41,769 nt of DNA. Source: a virus. Positions 1-41,769 of this stretch are shown here, in pieces. The stretch lies in the IMG/VR virus record IMGVR_UViG_3300028399_000013, positions 1-41,769 of that record. One strand, given 5' to 3'. The translations under genes were made by a program, and so were the position numbers. The first letter of the stretch is position 1. Every line of letters starts with the position of its first letter. The notes under the pieces were generated by a model. It had not been told where the DNA came from. It saw nothing but the letters and a program-made list of their open reading frames with translations, and did not search any database.

Positions 1-304
1 TCAGACGGATCGGACAGATCATCCCTCGGCACCGGCCGGGGCGTCGGTGGTGCTGCCTCGGCTGCCGGTGGAGGTGTGGGAGCCCGGCCGAGACGATCGG
101 TCGCTGTATCGGCTGCTGCGGGCGTACTGGACCGAGCACGGGCCGGGGATCGAGGCGGCCGGCATCGACGCGGACACGTTCACGGCCGCCGTCCTGGCCG
201 CTCGGGCCCAGCCACGCACGGACCCGCAGCGTTACGCCGAGCGCTGCCTGGAGCTCGGCCTGACGGAGAACTGGCTCGCCCAGGGCCGCGCCTGGCGCCG
301 CCGG
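1..304. repeat. Left copy of a diverged long direct repeat (partner 40891-41194)
   Basis: Bases 1-304 align without gaps to 40891-41194 (offset exactly 40,890), with about ten mismatches by eye. Homology resumes in the next shared gene (around 781 against 41419, offset 40,638), where the left copy has 252 extra bases holding two small genes. The substitutions argue against a simple terminal overlap of an assembly and for two related phage early regions. Confidence 0.85.
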
Positions 305-352
305 CAACGTCTGACGGCTCAACGGCTCGCAACGCACGGAGTGCCACGATGA
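2..352 (+). CDS. Replication-initiator-like protein, C-terminal part only (cut by window edge)
   Basis: The frame is open from base 2 and stops at 352, so only the last ~116 codons are visible. The DNA at 1-304 is nearly identical to 40891-41194, the C-terminal domain of the complete gene at 40358-41242, with about ten substitutions; the last residues then diverge. The shared domain carries VEVWEPGRDDRSLYRLL and QRYAERCLELGLTENWLAQG. By analogy with that copy this is the C-terminal domain of a phage replication initiator. The coding frame is intact, so it could be functional if its N-terminus lies outside the window. It overlaps the next gene by ATGA. Confidence 0.7.
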   Translation, partial: QTDRTDHPSAPAGASVVLPRLPVEVWEPGRDDRSLYRLLRAYWTEHGPGIEAAGIDADTFTAAVLAARAQPRTDPQRYAERCLELGLTENWLAQGRAWRRRQRLTAQRLATHGVPR

Positions 353-516
353 GGCAGAACAGCCGCACCATATGGCCTGGGATTGCGCTTACTCTGGCGA
401 TAGTCATAGCCGTCGAGTTCGCGGCTCTGACCAAGGTGGATCGGACCGGAGCTGCGAGGGCTTCTGCCGACCGCGAACTTGATCGCGATGCTTCCGCGCC
501 TCGCCAATGCTCTTGA
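349..516 (+). CDS. Small single-pass membrane protein (55 aa)
   Basis: It starts at ATG 349 in an ATGA overlap with the upstream stop. The protein begins MRQNSRTIWPGIALTLAIV and has one hydrophobic segment at about residues 9-27 followed by a polar tail, so it is probably inserted in the inner membrane. No family is recognised. It is absent from the corresponding place after the right-hand initiator copy (41242), so it belongs to the variable part of the early region. Size and topology would fit a small phage membrane effector or holin-like protein, but nothing proves that. Confidence 0.5.
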   Translation: MRQNSRTIWPGIALTLAIVIAVEFAALTKVDRTGAARASADRELDRDASAPRQCS

Positions 517-640
517 CGGCGCCATTCGGCTTCTGGATCGAACTATCGGCCCGGGCTGGCGCAAGGACTGGGCGTTCCGCGAAGTGCTGGATGAAGCGAT
601 CAAGCTCTGGAGCGAGACAAAAAAAGAGGGGTTGGCATGA
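488..640 (+). CDS. Hypothetical small soluble protein (50 aa)
   Basis: ATG at 488, stop TGA at 638-640. The product begins MLPRLANALDGAIRLLDRTI and ends SETKKEGLA; it is amphipathic, Trp-containing and probably helical. Its stop overlaps the next start (637) as ATGA, as for neighbouring gene pairs, which supports translation. It overlaps the end of the preceding membrane-protein gene by 29 bases. No family is recognised. The right-hand early region has no equivalent. Confidence 0.5.
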   Translation: MLPRLANALDGAIRLLDRTIGPGWRKDWAFREVLDEAIKLWSETKKEGLA

Positions 641-954
641 CCATATCCCAGGCGAAAGACGAAGTGGCAGCGGACCCGCTGGAGCGGGCGATGTTCCTCT
701 GCGAGGTACTGTGCGTTTTGTTGAGCCGACATCCGCGCAGGCGGATGCTGTTCATCGCCTGCCAGACGGAAGAGCACACCTGGGTCGTCATCTGCCGGCG
801 GCGGGACTGGCCGCGAGCGATCTGGCAGCTCGCCCGTTGGGCCTTCGACCGCTCGCTCCCGCTCCGGCCCCGCCACGCCCTCGGCCTGGCCGTGCGATTG
901 ACGCTGCAGGTCTTTCGCGGTCGGCGAAGCTCACTGACCGGCATGGAGCAATGA
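637..954 (+). CDS. Conserved phage protein, paralogue of 41239-41577
   Basis: 105 aa. From about residue 15 it matches the protein at 41239-41577 closely, sharing HTWVVICRRRDWPRAIWQLA and the region around LPLRPRHALGLAVRLT. The N-termini differ: the right copy contains an in-frame palindromic repeat (PPASAGG) that this copy lacks. It sits in the same order after the initiator in both early regions, so it is part of a conserved replication-region pair. Arg/Trp-rich and without evident membrane segments. Function unknown. The start is fixed by ATGA coupling to the gene before it. Confidence 0.75.
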   Translation: MTISQAKDEVAADPLERAMFLCEVLCVLLSRHPRRRMLFIACQTEEHTWVVICRRRDWPRAIWQLARWAFDRSLPLRPRHALGLAVRLTLQVFRGRRSSLTGMEQ

Positions 955-1121
955 ACCTATCGACACGAAACGCGGTAGAGTCGGCGATTGACATGGCCAA
1001 ACACGACAGGCGGTCCACGTGGATGGACCTACTGCGTGCATTCAAGACGGTCGTGCGGCGGTACGGAGCGTCCAGCCAGCGACGCGGAAGAGGACATTGC
1101 ATTCGCAAGCGGCGGAGGTAG
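951..1121 (+). CDS. Hypothetical small basic protein (56 aa)
   Basis: ATG 951 overlaps the upstream stop as ATGA. The product begins MNLSTRNAVESAIDMAKHDR and ends in an Arg/Lys-rich tail (RGRGHCIRKRRR). A short helical, strongly basic protein of this kind could bind nucleic acid, but no family is recognised. It lies three bases before the ribbon-helix-helix gene and is probably co-transcribed with it. Confidence 0.5.
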   Translation: MNLSTRNAVESAIDMAKHDRRSTWMDLLRAFKTVVRRYGASSQRRGRGHCIRKRRR

Positions 1122-1124
1122 GAT

Positions 1125-1352
1125 ATGTGTATGACACCGAGCAAACCCATCATCTTGCGGGTCTCGACGCGGCTGCGCGAGAGGCTGGAGCGCGAGTGCG
1201 ACCGGAGGAAGTGCGAGCTGTCGGAGCTGGTGCGCTCGCTGCTGGCCGACGCCCTCGGCGATCCGTCGCTGGCCGAGATGCGACCGCCCCGGCGTCCGCG
1301 CAAGGACGAGTTGGAGTCGCCGCCCGGCGGCCGAGCCGATCACGACGACTGA
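1125..1352 (+). CDS. Ribbon-helix-helix (CopG/Arc-type) DNA-binding regulator
   Basis: 75 aa. GGAGG at 1112-1116 sits 8 bases before ATG 1125. The pattern KPIILRVSTRLRERLERECD followed by KCELSELVRSLLADAL is a beta-strand, helix, helix arrangement typical of ribbon-helix-helix repressors; the C-terminal third is a charged Pro/Arg tail. Such proteins bind palindromes as dimers of dimers. A perfect 7-1-7 palindrome over the -10 box of the promoter just downstream (1411-1425) is an obvious candidate operator. The family call is from sequence pattern only. Confidence 0.65.
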   Translation: MCMTPSKPIILRVSTRLRERLERECDRRKCELSELVRSLLADALGDPSLAEMRPPRRPRKDELESPPGGRADHDD

Positions 1353-1395
1353 CTGCCGATCGCCGGTTTTTTTTCGAAAAAATGTCATACAGATA

Positions 1396-1425
1396 TTGAC
1401 ACCGGCCGATAAGTGTAATACACTT
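1396..1425 (+). promoter_or_regulatory. Sigma-70-like promoter with palindromic operator over the -10
   Basis: TTGACA at 1396-1401, 17 bases of spacer, TACACT at 1419-1424. The -10 lies inside AAGTGTA-A-TACACTT (1411-1425), a perfect 7-bp inverted repeat with one central base. T- and A-tracts at 1366-1381 could act as an upstream activating element. A repressor on the palindrome would block RNA polymerase. It drives 1529 onward. Confidence 0.65.
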
Positions 1426-1430
1426 AGGCC

Positions 1431-1528
1431 AGAGTGAGAGGCCGGCGCTGGGCCGGCCGAAAAGAAGTGGAGCCGGCGAGGCCGCCACCTCCCGGCTCCT
1501 GGGCCCCACCTGATAGGGAGGTGAGACC
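1431..1528 (+). promoter_or_regulatory. Highly structured 5' leader that can hide the ribosome-binding site
   Basis: The leader between the predicted start site and ATG 1529 holds three successive inverted repeats. They are GGCCGGC-GCTGG-GCCGGCC (1440-1458), GGAGCCGG with CCGGCTCC, and CACCT-GATAGGG-AGGTG, the last of which includes the Shine-Dalgarno GGGAGGTG. Pairing of CACCT with AGGTG would occlude the ribosome-binding site. The GGA inside this element is the core of a CsrA site, and the window encodes a CsrA, so translational control is possible but unproven. Confidence 0.45.
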
Positions 1529-2041
1529 ATGAGTTACACTGGCACGACTCTGACGTGTGGTCAAGGGTACGGGGGACGAAAGCCCTGGATCGCTCGGATC
1601 AGCGGCACCGACAGCAAGTACGGATTCGATCGTGAGTTCCTGAGCGTCCGCATGTCCTACAGCCGCTCCGGTAAGACCGGTCGCGGCGAAGCGTACATCA
1701 CCGAGCCCGGCCTCTATCAGTGCCGGGATACCGGCCAGCGGGGCAACGAGGACCGCTTCTATGTCATCCTCCCCGACGCAGATGGCCAGCTTATCGAGCA
1801 TACGATCGACGAGGACGACGCACTGAAACTGGCGGCTCTGCTCGACGAGCATTCGATCGAACAGGCCGCTCGGATTGTCGACGGCGAGCTCCGTATCGGC
1901 CTGGCCGCTGACGATGCTCCGACGCTGGCCGGTTGCATTCAGCAGCTCGAAGCTGCCGTCGGCGAGGCTGGTGGCGCCGATAGTTCTGATCTGGCTCGTA
2001 CCGTCTCTGAGGTGCTCACGCAGCTCAGGCGCCTGGCGTGA
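1529..2041 (+). CDS. Hypothetical protein (170 aa)
   Basis: First gene after the operator-controlled promoter and structured leader, so its expression is probably tightly regulated. The N-terminal half is rich in Gly, Tyr and Ser (SYTGTTLTCGQGYGGRKPW) and mostly beta; the C-terminal half (residues ~90-170) is helical and acidic. No membrane segment, no recognised family. AGGGAGGTGAGACC precedes ATG 1529. The stop is followed by a long GC-rich hairpin. Confidence 0.6.
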   Translation: MSYTGTTLTCGQGYGGRKPWIARISGTDSKYGFDREFLSVRMSYSRSGKTGRGEAYITEPGLYQCRDTGQRGNEDRFYVILPDADGQLIEHTIDEDDALKLAALLDEHSIEQAARIVDGELRIGLAADDAPTLAGCIQQLEAAVGEAGGADSSDLARTVSEVLTQLRRLA

Positions 2042-2055
2042 TCACCTCCCTATCT

Positions 2056-2100
2056 CCGCGCGGGCGGGTCGGCGTGTTGTGCCGGCCCGCCGACGCGCGG
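2056..2100 (+). other. Long GC-rich hairpin between two genes
   Basis: CCGCGCG-GGCGGGTCGGC pairs with GCCGGCCCGCCGACGCGCGG across an 8-9-base loop, leaving a 2-base bulge and one G-U pair. No T-run follows, so it is not a classical intrinsic terminator. It may stabilise the upstream mRNA or set the relative expression of 1529-2041 and 2130-3065. Confidence 0.5.
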
Positions 2101-2129
2101 CCCCCTTGGCTCTTGAGAGGAGCGATCCT

Positions 2130-3065
2130 ATGCGACGATTGATCTACTGTGCGAAGTGGAATTCCCTGCGCGGCGACCGGATTCCCGACGCGTCTGCCCC
2201 GTGGATACGAGTCGGCTTACCCGGTGGCGCATGGGCGATCTGCGTCTGTGACGATCCCGAGGCCCCCGTACCGGCCGGCTGGCAGGAAGCCAGCCGAGAC
2301 GATCGGCTGCCCGTCTCCGCTGCGGAGATCGAACAGCAGGTCGAGCAGCTCAAGCGGCTCGGGTACGACGACGCGGCCGACCTGGTCGACGAGGACTACG
2401 TCCGATCCGTCCGGCACGACCCGGCGACCGAGTGGTATGCCTGGGTCGCACCGCTCGATCTGCTGTCGGACATCGAGGAGGCCGGTCGTATCTACGCTCA
2501 CGCGATGCTGTCCGTCGGGTCGCACCTGACGGAGGTCTGTGTGCGACCCCATGAGGACAGACGGCATTGGCTGGCCTGGGTAGGTATCGGCAGCCGCATG
2601 GAGGCGGTGATCGATGCCCGGCGTGCTTCCGCGTCCTTCGAGACGGCAGAAGAGGCCGAAAGCGCCGCCTTGGCGATCCTGCGGCCGCGGCGCAAGGCCT
2701 TCGAACGCGACCTGCGGACGCGGCTGGCCGGCTGGGCGGACGAAGCAATCCAGCGGATTCTGACCGGCCGCGTGCCGGTCGTCGCCGGCGTGTGGCCGTA
2801 TGCCCCGGAGCCGCGCGTGCGCGTGGCCGATCGGCGCGACACCGATCTCTGGTCCGTCACGCCCCGTCCGCCGGCGGACGATCTGCCGGATGTGCCGGCG
2901 ACGGTCGAGCGCGTCGCCTGGCGTGGCCGGCTGTGGACGCGGCCGCAACTGCGCCGGTTCCGGCGCTACTGTCGGATGAAAGGACAGGGCGACACCGAGC
3001 GAGCGCGAGCATTTCGCGAGTCGGCTCAGCAGATTGATCGGTTGTTGGGCGAGGCCGAGTCATGA
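2130..3065 (+). CDS. Hypothetical protein (311 aa)
   Basis: GAGAGGAGCGATCCT precedes ATG 2130. The product begins MRRLIYCAKWNSLRGDRIPD. It has an acidic helical segment at ~65-95 and a basic C-terminus (RRFRRYCRMKGQGDTERARA). No membrane segment, signal peptide or recognised catalytic motif. It ends in an ATGA overlap with the sigma-like gene, so the two are translationally coupled. Function unknown. Confidence 0.65.
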   Translation: MRRLIYCAKWNSLRGDRIPDASAPWIRVGLPGGAWAICVCDDPEAPVPAGWQEASRDDRLPVSAAEIEQQVEQLKRLGYDDAADLVDEDYVRSVRHDPATEWYAWVAPLDLLSDIEEAGRIYAHAMLSVGSHLTEVCVRPHEDRRHWLAWVGIGSRMEAVIDARRASASFETAEEAESAALAILRPRRKAFERDLRTRLAGWADEAIQRILTGRVPVVAGVWPYAPEPRVRVADRRDTDLWSVTPRPPADDLPDVPATVERVAWRGRLWTRPQLRRFRRYCRMKGQGDTERARAFRESAQQIDRLLGEAES

Positions 3066-3379
3066 ACGAGATTCGCACTCATTCCGTCTGCCTGCGCATC
3101 GTCCGCCGCTACTTCGCCTGGCTCATGCCGGGCGCGGCGGACGATCTGTCGCAGACGGTGTGGGTCGCGGTGCTGGAGCATCCGGGCGAGCCGCTGCCGG
3201 TGGTGCGCCGGGCGGCGGTGCGTGGGTGCGAGCGGCTCGCCCGCGATCTCGGCTGGCGGCGGACACGGGACTCCCGCCGCCGGCGAGTCTGGATGAGAGA
3301 GTCCCAATGGCTTCGCCGCGGGCCGCGCCGCCAGGGTGCGCCCGTCGGCAATCAGAATAGGAGGAAGCGATGCAGTTGA
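3062..3379 (+). CDS. Sigma-70 region-2-like small protein
   Basis: 105 aa. Residues ~8-60 (VCLRIVRRYFAWLMPGAADD, then LSQTVWVAVLEHP and RRAAVRGCERLARDLGWRR) resemble region 2 of ECF sigma factors, where a DDL-Q-hydrophobic motif contacts core polymerase and -10 DNA. Region 4 (the -35 reader) is missing; only a very basic tail follows. It could be a stand-alone sigma-like regulator of phage transcription or a shortened remnant. ATG 3062 is coupled to the upstream stop, and the 3' end overlaps the next gene by 10 bases. Confidence 0.5.
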   Translation: MNEIRTHSVCLRIVRRYFAWLMPGAADDLSQTVWVAVLEHPGEPLPVVRRAAVRGCERLARDLGWRRTRDSRRRRVWMRESQWLRRGPRRQGAPVGNQNRRKRCS

Positions 3380-4176
3380 GTATTCAGGTCTGCCCGGCGC
3401 CGGACGAAGTGCCCGCAGGCGCTGTGATCATCCAACGTCACGACCCCGACGGTGAGCCGATGCCGTGCCAGTTCTGCGACGGGACTGGTCGGCTGGACAA
3501 GTATCGCGGAGAGCCGTGTCGCAAGTGCGCCGGCAGCGGCCATGGCAAGTTCATTTGGGCAGCACGGTATCTCATCCGAACGGCGGGACAGATCGACGTC
3601 GCCGTCGAGTGGCTGGACTCGCTTGACCAATCTCGGCACCGCGTCGATCGCACGATCGGGCTGGCCGAGACTGGTGGCGGATACACCAATACGGGGCACG
3701 CGACGATCGTCTGCGGCCTGCGCGGCGAGCCACTGCCGTCGGTCGGCGGTCGCGCTGTGTGCGGTGGCGAGCACGCCAGGTTTTGGGTGCACGCCGCGAT
3801 GCTCATCGAATACGGCCACCATCGCGGGCAGGGATGCGGCGACGTATCGCTCGTCGCCATCGACCGCCGCGCGCCGCAGATGGTCGGCATCCAGCATGTT
3901 CGGCTCTGGGAGTTCGACGATGATCTTTCGGAGGTCGTCGTCCGCTCGCCGGAGTACCTGCGGCACAACTACGAGCGCGAGACGATTGACCTGGAATTCC
4001 CGCGCGAGGCGGTACAGGCCGCCATGCGCAAATCACGGGACTACCATTGCCGATCGGCCTACTACGCGGCCGGCACTTACGCACATGGGCCGAGCGGCGC
4101 GCTGCGCGGTGCCGGCGCCGCATGCGGCGGGCTCCCCTCGCCGCACAAGGGACCGGGCATCGGATACACGTCGTAG
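3370..4176 (+). CDS. Protein with DnaJ-type Cys-rich zinc-binding module
   Basis: 268 aa; GGAAGCG precedes ATG 3370. Residues ~34-58 contain two CXXCXGXG motifs (CQFCDGTG and CRKCAGSG), the unit of the DnaJ zinc domain, enough for one zinc site. There is no J-domain and the remaining ~200 residues are unlike DnaJ: a mixed domain with HARFWVHAAMLIEYGHHRGQ and an aromatic C-terminus. Function unknown; protein-protein or nucleic-acid binding through the zinc module is plausible. Last gene before the recombinase. Confidence 0.6.
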   Translation: MQLSIQVCPAPDEVPAGAVIIQRHDPDGEPMPCQFCDGTGRLDKYRGEPCRKCAGSGHGKFIWAARYLIRTAGQIDVAVEWLDSLDQSRHRVDRTIGLAETGGGYTNTGHATIVCGLRGEPLPSVGGRAVCGGEHARFWVHAAMLIEYGHHRGQGCGDVSLVAIDRRAPQMVGIQHVRLWEFDDDLSEVVVRSPEYLRHNYERETIDLEFPREAVQAAMRKSRDYHCRSAYYAAGTYAHGPSGALRGAGAACGGLPSPHKGPGIGYTS

Positions 4177-4187
4177 GACCGAGCTTG

Positions 4188-4988
4188 ATGACCGTCTACG
4201 GATATTGCCGCGTATCCGTAGATCGGACGGAGTCGATCTCGATCAAGACACAGATGCAGCTCATCAGGGAGTACGTTGAGCGGCGGCTGCCGGACGCAGG
4301 CGAACTGCGCTATGTCGTGGATCGCGGCGTGTCGGGCAGCGTGCCGCTCTTTTCGCGTCCGGCCGGACGCCAGCTCCGATCGCTGCAGCGCGGCGACCAC
4401 CTGGTCGTCGCGAAACTGGACCGGGCGTTTCGGTCGGTCCTGGACGGCGCAGCGGTCCTGAGCGAGCTGACGGACGCCGGCGTCGGCGTCCATTGCCTCG
4501 ACGTGCAGGTCGACACGACCACACCCGTCGGCCGCGCGATGCTCCACATGCTGATGACGTTCGCCGAGCTCGAGCGCGAGCGGATCGGTGAGCGGCTGCG
4601 CGCGGCGAACAGACAGCGTCGCCGGCAGGGTCTGCCGTGTGTGCCGACGGAACGCGCGCCGCTCGGCTGGCGAGTGGTCGAGACACGCGACGGACGCCGA
4701 TTTCGCCCGCGACCGGGCGAGCGGAAGAAGTGTCTGACGTTGCTCCGGCTGCGCCGGCGGGGGATGACCTACCGGGAGCTGTGGGAGTATTGCCGGCGGC
4801 GCCGCTGGCGGAACCGGCAGGGGCGGCTCTGGACTCGGGCCCGCATCCGCCGGGCGATAGTCGCGGCCCGCGAGGGATTCCCCCTCGTGAGCGAGGATAG
4901 CCGTCGCTGGGGCGCCGAAAGCGACCGCCCGCGTCACCGGCGACGCCGGCGCGAAAAAATCATTGGCGCTCGACACAGGCAGAGGTAA
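4188..4988 (+). CDS. Serine recombinase (resolvase/invertase family)
   Basis: 266 aa from ATG 4188. The N-terminal catalytic domain shows Y-G-Y-C-R-V-S, with the nucleophilic Ser at residue 10 and Arg at 8, and the conserved KLDRAFRS at 76-83. HMLMTFAELERERIGERLRA is the typical segment leading into the long E helix. The C-terminal ~100 residues are very basic (RRRRWRNRQGRLWTRARIRR) and include a recombinase-like DNA-binding region, shorter than in large serine integrases. It catalyses site-specific cutting through a 5'-phosphoserine link. Its role could be resolution of multimers, inversion, or integration of the left element. Hairpins that might be its recognition site follow directly. Confidence 0.85.
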   Translation: MTVYGYCRVSVDRTESISIKTQMQLIREYVERRLPDAGELRYVVDRGVSGSVPLFSRPAGRQLRSLQRGDHLVVAKLDRAFRSVLDGAAVLSELTDAGVGVHCLDVQVDTTTPVGRAMLHMLMTFAELERERIGERLRAANRQRRRQGLPCVPTERAPLGWRVVETRDGRRFRPRPGERKKCLTLLRLRRRGMTYRELWEYCRRRRWRNRQGRLWTRARIRRAIVAAREGFPLVSEDSRRWGAESDRPRHRRRRREKIIGARHRQR

Positions 4989-5041
4989 TATGGAAACAAC
5001 CTTCCTCTCAGTACCTGAGCACACTGAGAGACAAGTTCCCA

Positions 5042-5061
5042 CCTCACCGTTCGCGGTGAGG
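5042..5061 (+). other. Perfect 8-bp hairpin with TTCG loop
   Basis: CCTCACCG-TTCG-CGGTGAGG, directly downstream of the recombinase gene. It could be part of the recombinase recognition region, or an RNA hairpin stabilising the transcript 3' end next to the terminator at 5071. Confidence 0.6.
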
Positions 5062-5070
5062 ACACTGCTG

Positions 5071-5111
5071 GCGGTGTGGGGTGGCCTGCAGCCCCACGCC
5101 GCTGTTTTTTT
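5071..5111 (+). terminator. Rho-independent terminator after the left early operon
   Basis: GCGGTGTGGGG (5071-5081) pairs with CCCCACGCCGC (5092-5102), an 11-bp stem with one G-U pair and a 10-base loop, followed by a seven-T run at 5105-5111. This would end transcription from the recombinase side before the nuclease gene. Confidence 0.85.
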
Positions 5112-5214
5112 GCCCCCTCCGGATCAGCTTGATGTCCCGGTTCTGAATCCGAAGGCACCCGGCGGCTTGCGCAGCCGAAGGAAGAAAGATTGCGGTCGCT
5201 GAGTCGCCGGTCAT

Positions 5215-5243
5215 TTGCAACGCCGCGTGGGCTAGGGTATGCT
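5215..5243 (+). promoter_or_regulatory. Promoter for the secreted nuclease, giving a nearly leaderless mRNA
   Basis: TTGCAA (5215-5220), 17 bases, TATGCT (5238-5243). A start about 7 bases after the -10 (~5250) would fall only 2-3 bases before ATG 5253, and no Shine-Dalgarno is visible. Each box matches consensus at 4 of 6 positions. Confidence 0.45.
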
Positions 5244-5252
5244 CGGGTCGTC

Positions 5253-5651
5253 ATGGCCAAGCTACCGATTCTCATCAGCCTGTTCGGACTCGGGATTTGT
5301 CTCGCCGTCGGCGGAGAGGCGCCACCCCCGCAGCCGCAACTGGTCCTACCGGGTCGCGTCGTCCGGGTCGTTGACGGCGACACGCTCGACGTAGAAGTGA
5401 CCCTTCGCGTGCGCGTGCGACTCCTGGATTGCTGGGCGCCGGAGGTGCGGACCGAGCAGGGCAAGAAGGCGGCTCAGCGAATGCGCGAGCTGGTGAAGGA
5501 TGGCAAGTGCCGGCTCGTGGTGCCGCTCCCGGCCGACGGCGAGCTCAGACGCTGCTTCACCTTCGGCCGAGTGCTTGGCCGAGTCTATTGCGGCGGTCAA
5601 GATGTCGGCCGGCAGTTGGTGCGGGAGGGACTCGCCAGCTCCCACAAGTGA
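5253..5651 (+). CDS. Secreted staphylococcal-nuclease-like protein
   Basis: 132 aa. The start MAKLPILISLFGLGICLAVG is a signal peptide, so the protein is exported. The SNase fold follows: VVRVVDGDTLDVEV, VRVRLLDCWAPE and FGRVLGRVY, matching the metal-binding Asp, the P-E motif and the distal catalytic Arg of the family. One deviation: where classical SNases have D-T-P-E, this protein has W-A-P-E with Asp two residues earlier, so the calcium site may be altered. It has its own promoter, after a terminator and convergent with the tail operon. It may degrade nucleic acid outside the cytoplasmic membrane. A second SNase lies at 17924-18313. Confidence 0.85.
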   Translation: MAKLPILISLFGLGICLAVGGEAPPPQPQLVLPGRVVRVVDGDTLDVEVTLRVRVRLLDCWAPEVRTEQGKKAAQRMRELVKDGKCRLVVPLPADGELRRCFTFGRVLGRVYCGGQDVGRQLVREGLASSHK

Positions 5652-5758
5652 ATCCGAGTAGCGGCCGTCACTGGAATTAACCCTTGACCCGCCGCCTGGC
5701 CGCGCGGAGCAGAACGTCCCGGGCCCACGCCGCTGTTTGTGGGCGCAGGCGGTCGCGG

Positions 5759-7303
5759 CTACCAGTCGTAGACCGCTCGGAGGAAACCCGAGTGGAGCAG
5801 CCAATTGTTGAGGTGAGTCACGGCGATTTTCGACGTCGGCTCCGGTCCGTAGTCTTCCGCTGCCAGCCAGTAGCTCAGAATTTGGTTGCCGCCGAGCAGC
5901 CAGGCTTCGGTGCGGTAATCCTCCGGATAGCCGTTGGCGAGCAATGGATGGCCCGGCTGGAGGACTTCGCCGACTGGATAGGGGTACGGATCCGGAAAAG
6001 GTGTGCCCGGCTTCGCATACTCCCGCGACCAGAAATCCAGCGACAATCCCAATCCGCTCAGCAGTTCGGTCCACCAGCGATTCGTCATCGGCGGCGGGAC
6101 TTGCGGCAAATTGGCGTGGCCGCCGGCGGTCAATAACGAGAGTGACAAGTGATTGACCGGCGGCATCAGCAGGAGGCGCTTATTGCCGAGGCTTAGCCAG
6201 CGTTTCAACTCAGCCAACTGATCGGCAAAAGCCGCCGGTGACAATTCACCGATCAAGATCACCAGCTTAGCTTGATCCGGCAGTCTCGTGGCGGAGCGGG
6301 GCGATCCGTCGGACGCGTAGCCGACGCACGTCGCCGCGTCGAATCCGAAGGTGCCCCAGACATAGCCCCGTGGATCGGCCACTGTCGATGCACCGCGAAA
6401 CCCAAACCGGTAGAACCATTGTTCGGAAGCGCTGAAGCCAGCCCGGGTGTCCTCGAAGCAGCCAGCAGGATTCCACAGCACGACCCGGATCGCACCGCAA
6501 TCGGACGTATCGTACGCGGCGCCGTAGGGATCGTCGATCGTCGGATCATCCGCATTGAGGTCGGGGCGATACAGGGCGAATGGGGCGAACGATGCGCCGG
6601 CATTCGTTAAGCCGTCGTGGCCGGCGGGGCGGTGCCGAAGGTAGGGGTACCAGGATCCGTTTCCGGCACAATCGAGGCACCCGAATTGCAAGACGATTGA
6701 TCTCACCTCGACGAGGTAGTACCCGCCCCAGCTCGCGTTCAAGACCGGCAGGAGAAGCGAGAGCGGCTGGCCGAAATGCATGTTGGCCGGCTCTGGGAAG
6801 ACGCCGAAAGGATCGATGTAGGCCCATGTGTACCAAGGGCGAGGCTGTGCTCCGAAGACCGCACCGCCAGCCGTGCACCACCCCCCGACGATGCATCGCA
6901 AATTTGCTCGGTCGACTCGTCCGATTGCCACGGGGATCACTTGCCGGCCGGTCGGGGTCAGCGCGTCGACGAGAAGTCGCCAGACAGCGCCGTTCTGCCG
7001 GATCCAAGTGATTTCGTAAGGGCTGAGCCGGCCACTGAGGAATCCGGACTGACGCATGGGTGACAGATCGGCTGCCTTCCAGTACGGGTAATCGCTGAAA
7101 TAGTCCCAATAGATTGTCGCTCCATTACGGTCGAACCCGTCGCTCGACCAGTCAGTCAGCGTCGGCTGGGGCAGGATCGGGAACGCGATTTCCGTTGAGA
7201 GCGGGCAGGGAATCGGATCGTCCCCGGTCGTGATGAGCGTATCGCCCTCGGGATGAACGTAGCCGGTCTCTCGGCCAGTGCTGAGCCATCGCAACTCGGT
7301 CAT
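5759..7303 (-). CDS. Large virion-associated protein of unknown function (514 aa)
   Basis: Last gene of the leftward virion operon; its ATG (7303) overlaps the upstream stop as ATGA. It begins MTELRWLSTGRETGYVHPEG, is rich in Trp, Tyr, Pro and Gly, and appears mainly beta. It has a central Cys pair (FGCLDCAGNGSWYP). A region at ~365-400 (AKLVILIGELSPAAFADQLA) reads like one alternating beta/alpha unit of a Rossmann-type fold. No signal peptide or membrane segment. Position after the tail-hub gene suggests a tail-tip or baseplate component. No enzyme motif recognised. Confidence 0.6.
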   Translation of the reverse strand: MTELRWLSTGRETGYVHPEGDTLITTGDDPIPCPLSTEIAFPILPQPTLTDWSSDGFDRNGATIYWDYFSDYPYWKAADLSPMRQSGFLSGRLSPYEITWIRQNGAVWRLLVDALTPTGRQVIPVAIGRVDRANLRCIVGGWCTAGGAVFGAQPRPWYTWAYIDPFGVFPEPANMHFGQPLSLLLPVLNASWGGYYLVEVRSIVLQFGCLDCAGNGSWYPYLRHRPAGHDGLTNAGASFAPFALYRPDLNADDPTIDDPYGAAYDTSDCGAIRVVLWNPAGCFEDTRAGFSASEQWFYRFGFRGASTVADPRGYVWGTFGFDAATCVGYASDGSPRSATRLPDQAKLVILIGELSPAAFADQLAELKRWLSLGNKRLLLMPPVNHLSLSLLTAGGHANLPQVPPPMTNRWWTELLSGLGLSLDFWSREYAKPGTPFPDPYPYPVGEVLQPGHPLLANGYPEDYRTEAWLLGGNQILSYWLAAEDYGPEPTSKIAVTHLNNWLLHSGFLRAVYDW

Positions 7304-9195
7304 GAGTCGATCACTTCCACAGGAGCCAACTCCAGTCGGGTGACCTGGTCGCGGGGGTCATATCGCAGTCCTGTGATCTGAAGGTATTTGGCGGGTTCGA
7401 TACCGGGGACGTTCCGATTCAAATCGATGTTTCGGCCGTCGATGCGGTCGATGAGGTCACCGATCGCGTAGGAAAGCGACATTCCCGCCACGGCCGCTTC
7501 CACCTGCTGCACGGCCGATTCGTGTCGCTGTTTGAGCGTCAGCAGGTACTGTTCGAGCGCCGCCGAGTCGTACCGTTCGTCCGCGTCGGCGCTTTGGGCC
7601 AGGGCGCTGGCAAAATCACCGCTGGTGACGCGAGCGCGATCGAAGAAGCGGTCCGACAGATCAAGGAACAGAGTCAGATCACGGCGGTTCGGTGAGGCAT
7701 CCGCGAGCACCAGCGCGCCGAGCCGGCTGTCACCTTGGACCGTGCCCGTGATCCGGACGCGTGCCTGATCGCCAGCCGCGATCAGTTCCGGAGGAGGGGT
7801 GTTGCCGTCGAAATAGATACCGATGCGGTCTTTCAGCAAACGGATCGTCCAGTTGTTGCCCGCCGGCTGCCAGTCGGGGTTGCCGTACTCGTCCTCAGCC
7901 ACGGCGTAATCCACGAAGGGCTTGCGCCGCCGGCCGTGATCGTCCAGAGTCAGGCAGTCCAGCAGCGGGCGACGGCGGGCGATCCAAACGTCGAAGACCG
8001 ACGAGAGGTCGGTCGGACCGTCGATGGGAGCGGTGTAAGTCCGCAGGCCGGTGTAGCTGCCGTCTTCGTTCGCCACCCAGAGGCGCCACGCGTCTTGATG
8101 CTGCTCGTAGAGCGAGTCCTTCGCCGATTGATCCAGATCGGCGGCGCTGAGAGCGTCGTCGGCCTCGGGCCATCCGCGGAAAAGTTCTATCGTGACCTCA
8201 CGTTCCTGCCACTGGCCCTGGCCGACAATCTTGTTGGCCAGGCTGAGGATGTCGACGCGCAGGTCGGTCTGCGGGGCGTTCGATTCGCCCAGCTCGAAGG
8301 ATTCGCCCGGTCTCTGTAGATGGAGCTGTTTGGTTCGAGTCGCCTTGCCCAGGCGGAACAAGACGATCTTCTTATCGTGATGGTCCAGATACCAATGGTA
8401 GCCGTGCGGCACCAGCAGCCGATCGAGCAGCTCGGGCAGATACAGTCCCCGGGGCAGGCGGACATTCTTCAGCGGCGGTGGCGGGTCATTCGGGTCGTCG
8501 AAGAGGCCAGCCGCGTCCACGTCCGGATTCTCGACGAAAGTCTCATCGGGGTTGCAGACCGCGCAGAGCGTCTGGATCGCTTCCTTCAGCGTCCATTCCT
8601 CGCTGGTGCAGCCTTGCAGGGTCTGCGCGGCCGCCGTCCGGACGGAGTTGGGGTCGATGAAGGCATAGTGATCCTCGCCGGGCACTTTCTGGTCGCACTT
8701 GTTGGAGTAGATCGTCCCTTCGATCTCTGGGTTGAAGATAAGGTCTGCCGGCCAATCTTCGATCATGCCCTGGTTCCAGACGGGAATCGTCTGGAGCGGC
8801 TCGCCGAAATGATAGGGCGCGGCCGTGGCGGTGACGACCATGTCGGCGTCGGCGTTGCGCGCCGCGAGTTCGACGTCTTCGTTGGTCAGTTCGCCCCAGA
8901 ACAGCCGTTGTCCCAAATCCCCACTTTCGTCGGCGATCCAGACTTCCACCTGGCGGTTCCAGCGATCGCCGATCTGCCAGTCGACGAACTGCTGGCCGAG
9001 TACCTCGTACGCCACGCGGAAACGGGCGCGGTCCAGACTCTCCCCCCCGGCCGTCTTTTCGAGGTCGATCGGGATCATCCAGTCGACCTCATCGGTGGCG
9101 CTGGGCGCATTTCCCTGGTCGTCCCCCAAGAGGACGACCAGCCGAGCCATCGGCTCGGCGCCGGAGGAATTGCGATTGTTCGGCGTGGCAGTCAT
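7300..9195 (-). CDS. Tail hub/tip protein (putative)
   Basis: 631 aa. Order and content fit a tail-hub protein. An N-terminal beta domain (RFRVAYEVLGQQFVDWQIGD) is followed by a segment reading TLKEAIQTLC, LLDRLLVPHGYHWYLDH and DKKIVLFRLGK, the same logic as gpD/gp27-like hub proteins. The C-terminus has a helical pair around EQYLLTLKQRHESAVQQVEA and ends in beta strands. It may form the ring closing the tail tube. The family assignment is inferred from layout. An alternative start at 9150 (MARLVVLLGDD) is possible; neither has a strong ribosome-binding site. Confidence 0.55.
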   Translation of the reverse strand: MTATPNNRNSSGAEPMARLVVLLGDDQGNAPSATDEVDWMIPIDLEKTAGGESLDRARFRVAYEVLGQQFVDWQIGDRWNRQVEVWIADESGDLGQRLFWGELTNEDVELAARNADADMVVTATAAPYHFGEPLQTIPVWNQGMIEDWPADLIFNPEIEGTIYSNKCDQKVPGEDHYAFIDPNSVRTAAAQTLQGCTSEEWTLKEAIQTLCAVCNPDETFVENPDVDAAGLFDDPNDPPPPLKNVRLPRGLYLPELLDRLLVPHGYHWYLDHHDKKIVLFRLGKATRTKQLHLQRPGESFELGESNAPQTDLRVDILSLANKIVGQGQWQEREVTIELFRGWPEADDALSAADLDQSAKDSLYEQHQDAWRLWVANEDGSYTGLRTYTAPIDGPTDLSSVFDVWIARRRPLLDCLTLDDHGRRRKPFVDYAVAEDEYGNPDWQPAGNNWTIRLLKDRIGIYFDGNTPPPELIAAGDQARVRITGTVQGDSRLGALVLADASPNRRDLTLFLDLSDRFFDRARVTSGDFASALAQSADADERYDSAALEQYLLTLKQRHESAVQQVEAAVAGMSLSYAIGDLIDRIDGRNIDLNRNVPGIEPAKYLQITGLRYDPRDQVTRLELAPVEVIDS

Positions 9196-9284
9196 GGCGG
9201 TCTCGCTGGCGAGCCGGATGTGTCAACCTCCGGGTGGATCGGGTCCGCCGAGCCTTCGCACCCGCCGGCCGGTGCCGTCGGTTC

Positions 9285-9345
9285 GCCGGGTGGGCGATGC
9301 CCACCCTACGGCGGCTGGTGGGCGGTGCCCACCCTACTGCGGCGG
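9285..9345. repeat. GGGTGGGC palindromic repeats, two copies
   Basis: Two copies of GGTGGGCGNTGCCCACCCTA occur at 9288-9308 and 9317-9336. The CTA that ends the second copy, read on the minus strand, is the TAG stop of the 9334-9771 gene. Same family as the copies near 12225, 12940, 18810, 19290 and 21965. Confidence 0.8.
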
Positions 9346-9771
9346 CTGCAAGCGGAGTTCCATCCAGGTGTCATGCCAGTCGGGCTGAGTCGATTGAGGC
9401 GGCTGCTGGGACTCGGGCGCTGCGGTCTGGTCGCTGGGCCGCAGCGCGCTGAGCAGGAGCGGCACTCCGGCACCCAGACCCGCTCCGCCGGCGAGCAACG
9501 CCGCGCCGAGCGCAGCCGTCGCGAGCCGGCTGATCGGCCGCGGAGTGGAAGGGGGCGTCTGGAGGTGGAACTCGTTGCCCACCCAGACGCCCGCCACCGC
9601 CGATTCCTCCGGGTCGGTTTCCGGGCTCGGCCGGCCGAGTGTGCCATCTTGGAGCTTACGGACCAGGCGGCGGACCAGAGCTCGCTCCCGGTTGGTCGCC
9701 TCCAGTTGGCTCGCCTCGTGAGCCAGCCGAGTCAGCATCCATTGGTGCTTCAGCTTCTCGCGCCAGTCCAT
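9334..9771 (-). CDS. Membrane-anchored helical protein (145 aa)
   Basis: Starts MDWREKLKHQWMLTRLAHEA. The N-terminal 55 residues form a charged helix, a linker contains VWVGNEFHLQTPP, and a Gly/Ala/Leu-rich transmembrane segment lies at about residues 87-112, followed by a Pro/Gln-rich tail. The stop TAG is contributed by a GGGTGGGC palindrome. The start lies 116 bases inside the preceding ORF. In a tail/lysis neighbourhood it could be a holin- or spanin-like protein, but there is no family match to prove this. Confidence 0.55.
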   Translation of the reverse strand: MDWREKLKHQWMLTRLAHEASQLEATNRERALVRRLVRKLQDGTLGRPSPETDPEESAVAGVWVGNEFHLQTPPSTPRPISRLATAALGAALLAGGAGLGAGVPLLLSALRPSDQTAAPESQQPPQSTQPDWHDTWMELRLQPPQ

Positions 9772-9904
9772 CGAGCTCGCTCCTCGCCTGCTCGGCCCGC
9801 CGCTTGATCCACTCACGGATTCGCCGCTCGATCAGCGCCCGGTCCAGCGAGACGGCGTCTCGGAGGCCGTCATTCAGAGCTTCCACGACGTTCACACGCG
9901 GCAT
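9656..9904 (-). CDS. Small helical protein (82 aa) overlapping the next gene
   Basis: Its ATG (9904) shares one base with the upstream stop (TGATG), implying coupled translation. Residues 1-52 (VVEALNDGLRDAVSLDRALI, then ERRIREWIKRRAEQARSELD) make a convincing long charged helix. The last ~30 residues are Gly/Pro-rich and lie over the start of the 9334-9771 gene in another frame, so this tail may be a by-product of the overlap. Confidence 0.5.
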   Translation of the reverse strand: MPRVNVVEALNDGLRDAVSLDRALIERRIREWIKRRAEQARSELDGLAREAEAPMDADSAGSRGEPTGGDQPGASSGPPPGP

Positions 9905-10182
9905 CACTTAGTGCTTCCAGCGGGGGCCGGCCCGCCTGGCGTTTCTTTGGCTGCCACTTCGCGGGCGCCGAGGGATTCGGCCAGGCTGACCATGTCCTTG
10001 CCTTCGAGGTAGTTGTAGTCCAGGACTTTGGCCACCGTGACGAAGTTCTGCTGAGCGATGTTGCCGATCTGAAGCAGTTGATTCGCGGCGTGTTCCGCAA
10101 AACGTTCGCTGACATCGGCCATGTCAGGTTCTCCTTTCTGTTGTTGACTGTCGGGCATGGGTAACGGAATGGTTTCCGGCAT
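9904..10182 (-). CDS. Small helical protein, virion operon (92 or 72 aa)
   Basis: Two starts are each preceded by a good Shine-Dalgarno: ATG 10182 (AGGAGGG, 9 bases away) and ATG 10122 (AAAGGAG, 8 bases away, MADVSERFAEHAANQLLQIG). The conserved-looking part begins at the second start: a helical stretch through NIAQQNFVTVAKVLDYNYLE. The first 20 residues are Pro/Gln-rich. It precedes two other small helical genes, each coupled to the next. Function unknown. Confidence 0.55.
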   Translation of the reverse strand: MPETIPLPMPDSQQQKGEPDMADVSERFAEHAANQLLQIGNIAQQNFVTVAKVLDYNYLEGKDMVSLAESLGAREVAAKETPGGPAPAGSTK

Positions 10183-10199
10183 CGAAGTAGCCCTCCTGT

Positions 10200-11357
10200 C
10201 TATCGGCGCTGCGACCGGCTGATTGACGCCGGCCGCCTACCGTTCGCCGTAGGCTCCCGAGCACGTTCGGGCGGCCATTGACTGCGAGGAATCAAGTAGA
10301 AGTTCTGCGTCTCTCCCAGACGGACCTGGCTTTCCTGGAGGAGCTGTCCGTTCGGTCCATACAGCCGGAACCGAATCGGAGCAAGACGCGGTGCAATCTG
10401 CTTGGACAGTTCACCCGGGTCCGTCCGGCGTTTCAATTCGCTCATCAACCGCTGTTCGACGGAAGCCAGCGCTTGTTGCAGGGTCGCCGGATCGAAGTCC
10501 TTTCCGTCTTTCCCCGGCGGTCCCGGCGGCCCGGGAGGCCCGCGTTCACCGCGCGGACCAGGAACAGCAGCGATCTGTTTGAGCTTCTGGATCTGGTTTT
10601 GCAGCGTCTCAATTTCAGTCTGCAGGCGTTTGAGATCCTCGGCGACCTCTTTCGGCACCAAAGGCTCGCGTTCGGGGATTGGTGAAAGTTGTTGCTGTTG
10701 GTGCTGTCCACCACCCCCGTCACAGCCGCAATCACCGCGCCGGCGGCGGGCGAGCAGGCTCAGCAGACCGCTCGTTTTGGTGGCGGCGCCCCAGTTACCT
10801 TGTCCGGTGTAGAGCGCGACGCGGTTTTGCGTACGCGCGATGACGCCGACCAGCTTGCCATCGTAAAAGACACCGCCGCCGGATTCGCCGGCGATCGGTG
10901 CGGTGCGGCCCGTCAATTCCAGCCAGCGACCGTCCCGGGACTTCACTCGCGCACGATACCGCAGGATGCGATCGACGCCAGCGGCCGAGGGAACGCCGTA
11001 GACGAGGACTTCGGCACCGACCGGCGGCGGTTGCTCCGCCAGCGGGACAAAGGGCAAGACCGCCTTTGTGTCGAGACAGATCAGCGCTGCGTCGATCTCG
11101 TCATCTCGCGCACAGACCACCCGGCCGGCGAAACGCCGGCCGTCGTGCAAGATGACGACCACTCGTTGACCAGTCTCATAGCAATGCCCGGCCGTCAGCA
11201 CCTGGCGAGGCCCGACGAGTGTCCCGGAACAGCCCGATTCAATACGCACGCTGGCGCGGTCGTATTGCACCAGGCGCTCCGTCGCCAACTGGCCGGCGAC
11301 GGCCAACCCCGCCGCACACACAGCAAAGACGATGGTCGATCGCAGTAGGGTTTTCAT
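10200..11357 (-). CDS. Secreted trypsin-like serine protease with collagen-like stalk
   Basis: 385 aa from ATG 11357 (GTG 11363, in a GTGA overlap, is possible). A signal peptide (MKTLLRSTIVFAVCAAGLAV) is followed by an S1-family domain with the full triad: LTAGHC (His58), DEIDAALI (Asp89), GESGGGV (Ser159). Then come a Cys/Gln-rich linker (210-223), a coiled coil at ~236-262 (VAEDLKRLQTEIETLQNQIQ), collagen-like GXX triplets at 267-285, and a second helix plus a small C-terminal beta region. The stalk suggests a trimer. It hydrolyses peptide bonds outside the cytoplasm. Within a tail operon it could process surface or virion proteins, or be lysogenic cargo. Confidence 0.85.
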   Translation of the reverse strand: MKTLLRSTIVFAVCAAGLAVAGQLATERLVQYDRASVRIESGCSGTLVGPRQVLTAGHCYETGQRVVVILHDGRRFAGRVVCARDDEIDAALICLDTKAVLPFVPLAEQPPPVGAEVLVYGVPSAAGVDRILRYRARVKSRDGRWLELTGRTAPIAGESGGGVFYDGKLVGVIARTQNRVALYTGQGNWGAATKTSGLLSLLARRRRGDCGCDGGGGQHQQQQLSPIPEREPLVPKEVAEDLKRLQTEIETLQNQIQKLKQIAAVPGPRGERGPPGPPGPPGKDGKDFDPATLQQALASVEQRLMSELKRRTDPGELSKQIAPRLAPIRFRLYGPNGQLLQESQVRLGETQNFYLIPRSQWPPERAREPTANGRRPASISRSQRR

Positions 11358-11359
11358 GG

Positions 11360-12097
11360 TCACACCGTTTGAACTTGGACGCTCGACGGAGCCGGTGGGC
11401 CCGTGGCGTCTGCCTGGACGGCCAAGCCGGTCAAGACGTCGGCCGTCACGGATTCATCGGAGTTCGCTGCGACGATCTTGTAGGTGTAAGGGGCGGCATC
11501 CGAAAGAGCCGGTGTGTCAATTTGGATGATCCGAGGAACCTGCTGGGCGTCGTCCCAGCTCACGACAGCATCGGTCGGAGAGGTCGGGCCGGCGGTAGCG
11601 ACCGCACGGAATCGGGTCGCCGCGATGCCGTCGCTGGCTGGCTGCCAACGGAACCGGATTCGGACCACGCCGCCCGATCGAGGTTCGATCGACAGCAACG
11701 TGGCGCTGCCCCGGATTTCCGTCTGCTCGTTCAAATTGGCATCGTAAGTCACCAGCAAGGTCCGGTAGTTATCCGTTTCGCACTCGACGTGATCAGCGAA
11801 TCGTCGTACGTCAAAGGCTACGGTCTGACCCGACCAGGCGGAAGAGGAATTCAGCACGGCCTGGTTTCCCGGATCGGCGACGCTGGTCACGCGAGCGGTC
11901 TTGGTGATGCTGCCGGCGCCAATCGCATGCACGCCCGCCCGCCCCTTGATGCGGCCCCGGCGCGTGCCGCGCGCATAGAGGCCGAGCACGCGCAGCCGCC
12001 GGTATTGCACCGTCGTTCCGAGAGTCGCATACACCGAGGTGCCGCTGCCGGCGAACGGATGGTGGTTGTAAGCGTCTTGGGAAGTGAGGATGCGCAT
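11360..12097 (-). CDS. Tail/adhesin protein with fibronectin-III-like C-terminus
   Basis: 245 aa from ATG 12097 (GGGAGAGCC upstream). It begins MRILTSQDAYNHHPFAGSGT. The N-terminal half is a beta-rich domain; residues ~150-245 (RIRFRWQPASDGIAATRFRA, then PYTYKIVAANSDESVTADVL) have the strand pattern of a fibronectin type III domain, common on phage tail proteins. No signal peptide. It ends in an overlap with the protease gene. The role is probably surface-exposed virion structure. Confidence 0.55.
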   Translation of the reverse strand: MRILTSQDAYNHHPFAGSGTSVYATLGTTVQYRRLRVLGLYARGTRRGRIKGRAGVHAIGAGSITKTARVTSVADPGNQAVLNSSSAWSGQTVAFDVRRFADHVECETDNYRTLLVTYDANLNEQTEIRGSATLLSIEPRSGGVVRIRFRWQPASDGIAATRFRAVATAGPTSPTDAVVSWDDAQQVPRIIQIDTPALSDAAPYTYKIVAANSDESVTADVLTGLAVQADATGPPAPSSVQVQTV

Positions 12098-12120
12098 TGC
12101 GTCGGCTCTCCCATCTCCTG

Positions 12121-12240
12121 GCCCGATCACGATCGCGACCGGAGGTCTCCCGTGGGTTTTCTGGTCTGGAGACCTTCGGTCCGTCGGGTGGGACGGTCCG
12201 GAGACCGCCCCACAACAGGGTGGGCGGTGCCCACCCTACC
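12121..12240. repeat. Composite intergenic repeat (GGTCTCC/GGAGACC plus GGGTGGGC palindrome)
   Basis: From CCCGATCACGATCGCGACCG to the GGGTGGGCGGTGCCCACCCTA palindrome, this block shares long near-identical stretches with 18640-18822, 19350-19505 and 21890-21978, including GGAGACC, TTCGGTCCGTCGGGTGGGAC and CGCCCCACAAC. The palindrome end provides the TAG stop of the 12236-12907 gene. Confidence 0.85.
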
Positions 12241-12907
12241 CGATGGTCACGAAACGCCACTCGGAGGTGAACGTGACGCCGTTGAGAGTCACGGAGGCCT
12301 TGGCCTGGTACTGCCGGTCGTCGGTGAAGTTCGGCGTCGATTGCTCCGCCTCGAATACGTCGTCGTGAAGGTCCGCCGCCGTGAAGGTCTTCGTGAAAAG
12401 GTTCACCCCCGACTGATGCTCGCGGACGACGACCTGCGCCGTGCAGTTGCTGTCGACGGCGTCGACGTCGACCTTCCGGCCATCGTGTTCCAGCCAGACG
12501 GCAATTTGCGCGGCCGACCCCGACGTGCTCTTGACGTTCATTTCACATTTCACTTCGACGGGCAGAAGACCTCGGCGTCCCAGTCGCACGGTCAACGGCA
12601 CCGGTTCCTTCACAGCGTTGTCGTTGGGGCTGGGTGTCCCGTTGTCGAAGATTTTGACGATACAGTCCCGGGCCACGGCCGTATTGTTGATCGCCGACAG
12701 GTCCAGGTCCCACAGATATTGGCTGCGACCTTGGCCGGCCGCGCCGGTCTGCTCGGCATCCGCGAACTTGTGCGGCGTGGTGGCCTGCGAGAACGATTTG
12801 AACGTATTATCCGCGAAGTCGAAGACGTCGCCGTTGGCGGCGTCATACACGCGTAGATAGAGGTTCGCGCTGGACGCGTATTCGACGCTCAGACGCTGCG
12901 TTGCCAT
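12236..12907 (-). CDS. Virion protein, beta-rich (223 aa)
   Basis: Begins MATQRLSVEYASSANLYLRV. Predominantly beta with alternating hydrophobic residues, e.g. QYLWDLDLSAINNTAVARDC and SVTLNGVTFTSEWRFVTIG at the end, suggesting a tail-fibre-associated or receptor-contact domain. No signal or membrane segment. The stop codon TAG is the edge of a GGGTGGGC palindrome. It lies between the fibronectin-like protein and the glycosyltransferase fusion. No named family. Confidence 0.55.
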   Translation of the reverse strand: MATQRLSVEYASSANLYLRVYDAANGDVFDFADNTFKSFSQATTPHKFADAEQTGAAGQGRSQYLWDLDLSAINNTAVARDCIVKIFDNGTPSPNDNAVKEPVPLTVRLGRRGLLPVEVKCEMNVKSTSGSAAQIAVWLEHDGRKVDVDAVDSNCTAQVVVREHQSGVNLFTKTFTAADLHDDVFEAEQSTPNFTDDRQYQAKASVTLNGVTFTSEWRFVTIG

Positions 12908-12927
12908 TTTTTCTGCTCCGTTTGGTG

Positions 12928-12952
12928 GATTTGCCGGTGGGCGGTCACCCTA
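12928..12952. repeat. Short GGGTGGGC-type palindrome giving a stop codon
   Basis: A degenerate copy (CCGGTGGGCGGTCACCCTA) fills the gap between two virion genes; its CTA at 12950-12952 is the TAG stop of the glycosyltransferase-sulfotransferase gene. Confidence 0.65.
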
Positions 12953-14647
12953 CGCAGCTTTGGCTGACTCGACCAAATACCCTTCCGCGCCCGGGCGCCG
13001 GTCCGAGCGGAACAACGCGACGGCCGCACTCAACTGCTCGTAGCTGATGCGCAGCCGCCCCCAGGGCCAGGCGTGCCAGGCCGAAACGCACAGGTCCCAG
13101 AGCTCCTGCAGCGTCTTGCCGCGACTGACCACCTGCGGGCCTGGTCCCCCCTCGCCGCGTCGGCGATAGCTCTTTTCGACCTCAGCCAAATCGCGAGTGA
13201 TCCAAAGAAGGCAGGGCTGGTAAGGCTTCAAGACCGGAATCCAGCGGTCGATCGTGTGGACGAACCGAGGGTCTTTGATTGCCCAGGGCGCTTTCAAGTG
13301 ACTCAGGAGCTCCAAGACCTCCGCTTCGGGAAACGGATCACGCGGTGCGTGGATCAGCCGGTCATTGACCTGACGGATCGCCGGCAATTCGGCGTAGTGG
13401 TCGGCAGGACCAAGGTCCCAGCCGAGGCGGCCCAGCATGGCCGCCAGGACAGAGGTCCCGGAATGTCCGATGCCGAGGACGACGATGTTCGGCGGCGAAC
13501 CGACAGGGCAATCCTGGGTGTTCGCCTGGCGGTCGATGCCCATTCTACCCGCTGGCTTACGCCGGCGGTTCGCTTGGCGGGCGGTACGGGTCCCGGCCGG
13601 CCACCATTTCTCGTCGTGCAACTGGTGGTGGGGCGGACCGTCCAGGTTCCACTTCGAAAAGAAGTACGAGGCATATTCTTGCCGGCGGGCGCGGAAGGCG
13701 ATGTACTCCGGTCGCTTGACGGGACGGTGGTCGACCACCACGTCCGGGCAATACACCACGCGCAGCCCGTGCCGATTCAGTTGCAAAAAGTGGTCCAGGT
13801 GTTCCCAGCTCACTTTGAAGGTTTCGTCCCAGGCTGCTTTGAGCAGCGCGTCACGACGGGCGGCGAAGAAATTCAGCCCCAGATCGGTCGGTACGTATCG
13901 GGCACCCCCGGGAGTTTCGCGCGGCGGCTCCTCAATCGGCGCCACGCGCAGGCGCCAGCGGCCGTCGCGGCCCGGTGCCCAGCGGAAGCGACCGGCGAAG
14001 TTCAGCACACGGCCGGGTCCTTGACGCATCAAGCCCGTGACGATTGAGACCTCGGGAAGTGCCTCCAGCACCTCCAGGAAACGCTCCAGCCGCGTTTCGC
14101 TGGTGAACACGAAATCGTCATCACAGTTCACGAGGATAGGGGCGGTCGCGTGTCGGACCAGATAGTTTCGCCCGGCCGCCAGCCCGACATCGAACGGGAG
14201 CTGGAACCAGGTGACGTTCGGCTGCCGGCGAACCCACTGGCCTTCCTCCGGGAGCTCTTCGCCAGGGCGGAGGGAATCGTCGGCGACCAGCACGCGTGCG
14301 GCTGGGTAGTGACGCTGGATCGATTCGACGCATCGCTTCAAACAATCGAATCGTCGAAAGCTCTTGATCAGAATCTGGAACACGTCGTAATCGATCTCGC
14401 TTTCGCCCGCGAGCGGCATCGGATCATCAAGCGTCAGCCACTCGAAGGAGTCCGCCCGTCCGGAGCGTCGCGCTAGTTCTCGGGCCAGTCGACACATCTC
14501 GGATCGCCGCGTTGAGCCGCTGCGCGCCAGCGGCTTGGCCCGCGCTCGCCCGTAGATGCCCACTCCGGGCGCCGCAACAATAGCGTCGCAAACCGCCGCG
14601 AGTTCCTCGATGCGAGAATCCGTTCTGTCGGCAAGCAAGATGCGCAT
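12950..14647 (-). CDS. Bifunctional family-2 glycosyltransferase / sulfotransferase fusion
   Basis: 565 aa from ATG 14647, two bases after the upstream stop. Residues ~85-335 are a GT-A glycosyltransferase: QILIKSFRRFDCLKRCVESI, VLVADDS, the metal-binding Asp cluster NCDDDFVF (176-178), then LGLNFFAARRDALL and WEHLDHFLQLNRHG. Residues ~385-560 are a PAPS-dependent sulfotransferase with the 5'-phosphosulfate loop GIGHSGTSVLAAML (394-399 core) and the 3'-phosphate motif RDLAEVEKSYRRR (485-497). The product should transfer a sugar and a sulfate, perhaps to a cell-surface glycan or a virion protein. The linker contains an in-frame palindromic repeat (13549-13568). Unusual in a tail operon. Confidence 0.85.
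   Translation of the reverse strand: MRILLADRTDSRIEELAAVCDAIVAAPGVGIYGRARAKPLARSGSTRRSEMCRLARELARRSGRADSFEWLTLDDPMPLAGESEIDYDVFQILIKSFRRFDCLKRCVESIQRHYPAARVLVADDSLRPGEELPEEGQWVRRQPNVTWFQLPFDVGLAAGRNYLVRHATAPILVNCDDDFVFTSETRLERFLEVLEALPEVSIVTGLMRQGPGRVLNFAGRFRWAPGRDGRWRLRVAPIEEPPRETPGGARYVPTDLGLNFFAARRDALLKAAWDETFKVSWEHLDHFLQLNRHGLRVVYCPDVVVDHRPVKRPEYIAFRARRQEYASYFFSKWNLDGPPHHQLHDEKWWPAGTRTARQANRRRKPAGRMGIDRQANTQDCPVGSPPNIVVLGIGHSGTSVLAAMLGRLGWDLGPADHYAELPAIRQVNDRLIHAPRDPFPEAEVLELLSHLKAPWAIKDPRFVHTIDRWIPVLKPYQPCLLWITRDLAEVEKSYRRRGEGGPGPQVVSRGKTLQELWDLCVSAWHAWPWGRLRISYEQLSAAVALFRSDRRPGAEGYLVESAKAA
13549..13568. repeat. CCGCCGGC-type palindrome inside the GT-sulfotransferase linker
   Basis: CCGCTGGC-TTAC-GCCGGCGG, matching the CCGCCGGC-N4-GCCGGCGG family found intergenically at 19257-19276 and 19320-19339. 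It encodes part of the NRRRKPAGRMG linker between the two enzyme domains. Confidence 0.7.
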
Positions 14648-14649
14648 CG

Positions 14650-14979
14650 CTACTCCGCCCAACTCTGTTCCAATTGTTTCATCCGCTCTTTCAAGTCCGA
14701 GAGGTGCAGATCGATCCGCTCAAGAATGGCCCGCTGATGCTCAGCGATCTCGACCAATTTGCGGATCGTGTCTTCCAGACTGCGCCGGGAATACCACAGT
14801 TTCACGCCGTTCTGGTCATTGACGTTGTGCCACTCCCACAGGTCCCGGGTCTGTTGCGCGATCGTTTCGAGCTTGGATCGGCGCGCGGCATCCCGGCGAT
14901 CACGCAGCTCGTCGAGCACGATCTTGATGACGATCACGGCGAAGGTACCGCCCACACCAATTTGAGAGATCAGGTCCAT
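14650..14979 (-). CDS. Small membrane-anchored coiled-coil protein
   Basis: 109 aa. Residues 1-24 (MDLISQIGVGGTFAVIVIKI) form one N-terminal membrane segment, followed by a basic stop-transfer stretch and ~70 residues of heptad-like helix (EDTIRKLVEIAEHQRAILER, then IDLHLSDLKERMKQLEQSWA). Such an architecture occurs in XhlA-like or holin-accessory proteins, but their anchor is usually C-terminal, so this is only a candidate lysis-module member. It lies between the adhesin and the glycosyltransferase fusion. Confidence 0.55.
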   Translation of the reverse strand: MDLISQIGVGGTFAVIVIKIVLDELRDRRDAARRSKLETIAQQTRDLWEWHNVNDQNGVKLWYSRRSLEDTIRKLVEIAEHQRAILERIDLHLSDLKERMKQLEQSWAE

Positions 14980-14980
14980 C

Positions 14981-15706
14981 TTAAATTCCCAGAAACATCA
15001 AAAACGGCGCCCCTTTCGCTGGGACTTCGCCGAACGGATAGGACAGCGCGTTTGCGCTGTTGTAGAGTTCACTTACCTCAGATTGGCTTAACGCTCGCCT
15101 CCAAAACCCCATCTCATCGATCCGGCCCGGGAAATAGTCGACGGAGTACCCGCCGGAGATTCGGCACCCGACGCAATATTTTCCCGAGGACGTGAAACCG
15201 CTAGTTGTTCCACTCCAGGAGTTCGCGGTCCGAGTCGCGTTCGAGTAGAACTCGATTTCGACGCCGTTCTTGATCACGAATACCAGATGCCGCCACGCGC
15301 CCGAGGTCCACGCATTGGCCGATCGCACGATGAGCGGCTGAGTCATGCTCGCCGAGTCCTTCAGCAGGCCCTCGTAGTAGTAGTAGCCCGACGGGTCTTT
15401 CACCATGCGGACGGCAAACTCGATGTTCGTGTCTCCCTTATAGACCAGATAGACATCATCAGCCGGCGTCGTCGTATAAGCCCACAGACTGATCGTCAGG
15501 TCCGACGTTCCAAGGCGAAAGTCGGGATGGTCATCGACATAGAGCCACGTACTTGTCCCCACGCGCACAGCGTATCCGAGTATCCCTGGGTCAGGCTGTG
15601 GGGATCCCACCGCATTGAGCGTGTGGGGGCCGTGGGAGTCGGCACGATTGCCGGTCGTGTTTTCGTCGAACTTCCAGTACGAGACCAGGCTGTCTAGCAA
15701 GCTCAT
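14981..15706 (-). CDS. LamG/concanavalin-like receptor-binding protein
   Basis: 241 aa from ATG 15706 in an ATGA overlap with the tail-fibre stop. VSYWKFDENTTGNRADSHGP, TSDLTISLWAYTTTPADDVY, AWRHLVFVIKNGVEIEFYSN and FPGRIDEMGFWRRALSQSEV are the signature blocks of a LamG-like jelly roll, a carbohydrate/protein-binding fold. The domain covers nearly the whole protein. Coupled to the fibre gene, it probably forms the distal adhesin that recognises a surface glycan. No catalytic residues seen. Confidence 0.8.
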   Translation of the reverse strand: MSLLDSLVSYWKFDENTTGNRADSHGPHTLNAVGSPQPDPGILGYAVRVGTSTWLYVDDHPDFRLGTSDLTISLWAYTTTPADDVYLVYKGDTNIEFAVRMVKDPSGYYYYEGLLKDSASMTQPLIVRSANAWTSGAWRHLVFVIKNGVEIEFYSNATRTANSWSGTTSGFTSSGKYCVGCRISGGYSVDYFPGRIDEMGFWRRALSQSEVSELYNSANALSYPFGEVPAKGAPFLMFLGI

Positions 15707-17277
15707 AGGTTTTGTCCCAGCACGAATCCGTCGTAACTGTCTGCCCCGGTGCAGAGGAACCCGAACACATCTGTCTTGTTGGCCCCGGTACTCAGGTTGG
15801 GCACACTTCCACCCGGCCAGCGAATGCCGCTCCACCAGGTCACGGTTCGACCGCCGGTCGAGTCTTGCGTCACCCGGATCAAGAAACGCTGGCCGACAGA
15901 GACGTTGGTGACCGCGAGCGTCCGGTCGCCGCCCAGGGTGACCTGGTGGACGTCGGCGACGTCCATATCGAACGTGATTGTTGCCGCGTCCGCATCGGTT
16001 TGAATCGCGCCGGCTGTCGCCTTCGTATGGATCTTGTCCGTCCCGTCGTCGATCGTGACGGCGCTGCTCTGCAGCACCTTGCCGGTCGTGCCGTCGAACT
16101 TGGCGATGCCGTTGTCGGTGGAACTTGCCGGCCCGGAAACGTCACCGCTTCCTCCGCCGCCGCTCCAGCCGGCTTCTGCCTGTGTCTGGTTGATCCACGC
16201 GCCCGACGCGGCGTCCCAATGGAGACCTTCGTTGTCAGTCACTGCCGTAATCGTGACGTCCGGCACGTCGTCGAGCTGCGTGATCGACAATAACCGCCAG
16301 ACCGCGGCGCCGGCGGTCGCGTCGACGCACATGTAGACTTTGTCCGCAGCGGTGTCGATCCAGAGAGACCCGACAGAATAGCCGGCGTTGCTGTCGTCGC
16401 TGGCCGTCGGGGCGGTTGTGCGCGCGAACTCGCTCCGGACCTGTTGGGCTGCGCCGGCTTCGATCCGGATCAGCCCCGACCAGGCGGAAGCGTCCGAGCC
16501 CAGGCCGCCCCGAGCCAGGGGAAGGACGCCGCTGGTGAGGTCACTGGTATCGTGTGTGTGCGCCGCGGCGGCGAGCTGGGCTTCGGCGGCGGTTTGATTC
16601 GTCCAGACTCCCGAGGCGGCGTCCCAAGCGAGCACCTCGTTTTCCGTGACGTTGCTGATCTGGACGTCGGTGAGATTACCCAGAGTGCCGCTGCCGCCCC
16701 CGCCGCTGAGCTGGAAGAAAGACAGCGCATCCGTCCCGACAACATCCGAGCCGGCGTTGTTCGTGCAGACGAAGAGCTGGTCGGCATACGTCGCCCCCTC
16801 CTTGACGAGCACCAGGTGCCCGGCCACGGCGTCACCGGCCGCCATGTCGTCCGTGCGGATCCACGTGTTGGCACTGTCCGTGCCGATCTCGTACAGCCCA
16901 TTCTCCACGCCGTTGGTCTGGGCGCGGACCAGCACGCGATCACCGGCCTGGAGTGATACGCCGTCGATCGTCTGGACGCCAGCCAGCGTGACGTTGGCCG
17001 TGGTGGCCGCGCGAGCACCGGAGAGCCGGATCGCTTCCCCTCGGACGTATTCGGCACCGTGGAGGCCGTCGAGCAGGTCCGCGTTGAGGTTGGCGACCCG
17101 TGTGTTGCTGTCGACGACCAACGGCGCGACGCCTGGCGGCGCGTCGGCGTAGAAAGTTTCGGCGCGAATCTGGAACGGGCCAGCGTCCCAATCCGCAGTG
17201 AGCTGCACGGTTCCGTCGCGCAGCAGAGCGTTATCGGCTCCCCCTAACGACGGAACGACCAGGATTTCCTCCGCCAT
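15703..17277 (-). CDS. Tail fibre protein with repeated modules
   Basis: 524 aa; AGGAGGGTAACGG precedes the ATG. It contains typical fibre motifs: LNADLLDGLHGAEYVRG, AAAHTHDTSDLTSGVLPLAR, and two copies of a 'VTENEVLAWDAASGVWTNQT'-like unit (second copy TDNEGLHWDAASGAWINQT). Gly-rich linkers (SGGGGSG) follow each unit. The C-terminal ~90 residues (NVSVGQRFLIRVTQDSTGGR, then WWSGIRWPGG) form a beta tip found on many fibres. It probably trimerises and contacts the host. Translationally coupled to the LamG adhesin. Confidence 0.8.
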   Translation of the reverse strand: MAEEILVVPSLGGADNALLRDGTVQLTADWDAGPFQIRAETFYADAPPGVAPLVVDSNTRVANLNADLLDGLHGAEYVRGEAIRLSGARAATTANVTLAGVQTIDGVSLQAGDRVLVRAQTNGVENGLYEIGTDSANTWIRTDDMAAGDAVAGHLVLVKEGATYADQLFVCTNNAGSDVVGTDALSFFQLSGGGGSGTLGNLTDVQISNVTENEVLAWDAASGVWTNQTAAEAQLAAAAHTHDTSDLTSGVLPLARGGLGSDASAWSGLIRIEAGAAQQVRSEFARTTAPTASDDSNAGYSVGSLWIDTAADKVYMCVDATAGAAVWRLLSITQLDDVPDVTITAVTDNEGLHWDAASGAWINQTQAEAGWSGGGGSGDVSGPASSTDNGIAKFDGTTGKVLQSSAVTIDDGTDKIHTKATAGAIQTDADAATITFDMDVADVHQVTLGGDRTLAVTNVSVGQRFLIRVTQDSTGGRTVTWWSGIRWPGGSVPNLSTGANKTDVFGFLCTGADSYDGFVLGQNL

Positions 17278-17288
17278 CCGTTACCCTC

Positions 17289-17921
17289 CTATGCGGGATT
17301 GGTCCAAGTGAGCGTCGTCTGATTGCCCGCCACCGAGGCTGTCAGCCGCTTGCCTGCGCCGTCAATCCGCACGTCCTTCGGCTGGGTCAGCAGATCGACG
17401 GTCGCGGTGGCCGGCGAGCCCAGATTGCCGCTTGGCAGCTTGTCGTCCTGAGCGACCACGTCGACGTTGTATTGCCCGGAGGGGCCCATCGGCGGCGAAC
17501 GGAGGACGTAGGTGTCGTCGCCGAACACCAGCCGGCGATCCAGCACGTTGTTCGGGTCGACCGGCTGCCCGGGCGCGCCGCCGGCACGGAGCATCACGAG
17601 CTTGCCATCCGCCGGCCATCCGCTGACCGTGGCCCGGACTTCGATCCGGTTATACGGTCGCGGTGGCAATTGATTGCCGAAGTCGATCGCCCGGCTGGCC
17701 GGGTCGACGGCGAGGATCATGACGACTTGTGGCCAAGGACTCGGCTTCAGCGCCCCGACCAGTACGCGCCAACCCGGGGATTCGGCGACTGCGGTGAGCA
17801 CGCGCCCGATGTAGAGCTGGTGATACCAGCCGCTGTAGGTCGAAGTGAAATGGACGGCGATCTGTTGACCGCCGATCCAAGCCACGCGCGTGATCGTCAA
17901 TCCGCCGAGGTAGCCCGTCAC
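17289..17921 (-). CDS. Tail protein with Ig/FN3-like C-terminal domain (210 aa)
   Basis: GTG start at 17921 with GAGGAGG close upstream, inside the end of the SNase gene region. It begins MTGYLGGLTITRVAWIGGQQ. Two beta domains are visible: a segment with YSGWYHQLYIGRVLTAVAES, and a C-terminal one ending KRLTASVAGNQTTLTWTNPA in FN3 style. Probably a minor tail structural protein between fibre and tip. No catalytic motif. Confidence 0.6.
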   Translation of the reverse strand: MTGYLGGLTITRVAWIGGQQIAVHFTSTYSGWYHQLYIGRVLTAVAESPGWRVLVGALKPSPWPQVVMILAVDPASRAIDFGNQLPPRPYNRIEVRATVSGWPADGKLVMLRAGGAPGQPVDPNNVLDRRLVFGDDTYVLRSPPMGPSGQYNVDVVAQDDKLPSGNLGSPATATVDLLTQPKDVRIDGAGKRLTASVAGNQTTLTWTNPA

Positions 17922-17923
17922 CC

Positions 17924-18313
17924 TCAGTCCTCCTCGTCCCACCAGTCTGCGAAGCCGTCCGCATGCATCCGGACGTTCAAATCGATGAGGTCGCCTCGCT
18001 GATTGACGCCATAGAGGGTCGCCAACCAGCGGCCGTATTTGCCCTGCCGATCCTTTTCCGTGGTCACGTAGATCACCGGGCGGCCGCAAGCGTCGCGGGT
18101 CACAGCGTATTGCTCGATCAACTCTTCAAGATGCTCAGCAGCGGCCGTGCCGCGCGACTTTTGCTCGCCGCGTTTCTCCGGCGCGTCGATCCATTGCAGC
18201 CGCAGACGCAACCGCCGGAAGGAGTGAAACCCCTGATCCACGAGCACGTCCACCGTGTCGCCGTCAACGACTCGGAGCACCGAGGCGCGATAGTTGTAGA
18301 GCCGGACGGTCAC
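17924..18313 (-). CDS. Staphylococcal-nuclease-like protein encoded in the tail operon
   Basis: 129 aa. GGAGGATCAGCA precedes GTG 18313, which overlaps the upstream stop (GTGA). Key SNase positions are present: VVDGDTVDV, RLRLQWIDAPEKRGE (Arg, metal-binding Asp, Glu) and GKYGRWLATLYG (distal catalytic Arg). There is no signal peptide, unlike the other SNase at 5253. It hydrolyses DNA/RNA to 3'-phosphates with calcium in characterised relatives. Position between tail-tip genes suggests a virion-borne nuclease or one acting late in infection. Confidence 0.85.
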   Translation of the reverse strand: MTVRLYNYRASVLRVVDGDTVDVLVDQGFHSFRRLRLRLQWIDAPEKRGEQKSRGTAAAEHLEELIEQYAVTRDACGRPVIYVTTEKDRQGKYGRWLATLYGVNQRGDLIDLNVRMHADGFADWWDEED

Positions 18314-18612
18314 TGCTGATCCTCCGAAACAAAATGCACGTGGACGCTGACCCGAGCGTCTTCGCGTCCATCGTTTGTGACGGTCCAGCCTCGCTGCGGG
18401 ACCGAACTCAGCCTCTGTGCGTTCAGCTCCAATGGTCGCGTGGCCGTCACTTGCCAATGCTTTTCACCGGCCTCCAGCGTCACTTCGGCGGTCGTCAGCA
18501 CAAGCAAATACTGCAGAGCGGACACCTCCTCGCCGAAATCCAGCGTTGAGCTTTCGCCTTTCGGCAGCTTGATGTCCACAACTTTGCTGCGAATCGGGAT
18601 GTATTCGGTCAT
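18310..18612 (-). CDS. Small beta-rich virion protein (100 aa)
   Basis: The longer open frame runs upstream through repeat DNA; the start MTEYIPIRSKVVDIKLPKGE at 18612, with GGAAGGAACAG ahead of it, is preferred. The protein is all-beta (LQYLLVLTTAEVTLEAGE, then DARVSVHVHFVSEDQQ) and of a size seen for tail-associated proteins. The stop overlaps the SNase start. Confidence 0.6.
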   Translation of the reverse strand: MTEYIPIRSKVVDIKLPKGESSTLDFGEEVSALQYLLVLTTAEVTLEAGEKHWQVTATRPLELNAQRLSSVPQRGWTVTNDGREDARVSVHVHFVSEDQQ

Positions 18613-18639
18613 GGTTCTGTTCCTTCCCAGGTTGTGGTC

Positions 18640-18822
18640 GGGTCTCCCGACCCGATCACCATTGCGACCGGAGGTCTCCCTCCCGTTGTGATCAGGTCTC
18701 CTGACCCGATCACTACTGCGACCGCAGGTCTCCAGTGGGTTTTCTGGATGGGAGACCTTCGGTCCGTCGGGTGGGACGGTCTGGAGACCGCCCCACAACA
18801 GGGTGGGCAGTGCCCACCCTAC
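18640..18822. repeat. Composite intergenic repeat, tandem form
   Basis: Contains two successive '(G)GTCTCCCGACCCGATCAC' units (18645-18662 and 18690-18715), then the GGTCTCC...GGAGACC block and the GGGTGGGCAGTGCCCACCCTA palindrome ending at 18822. The following gene's stop lies 11 bases further. Confidence 0.85.
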
Positions 18823-18832
18823 TGGAGGCGGA

Positions 18833-19231
18833 TCAGCCGGCTCGCTGCCGCCAGAGCAGGCGCAGCCGGCACCACCACCCGTGGACTCCACTGCCGTCGC
18901 GCTGTGGCTCCTGGAGTACCTCGAAGCCCAGAAACGTGGTCCGTGGATAATTGGCCGCGACACCCGCGACGGTCTGGGTCAACGTGCCGGTCAATTGGCC
19001 GGCTTGATTCGTCAGTGTGTTCAGGGCGGTACGCAGAGCATCCAAGTCGGCGTATCCGGAGAGCAGCAGCTCGGCCGTCAGGTCCCGCCCATGGATCGCG
19101 CCGACCAAATGATGTTCGCCTCGCACGGCGGGGTAAGTATGCACGACCAGGTCGACCTCCGCCGGCCGCGCCGGCCGGACCGGGCTGTCCAGTCCGTTTT
19201 CGTAGGTGTATCCGTCGTGCGATAGGGTCAT
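18833..19231 (-). CDS. Minor tail protein (132 aa, putative)
   Basis: Begins MTLSHDGYTYENGLDSPVRP. It contains a central segment LLLSGYADLDALRTALNTLT and a basic, Trp-containing C-terminus (GVHGWWCRLRLLWRQRAG). It is the first gene after the tape measure, where distal-tail proteins are normally encoded, so a role in the tail tip is inferred. No family recognised. Confidence 0.55.
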   Translation of the reverse strand: MTLSHDGYTYENGLDSPVRPARPAEVDLVVHTYPAVRGEHHLVGAIHGRDLTAELLLSGYADLDALRTALNTLTNQAGQLTGTLTQTVAGVAANYPRTTFLGFEVLQEPQRDGSGVHGWWCRLRLLWRQRAG

Positions 19232-19249
19232 GGCCTGCTGTGCTTCCTT

Positions 19250-19505
19250 TGGGCACCCGCCGGCGTGAGCCGGCGGCTGCGGCTTCTCATTGGTGGGCGG
19301 TGCCCACCCTACCCGCTACCCGCCGGCTCACGCCGGCGGTTCGCCCCGGTTGTGGTCGGGTCTCCCGACCCGATCACCATTGCGACCGCAGGTCTCCAGT
19401 GGGTTGTCTGGTTGGGAGACCTTCGGTCCATCGGGTGGGACGGTCTGGAGACCGCCCCACAACTTCGGTCCCTGGGGTGGGCCGGTCCGGAGACCGGCCC
19501 ACAAC
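19250..19505. repeat. Composite intergenic repeat with two CCGCCGGC palindromes
   Basis: Holds CCGCCGGC-GTGA-GCCGGCGG (19257-19276), GGTGGGCGGTGCCCACCCTA (~19292-19311), CCGCCGGC-TCAC-GCCGGCGG (19320-19339), and the GGTCTCC/GGAGACC block (19352-19505), almost identical to 18640-18800. It separates the tape measure from the next tail gene. Confidence 0.85.
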
Positions 19506-19521
19506 CGTGGCTGATGCCACG

Positions 19522-21054
19522 TTACTTGGCGGCGCCGCTCAGCATCGCCGCCGCCGGCCTTTTGGCACGTGTCGGTCCGCGTGTGTTGTTTTCCGTCTTG
19601 CGTGTGTTCTCGGCGATCTCCTGGAGCGCCTTCTGCTGAGCTTGAGCCTGTCGGCGCATCTCGGCCAACTCCTCATCACTGGGTATGTAGGCCTGCGAAG
19701 TGCGGGCTCGCATGCGGACGGCCTGCGAATACGCATTGTCGCCGAATCCGAACCACAGGGCCTGTTCCGGCGTTGCGCCAAACCCGCGCGCGAGTTTGTA
19801 GCCAGCCATCTTGATGTAATACTGGGCCGGGGCCATTCCGATCTCTTTGGCGACGTTTTTCATTTCCTGCTCGTAAACGTCCGCCAAGTCGTCTTGGGCT
19901 GCGGAGGCGAGCCGGCCGCGCCCGGCGGCTCGACGGGCGGCGGCCGTCCGGCCGCTAAAGGCCTCGCGCACATCTTTGTCGAATTCGCCCGCTTTTTGTT
20001 TGGCGATCATCTCTTCGAATATATCGCTCCCCTTAATCATCTTGCGTGAGGCAGCAACGGTCCGATCGCCGAACAGCGTGGCCAAAATCGCCGCGCGGTC
20101 TTTTTCTGGGGCCTGCTCGTAACCTGCTCGGAGGCGTTTCAGGACTTCGCCGATCGATTCACCAACCAGGTCGACGTCTTCCGGTCGCAGACCGAGCTGT
20201 TGCAGAGCCTTGACTTTGGCCTTTTCCTTGCCGGCGGTCTGCAGCCTAAGAATGAAATTCCGCAAGCCGGTCGTGGATTCCTCGGCGGGGAAGGATTGCC
20301 GCGCGAGGGCCAGCATCGCGAGCTGCTCCTCGATGGACAGAGCCCCCTCAAACGTGGCGGCCTGCTTGGCGAATTGCTGCAGGTCGGCGACTTGGATGTT
20401 GGTCGACTTGAACAAGGCCTGTACGCCGCGGCCGACGCGACGCAGATTCTGCGCGTTGAGCTCCAACCCTTGCGACGACATGTAAGAGGCGATGGCCTGC
20501 GCCATTTCGCGGGGCTCGACGTCTTTGCCCGTCAGCGTCGAAGCCCCCATCAGTTTCAAGAACTCGCGCAAGGATTCACCAGTGGCCTCCTCGACGGAGA
20601 AACCGCTCGACACCAACTGCCTGGCAGCGGCCTCTGCGCTCACGACGGGCGTTTCGCTGATGGGGAGCTGCAGAGCGATCTGCTCGATGCGTTTCTGCGC
20701 CTTTTCGGCCTCCAGTCCCCGCAGTCCGGCCTGGACGCGGAATTTGCGGAAGGCCTCATCCATCGTCTTACCTGCTTCGACAGCTTCGTGCTGCCATTCC
20801 TGGCTGGCCTGCATGACCAGATGCAGCGCTCCGACCACACCGCCTGCTCCGATCAGCCCTTCGACGAGTGAGCGGGCCGAGCTGAGTGCGCCGGCGAACA
20901 GGCCACGCGTGGCTTGCTGAGTGCGCAAACCAGCTTGCGCCGTGCGCTGCAGGGCCAGATTCGTGCGCAATATCTGCTGCTGCGTGCGCTGGAAGTCCCG
21001 CAGCACGTCGCTCATGTCGGAGGTGATGGTAAAAACGGCCTCGCCGGCAGGCAT
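19522..21054 (-). CDS. Tape measure protein
   Basis: 510 aa; AAAGG lies just before ATG 21054. It is almost entirely helical, beginning MPAGEAVFTITSDMSDVLRD, with a Gly/Leu-rich hydrophobic segment at ~60-85 (LVEGLIGAGGVVGALHLVMQ) and long coiled-coil regions to the C-terminus (QKALQEIAENTRKTENN). Position after the tube and frameshifted chaperone genes is diagnostic. At ~0.15 nm per residue it predicts a tail near 75 nm, with no sheath gene, i.e. a siphovirus. It sets tail length and probably enters the host envelope at infection. Confidence 0.85.
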   Translation of the reverse strand: MPAGEAVFTITSDMSDVLRDFQRTQQQILRTNLALQRTAQAGLRTQQATRGLFAGALSSARSLVEGLIGAGGVVGALHLVMQASQEWQHEAVEAGKTMDEAFRKFRVQAGLRGLEAEKAQKRIEQIALQLPISETPVVSAEAAARQLVSSGFSVEEATGESLREFLKLMGASTLTGKDVEPREMAQAIASYMSSQGLELNAQNLRRVGRGVQALFKSTNIQVADLQQFAKQAATFEGALSIEEQLAMLALARQSFPAEESTTGLRNFILRLQTAGKEKAKVKALQQLGLRPEDVDLVGESIGEVLKRLRAGYEQAPEKDRAAILATLFGDRTVAASRKMIKGSDIFEEMIAKQKAGEFDKDVREAFSGRTAAARRAAGRGRLASAAQDDLADVYEQEMKNVAKEIGMAPAQYYIKMAGYKLARGFGATPEQALWFGFGDNAYSQAVRMRARTSQAYIPSDEELAEMRRQAQAQQKALQEIAENTRKTENNTRGPTRAKRPAAAMLSGAAK

Positions 21055-21167
21055 TCCTTTCGTCCTAAGAAATGAAGGTCAAACCAGGTCGGTGCGTGAT
21101 CGCCGAGAAGCCCCCGTGACCACGCCAGGAAAATCAAGTACCGGGGGTGCTGGCTTCCCCCTTTTTT
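21012..21167 (-). other. Programmed -1 ribosomal frameshift site and GT-like extension
   Basis: On the minus strand codons GAA AAA AAG contain the canonical A AAA AAG heptamer (21161-21167) in the correct phase for -1 slippage. GGGGG-N9-CCCCC directly after can form a hairpin. The -1 frame is open for 49 more codons (through YLIFLAWSRGLLGDHAPTWF) to TGA at 21012-21014, 43 bases into the tape measure gene, as for lambda GT. Confidence 0.8.
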
Positions 21168-21856
21168 TCGAGCTCGTCCTCCACTTGTTGAATCTCGGGC
21201 TGCTGAATCGTCGCCAGAGCCACGAGCGGCGCCGTCTCACTGTTGAGCAGCCTGAGATGGCTGACGACTTCAGGCGTAAGCCGGTAGTTGAATCGCAGTG
21301 CTTGGACCAAGTAATCCCACCAATCTGCCCACGGCAGGTCGATTCGGCCTTCGCCCAGCACCAAGCGATACAACTCCTGGCTCTTCCGCCAGAAGGACCG
21401 GTAATCCTCTTGCAATTCTTCGCGGACCTGACCGGTTTCCGGGTCGATCCGGAAGTCCCGGGGCAGCATGGCGGCCGCCGCGACGACCCAGCGGTTGCCA
21501 TCCCCGAGCCGGACCCAATAGCCGGAATGCGCGACCTGCAGGCCCGGGAGGGCGGCGGGACGCTGCAAGTCGCGCGGTCCGGGCGGCGACTGGCGCCAAA
21601 CCCCGACCCAATATCGGCCTCGCTCACCCGTCCCCGGCTGGGGCGCAGCGGGAATCCATTCTTGTTCGTCGGGAACGAACCCAAACCTCGGCTGCTCACC
21701 TTTGGGCTGCCAAAACACCATCGCGCCGGGTCCCCCGGTCGGTCCCTCGGAACACTCCACCCACTGCGCACCCTCCACGTGGTCGGCGAGGCCGGCTTCG
21801 ACCAGTAGCTGCGGGTTTTGCCCCCGTTTGTCGGGCAGGAAGATTTGATAGTGCAT
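21134..21856 (-). CDS. Tail assembly chaperone (gpG-like), short form
   Basis: 240 aa from ATG 21856 (AAAAAGGAGACTCG ahead); the frame upstream is repeat DNA. It begins MHYQIFLPDKRGQNPQLLVE and ends in a charged helix EVEDELEKKGE-like segment. Its place between tube and tape-measure genes, and the slippery heptamer at 21161-21167, identify it as the G part of a G/GT pair. Such chaperones coat the tape measure and recruit tube subunits. A -1 shift would yield a 281-residue product ending at 21012. Confidence 0.75.
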   Translation of the reverse strand: MHYQIFLPDKRGQNPQLLVEAGLADHVEGAQWVECSEGPTGGPGAMVFWQPKGEQPRFGFVPDEQEWIPAAPQPGTGERGRYWVGVWRQSPPGPRDLQRPAALPGLQVAHSGYWVRLGDGNRWVVAAAAMLPRDFRIDPETGQVREELQEDYRSFWRKSQELYRLVLGEGRIDLPWADWWDYLVQALRFNYRLTPEVVSHLRLLNSETAPLVALATIQQPEIQQVEDELEKKGEASTPGT

Positions 21857-21871
21857 CGAGTCTCCTTTTTG

Positions 21872-21978
21872 CTGCCGGCTTACGCCGGCGGGGTCTCTGG
21901 TTGGGAGACCTTCGGGCCGTCGGGTGGGACGGTCCGGAGACCGCCCCACAACAGGCAGGGTGGGCGGTGCCCACCCTA
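21872..21978. repeat. Composite intergenic repeat supplying a stop codon
   Basis: A CCGCCGGC-type palindrome (21872-21891), a shortened GGTCTC...GGAGACC block and GGGTGGGCGGTGCCCACCCTA (to 21978). The terminal CTA is the TAG stop of the tail tube gene. Confidence 0.8.
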
Positions 21979-22860
21979 CGTGATGGCGACGCCGCTAGCG
22001 GCTGTTAACGTCTTGCCTTCGATCTGCAGCGACAAGGTCGCGGTGTCCCCTTCGTCGCCAGCCGCCGCGTCGATCAGTGTCAGTCCGGCGCCGAAGCTGA
22101 ACTTGCAGTGGCTCAAATTACCGTCCGCCTCGTACGTTCCCCCGTCCGCGCGCTTCCGGAAATACACCTCCAACGAAGTCAGGGCGGCTGCGATCTCGTG
22201 CAGGGAATCGAGCAACGTCAAATCGCGCGTCGTGATCGTGATCCGTGGTCGGAAAGGCGTTTCCAGGCTGGCAAAATCGGGATAAGGTCCGCCGCCACTG
22301 CGGGTCAAATTCAAACGCAGTCCGGTGTCAATATTCACGTCGGCCACTTCCCCGATCGTCGTGCCGTTGATTTTGACGGGACCGAGACCGAAGGCGCCGG
22401 CGAAGGACGACGCTGCCAGGGATTGATTCACATTCGCAGCCACCGGTGAGGTCAGCCCATCGCTGGAGAACAGGGCCAAATCGATGGACGCCTCCGCGTT
22501 GTCTGTCCCGCGAGCGCGGAAGCTACTGGCGATCGCCAGCCCATTGGTCGCTGTCAGGGTCAAGTGCGCTGTGCCGCTGGCCCAGGTCCCGCCGGGCTGG
22601 CGCTTGATCCAGGGGATCGTGATCGAACCGGCCGAGATGTAGAGTCCCGACGAGACGGGGATCCCGCTGATGACGCCAGCGATGTCCTCGGTATCGATCG
22701 TCACGCGTGGTTCGGCCCGCACCAGAGCTACCAGACTGTCGGCCGTGTCGCCGGGTGCGGCCGCCCGCAGTTCCTGGGCCGATGGGTTGTACCGAGTCCG
22801 CGTGATCTGGCGGATAGTGACCGATCCAATCGTCGGGTCGTAGATGCTAAATTGAGTCAT
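21976..22860 (-). CDS. Major tail tube protein (putative)
   Basis: 294 aa; GTAAAGGAGCCAGCC precedes the ATG. Beta-rich, beginning MTQFSIYDPTIGSVTIRQIT. Segments such as VKINGTTIGEVADVNIDTGL, then RPRITITTRDLTLLDSLHEI and SLEVYFRKRADGGTYEAD, have the domain feel of tube proteins, and its place directly before the tail chaperone fits. Larger than lambda V (246 aa). Its TAG stop comes from a palindromic repeat. Confidence 0.7.
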   Translation of the reverse strand: MTQFSIYDPTIGSVTIRQITRTRYNPSAQELRAAAPGDTADSLVALVRAEPRVTIDTEDIAGVISGIPVSSGLYISAGSITIPWIKRQPGGTWASGTAHLTLTATNGLAIASSFRARGTDNAEASIDLALFSSDGLTSPVAANVNQSLAASSFAGAFGLGPVKINGTTIGEVADVNIDTGLRLNLTRSGGGPYPDFASLETPFRPRITITTRDLTLLDSLHEIAAALTSLEVYFRKRADGGTYEADGNLSHCKFSFGAGLTLIDAAAGDEGDTATLSLQIEGKTLTAASGVAIT

Positions 22861-22871
22861 GGCTGGCTCCT

Positions 22872-23342
22872 TTACAGTCGCGCCACGGTCTGGCTCCGCC
22901 GGCGTTTCTGATTCGCCGGGTTATTGATCTCTCGAACGACGTAATCCCGCCGGAATTCGGCCAAGGCGAGGACTTCATCGCGTGTGATTGCGGTCAATTC
23001 TCGTTTGCGATCCGCGTTCAAGGGGAAATAGGCTCGCAACCGCAGTCGGCCCCGCTTGGGCGTCGCTGTCACGGTCCGATGGGCCGCGTCGAGAATATGG
23101 GTGCGCAGCCGGCCGGTGCGATAGAGCGGACGCCATTGCGGATAGCGTTTTTTGACCTGGCGAACGTACTTGCTGCTGCGGCGGAGGTACCCGTAGCGAG
23201 TGGCCGCGCCGCGGGCAAAATGCCGCGGCAGGTGGCGCTGCGCGTGCTGGTCGAGAGTCGCTCGCATCGAGTCGCGGGCGATGCGGTTCAGCGTCCGCTG
23301 CGACACCAGGCTGGTTTCGACTTTGATCGCGATCTGTGGCAT
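22872..23342 (-). CDS. Head-tail joining/tail completion protein (HK97 gp10/gpZ-like)
   Basis: 156 aa, very basic, starting MPQIAIKVETSLVSQRTLNR with a helical N-terminus. RHFARGAATRYGYLRRSSKY, WRPLYRTGRLRTHILD and a C-terminal basic tail follow. The 'P-L-hydroxylated-T-G-x-L' pattern (PLYRTGRLR) is typical of phage virion morphogenesis proteins. Gene order (connector, terminator, this, tube) supports a neck/tail completion role. Confidence 0.65.
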   Translation of the reverse strand: MPQIAIKVETSLVSQRTLNRIARDSMRATLDQHAQRHLPRHFARGAATRYGYLRRSSKYVRQVKKRYPQWRPLYRTGRLRTHILDAAHRTVTATPKRGRLRLRAYFPLNADRKRELTAITRDEVLALAEFRRDYVVREINNPANQKRRRSQTVARL

Positions 23343-23355
23343 GGCGTGCGGCTCG

Positions 23356-23844
23356 TTACGGCGTCAGTACGAGGCCCGTGGTGTAGATTTCCATTTCTCC
23401 GGCCACATATTCGATGTTCGTGTCGCTGATCAGAACGTCTTCATTGGCGGTGAACTCGATGTCGGTGATCTCCAGGACTCCCGGCGTCCGGGCCATGACC
23501 AGACTGAGGATGTCGGCGATAATTTGCCCGGCCTGGTTCTGGAATCCGAGGATTTTTTCGTGGTCGCTGGCTGCCTGGTTGTCGGGCAGGAATTCCAGCA
23601 AGGCGGCCAGGCCCCCATTGGATTGGAAACTGTTGCCGTCGCGCGTCCAGCGGTAACTGCGTCCGAAGCCGAGCAGGATGCGAGGGAAGTCGCTGCCGCT
23701 GCTGGCGAGCAGCACGCGGGCCTTGGCGCTGGCCTCGTTCGGATTCTGTGCGTCGACAATCTGTTGCCAGGTGCTCGATTTGGCGAACGTGTCGCGCAAG
23801 TGATCGAAGATCGTGCTCAAGGGGCCGGTGGGTGTCACAGGCAT
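23356..23844 (-). CDS. Neck/tail terminator-like protein (162 aa)
   Basis: AGGAGATCGCA precedes ATG 23844. It begins MPVTPTGPLSTIFDHLRDTF; a helical first half is followed by beta strands ending EYVAGEMEIYTTGLVLTP. Length and place between connector and joining genes match tail-terminator proteins, which cap the tube and bind the head. The assignment is by position, not motif. Confidence 0.55.
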   Translation of the reverse strand: MPVTPTGPLSTIFDHLRDTFAKSSTWQQIVDAQNPNEASAKARVLLASSGSDFPRILLGFGRSYRWTRDGNSFQSNGGLAALLEFLPDNQAASDHEKILGFQNQAGQIIADILSLVMARTPGVLEITDIEFTANEDVLISDTNIEYVAGEMEIYTTGLVLTP

Positions 23845-23853
23845 TGCGATCTC

Positions 23854-24201
23854 CTAGGGTCGGCGCGGCCGTCGCATGATCTCGCCTCGCATGATGAGCT
23901 TGACGCGTCTCCAGCGGCCATCCAGTTCGCCGATCGCCTCGACTTGCCAGACCTCGCCGGCGATCACCCACGTGTCCCGGAGTCCCACGGTTTGGGTCGC
24001 CGGAATCCACAAGTTGCCTCGGCGGACGTTGTCTCGGCCGTGGGTCGTATCCAGTCGGGGCTCGCCCTCGGCCCAGAGACAGCCAGCGACGGATTCGGCC
24101 TGCTGTGCGTTGCCATTCGGCCGGCGGGTGACCGTTCCGCCGAGGTACTCGGCGATCAGGTCCGAAGCGCCGGAGAAGAATTGGTCGTGCCGACTGCTCA
24201 T
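23854..24201 (-). CDS. Head closure / head-tail connector protein (115 aa)
   Basis: Start chosen at ATG 24201 (MSSRHDQFFSGASDLIAEYL); the longer frame would run through the hairpin at 24215-24247. Beta-barrel-like pattern: CLWAEGEPRLDTTHGRDNVR, WVIAGEVWQVEAIGELDGRW and RVKLIMRGEI. This resembles FII/gp16-type connectors and lies just after the capsid gene. Confidence 0.6.
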   Translation of the reverse strand: MSSRHDQFFSGASDLIAEYLGGTVTRRPNGNAQQAESVAGCLWAEGEPRLDTTHGRDNVRRGNLWIPATQTVGLRDTWVIAGEVWQVEAIGELDGRWRRVKLIMRGEIMRRPRRP

Positions 24202-24214
24202 GGCCTGCTGATGC

Positions 24215-24247
24215 GGCCTGCCGGCAGCATCCCGCCGCCGGCAGGCC
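24215..24247 (-). other. Perfect 11-bp hairpin downstream of the capsid gene
   Basis: GGCCTGCCGGC (24215-24225) and GCCGGCAGGCC (24237-24247) flank an 11-base loop, 34 bases after the capsid stop and 14 before the connector start. No T-run. It may act as a 3' barrier protecting capsid mRNA or reduce read-through into tail genes. Confidence 0.65.
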
Positions 24248-24280
24248 ATCCGAACGGGAAAAACGGAGGCAGATCGATGG

Positions 24281-25249
24281 TCACGTGATGTTCGACAGCA
24301 GATACCCGGCTTCGACGTAGAGCAGCTTCTCGTCTACGTCGTGGCGCACGCGGATCACGTCGCTCCGGATCGACTCCTCCCGGTACGACTCGATCACGCC
24401 ATTGGGCGAGCTACCGTCGCCAGCCCAATGGAAGGTGCGGCCCAAGCAGGGCTCCCGGAAGTCGTTCGTCCGGGCCACGCGGCAGACCAGGGCGTAACTA
24501 TCGGACCAGATCGAGGCCAGTGACGCACTCTGCCCTTCGTTGGCCGTGTTCTTGACGGCGTTCGCGACGATGATTTCGTCCAGGTCGAACGCCTGAGCCA
24601 GAGCCGCCTCCGTGATGGCACCAGCCCGTACGTCGACGAAACCTTGGTACTTCACGCGGTCGATGATCTGCGCGCAGTTGCGCAGGTGCCGAAACACCTT
24701 GCGGCTGATGACCAGGGCGTTGGGCCAGAGGCCCGAGTTGGACCAGACGGCGTTGACGGCGGTCTCGACGTCGTCCAGCGGCGTCGCGCTGGCGTGGGTG
24801 GACCACTTGGTGCCGACCGCGCTGGTCTTTCCGCTGAAGGTGCTGGTGCTGAACAGCAGGCTGGCGACCCGTTGCTCGGCGTTGCGCATCACCACGTCGA
24901 AGGCCCGGCGGGCCGCGATCAGCTCAGCGTCGAAATAGTTCGCATACATCGCGGCCTCGCGGTCGTCGACCGGTTCTTCGGCTCCGTACTCCTGACAGGC
25001 GAAGCTGTCGGTGGTGAACTTCCACTGACCGCGGCTATAGCCGGCCCCGGGGGCGCGCCGCACCTCGCGGTTCTGCAGCAACTGCTCAATCGGGATTTTG
25101 CCGAACACTCCGCTCTGGCTGGCGACTTCGACGACGGGGAAGACCCGGCTCGCGATGTAGCCGGCCCGCTGCATCTCCAGATCGAATTCTTCGAACGACT
25201 CGCTCAGATCAGGTCGGAGCGTTGCGAGAGACGAGGAAGGACTTGGCAT
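24281..25249 (-). CDS. Major capsid protein (lambda gpE family)
   Basis: 322 aa; AAAAAGGAGAATCACTG precedes the ATG. It begins MPSPSSSLATLRPDLSESFE. AGYIASRVFPVVEVASQSG, ALVISRKVFRHLRNCAQIID and GAITEAALAQAFDLDEIIVA are the typical blocks of the E-type coat family with an HK97 fold. It sits after the decoration protein and protease/scaffold, exactly as in lambda (C, Nu3, D, E). Its own strong ribosome-binding site fits the most abundant virion protein. Confidence 0.85.
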   Translation of the reverse strand: MPSPSSSLATLRPDLSESFEEFDLEMQRAGYIASRVFPVVEVASQSGVFGKIPIEQLLQNREVRRAPGAGYSRGQWKFTTDSFACQEYGAEEPVDDREAAMYANYFDAELIAARRAFDVVMRNAEQRVASLLFSTSTFSGKTSAVGTKWSTHASATPLDDVETAVNAVWSNSGLWPNALVISRKVFRHLRNCAQIIDRVKYQGFVDVRAGAITEAALAQAFDLDEIIVANAVKNTANEGQSASLASIWSDSYALVCRVARTNDFREPCLGRTFHWAGDGSSPNGVIESYREESIRSDVIRVRHDVDEKLLYVEAGYLLSNIT

Positions 25250-25306
25250 CAGTGATTCTCCTTTTTGAAACCTCAGCGATTACGCGTCGGATCGACCAAC
25301 CAGGGA

Positions 25307-25666
25307 TCAGGCGTAGATCGGCTGAATCTCGATGATGTCGCCGTCGGCGCTGGCGGCCTCCAGCGCGACGCCTCGGAAGTGCGAGCCGGCGGCTTTGGTC
25401 GCGCTGACCTTGCCGTTAGCGGCCGTGTAGACGTAGGCGCCCTGGCTGATCGCACCAGCGGCGATAACTTTTTGCGTGGGCGAGTTGAGCAGCCGGACGG
25501 GGATCACGTCGCCGTCGGCGAAAGCCTGCCGCTCGGCGACGCCGATGTCTGCATCGTAGATTCCCGCGACGGCCAGCTTTCCGCTGGTGATCTTCACACG
25601 GGCGTACTGGCTGATGGCCCCGCCCGCTTCGAACGTGACACAGAAGCTATCGTGAGTTTGGGACAT
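25307..25666 (-). CDS. Head decoration/stabilisation protein (gpD-like position)
   Basis: 119 aa from ATG 25666 (AAGGAGTGCGAC ahead). It begins MSQTHDSFCVTFEAGGAISQ. Repeating short beta units follow: QYARVKITSGKLAVAGIYDA, GAISQGAYVYTAANGKVSAT, DIIEIQPIYA. This pattern of small capsid-decoration proteins, plus the D position before E, gives the call. Confidence 0.7.
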   Translation of the reverse strand: MSQTHDSFCVTFEAGGAISQYARVKITSGKLAVAGIYDADIGVAERQAFADGDVIPVRLLNSPTQKVIAAGAISQGAYVYTAANGKVSATKAAGSHFRGVALEAASADGDIIEIQPIYA

Positions 25667-25726
25667 GTCGCACTCCTTCAATTGGTGCAGGCTTTGGCGA
25701 TCTCGATGGTTCTCGGCGGCGTCGAC

Positions 25727-25757
25727 CTCGGCCGGCGTCAGCCGGCCGGCCGCCGAG
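25727..25757 (-). repeat. CCGGC-type palindrome between scaffold and decoration genes
   Basis: GGCCGGC-GTCA-GCCGGCC (25730-25747), within a longer CTCGG...CCGAG pairing. Same core as the CCGCCGGC palindrome family; probably an mRNA hairpin at the protease/scaffold 3' end. Confidence 0.55.
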
Positions 25758-25759
25758 GC

Positions 25760-26221
25760 TCAGTTGGCGTTGGCTTCGGCGATCAAGGCCTCCCGAAGCT
25801 CGGGGTTCTCTCGGGCCACGAGCTGGACGGCTTTGAATCGGGGCAGCCCTTCGGCGACCTTCGCGCGGACCAGCTCGCGCCATTGGTCTCGGACCGATCC
25901 GGAGCCGGCGGCGATAGAATTGGGCGTGCCATCGGCCAGAGCTTCTGTCCCGGGCGAGGCGGTGGCTTTCAAAGTCTCCAGCTCGGCTCGGAGTTTCTCG
26001 GCTGCGGCGCGCGCTTCGTCGCGCTCCGCGCGAGCGGTCTGCAGATCCGTCTGGAGTTCTTCCAGCCGCAGAGCTTGCCAAGCCAGGAACTCTTCGCGAG
26101 CCTTTTCGACGCTCAGCCCTCGCTCGATCCACTCCAGCAAAAGTTGGCTGTCGGCGCCCGGGCACGCCCCTTTCAGCTCGTTCAGCGTCGCGGCCCGGGG
26201 TTCGTTTCGTTCGTCACTCAC
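25760..26221 (-). CDS. Nested in-frame scaffold protein (Nu3-like)
   Basis: Inside the protease gene, minus-strand GAGGAGG is followed 7 bases later by an in-frame GTG at 26219-26221 (product fM-SDERNEPRAATLNELKGAC...). It encodes exactly the coiled-coil C-terminal ~153 residues. In lambda, scaffold Nu3 is translated in the same way from within gene C. The initiation site is seen in the sequence; the function is inferred from family knowledge. Confidence 0.7.
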   Translation of the reverse strand: MSDERNEPRAATLNELKGACPGADSQLLLEWIERGLSVEKAREEFLAWQALRLEELQTDLQTARAERDEARAAAEKLRAELETLKATASPGTEALADGTPNSIAAGSGSVRDQWRELVRAKVAEGLPRFKAVQLVARENPELREALIAEANAN

Positions 26222-27058
26222 CGTCGAACCTCCTCGATCAGATTGCGAGTCCACAAACCGTTGGAACGACGTCAGCACGGACTCGTAGGTGCCGACCTCG
26301 TCGATCAGTCCCAGCCGGCGGGCTTCGGCCGCCAGCCAGACGCGGCCGTCCGCCAAACGGTTCAATTGCTGCTCGGACACATTGCGTCCCCGGCGCACGG
26401 CCGCCAAGAAAAACTCGTTGTGTTCTTCGACCAAGCGCTGCCACTCCGCGAGCTGCTCGTCCGTGATCTCGGTGCCCGGCACCCCCGCGCCCTTGAAGCG
26501 GCCCGTCGTCAACAGGTGCACCTTGATGCCGGCGTCTTCAAACAGACCCGTCCAGTCCCAGACGACGGCATAAGTGCCGATCGAGCCGATCAGAGCCGGT
26601 TCGTTGGCCGCAATCCGATCGGCCTGGCTGGCGATCCAGTAGGCGGCGGAGGCCCCGAGGTCCTCGATGTAGGCCCAGACAGGCTTCCACTGTGCGGCGG
26701 CGGCGACGTCATCCGCGAGTTCCTTGGTCCCGTCGAACGCGCCACCGGGCGAGCTGATCCGCAGCAGAATGCCAGCGACCTGGTCGTCGGCGAGCGCTCG
26801 CCGCAGCCGGTCTCGCACGTCCACGGTCGACGTCCCGCGCCAGGGTTTCGCTTTTGCCAGCGGTCCTCGCAGTTCGAGGATCGCGATGGAGCCGGCACGC
26901 TCGAATGCGCCCGCACCGTCATCCTGCTGGGCCCGGTCGGACCAGAGGCGATCCCCTCTCAGACACGCCTCGATGGCCAACCGGGCCTGCTGCGGTGCGA
27001 CGGCCCAGACGGTTTCCGCCGCCCCGGCCGGTGCTTCAGTCCATCTCGTCTGCGGCAT
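25760..27058 (-). CDS. Capsid maturation protease (S49/SppA-like, lambda C type) with scaffold C-terminus
   Basis: 432 aa. The S49 peptidase domain spans ~50-270: ILELRGPLAK, GILLRISSPGGAFDGTKE (oxyanion-type SPGG), DLGASAAYWIASQAD (catalytic Ser in G-A-S-A-A-Y) and TTGRFKGAG (Lys of the Ser-Lys dyad). Residues ~280-432 are helical and charged (LQTDLQTARAERDEARAAAE), matching a scaffolding domain. The enzyme should cut scaffold, portal or coat proteins during head maturation. It overlaps the portal gene end by 23 bases. Confidence 0.85.
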   Translation of the reverse strand: MPQTRWTEAPAGAAETVWAVAPQQARLAIEACLRGDRLWSDRAQQDDGAGAFERAGSIAILELRGPLAKAKPWRGTSTVDVRDRLRRALADDQVAGILLRISSPGGAFDGTKELADDVAAAAQWKPVWAYIEDLGASAAYWIASQADRIAANEPALIGSIGTYAVVWDWTGLFEDAGIKVHLLTTGRFKGAGVPGTEITDEQLAEWQRLVEEHNEFFLAAVRRGRNVSEQQLNRLADGRVWLAAEARRLGLIDEVGTYESVLTSFQRFVDSQSDRGGSTVSDERNEPRAATLNELKGACPGADSQLLLEWIERGLSVEKAREEFLAWQALRLEELQTDLQTARAERDEARAAAEKLRAELETLKATASPGTEALADGTPNSIAAGSGSVRDQWRELVRAKVAEGLPRFKAVQLVARENPELREALIAEANAN

Positions 27059-28619
27059 CGTTTACTCCGTTTGGGTTGGCTTCGTCGCCGGAAAGCGCCA
27101 ATCGGATTCCCTGCGCCGTGGGCGTCGGGATAAGGTCACGCCAATGGACATCGACGCCAAGCTCGTCGGACAACTGGCGTGCGGCTTCAGCCGCCAGCCG
27201 AATGGCAAACGCTCGGTCTTCGACGATCTCGCGCGCCAGAACGACCCAATCGGTGCCCCGCTTCGCGGCGAAGCGCCGGGGACTGGTCATACCGTTGGCC
27301 AGCTCCAGCAAGTTCGCCGTGGCGTCGTGCACCGGCTGGATGTACGGCCAACCGACGGGATTCCATCGGTGACGCATCAGGTCGGCGACGCTTTTCGTAC
27401 GCGCGAATGCCTGCAGCTCGGGATCATTCAGCAGCCATTGGCGGACTTTCCAGCGATAGACCTCGGCGTGGAACTGGCTGGCAAACCAAGACTGGATCTT
27501 GCCATACGTGGCGCGGGCTTGATCGATGACGTTGCGATAGCTGCTGAAGTTGGCCTCGCGCGCATCCAAGAGCAGCACGATCAGCGGCAGGTCCAGATTG
27601 ACGGCCAGGTAAGTCAGTAACAGGCGAACGTGCTCGAAGTACGGTTCGCTCGGGATGCTCGGTGAGAACCCGCTGAGCTTCTCGCCCGGCTCGCCTTGCA
27701 GGATCATTCCTGGATGCAGGCTGGTCTGAGTGAAGCCTGTGCCGTCCGCCCAGGTCGAGCTGGTCTGCTCGCCCAGTTCCGAGCCGTCGCTGCTGGCCAT
27801 CGAGCCCAATTCCCGTTCGCGGAAGAACGCCACACAGGCCGACACCTGGGCCTTGACGAGCATGGCGAAATCCAAGTCGTCGCGCATGCCCAGGACGGTC
27901 GTAACCGGTGCCAGGGCCGTGATGCCGCGTGTCTGGCTGAATCGCTCGGGATTGTAGACGTGAAAGACCAGGCGATTGCCATCGGCGTCGACAGCCGGGA
28001 CGCGGCGGACGTCGGCGACGCGCACCTGCTCGTTCGGGTCGACCGGTTCCCGCGTGAAGGTGTACGCGACGGGCCGGGCTCGGTTATCAAGAATCACGCC
28101 GCAGACGCCGCGATCGCGACGGGCGCGGTCGGGCGTGCGGCAGCGGTGGGCTTCGAGCGTCTGCAAGGTTCCGTCCCGTAACGGCAAGGCGAAAAAGTCG
28201 CCGTCGATGACGACCCGGGCCAGGCCCAGATCGGCCATCTGCTCGAAGGTCAGTTTGCCGGCCGCGTGGCAAACGCTCGGCTGCGAAGACCACTCCTGCC
28301 ATCGCGAGCGCAGATGCTCGTCGACTTCCGGGTCCCCGGTGTCGGGATCGAGCTGCATCCCGCCCACGTTCACGTTGCACACGAGCCGGCGGACTGCCTG
28401 ACGGATCAGAGGTTCGTTCCGCTCGAAGTGCCGCGCCAGCTCGACCATGGTCAGGAACCAACGCTGGTTCCGAATGTGGTAATCCGCGCTCGCGCCGTTC
28501 ACAGGAAGAGAGACCTGCCGCAAGAAGCGGTTGGACCGGTAGCGAGCGGCGTCATATTCCGCCCGGACTTCGGCCATTTGGCGGCAGATGGACGGTGGTC
28601 GTGGTCGTCGGTCAGGCAT
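27036..28619 (-). CDS. Portal protein (lambda gpB family)
   Basis: 527 aa from ATG 28619, whose A is shared with the upstream TGA (TGATG). It begins MPDRRPRPPSICRQMAEVRA. Characteristic blocks: RNQRWFLTMVELARHFERNE, RRLVCNVNVGGMQLDPDTGD, LARVVIDGDFFALPL, VFHVYNPERFSQTRGITALA and MVKAQVSACVAFFRERELGS. The dodecameric portal nucleates head assembly and is the DNA channel. The adjacent protease and terminase confirm the call. Confidence 0.9.
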   Translation of the reverse strand: MPDRRPRPPSICRQMAEVRAEYDAARYRSNRFLRQVSLPVNGASADYHIRNQRWFLTMVELARHFERNEPLIRQAVRRLVCNVNVGGMQLDPDTGDPEVDEHLRSRWQEWSSQPSVCHAAGKLTFEQMADLGLARVVIDGDFFALPLRDGTLQTLEAHRCRTPDRARRDRGVCGVILDNRARPVAYTFTREPVDPNEQVRVADVRRVPAVDADGNRLVFHVYNPERFSQTRGITALAPVTTVLGMRDDLDFAMLVKAQVSACVAFFRERELGSMASSDGSELGEQTSSTWADGTGFTQTSLHPGMILQGEPGEKLSGFSPSIPSEPYFEHVRLLLTYLAVNLDLPLIVLLLDAREANFSSYRNVIDQARATYGKIQSWFASQFHAEVYRWKVRQWLLNDPELQAFARTKSVADLMRHRWNPVGWPYIQPVHDATANLLELANGMTSPRRFAAKRGTDWVVLAREIVEDRAFAIRLAAEAARQLSDELGVDVHWRDLIPTPTAQGIRLALSGDEANPNGVNDAADEMD

Positions 28620-28918
28620 CAGTCGCGAAACGTCTGAAAGGAGGCATGGATGACACGGCGCGAGCGCGACGCGGCGGTCGTATCGTGATTGCGGAGCCAT
28701 TCTTTGGCGGCCAAAAGCTCCTTGCGGATCAGGTCGGGGCTGAGAGCGACCTGATTTCCCCCCTTGCCGGTCAAACGAGGCATCATGCGCAGCAATAGCC
28801 GGCAGGCGGTGATGAAGACCTTCGCCTTCGCCGGCGAGTTGTCCTCCTCGTAGGAGGCATTGTCGGCGTAGGCCGCTTCGATGTCCGCCAAACTGCTCTG
28901 AGAATTCAGCGTGGCCAT
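28619..28918 (-). CDS. Small head-region protein upstream of portal (99 aa)
   Basis: Helical protein starting MATLNSQSSLADIEAAYADN, with the motif SPAKAKVFITACRLLLRMMP and a polar C-terminus. Its stop shares a base with the portal start. In lambda this slot holds gpW, a small head-tail joining protein; length (99 against 68) and sequence do not prove homology. Likely a capsid or neck assembly factor. Confidence 0.55.
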   Translation of the reverse strand: MATLNSQSSLADIEAAYADNASYEEDNSPAKAKVFITACRLLLRMMPRLTGKGGNQVALSPDLIRKELLAAKEWLRNHDTTAASRSRRVIHASFQTFRD

Positions 28919-29020
28919 ACCGTTAAGTTCGGGTCAGCCCCGACTGCGCGCGAAGGGCAGTTCAGGCGAACCGAACGCGGTTTTGTCGGATCGCTCGGGC
29001 GCGACCGGACGGCTCGGGCG

Positions 29021-29305
29021 CTAGATCCGGCGGCTGACTTGCTCGAAAATCCACCGCACGACATCGTTCGCATGCACAACGGGCCGACCGTCCGCAAAGG
29101 CGGCGCCGGAAGCGAGCAGACCTGCGTAGACCCGCCGAAAGGCGTCCAAGGAGGGGCCGTTGTCGATCTTCAGGTCGATTCGACCGAGCGACTGCGCCAC
29201 GTACGTCCGCTGCTCCGGCTCCGCGACCGGCAAGGCCAGCTCCACCTCGCTGTTGCGGACGGCTCCGCCGGTCGACGTCTTCTTGGATTGCGTCTTTTTC
29301 GCCAT
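29021..29305 (-). CDS. Small protein between terminase and portal (94 aa)
   Basis: AGGAG-CAGTG-ATG defines the start at 29305. Product begins MAKKTQSKKTSTGGAVRNSE, with a basic Ser/Thr-rich head, then a compact domain (YVAQSLGRIDLKIDNGPSLD, then VVHANDVVRWIFEQVSRRI). Possibly a packaging accessory or head-joining protein; family unknown. Confidence 0.55.
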   Translation of the reverse strand: MAKKTQSKKTSTGGAVRNSEVELALPVAEPEQRTYVAQSLGRIDLKIDNGPSLDAFRRVYAGLLASGAAFADGRPVVHANDVVRWIFEQVSRRI

Positions 29306-29313
29306 CACTGCTC

Positions 29314-31287
29314 CTATCGATCCGTAGCCAAAAAAGGCCGACCATCTGGGGTCGTGAGCGTGCGAGGAACCACCCGCTGGCGGCGTCTGCGTGGGACCGG
29401 CTTACGCGACATCTCGCGGTTCCAATCCCGGCCGTTGTTCTTGTAGTGCCAGGCCATCACGACTGCATAGCGCAAGGCGTCGCGAAACTCGTTGTCCCCC
29501 CGCTTCCGCCAGTGACCGTTTTCGTCCAAATAGTCGTTGCAGAGCTGCTGCGCGAAGTCGATGCCCGTGACCGGCTGGCCGTGAAAGACTTCGGCCGGCA
29601 CGCTGAACCAATCCCGATCCGTGCGCTTCACCAGGCCGGTGATGCGGTCCTCGATCCATTGCTGCGTGCGCGTCGTGTTGGGCTCGATCAGGTCGTACTG
29701 GCCGATCTTGATCCGGGCTGCCACGAGCTTCGGCGGCACCCCGACCCGCTGCATCGCCGGCCGGTACATCTCAATAAAGTTCCCGGCAAAGAAAGGCCGG
29801 CTTGGGTCCGTCGAGGAGCCTTTCACGGGCCAACAATTGGGCAACTCACGGCAGAACGAATAAACCGCTTCGGTGAAGGCGCCCGAGTCGATTCCGATCC
29901 GGACCGGCCGCAGCGCAGGACCGCCATCCGCATGGGGGTACTCCCAGCGGGCGCAGGTGCGCCGCATCTCGTCCTTGCTCCACGCGATTCCGTAGTCGAC
30001 CAGTTGGGACCGAGCGTACTGTCCCCAGGCGATGACCACCCAGTAGAAGATCAGCTCCTCGCCGATCCGGCCCACGTCCGCCCCGACTGTCAGGAACCGC
30101 GACCACTCCGGACAGACTCCCAGCGGTTCATCCACGGCCAGGCGTTCCGCCAACTCGTGAGGCTCGACCGACCGCGGCGCTGGGTCCCACGGCTCGGCGA
30201 GCGTACCGGTGACGAACTCGCGCAACGAGTCGGCGTTGGCCTTGGCCGCGAGAAACTCCGCGACCAATGCGCCCCAGCCGGGGATGACCAAACTGTATAG
30301 CGACGAAATCCCGTCAAAGACGACGATGTCCGGACCGATTTTCGGCCGCCCCAGCACGCGCCCCGTCTTGGCCAACCGCTGGCCTTCCGCGATCCACTTG
30401 CCGGCACGGATCATGCCCGGACGATCCGCATCTGTGATCTTGCAGCCGCTCTGACAGCGATAATAGGCCGTGGCAACGGCTTCTGTAGCGCCGGCCTTGT
30501 CGTCCCACTTCACGCCCGGGCCTTTACCGCGATCGCCCCAAACCAGGCGCTGGTATTTCCCGCAGTGCGGACATCGCACGAAGAAATACCGCCGCTGCGC
30601 GGCTGCCGAGTCGGCGAAGCTGCTGATCGCGCAATCGCCGACTGCTTCCGGCTTGCCCTCCAGGATGTACTTGCTGTCATACGGAAACAGCCTTCCTCGC
30701 TGCAGGAATCGCCGGATCGCGTTCGGCGACCAAAGCCCGGCTTCGTTGACGACCCCGTAGCAGGCCGGATACCCCGCCAGACTGGCGCGGCTGCCAGCGT
30801 ACGCCTTGCGAATCAACCCTGTCTCCAGGCGGACGCCTAGTTTCAGGTTCTGGCGGTGCGGCGGCAAAAGGATCGGCTGGCCGGCTCGCAGCCGATGCGC
30901 CATCGGGATCACCAAGTTCTGCACCAGATCATCGACCGAGGCTTCGTCCGCCGACGCGACCGCACAAGGCCGCCCCGTCGTGACCGCCCAATACAGTAGA
31001 CAGGCGACGGCGGTCAGAGTCTTCGCCGACCGAGTCGCCCAGCGTAGCACGATTACGCGCACCATGGGATCGTCCACGGCCTCCAACACCCCGCGCACAT
31101 GAGGGAACATCGCAGCATCGAACGGCCCCGGCGTCTCGCACACGTCCGGGATAACGACATGCGCGGGAACCCACTCGGCGCACAGCACCCTTGGCGGCGG
31201 TCGCCATACCCGCCAACTGGCACGCAGCAGCTCGTTTGTCGCGACCCTCCTCTGCTGCTCACGAGACACTATCCTTCGTCTGGCCAC
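29314..31287 (-). CDS. Terminase large subunit (lambda gpA family)
   Basis: 657 aa. ATPase part: WATRSAKTLTAVACLLYW is the deviant Walker A of GpA-type terminases; VASADEASVDDLVQNLVIPM follows. The diagnostic central Zn-like block is FVRCPHCGKYQRLVWGD with CQSGCKITDADRPGMIRAGK. Nuclease part: VGADVGRIGEELIFYWVVIA, then IGIDSGAFTEAVYSF and WPVKGSSTDP. It cuts concatemers and pumps DNA through the portal. It overlaps the small-subunit gene by 29 bases. Confidence 0.92.
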   Translation of the reverse strand: MARRRIVSREQQRRVATNELLRASWRVWRPPPRVLCAEWVPAHVVIPDVCETPGPFDAAMFPHVRGVLEAVDDPMVRVIVLRWATRSAKTLTAVACLLYWAVTTGRPCAVASADEASVDDLVQNLVIPMAHRLRAGQPILLPPHRQNLKLGVRLETGLIRKAYAGSRASLAGYPACYGVVNEAGLWSPNAIRRFLQRGRLFPYDSKYILEGKPEAVGDCAISSFADSAAAQRRYFFVRCPHCGKYQRLVWGDRGKGPGVKWDDKAGATEAVATAYYRCQSGCKITDADRPGMIRAGKWIAEGQRLAKTGRVLGRPKIGPDIVVFDGISSLYSLVIPGWGALVAEFLAAKANADSLREFVTGTLAEPWDPAPRSVEPHELAERLAVDEPLGVCPEWSRFLTVGADVGRIGEELIFYWVVIAWGQYARSQLVDYGIAWSKDEMRRTCARWEYPHADGGPALRPVRIGIDSGAFTEAVYSFCRELPNCWPVKGSSTDPSRPFFAGNFIEMYRPAMQRVGVPPKLVAARIKIGQYDLIEPNTTRTQQWIEDRITGLVKRTDRDWFSVPAEVFHGQPVTGIDFAQQLCNDYLDENGHWRKRGDNEFRDALRYAVVMAWHYKNNGRDWNREMSRKPVPRRRRQRVVPRTLTTPDGRPFLATDR

Positions 31288-31780
31288 CGTCGGTCAGCGC
31301 ACTTTCCACCAGGCTGGCAAACTCGTCGAGAATCCTCGCCACTCGCTCCTCGGCCGCCGCAAGGAACTCTTGTCGCTGCTTGCGGGGCACCAGTGCGGCG
31401 AGTTCACGCGGCACCCGCCGCATCAGACCATCGCGAGCAACGGCAATTGCCCCTGTGATCGCGTCGAGCACGACGTCGCGATCCACCAACCGTCCACGCG
31501 CTACTTGTTCTTCTCGCTCCTTTCGACGCGCGTCCGCCAGCTTGATCCGCGCTTCACTGATCGCTTTCAGCCTTGCCGCTCGCTCTAGGTTCGGATCCCC
31601 CCTTCCACTTTTGAAGAGCCGCTTAAACTCCAGCAGATCCGGGATCGGATACCCGCGTGAGCAATCGGGAAAGGCCGGATGGCGGCTCCAATTGGTGATA
31701 GTTCTGACGCTGACACCGAGGCGTGCAGCCGCTTCAGCCTTGGTTCGGGCGACGTCGACCTTCTGCCCGCGCTTGGCCAT
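31259..31780 (-). CDS. Terminase small subunit (Nu1-like)
   Basis: 173 aa from ATG 31780. The N-terminus TKAEAAARLGVSVRTITNWS followed by PDCSRGYPIPDLLEFKRL is the winged-helix DNA-recognition domain of Nu1-type terminases. The rest is a charged helix (AISEARIKLADARRKEREEQ) and an oligomerisation/TerL-binding region. It recognises cos and recruits the large subunit. GGAGGTG lies ~13 bases upstream of the chosen start. Confidence 0.85.
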   Translation of the reverse strand: MAKRGQKVDVARTKAEAAARLGVSVRTITNWSRHPAFPDCSRGYPIPDLLEFKRLFKSGRGDPNLERAARLKAISEARIKLADARRKEREEQVARGRLVDRDVVLDAITGAIAVARDGLMRRVPRELAALVPRKQRQEFLAAAEERVARILDEFASLVESALTDGGQTKDSVS

Positions 31781-31842
31781 GGGAAGGTAGGCACCTCCGT
31801 GAGCTCGTATCCGACACAAAAACCGCAACCAACCGACTGCGC

Positions 31843-32292
31843 CTAGCCCCCCCTCCCAGCCGAAGGACCCGCCCCCGTCGCAGTGAAGCGCACCGCTCCT
31901 CTGCGCTCTCGCGGCTCGGGCACCCGAACCTGCATCAGCCGCGCAGCCAGGGCAAGACAGTCCGCCGGAGGATTCGGGTCACGTTTCGTTTTCGAGACGT
32001 CGGCGATTAGTGCCTCAACCACATTCTCGCGTTTCGTCTTCGGAAGTGCCTCGATCAGTGCGCCGACCAGTCGATCGGTAGCAACGGAACGATTCACCGT
32101 GATCTGCTCGTCGACACCGACTTGAAGAACCCCTTCTGCGCGGTCGACGAACTGTTTTCCTTGGCATTCCGCGCGTAGCTCAAGCTTGAGCGGCACAGAA
32201 ATTCCGCGAGGCAGCCTGTCCGCGTCGAACAATTTCTTGTAGCGATTTTGGGCGGCTGCGATGGCGATTGCCGCGACCTGTTCTTGTCTCAT
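31843..32292 (-). CDS. Hypothetical protein upstream of terminase (149 aa)
   Basis: ATG 32292 overlaps the hydrolase stop (ATGA). It begins MRQEQVAAIAIAAAQNRYKK. A helical head is followed by a beta segment (ISVPLKLELRAECQGKQFVD, then VGVDEQITVNRSVATDRLVG) and a Gly-rich tail. Probably belongs to the packaging operon; function unknown. Confidence 0.55.
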   Translation of the reverse strand: MRQEQVAAIAIAAAQNRYKKLFDADRLPRGISVPLKLELRAECQGKQFVDRAEGVLQVGVDEQITVNRSVATDRLVGALIEALPKTKRENVVEALIADVSKTKRDPNPPADCLALAARLMQVRVPEPRERRGAVRFTATGAGPSAGRGG

Positions 32293-32924
32293 GTGCTTCC
32301 TTTCAATCGATTTGCTTCGGCGAATACCACGCGATGAAAGTCGGGCGCGCTGTCCATTTCCCAGTGCTCTAGGTCGAGCTCAAAGACGCCATTGATTCGT
32401 GTGTTGGCCCCCGACACGACCCTCTGCCCCCCGGGAAAGAAAAACGGGGGCGTCGGCCGGAACCGCGGATGCCGCTGGCGGAATACGGTCAGACGCAGGA
32501 CGGAATCAGGCACGACGAGCCGGCTCCACGGTAAAAGGGCGCGCAGCCATCCAAGCCGACCGTGCCGGGCAACAGGATCGCACAACGTGAGCTGGTCAAC
32601 ACAGATCCCCTGCCTGGCCAAACGCGAGCATACTTGTACCGCCGTTGCGCCGCCCCAGGAGAAGCCGACGATCATCACGCGGAGACGTCGCAGAAGAAGA
32701 TCTTCGCATTCGGCGTCCAGCTCTGAAATCATGCGAGCGATCTCATCAGCGCCGATGTACCAGGGGTAGTAGTCGATCAAGAAATCGGGTCCCGCAATCG
32801 ATCGATAGAGACGGTCGCGGAGCTGCAGTATGCCGTTCTGGGGGCTGCCGACCCGCTGCAGAAAGCCGGCAAAAAGAATCACGACATACCGATACGCGCT
32901 GACGGATACTGCGGTTGCCACCAT
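32289..32924 (-). CDS. Alpha/beta-hydrolase (lipase/esterase-like)
   Basis: 211 aa. VMIVGFSWGGATAVQVCSRL contains the nucleophile elbow G-F-S-W-G (Ser89). LTLCDPVARHG supplies the likely acidic residue (Asp116), and a C-terminal His (DFHRVV) can complete the triad. There is one hydrophobic N-terminal stretch (YRYVVILFAGFLQRVG) but no clear cleavage site. It would hydrolyse ester bonds. Next to the terminase, it might be a lysis esterase in the manner of mycobacteriophage LysB, or cargo. Confidence 0.7.
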   Translation of the reverse strand: MVATAVSVSAYRYVVILFAGFLQRVGSPQNGILQLRDRLYRSIAGPDFLIDYYPWYIGADEIARMISELDAECEDLLLRRLRVMIVGFSWGGATAVQVCSRLARQGICVDQLTLCDPVARHGRLGWLRALLPWSRLVVPDSVLRLTVFRQRHPRFRPTPPFFFPGGQRVVSGANTRINGVFELDLEHWEMDSAPDFHRVVFAEANRLKGST

Positions 32925-33094
32925 GCGCCCGATCAGTAAGATACCTAGGAGACCCGCCCCCCTCTTGTTTTTGACGCGGCGGTGGCGACCGATGCGAAAA
33001 ACGAGCCTGCGTCAGACGCCACCGGACCCGCCTCGTGCGATTGGACACCGCGAGTGTCGGGTCTGAACCAAGGGCGAGTCAAGAAGGGAATTGG

Positions 33095-33319
33095 ATGCCA
33101 GTACCGACTAGGCTCAAAGCGACGGTGATCTTCCGCGATCTGCGGGAACGAGCGCTTTTCGAGCAGCACGCGAGCGCGACGGGGCAGAGCTTGAACGATG
33201 TGCTGCGAGAGGGATGGCAGTACGAGGGCAACTTTATCCGCTTCCTACGCCGCCGCTACGGTCGCCGTGTCGCGGGCCTCTTCGCCGACGATCGTCGCCG
33301 CCGCGACTGCGAGCGCTGA
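33095..33319 (+). CDS. Small basic hypothetical protein (74 aa)
   Basis: The only rightward gene in this stretch; AAGAAGG precedes ATG 33095. Begins MPVPTRLKATVIFRDLRERA, with LFEQHASATGQSLNDVLREG and an Arg-rich end. A helical DNA-binding protein is possible, but no family is recognised. It is divergent from the hydrolase gene. Confidence 0.5.
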   Translation: MPVPTRLKATVIFRDLRERALFEQHASATGQSLNDVLREGWQYEGNFIRFLRRRYGRRVAGLFADDRRRRDCER

Positions 33320-33354
33320 GCGTTATCTTTGAGGACAGCAGCGACTGCTGTACC

Positions 33355-34011
33355 TCACGGCTGGTTGGTCTGGTCAGCAGGCGCTGCTGAACTCGGTTCT
33401 CCCTTCGGCATTACCATTTGCGTCGGCCGAAAGCTTTCGTCCATGGGTGCATCCAGTTCGCCGTCAACCGTAGTTTTTGGCTCGGCAGCCGATTCGCTGG
33501 GCCACGGCGTGCTGGCAGGCGAAGAGAATTGCTGCGGGACAATTGCCGCGTCATTGTTGTGAACCGGCACCCATCTTTCTTCTAATCCTCCTGCCGTCAG
33601 GAATCCTACAAGCGCACCGAGCGCAAGAAGACCAGACTTTTGCACGAAGTCCCAAAGCTCCTTGGCTTCCTTGCCTCCCCGGCTGAGTGCTCGGTGCCAT
33701 TCCCATATGACCACGACAACTACAAGCAGCGCCACAGCGCCCAGCGACGCAAGAACAACACATCTGGCTTTGGACTCGAGAGTCAACTCTCTTCTGTAAG
33801 TCTCGGTCACGGTTTGCGACGACGTCAATTGCACCGGCTCCCAACTCTCTTGACCGGTCCGGGGGTCGATCCTTTTGATGAGGCGATAGCGCGCATCTGG
33901 AAGCCTCGTTGTCACTGTGATCTCTTCCGGCATCATCAACGCTACCGCGTAAACAACAATCCCGATTGCACTCACAATCCCTAACAGCCCGAACCCCACC
34001 ACTCGCCACAT
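33355..34011 (-). CDS. Membrane protein with three predicted TM segments (218 aa)
   Basis: Hydrophobic segments at ~5-28 (GFGLLGIVSAIGIVVYAVAL), ~85-105 (CVVLASLGAVALLVVVVVIW) and ~125-142 (GLLALGALVGFLTAGG). A soluble domain between the first two contains RLPDARYRLIKRIDPRTGQE. The C-terminal ~70 residues are Pro/Ser-rich and disordered. Function unknown; host-envelope or superinfection-exclusion roles are possible near an att site. Confidence 0.6.
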   Translation of the reverse strand: MWRVVGFGLLGIVSAIGIVVYAVALMMPEEITVTTRLPDARYRLIKRIDPRTGQESWEPVQLTSSQTVTETYRRELTLESKARCVVLASLGAVALLVVVVVIWEWHRALSRGGKEAKELWDFVQKSGLLALGALVGFLTAGGLEERWVPVHNNDAAIVPQQFSSPASTPWPSESAAEPKTTVDGELDAPMDESFRPTQMVMPKGEPSSAAPADQTNQP

Positions 34012-34046
34012 AGCTTGTTCCCTTCGCTTGTCCGCACACTACGAAG

Positions 34047-34331
34047 TTAGCTCCCCCGTCGAGGACTACCTTTCATCAGCCGCGCCCCCGTCGAACGGCG
34101 CGAATCCGCCGGTTCTGGTTCAACTGTCGCGGGCTGTGTCTCAATCAACTGGTCCAGCCGATCGCGGATCGCCGCTAGGTATCCAATGACCTCGCCGGCG
34201 GCCAGAAATACGATCCCGCCGAGCGCTAGCGTCGGGATCTCAAGCGATAAGGCCAAAAAGAAAAAAAGCACGGCGAAGACGAACGCCGGCCATGCCTCCC
34301 CCAGATTGAACTTCCGCCGTCTCGCGGCCAT
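34047..34331 (-). CDS. Small membrane protein with two TM segments (94 aa)
   Basis: Start at ATG 34331 (MAARRRKFNLGEAWPAFVFA). Two hydrophobic stretches at ~13-28 and ~32-50 are followed by a short amphipathic helix (AAIRDRLDQLIETQ) and a polar tail. Size and topology would suit a class II holin, but it is far from any recognised endolysin. Last leftward gene before the att-like site. Confidence 0.5.
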   Translation of the reverse strand: MAARRRKFNLGEAWPAFVFAVLFFFLALSLEIPTLALGGIVFLAAGEVIGYLAAIRDRLDQLIETQPATVEPEPADSRRSTGARLMKGSPRRGS

Positions 34332-34444
34332 CGAAATCCCCCTTCTGCTCCGTCGTCCCGAGCCATAGATTTCCCGACCAAACTGCCTGCCCACAACCGT
34401 ACCGAGGTACCGCCCGCTTGTCTAGCGCACCTTAGAACGCAGCA

Positions 34445-34482
34445 AGGACACGTTCCGGGGGTTCAAATCCCCCAGGGGGTAC
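34445..34482 (+). other. tRNA 3'-end fragment, probable phage attachment site
   Basis: A T-arm (GGGGG-TTCAAAT-CCCCC, 34457-34473) is followed by the 3' acceptor strand AGGGGGTA (34474-34481). No matching 5' acceptor (ACCCCCT) or anticodon arm lies in the ~100 bases upstream, so this is a tRNA 3' fragment and not a tRNA gene. Tyrosine integrases often use tRNA 3' ends as att cores, and an integrase gene follows ~2.1 kb away. Confidence 0.65.
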
Positions 34483-34519
34483 TTTTCGGTTGAGGGTTAT
34501 CAGTTGAGGGTTGAGGCAC

Positions 34520-34699
34520 ATGGGACGGGTCGAACGGGATCGGGAGTTGGCTCGGCGGCGGCATCGCCGGATGAAGCTGAGGAAACTGCGGCAGCGGTAC
34601 GCGCAGGCGACCCGGCCGTCCGAGAAAGCGGCCATCGTCGAAAAAGTCCGCAAAATCAGCCCGCTGCTCGACGTCGAAAAAGAATGGGCGACTAGGTGA
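34520..34699 (+). CDS. Small basic planctomycete-type protein (59 aa)
   Basis: MGRVERDRELARRRHRRMKL, then LRKLRQRY and a C-terminal KVRKISPLL. It resembles a small conserved protein of Planctomycetota (possibly DUF6800; this match is from memory). GAGG lies close upstream of ATG 34520. Basic and helical, perhaps RNA- or ribosome-associated. It supports the host assignment. Its stop overlaps a possible GTG start of the next gene. Confidence 0.55.
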   Translation: MGRVERDRELARRRHRRMKLRKLRQRYAQATRPSEKAAIVEKVRKISPLLDVEKEWATR

Positions 34700-34740
34700 C
34701 TCACGCCCAAGCCCCATCAGCGCTTTCGGGGGTCAGCAGC

Positions 34741-35574
34741 ATGGGGCGCTCGTTGCTGTCCAAACGCGAATTGGTCATCACTGCTAGCCTATTCGTGTCG
34801 ATCTGCATCGTCGCTGCGTTGCTCGGTCGGCCGGCGAGAGAGCACGCGAACTCGAAGGAAACACGCGTCGCGGCACCTCCCCCAAAGGCGACATCTCCGG
34901 CGTGGTCAATGCACTCGCCGATCCCCGTCAGTGCTGCACAGTACGGCGAGAAATGGCCCTTCACCGTGCAGTCCGGTTTCATAGCCTACGAAGCGCCCTG
35001 GCGCATTGTCTTTGTAGCCGAGGACGGAACGAAGTACGGATTGAACGGCGTCGCCAAGATGGCTGGGTACCGCGACGTCGAGACAATTTGGAGAGTGGAC
35101 CCCGAATACGGCCCGCCGGTGCATGTTCCGTATCAGTGGATGATCGAGCTCGCCATCGACCGCTGGAAATTGCGGGCTTCCGACGATCTACCCCCCGGGC
35201 AAGAGACCGCTGAGAGGGAGAGCCGCGAGCCCCGCTTGACCGACAGACACATCCCACTGCCGGTCAGTGCGAGCGAATGGGGTGAGCGGTGGCCCTTCAC
35301 TGTAGACGACGGCTACCTTCAGTACATTAGTCCTGGGCAGATCGTATTCATCAACGAGGCGCTCCCGGAGACGTTCGCGTTAAACGAGGCAGCTCGATCT
35401 GCCGGATACGACGATGTCAGAAAAATCCTGCGCATCAGGACCACCAATGGAGTCGCGACACGCATGTCCGTGCAGCCGCTAGTCCGCTATGCAATCGATA
35501 ACTGGGGTCTTGAGACCGGAAGGTGCAAAGTATGCCCCAAGGGCGCGCACCCAGAGGCGGATCAACGCAGCTAA
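34741..35574 (+). CDS. Membrane-anchored protein with two tandem DUF2511 (YebY-like) domains
   Basis: 277 aa from ATG 34741 (GTG 34696, in a GTGA overlap, is an alternative). An N-terminal anchor (ELVITASLFVSICIVAALLG) precedes two copies of the same unit. Copy 1 has VSAAQYGEKWPFTVQSGFIA and YGLNGVAKMAGY; copy 2 has VSASEWGERWPFTVDDGYLQ and FALNEAARSAGY. This is the G-x-x-WPFTV / ALN signature of YebY/DUF2511 periplasmic proteins, normally single. Function of the family is not established. It lies by the att site and looks like lysogenic cargo or host DNA. Confidence 0.7.
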   Translation: MGRSLLSKRELVITASLFVSICIVAALLGRPAREHANSKETRVAAPPPKATSPAWSMHSPIPVSAAQYGEKWPFTVQSGFIAYEAPWRIVFVAEDGTKYGLNGVAKMAGYRDVETIWRVDPEYGPPVHVPYQWMIELAIDRWKLRASDDLPPGQETAERESREPRLTDRHIPLPVSASEWGERWPFTVDDGYLQYISPGQIVFINEALPETFALNEAARSAGYDDVRKILRIRTTNGVATRMSVQPLVRYAIDNWGLETGRCKVCPKGAHPEADQRS

Positions 35575-35634
35575 CCGCACGACGGGACTTCTGATGAATG
35601 TGTGATCCGGCGGGCTCCACGCGGAAATGTACTA

Positions 35635-35663
35635 TTACGAGAACGCGGCCATCCTGCTATAAT
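35635..35663 (+). promoter_or_regulatory. Promoter of the repressor gene, predicted leaderless
   Basis: A perfect TATAAT at 35658-35663 and a weak -35 (TTACGA, 35635-35640) with 17-base spacing. The ATG follows six bases after the -10, so a start site ~7 bases downstream coincides with the A of ATG 35670. GGAG lies between -10 and ATG and would serve only transcripts from further upstream. Lambda cI mRNA from PRM is leaderless in the same way. Confidence 0.6.
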
Positions 35664-35669
35664 GGAGAC

Positions 35670-35933
35670 ATGATCGTGCGACGGGATGAAACATTTCGCA
35701 AAAGCCTTGAACGACTGATCGCATCAGGCCGAATCACCAAGTCCGAACTTTGCCGGCGAGCGGGGATGTCGCGTTCTCATCTTGACTACATCCTCAAGGG
35801 TGAAGTCGATCCGAAGATCAGGGTTTGCGACCGCATTGCTGATGCGGTTGGGATTCCTTTGCCTTGGCTGCTGGACCCTGATTTCGCAGAGACACTTTCC
35901 GCCGACGCGGAAACAGTGTCCAAGAGCGCTTGA
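35670..35933 (+). CDS. XRE-family (Cro/CI-like) phage regulator
   Basis: 87 aa. ITKSELCRRAGMSRSHLDYI (residues ~22-41) is a helix-turn-helix of the Cro/CI type, followed by VCDRIADAVGIPLPWLLD. There is no C-terminal autocleavage domain, so it would not be RecA-sensitive by itself. It sits next to the integrase region and is followed by a strong terminator, as expected for a lysogeny regulator. Confidence 0.8.
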   Translation: MIVRRDETFRKSLERLIASGRITKSELCRRAGMSRSHLDYILKGEVDPKIRVCDRIADAVGIPLPWLLDPDFAETLSADAETVSKSA

Positions 35934-35960
35934 CAGCCTGTTCTAGGTTTAGTACAACTG

Positions 35961-35995
35961 GCCGGTGCTGGCTTTGGCTGGCACCGGCTTTTTTT
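35961..35995 (+). terminator. Rho-independent terminator after the repressor gene
   Basis: GCCGGTGC (35961-35968) pairs with GCACCGGC (35981-35988), 12-base loop, followed directly by seven T (35989-35995). Confidence 0.85.
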
Positions 35996-36037
35996 GTGGC
36001 CTGCTTTTCTCGCGAAACGACGATCGGGGACGGAGCC

Positions 36038-36376
36038 ATGCCGGACGTGCAGCGTGAGCTGTTCGATCGGAGCTGGCGGCAGGAGCTGCTGGAGCGGGAT
36101 CGGCCGGCGGCCCATAACCGGACCGAGACGTCGATCGCGGCGGCGGAGCGGATTCGCCCGACGGCCGGGACGAAACGAGCGATCGTCCTGGAGACGATCG
36201 AGCGAGCTGGGACGGAAGGGGCAACGATCGACGAGATTGTGCAGGTTACGGGCCTTTTGACGGCCACTGTCTGCGGGCGGATCAACGAGCTGAAGCGGGA
36301 CGGCTGGATTCAGGACAGCGGCCGGCGCCGGCCGACGCGGTCCGGCAGCCCGGCGATCGTGTGGATCCGGCGGTAA
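36038..36376 (+). CDS. Winged-helix protein (112 aa)
   Basis: GGGGACGGAGCC precedes ATG 36038. Residues ~48-108 (KRAIVLETIERAGTEGATID, EIVQVTGLLTATVCGRINEL, KRDGWIQDSGRR) form a winged helix common in small phage proteins with the ending GSPAIVWI. The N-terminal 45 residues are charged and helical. It may regulate early transcription or act near replication; the exact role is unknown. Confidence 0.65.
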   Translation: MPDVQRELFDRSWRQELLERDRPAAHNRTETSIAAAERIRPTAGTKRAIVLETIERAGTEGATIDEIVQVTGLLTATVCGRINELKRDGWIQDSGRRRPTRSGSPAIVWIRR

Positions 36377-36388
36377 GAGGAAAAACTG

Positions 36389-36410
36389 GGCGCCGCGACG
36401 AGGCGGCGCC
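36389..36410 (+). other. GC-rich hairpin after the winged-helix gene
   Basis: GGCGCCGC-GACGAG-GCGGCGCC, a perfect 8-bp stem 12 bases after the stop, without a T-run. The 246-base stretch 36377-36622 before the integrase holds this hairpin; no further gene in it is convincing. Confidence 0.5.
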
Positions 36411-36622
36411 AGCGATTAAGGGATGCGGCAGGATGGCCAATCGGGACGGAGCGGGACAGATCGGGGTGGTCGGCCCCAGGGAGGTGAGGAGCGATGCGGG
36501 CCGGCGGCCCGGGCCTCTGAGCCGGAGGGTCGACGATGTATGCTGCATCCTTTCCGCCATTACACATCTCAGTCATTCTCCAATGGGGACAGCCGGAACA
36601 GTCGAGCACGGAGGGGCCGGTG

Positions 36623-37714
36623 ATGGCAGACCAGGGCGGGCCCGCCCCACGGTTGCGAGTGTTTCCCCCTACGGGGGCTTCTTCCCCCTACGGGATGGGC
36701 AATCCCGTAGGGGAAAACGATTCCGCCGGCTACTGGCCGCTGCGCCGCTGCTGGGAGGAATCGCTCTCAAAGAAAATCGAGCTCTCGCCGGCGACGCTGA
36801 AGCACTACCGCCGGCTCATCAACCAGTGGGAAGCTTACTGGCGCAAGCGCGGCTGCGAGCGTCCGCTCGGCCCGGACGTGCGCGAGATCCAGCCGAAGGA
36901 CTTCAACGATTTCGCTCGGGCCCAGGGGTGGACAGCGAAGTCCACCTGGTCCACGCGGCGCGATTATTTCGGGAAGATTCTGAAGTCGGTTGCCCGGGCG
37001 AGCAAATCGTGTCCGATCGGGCTGACGGAAGGCTGGCTCTTCGAGCAGCCGCCATTCCTCGCCCCGCTGCCGCCGGGGCTGGCGCCAAAGCCCGAGACGC
37101 CCGAAGCCCTCACCGTGGACCAATTCGCCCGGCTGCTGGAATGCTGCGACGGCGCTCGCTGGCCCTGGAGACGAGCGATCGTGCCGGCTCCGGTGCTGTG
37201 GCGTGCTTATCTGAGCTTCCTCTGGGTCTACGGGTCGCGCAAGGACGCGGCATTGCGGCTCACTTGGCGGGAGGTCGATCTGGAGCGCGAGCGGCTGGAT
37301 TACGTGCCGGACAAGAAGGCGGATCGGGTGTCGGTCGCCCTTCACACACTCTTGCTGCCGCTGCTGCATTTTCTCCGCGATCGATCGCCGGACCGCGTCT
37401 TCCCGTTTCCCAACACGGCGCGGACGGCCGCCCAGGAGAATTTCAATCCACAGCTCAAGGCGATTTTTCGGGCGGCCGGCCTGGTAGAGCATACCAGCCA
37501 CTTCTTTCGCGTCTGCTGCGTCACCAACTGGCAGACGCTGGTCGGGCGGCGGACTCGCTTCGTGACCGGACATCGGCCGCAGGGCGTGCAGGAAAAGCAC
37601 TACGACAGTCGAAGCGCTCGCCAGGTGATCGCCGAGCGAATGGCCGAGTATCCGATGCCGCCCGCCGAGACGCTCTGGGCTGGCTTACCGTTGGAATACC
37701 TTCCTGGAGCCTGA
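36623..37714 (+). CDS. Tyrosine recombinase / phage integrase
   Basis: 363 aa from ATG 36623 (GGAGGGGCCGGTG ahead). SAM-like N-terminal domain ~45-140 (LSPATLKHYRRLINQWEAYW). The catalytic domain carries all expected residues: Arg206 (YGSRKDAALRLTWREV), Lys231/232 (DKKADR), His293-x-x-Arg296 (HFFR), His317 (GHRP) and nucleophile Tyr327 (HYDS). It cuts att sites through a 3'-phosphotyrosine link. Residues ~13-35 (FPPTGASSPYGMGNPVGEND) are encoded by an inverted repeat, so the true N-terminus may begin later. Confidence 0.85.
   Translation: MADQGGPAPRLRVFPPTGASSPYGMGNPVGENDSAGYWPLRRCWEESLSKKIELSPATLKHYRRLINQWEAYWRKRGCERPLGPDVREIQPKDFNDFARAQGWTAKSTWSTRRDYFGKILKSVARASKSCPIGLTEGWLFEQPPFLAPLPPGLAPKPETPEALTVDQFARLLECCDGARWPWRRAIVPAPVLWRAYLSFLWVYGSRKDAALRLTWREVDLERERLDYVPDKKADRVSVALHTLLLPLLHFLRDRSPDRVFPFPNTARTAAQENFNPQLKAIFRAAGLVEHTSHFFRVCCVTNWQTLVGRRTRFVTGHRPQGVQEKHYDSRSARQVIAERMAEYPMPPAETLWAGLPLEYLPGA
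36663..36717. repeat. CCCCTACGGG inverted/direct repeat inside the integrase 5' end
   Basis: Two direct copies of TTCCCCCTACGGG (36663 and 36682) and one inverted copy (ATCCCGTAGGGGAA, ending ~36716) form a hairpin of ~14 bp with a single-base bulge. The repeat remains in frame and lengthens the integrase N-terminus. Confidence 0.7.
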
Positions 37715-38235
37715 TGCGTCCACTCCCTCTGAGCCCGTCGGGGGTATCCAACGACTTCGTCTCTGTCCGGTCGACGAGTCCCCCTCCCCGGCGGGCGTTT
37801 CTTCTGGTCCCCGCTGTGTCGCATCACGCGAGACCTCCTGTAGAGCCGCCGGCGGACGATCCGATCTTCCGTGCCTATCTGATCGTCGCGCTCATTGTGG
37901 CAGCGATCACGTTCGTCGTGCTCACTCTGCAGGGCGACGGCGTGCCGGGCAAGTGGAGACCGCTGCCCGGCCGGATCGAGGCCTCGGTGATGTTCGGCCT
38001 CGCTTGGCCGCTGACAGTCCTAAGAGTGGGTGTGGTACGGGATCACGACGTTTTGGCGGCGTCACGCGACTCGGAAGAGGTGACGGAACGATGTGTGAGG
38101 AATCGCGGCGTGCTGCAGAATCGGCCAGGCCGGCTGGTTCTGGCATCACCACCTATCGGTCCTGGATTGAGGGACCCCGGTTTGCCGGCCGGTGGGATTG
38201 GGCCCTGCGCGACATGGCCCGCACGCTCGGGCTGA
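37714..38235 (+). CDS. Small two-TM membrane protein downstream of the integrase
   Basis: ATG 37714 shares a base with the integrase stop (TGATG). The Pro-rich first ~50 residues are followed by a TM segment (FRAYLIVALIVAAITFVVLT) and a second hydrophobic stretch (IEASVMFGLAWPLTVLRVGV). The last ~48 residues lie over the next gene (38091) in another frame and may not be conserved; a frameshift near 38090 that once ended it earlier cannot be excluded. Function unknown. Confidence 0.5.
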   Translation: MRPLPLSPSGVSNDFVSVRSTSPPPRRAFLLVPAVSHHARPPVEPPADDPIFRAYLIVALIVAAITFVVLTLQGDGVPGKWRPLPGRIEASVMFGLAWPLTVLRVGVVRDHDVLAASRDSEEVTERCVRNRGVLQNRPGRLVLASPPIGPGLRDPGLPAGGIGPCATWPARSG

Positions 38236-38366
38236 GCATCACAGTGCAGCGCGAGACGAGCCTGTTGAGGCAGCGAGTCGACTTCACGATCTCTGGACGC
38301 CGGGAGAACGTGCTCACATTTCTCCAGTGCCTGCAGCGTTTCGTCGACGAGTGGAACGAGGAATGA
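38091..38366 (+). CDS. Hypothetical early protein (91 aa)
   Basis: AGAGGTGACGGAACG precedes ATG 38091. It contains IEGPRFAGRWDWALRDMART, then LGLSITVQRETSLLRQRVDF and a helical end (ENVLTFLQCLQRFVDEWNEE), a beta-alpha-beta-like small domain. The stop is one base before the next ATG. No family recognised. Confidence 0.55.
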   Translation: MCEESRRAAESARPAGSGITTYRSWIEGPRFAGRWDWALRDMARTLGLSITVQRETSLLRQRVDFTISGRRENVLTFLQCLQRFVDEWNEE

Positions 38367-38367
38367 G

Positions 38368-38910
38368 ATGCGGGATTTCACCGACTACGAGCTTTGGGTG
38401 GTCCGCCAAGCTGAGGGAATCGTCCGTATGCTGCAGGAGGCGGCTCAAATCGCACAGGCCACCATACCGCCCCTTGGCAAGACCTGCAGCCGTCGCGAAC
38501 TGGAGCTGTACCGGGAGATCATCGACGCCCGCCGCGCCGCCATAGAAGCAAGAGACCGCCTTGGCCAAGCGATCGACCTATATCGTACGCCGGCGATGGC
38601 CGGACCTTTTCCGAGAAAGGAGGAGCACGCAATGGGAGAGACCGTTCGTTATTCGATAGGTGTGGATAGCCCAATCACTCCACAGGAACCTCTGCCGGCG
38701 CTGCCGGAGATTCCTCGCGGCGCCTTGGTGGTGGTCGAGGGGTGGGCGCCGATCTGGCGGTACGCGATGGCGCTTCACCGGCTCCACGGGTCGCCGGCCG
38801 GTGCCATCGCGGTCTATGACCCGCGTCTCGGAGCCGTCGTTGTCCAGAGCCACACGCCCGCATACGCGGAAGGGGACGTGCTGGACTTCCCGGAGGATAG
38901 GGCGCAATGA
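38368..38910 (+). CDS. Helical protein fused in frame to Csx3 (long form)
   Basis: 180 aa; GAGGAATGAG precedes ATG 38368. Residues 1-88 (MRDFTDYELWVVRQAEGIVR, then EIIDARRAAIEARDRLGQAI) are an unknown helical domain, and residues 89-180 are the Csx3 domain. There is no stop between them, although the internal start at 38632 has a better ribosome-binding site. Either the fusion is real and both forms are made, or the N-terminal gene has lost its stop. Confidence 0.6.
   Translation: MRDFTDYELWVVRQAEGIVRMLQEAAQIAQATIPPLGKTCSRRELELYREIIDARRAAIEARDRLGQAIDLYRTPAMAGPFPRKEEHAMGETVRYSIGVDSPITPQEPLPALPEIPRGALVVVEGWAPIWRYAMALHRLHGSPAGAIAVYDPRLGAVVVQSHTPAYAEGDVLDFPEDRAQ
38632..38910 (+). CDS. csx3: Csx3/Crn3-like CRISPR ring nuclease
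   Basis: 92 aa; GAAAGGAGGAGCACGCA precedes ATG 38632. The core, VVVEGWAPIWRYAMALHRLH followed by AVYDPRLGAVVVQSH and a final GDVLDF, matches Csx3 (Pfam Cas_csx3). His49-x-x-His52, Asp63 and Arg65 correspond to the catalytic His-Asp-Arg set known in archaeal Csx3, which degrades cyclic tetra-adenylate. On a phage with no type III CRISPR genes in view it is most likely an anti-CRISPR that removes the cOA alarm. The family match is from sequence recognition; the role is inferred. Confidence 0.85.
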   Translation: MGETVRYSIGVDSPITPQEPLPALPEIPRGALVVVEGWAPIWRYAMALHRLHGSPAGAIAVYDPRLGAVVVQSHTPAYAEGDVLDFPEDRAQ

Positions 38911-39128
38911 CCAATGCAAGGAGCCGGTACGTCGCGGTATGTCCCAAGTGCCGATGGAAGGGATACAGGGTTGAACCGGAATGTGAGTGCTACGACCGCG
39001 TGTGCCACGTGTGGGCACCGGGCCTTGGATGTCCGCGGCAAGCGAAACGACCATGCCCGCACTGCGGTGCGGAAGTGATTGCGTACCCGGTGCGGTTCAG
39101 ACGGAGGATAGGGGGCAATGACAGGTGA
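38907..39128 (+). CDS. Zinc-ribbon protein (73 aa)
   Basis: ATG 38907 overlaps the csx3 stop (ATGA). Cys pattern: VCPKCRWKG, ECECYDRVCHVW, GCPRQAKRPCPHCGAE, i.e. eight Cys plus His, enough for two zinc sites. It may bind nucleic acid or a protein partner. Translationally coupled to csx3 and so probably made with it. Confidence 0.6.
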   Translation: MTNARSRYVAVCPKCRWKGYRVEPECECYDRVCHVWAPGLGCPRQAKRPCPHCGAEVIAYPVRFRRRIGGNDR

Positions 39129-39423
39129 TACAGACGCTACACTGCCGTCCCAGCATCTCTGGGACGGCATCGACGCCTTTCCCGGGGATGTAGACGAGAG
39201 CGACATCCTCGCGCAGCCGCTTCTGCGCGATCTCGACGATTTAGACACTGTCCCTCGCTGGGTCGCGCGCTTCGTCCTGCGCGACCTGCGGGAGCTGCGA
39301 GCGATCTGTGAGGCGGCGGGGATCGAGCTGGACGTATCACCGTGCCGCGAGTGCAATCGCGAAACGGTCTGTCTGCCCGAGGGACTGCTGCCGATCTGCG
39401 TGGACTGCCGGAGGGCGGAATGA
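39118..39423 (+). CDS. Acidic protein with C-terminal four-Cys zinc motif (101 aa)
   Basis: Begins MTGDTDATLPSQHLWDGIDA, very acidic, with a helix RWVARFVLRDLRELRAICEA and a CXXC...CXXC end (PCRECNRETVCL and PICVDCRRAE). Overlaps its neighbours on both sides. Function unknown. Confidence 0.6.
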   Translation: MTGDTDATLPSQHLWDGIDAFPGDVDESDILAQPLLRDLDDLDTVPRWVARFVLRDLRELRAICEAAGIELDVSPCRECNRETVCLPEGLLPICVDCRRAE

Positions 39424-39776
39424 CCGTCGTGCCATTGAATTTGCAGCGATGGATCGAAGGCCGGCTGGAGAACAGCGGCTGGGACCACATATTGACGGTC
39501 GTGCCCGAAAGCGGAGGCGGGGTTCGTCGGCGCATCCGTGTTTGGCTGTCGCACGATGGCCTCCGGCTGGCCATTGTCTGGCCGCACGCGACGCGGGTCA
39601 TCGACCTAACGGTCGCCCCGGAGCATAACCCGGAGCAGGGCGAGTACCACAATGGGGCGATGGGTCTATCAGTGCTGATCACCCGACATGGGAGACAGGA
39701 GGCAGACGATGGCGAACAAGCAGAAAACGCCGGGAAAGAAAGAGACGGCGAGCAAAATCTTGACGGAGCTGGGTGA
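39420..39776 (+). CDS. Hypothetical early protein (118 aa)
   Basis: ATGA overlap with the upstream stop. Begins MTVVPLNLQRWIEGRLENSG; beta-rich core (RRRIRVWLSHDGLRLAIVWP). The last ~22 residues (EADDGEQAENAGKERDGEQN) overlap the following gene in another frame. No family recognised. Confidence 0.5.
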   Translation: MTVVPLNLQRWIEGRLENSGWDHILTVVPESGGGVRRRIRVWLSHDGLRLAIVWPHATRVIDLTVAPEHNPEQGEYHNGAMGLSVLITRHGRQEADDGEQAENAGKERDGEQNLDGAG

Positions 39777-39927
39777 AGCTGAGTTGGACGTCACTCGGCT
39801 GGAGGACCGCATGGATGAGCTCCGCGAAGAGCTGAAGGACGCAAAGAAGGAGTACCAGGCCGCAGTCGCTCGTCTGCGGCTGCTCGTCCGGGACGTGGCG
39901 ACAGGCCAGATGCGACTGTTCGACTGA
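39709..39927 (+). CDS. Coiled-coil protein (72 aa)
   Basis: AGGAGGCAGACG precedes ATG 39709. After a basic head (MANKQKTPGKKETASKILTE) there is one long heptad helix (LDVTRLEDRMDELREELKDA) and a short end TGQMRLFD. The MRLFD-type tail resembles a beta-clamp-binding peptide (consensus Q-L-[S/D]-L-F) only loosely. It probably oligomerises. Confidence 0.55.
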   Translation: MANKQKTPGKKETASKILTELGEAELDVTRLEDRMDELREELKDAKKEYQAAVARLRLLVRDVATGQMRLFD

Positions 39928-40045
39928 CAACAGGACGGACACGGACGGGTGAGGCTGGCTGAGGGATCGGCTGGCGGAACGGATTCGCCGGGCCGGGGTA
40001 CGGACGCCCCGGCCCGCATGGAGGCTCGGATCAGGAGGACGGGAA

Positions 40046-40264
40046 ATGCTAGTGCTCGGACGCCAGCAAGGCGATTCGATCGTGATTGATACGCCGCTGG
40101 GCGAGATCACTATCACCGTTGTGCGGCTGGGCCAGCGCTACGCTCGGATCGGCATCGAGGCCCCGGCCGGCTGGCCGATCGTCCGATCCGAGATTCGCGG
40201 CCGCGAGGAACCGGCAGACGACGAACTGCCGATGCGCGTGGCGTTGAGGAATCTGCGGACGTGA
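40046..40264 (+). CDS. csrA: Carbon storage regulator CsrA homologue
   Basis: 72 aa; AGGAGGACGGGAA precedes ATG 40046. MLVLGRQQGDSIVIDTPLGE, ITITVVRLGQRYARIGIEAP and WPIVRSEI follow the CsrA fold: N-terminal MLVL-R, the GI-AP turn, and Arg47 equivalent to the RNA-contact Arg of bacterial CsrA. It binds GGA-containing hairpins over ribosome-binding sites. Encoded just upstream of the initiator, it could control phage mRNAs such as the leader at 1431-1528 type, or reprogramme the host. Confidence 0.85.
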   Translation: MLVLGRQQGDSIVIDTPLGEITITVVRLGQRYARIGIEAPAGWPIVRSEIRGREEPADDELPMRVALRNLRT

Positions 40265-40334
40265 CCCGGGTCGGCCCGGGTCGTATCAGGTCGGTCCCGG
40301 TCGAGTCAGGTCGGGCCGGGTCGGATCGGGTCGG
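40265..40334. repeat. Seven in-phase 10-bp repeats (iteron-like)
   Basis: GGTCG recurs exactly every 10 bp at 40269, 40279, 40289, 40299, 40309, 40319 and 40329, with degenerate flanks (CCGGGTCGGN). The one-helical-turn spacing puts every copy on the same face of DNA, between csrA and the initiator gene. Confidence 0.85.
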
Positions 40335-40357
40335 AATCGACAAGGAGGGTGTGCGCG

Positions 40358-41242
40358 GTGCAACTGGAATTTGACTTCGATCCCAAACTCGAATCAGCAG
40401 CGAAAAACGATGAGCGACTGGAGGCCGTCGGAGTCTCAGCAATGCGGCGAGCCGTGATCTGGCTGTTCCAACTCCACCCGGAAGCCAAGCGCGATGGCAC
40501 GTTGATCCGGCTCGATCTGAGCTTCATAAAGGCATCCCAGTGGCTGCGCAACCAGGCTCGGTGGCGAAACTTGCGCTGTGCCGACACGAACGTGCGACGC
40601 GCCTGCGTGTTCTGGCAGCAATTGCACTGCGTCGCGATCCTGAAGCGACCACGAGTCCTGCTGCTGGATGTGGCGCGACTGAGCGAGTGGCTCTATCGCG
40701 AACAAGAAGCGGTGGAACGAGCCGTCTCGTCGGCTCTCAATTTCGCCGGCGACGGAGCCCCCCCGAAAACAAATCCGACCCGGTCCGACCCGATCCGACC
40801 CGCGTCGACCCTCAGTGAGAGAGTGAGTGAAGAAAAAACTCATTCACTCACTCACTCTGTGGGCGGGGTGGATCGGTCCGATCGGACGGATCAGACGGAT
40901 CGGACAGATCATCCCTCGGCACCGGCCGGGGCGTCGGTGGTGCTGCCTCGGCTGCCGGTGGAGGTGTGGGAGCCCGGCCGAGACGATCGGTCGCTGTATC
41001 GGCTGCTGCGGGCGTATTGGACCGAGCACGGGCCGGCCCTCGAGGCGGCCGGCATCGACGCCGACACGTTCACCGGCGCCGTCCTGGCCGCTCGGGCCCA
41101 GCCACGCACCGACCCGCAGCGTTACGCCGAGCGGTGCCTGGAGCTCGGCCTGACGGAGAACTGGCTCGCCCAGGGGCGCGCCTGGCGCCGCCGGCAGAAG
41201 ATTCTGTTCTCTCGGCCTATCACACATGGAGCGGTGCAATGA
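40358..41242 (+). CDS. Replication initiator protein (putative, lambda O-like organisation)
   Basis: 294 aa from GTG 40358 (AAGGAGG 9 bases ahead; GTG 40349 is too close to it). The N-terminal domain (~20-120; RRAVIWLFQLHPEAKRDGTL, then LRCADTNVRRACVFWQQLHC) looks like a winged helix. Residues ~140-190 are a low-complexity linker, encoded by repeats. The C-terminal domain (LPVEVWEPGRDDRSLYRLLR to the end) recurs at 2-352. Like lambda O, it would bind repeats and recruit helicase through its C-terminus. No sequence homology to O is claimed. Confidence 0.6.
   Translation: MQLEFDFDPKLESAAKNDERLEAVGVSAMRRAVIWLFQLHPEAKRDGTLIRLDLSFIKASQWLRNQARWRNLRCADTNVRRACVFWQQLHCVAILKRPRVLLLDVARLSEWLYREQEAVERAVSSALNFAGDGAPPKTNPTRSDPIRPASTLSERVSEEKTHSLTHSVGGVDRSDRTDQTDRTDHPSAPAGASVVLPRLPVEVWEPGRDDRSLYRLLRAYWTEHGPALEAAGIDADTFTGAVLAARAQPRTDPQRYAERCLELGLTENWLAQGRAWRRRQKILFSRPITHGAVQ
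40775..40810. repeat. Four inverted 10-bp repeats inside the initiator gene
   Basis: CGACC at 40776, 40786, 40796 and 40806: the complement of the GGTCG unit, again exactly 10 bp apart. Encodes the NPTRSDPIRPAST linker. Opposed to the direct array at 40265-40334. Confidence 0.8.
40821..40853. other. Perfect 11-bp hairpin inside the initiator gene
   Basis: GAGTGAGTGAA-N11-TTCACTCACTC with an A-rich loop (GAAAAAACTCA), immediately after the inverted iterons and before a GATCGG-rich stretch (40869-40910). Relative AT-richness in a GC-rich gene makes it a candidate unwinding element. Confidence 0.65.
40891..41194. repeat. Right copy of a diverged long direct repeat (partner 1-304)
   Basis: See 1-304: ungapped match with about ten substitutions, offset 40,890 bp. 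Confidence 0.85.
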
Positions 41243-41577
41243 CACTGAAGCAAGGCGAACCGCCGGCGTCAGCCGGCGGGTGTAAAGCGGCTGAACAGTC
41301 AGACGTGCCAAACCCGCTGGAGCGGGCCCTATTCCTCTGCGGGATACTGTGCGCCCTGCTGCGGAGACATCCGCAAGGGCGGGTCCTATTCATCGCCCGC
41401 CAAGCGGAACAGCACACCTGGGTCGTCATTTGCCGGCGGCGGGACTGGCCGCGAGCGATCTGGCAGCTCGCTCGTTGGGCCTTCGACCGCTCGCTCCCGC
41501 TCCGCCCCCGCCACGCCCTCGGTCTGGCCGTGCGGCTCACCGTGCAGCTTTTTAGTGCGAGGCATAGCCATGATTGA
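41239..41577 (+). CDS. Conserved phage protein, paralogue of 637-954
   Basis: 112 aa; ATGA overlap with the initiator stop. From NPLERALFLCG onward it closely follows the 637-954 protein (HTWVVICRRRDWPRAIWQLA identical). Residues ~5-20 (QGEPPASAGGCKAAEQ) come from an in-frame CCGCCGGC-GTCA-GCCGGCGG palindrome (41260-41279) absent from the left copy. Function unknown; kept next to the initiator in both early regions. Confidence 0.75.
   Translation: MTLKQGEPPASAGGCKAAEQSDVPNPLERALFLCGILCALLRRHPQGRVLFIARQAEQHTWVVICRRRDWPRAIWQLARWAFDRSLPLRPRHALGLAVRLTVQLFSARHSHD
41260..41279. repeat. CCGCCGGC palindrome in frame at a gene start
   Basis: CCGCCGGC-GTCA-GCCGGCGG, perfect 8-bp arms, 4-base loop. 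Same family as 19257-19276 and 19320-19339; the paralogue at 637 is without it. Confidence 0.85.
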
Positions 41578-41769
41578 AGTCCCAACAGCAACACAGCTTT
41601 TTGCACTCGCTCGCGGCGTTAACGTCCGATTCGGCGACCACCGCTGCTATTACTGCGGCGGAGCGTGTGCCGAGGAATGTGTGCCGGCCAGCGAGCATGT
41701 GAAGGCGAGCTTCACAAGTCGGGACACGGTTTGCGGCGGGGATCGGGTCTGCGACGGGTGTATTTCGGC
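41570..41769 (+). CDS. Cys-rich zinc-finger protein, possibly Csf1-like (truncated by window edge)
   Basis: ATG 41570 overlaps the previous gene's end; 66 codons are visible. MIEVPTATQLFALARGVNVR is followed by CYYCGGACAEECVPASEHVK, then SFTSRDTVCGG and RVCDGC. A 'LF-x-LA-x-G...CxxCG...FTxRD...VCxxC' layout reminds me of Csf1, the zinc-finger protein of type IV CRISPR systems. I hold this weakly. It may simply be an unclassified phage zinc protein. Confidence 0.4.
   Translation, partial: MIEVPTATQLFALARGVNVRFGDHRCYYCGGACAEECVPASEHVKASFTSRDTVCGGDRVCDGCIS

Follow-up and report, generated by a model that had tools for sequence, protein, structure and literature searches.

Cellular Csx3 and the ring nucleases of viruses

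Csx3/Crn3 cleaves cyclic tetra-adenylate (cA4) in a Mn-dependent reaction by means of two dimers paired head to tail, and AfCsx3 of Archaeoglobus fulgidus (PDB 3WZI, 6YUD) is reported to regain activity when its two inactive variants, H60A and D69A, are mixed. In AfCsx3, according to passages of the work describing it (PMC7371418), the substitutions H60A and D69A abolish activity, R71A and H80A reduce it strongly, and the side chains of R46, S44 and R71 contact cA4; H57, H60 and H80 are given there as absolutely conserved in Csx3. The same passages report that a cellular Csx3 partly relieves cA4 immunity in vivo and that MmCsx3 does less there than AcrIII-1. AcrIII-1 (viral Crn2, DUF1874) is a virus-encoded ring-nuclease family aimed at cA4 (PMC12409355). 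The available sections of that paper, published in 2025 and covering 28,114 phage genomes, count AcrIII-1 in 36 genomes, Csx20 in 4, and Csx16 in 2 and do not name Crn3. Recent additions, as described in excerpts of PMC12751052 and PMC12830947, are the viral SAVED ring nuclease (AcrIII-2) and phage Crn4b, the latter found in cells, phages, and plasmids; both families are unrelated to Csx3, and the cOA specificity of Crn4 is broad. The viral ring nucleases on record in accessible portions of the open-licence literature are AcrIII-1, the viral SAVED protein, Crn4b, and a few Csx16 and Csx20 proteins, and those portions (including PMC12409355, PMC7371418, PMC12751052, PMC12830947, and PMC13148439) hold no report of a phage-encoded Crn3.

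The csx3 gene analyzed here lies on a contig of 41,769 bp, the whole of which is referred to as the window. Its product is a viral ring-nuclease homologue of a family so far described from cells. It shares family, fold, and five catalytic or invariant residues with AfCsx3 but is only ~37% identical to it over the fold alignment, stands in a phage context, and differs in having Trp for Arg46, Glu for Ser44, a 2-residue insertion after the His motif, and a possible 88-aa N-terminal extension. Like AcrIII-1, it belongs to a ring-nuclease family and is virus encoded; unlike AcrIII-1, whose activity is proven, it has another fold and family, and its activity is predicted. A comparable copy is the crn3 of the Pyramidobacter sp. 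YE332 "plasmid" NZ_CP133039.1, of the same Csx3 clade (65% identity), which adjoins integrase, LexA, and phage-type replication genes; the record is filed as a plasmid, its crn3 was named by automatic annotation, and that it is phage DNA is our reading of the annotated genes.

The window encodes a genuine Csx3/Crn3

The 92-aa open reading frame (ORF) at 38632-38910 is a genuine Csx3/Crn3, with matches far stronger than expected by chance. Its assignment to this family in the initial annotation was borne out by the Pfam search, in which PF09620 (Cas_csx3) scored 79.5 bits (E = 1.7e-22; cut-off, 21), and by the equivalog model TIGR02579 (65.0 bits; cut-off, 55.4), the PADLOC Csx3 model (3e-25), and a sequence search that retrieved the AfCsx3 chains in PDB (4e-13). 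Cas_csx3 was the sole Pfam match at E ≤ 1, so that DUF1874, the AcrIII-1 family, did not match, and no PHROG matched at E ≤ 1. A fold search retrieved Csx3 structures at 3.7e-6. The AlphaFold2 model was confident (pLDDT, 93.4) and gave 13 PDB matches at E ≤ 0.001, every one a Csx3 and among them the cA4 complex 6YUD, with TM scores of 0.69 to 0.76 (by query length); a library of viral fold models gave no match at E ≤ 0.001. Codon differences from six relatives fell mainly in third positions (e.g., 20/15/47 at the three codon positions over 92 codons in comparison with the viral copy L028), as expected under purifying selection.

No stop interrupts the csx3 frame between 38632 and an ATG at 38368, which would give a product of 180 aa, and codon-position GC of the upstream stretch is coding-like (70/47/69%). 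From the frame and its composition, the product may be 180 aa, 92 aa, or both; Csx3 might have a dual start or carry 88 additional N-terminal residues, and the upstream stretch might either extend Csx3 or be a gene whose stop has been lost. A pattern search for relatives of the 88 aa gave 12 matches, 0 of which were relatives, and confirmed no viral relative. The 243-aa ORF of the viral homologue L157 ends in Csx3, and N-terminal extensions of 60 to 80 aa are reported for some Crn4 proteins of phages and plasmids (PMC12830947, in the sections available). The longer ORF of L157 (7530-8261), which like that of L156 carries Csx3 at its C terminus, has Lys at the position of AfCsx3 Arg71.

Table 1. 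Features of the window and the basis on which each was assigned
Feature	Position	Strand	Basis or remark
Head decoration/tail fibre-like protein	15703..17277	-	phrog_2647, 1.3e-22
Tape measure protein (weak match)	19522..21054	-	phrog_1293, 4.9e-7
Portal protein	27036..28700	-	phrog_21, 1e-62
Terminase large subunit	29314..31287	-	phrog_15, 2.2e-85
Tyrosine integrase	36536..37714	+	phrog_1, 1.7e-16; PF00589 under cut-off
Small ORF between integrase and csx3	37953..38366	+	No family match
In-frame stretch upstream of csx3	38368..38631	+	88 aa, no stop; ORF 38368-38910; codon-position GC
Ribosome-binding site AAAGGAGG	38616..38623	+	8 nt before csx3 ATG; from sequence
csx3/crn3	38632..38910	+	92 aa; PF09620, TIGR02579, PADLOC, PDB sequence and fold matches; residue columns
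ORF after csx3, zinc-ribbon-like	38907..39128	+	Start overlaps csx3 stop; under Pfam cut-offs
CsrA-like regulator, phage-borne	40046..40264	+	PF02599, 2.4e-14 (over cut-off); phrog_9500

csx3 lies among the early genes of a tailed phage

The contig is a genuine tailed phage, and since terminase, portal, and integrase genes stand on it together with csx3 (Table 1), Csx3 is virus encoded. Further products include a resolvase, a staphylococcal-nuclease homologue, an S49 peptidase, and a glycosyltransferase. The terminase was 40% identical to its best viral match, and terminase matches were found in 2 of 392 genomes of the phylum, the phage's own included (the other at 29%). The gene csx3 lies in the early region, as the initial annotation had it, within a plus-strand run of small genes that extends from the integrase to CsrA. 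Queries for cas genes (14 PADLOC, 19 Pfam, and 20 PHROG, with Csx3 counted in two forms) covered part of the contig's small ORFs and found none, in line with the earlier claim that cas effector genes are absent from the window, and a direct-repeat search of the window gave no CRISPR-like array. No type III locus was found on the contig, which the window spans entirely.

Two other earlier claims concerned the ORF that follows csx3. A zinc ribbon is suggested, with scores under the cut-offs of the Pfam zinc-ribbon models (15.2 bits; cut-off, 27). That it forms a module with csx3 was not supported: this gene and seven other neighbors had no homologue at E ≤ 1e-3 in the fetched loci outside the phage's own bin.

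The ends of the contig repeat a diverged early module (1-306 and 40891-41196, 96.7% identical; 674-896 and 41312-41534, 88%), either because the module was duplicated or because the ends are variants, from different strains, of a genome that is circular or permuted. Three other contigs of the same bin, C35 (L153), C564 (L154), and C799 (L155), are fragments of related phages; on C35, the part of the early region that follows csx3 is present in a variant form.

Close genomic relatives are mainly type III genes

With a 4-sequence alignment (A2) as the query of a collection of species genomes, 45 loci were found whose best segments were 62 to 78% identical, in planctomycetes, Methanothrix and its relatives, a Nitrospirae, a Solibacteraceae, and a Pyramidobacter genome, and others. 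Cas genes lay beside csx3 in 37 of the 45, a locus being counted as cas linked when at least one gene matched the type III/I-G Cas proteins of the phage's own bin directly or via a shared cluster; a CARF-cluster gene was present in 20. This type of Csx3 is thus mainly a type III gene, as the initial annotation had stated in saying that Csx3 usually adjoins type III loci. The eight loci without such a Cas match were L034 and L052 (both viral), L060, L067, L072, L075, L077, and L078, some of which are short contigs or degenerate copies. Compared with CRISPR-linked Csx3 proteins (L050, L036, L048, L049, L022, and others), the window protein was 66 to 77% identical and fell in the same clade; those genes stand with cas genes, often with a CARF protein upstream, whereas the window copy stands with phage genes. 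L022, considered as a prophage copy, was rejected, being a chromosomal type III locus. A Cas10 palm match was obtained in 20 of 21 searched genomes of relatives; because the palm control also gave matches in 5 of 14 well-known genomes, including that of E. coli, a single weak match carries little weight.

Methanothrix-type loci (L054, L065, L067, L069, L072, and L073) hold tandem extra or degenerate csx3 copies. Weak PF09620 matches from a survey of the phylum (L010 to L019) were left out of the relatives; L010, L011, L018, and L019, from the phylum of the window's genome, are Csx3-like C-terminal ends of longer frames and resemble the CARF-HEPN-Csx3 fusion model of PADLOC, the frame of L010 holding one in-frame stop, and L017 is a short frame. 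Among 72,556 plasmids there were 3 matches, the phage-like Pyramidobacter record and two cyanobacterial plasmids, on one of which csx3 lies by RAMP and cas6 genes and on the other by TIGR03985 CRISPR-associated and Tn7-like genes. One cyanobacterial plasmid (L160; NC_019740.1, 31679-43858) carries two adjoining crn3 genes, a TIGR03985 gene, and Tn7-like TnsA/TniQ.

Viral copies of csx3 and their placement on the tree

Six viral-context loci were examined, including the window. Neighbors of csx3 were UvsX and SbcC/SbcD in L028, a primase in L029 (whose Csx3 is identical to that of L052, a prophage of Pyramidobacter sp. C12-8), both terminases in L031, thymidylate synthase and a DHH phosphoesterase in L033, and a baseplate protein and an integrase in L034, a provirus of Methanothrix SKW87. 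As the genes tested in L028, L029, and L033 are metabolic or replicative, their viral nature leans on IMG/VR too. Within the stretches examined, no cas match was found around csx3 in any of the six (0/6). A later viral scan added L156, L157, and L158 and refound the far homologues L002 and L003, making nine loci in all; the neighbor-family scan covered the six loci above. Two Csx3 queries of 50,697 phage records gave no match. Cas10 was found elsewhere in all three examined hosts of viral copies, namely, the window's own bin, Methanothrix SKW87, and Pyramidobacter C12-8, the match in the last spanning 83 of 133 positions. In the far viral-contig homologue L003 (8001-8192), the catalytic Asp and Arg are both Ala in the aligned columns and the three His are kept; such a protein could possibly bind cA4 without cleaving it.

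On a tree of 47 sequences, the viral label required four changes, two of them forced by strong branches, and the viral rows formed one group in 0% of 200 bootstrap trees; support was low on the 94 columns used, the bootstrap was not settled, and L033 was a long branch. Since 9 of 500 label shuffles were equally low, the label is somewhat clustered. These label changes indicate that csx3 probably entered viruses on more than one occasion. The Methanothrix provirus copy L034 shared 81% identity with L057, the CRISPR-linked Csx3 that its genome also carries, and grouped with L057 and L050. The window row had no supported sister; its nearest row was L028 by path and L050 by identity (77%), and its end branch was long (0.83; median, 0.27). 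The tree omitted L072, L077, and L078 (degenerate or truncated), L052 (with the protein of L029), the far L002 and L003, the extra degenerate copies of L054, L065, L067, L069, and L073, and the later-found L156 to L158.

The genome bin holds a type III-D locus

The bin to which the contig belongs comprises 818 contigs (completeness, 93.8%; contamination, 6.9%), and the only Csx3 in it is that of the window. Its contig C68 (17.9 kb) carries a type III-D locus with Cas10d (1.9e-98), Csx10, Csx19, several Cas7, and a CARF-PDDEXK protein with a Card1-type endonuclease domain (Card1/Can2-like), followed by type I-G genes; the Cas10 has the GGDD motif. Card1/Can2 proteins are cA4 gated. Judged from its gene content, this locus is a plausible target for the phage Csx3, the phage and the locus being joined by binning alone, in a bin with the contamination given above. 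Of 12 genomes in the family, 3 had Cas10d matches, the phage's own included. The type III-D operon as a whole lies between two copies of a 37-nt repeat (L005 513-549 and 10336-10372) that has no further copy in the bin, a sign that the operon moved as a unit.

The initial annotation had also proposed a survey for spacers. In the bin, none was found against window positions 1-40000 (searched as 1-20000 and 20001-40000) among the candidates scored, which were 40 of 74 and 40 of 70 first-look candidates. Besides the window contig, C35, C564, and C799, the search left only short matches of 21 to 49 nt (77 to 100%; E ≥ 0.0018). Imperfect repeats at L005 10063-10318 (73 to 86% alike), taken with their surroundings, match the window over at most 13 nt. 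The planctomycete host named earlier was not supported, as the RpoB of the bin was nearest to that of a Solibacteraceae genome (70%), with 63% for a Nitrospirae metagenome-assembled genome and 54 to 59% for six planctomycetes; in a seventh planctomycete genome, RpoB was matched in two pieces (50% and 77%). This comparison, nearest of the 12 genomes tested, does not settle the host phylum.

Active site and proposed role

Alignment to AfCsx3, with an offset of six for AfCsx3 numbering derived from the printed alignment, placed H57, H60, D69, R71, and H80 at window residues H49, H52, D63, R65, and H74. In an alignment of 49 Csx3 sequences, one of which is that of the window, all three His columns were invariant, the D69 column was kept in 48, and the R71 column was kept in 45. 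The His, Asp, and Arg residues listed in the initial annotation are therefore all present, but a Trp at the position of AfCsx3 Arg46 had been overlooked. Trp38 occupies this position in the window alone, Arg being found in the other sequences (48/49), and its codon, TGG, is one base off an Arg codon. At the position of S44, the window has E36, and Glu is found in 45 of the 49 sequences, CRISPR-linked ones included. The S44 and R46 side chains are highly, not absolutely, conserved and do not define Csx3; the window protein has neither. Trp38 speaks against an ordinary enzyme.

With moderate confidence, we propose that this integrase-bearing tailed phage uses a cellular-type Csx3 to blunt type III CRISPR defence. 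On infection, host Cas10 would sense phage RNA and make cA4, dimers of the phage Csx3 would sandwich cA4 head to tail and hydrolyze it to linear A2-P, and cA4-gated effectors, such as the Card1/Can2-like nuclease of the bin, would be switched off sooner. Csx3 identity, fold, and catalytic residues, the surrounding phage genes, the lack of any cas gene among the ORFs scanned, purifying selection, the difference in cas linkage between genomic relatives and viral copies (37/45 versus 0/6), the tree, Cas10 in 3/3 hosts, and the partial in vivo relief of cA4 immunity reported for a cellular Csx3 favor this proposal; Trp38, the lack of a spacer against window positions 1-40000, the link by binning only, and the absence of matches in the 50,697 phage records weaken it. 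The gene type originates in type III loci; that csx3 is expressed, and at what time, that its product cleaves cA4, and that the phage benefits are points we infer, as we do the anti-CRISPR function itself. Given the weaker in vivo effect of MmCsx3 relative to AcrIII-1, Csx3 captured by a virus might make a poor anti-CRISPR and would have to be strongly expressed or kinetically improved; such a change, or else decay, might lie behind the long branch and Trp38 of the window protein.

Decay belongs to an alternative that we consider unlikely, in which the phage Csx3 would no longer degrade cA4 and would be a decaying passenger, a slow binder (sponge), or a protein for another cyclic nucleotide. 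Such a loss could explain why a residue whose side chain contacts cA4 in AfCsx3 was replaced solely in the window protein, on so long an end branch, yet all five equivalents of H57, H60, D69, R71, and H80 were retained, csx3 substitutions gather in third codon positions, and the site tolerates change, the S44 position having Glu in most sequences.

We give still less credence to an aid to lysogeny, by which Csx3 made from the prophage would damp type III signaling set off by prophage transcripts and keep the lysogen alive. The integrase adjoins the csx3 region, two relatives lie near an integrase (L034) or in a prophage (L052), and cellular Csx3 is slow in vivo, as stated in passages of PMC7371418. 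However, no attachment site or chromosomal flank was seen on the contig, which is all phage as far as it was scanned, and L028, L031, and L033 had no integrase among the listed ORFs of the stretches examined. That csx3 is not phage-borne at all, by chimeric assembly or as a type III gene of the chromosome bordering a prophage, is highly improbable: the sequence is a metagenome assembly whose ends repeat a diverged early module (1-306 versus 40891-41196), but csx3 sits inside the plus-strand run that links integrase and CsrA and shares bases with the ORF after it, the type III-D locus of the bin lies on another contig and lacks Csx3, C35 shares a variant of the downstream region, and viral-context relatives of Csx3 exist.

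If the phage Csx3 does erase cA4, as we propose, viruses would have reused a further cellular off-switch, probably repeatedly; the usual view, in which Csx3 is an enzyme by which the host resets its own system, would need qualifying, and csx3 genes without adjoining cas genes might serve counter-defence. On the broader idea that Csx3/Crn3 is a recurrently captured viral ring nuclease, a further type III anti-CRISPR family acquired from type III loci on several occasions by tailed viruses that infect bacteria and archaea, of which the Trp38 version may have a host-matched ligand shift, our judgment is evenly divided. The 81% identical provirus and CRISPR-linked copies in one Methanothrix genome make the difference between viral and cellular Csx3 directly testable.

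Structured leaders upstream of late genes

Structured, repeated leaders lie upstream of minus-strand structural genes at 12098-12239, 18613-18822, 19332-19486, and 21850-21980 (minus strand), with structure z-scores of -3.6 to -6.1 for the four copies. Hairpin loops of the AGGA or GGGA-like type are the kind of site bound by CsrA. The leader at 18613-18740 has one hairpin with an AGGA loop and another with a GGGA-like loop, and the phage CsrA-like protein may possibly control the late genes via these structured leaders.
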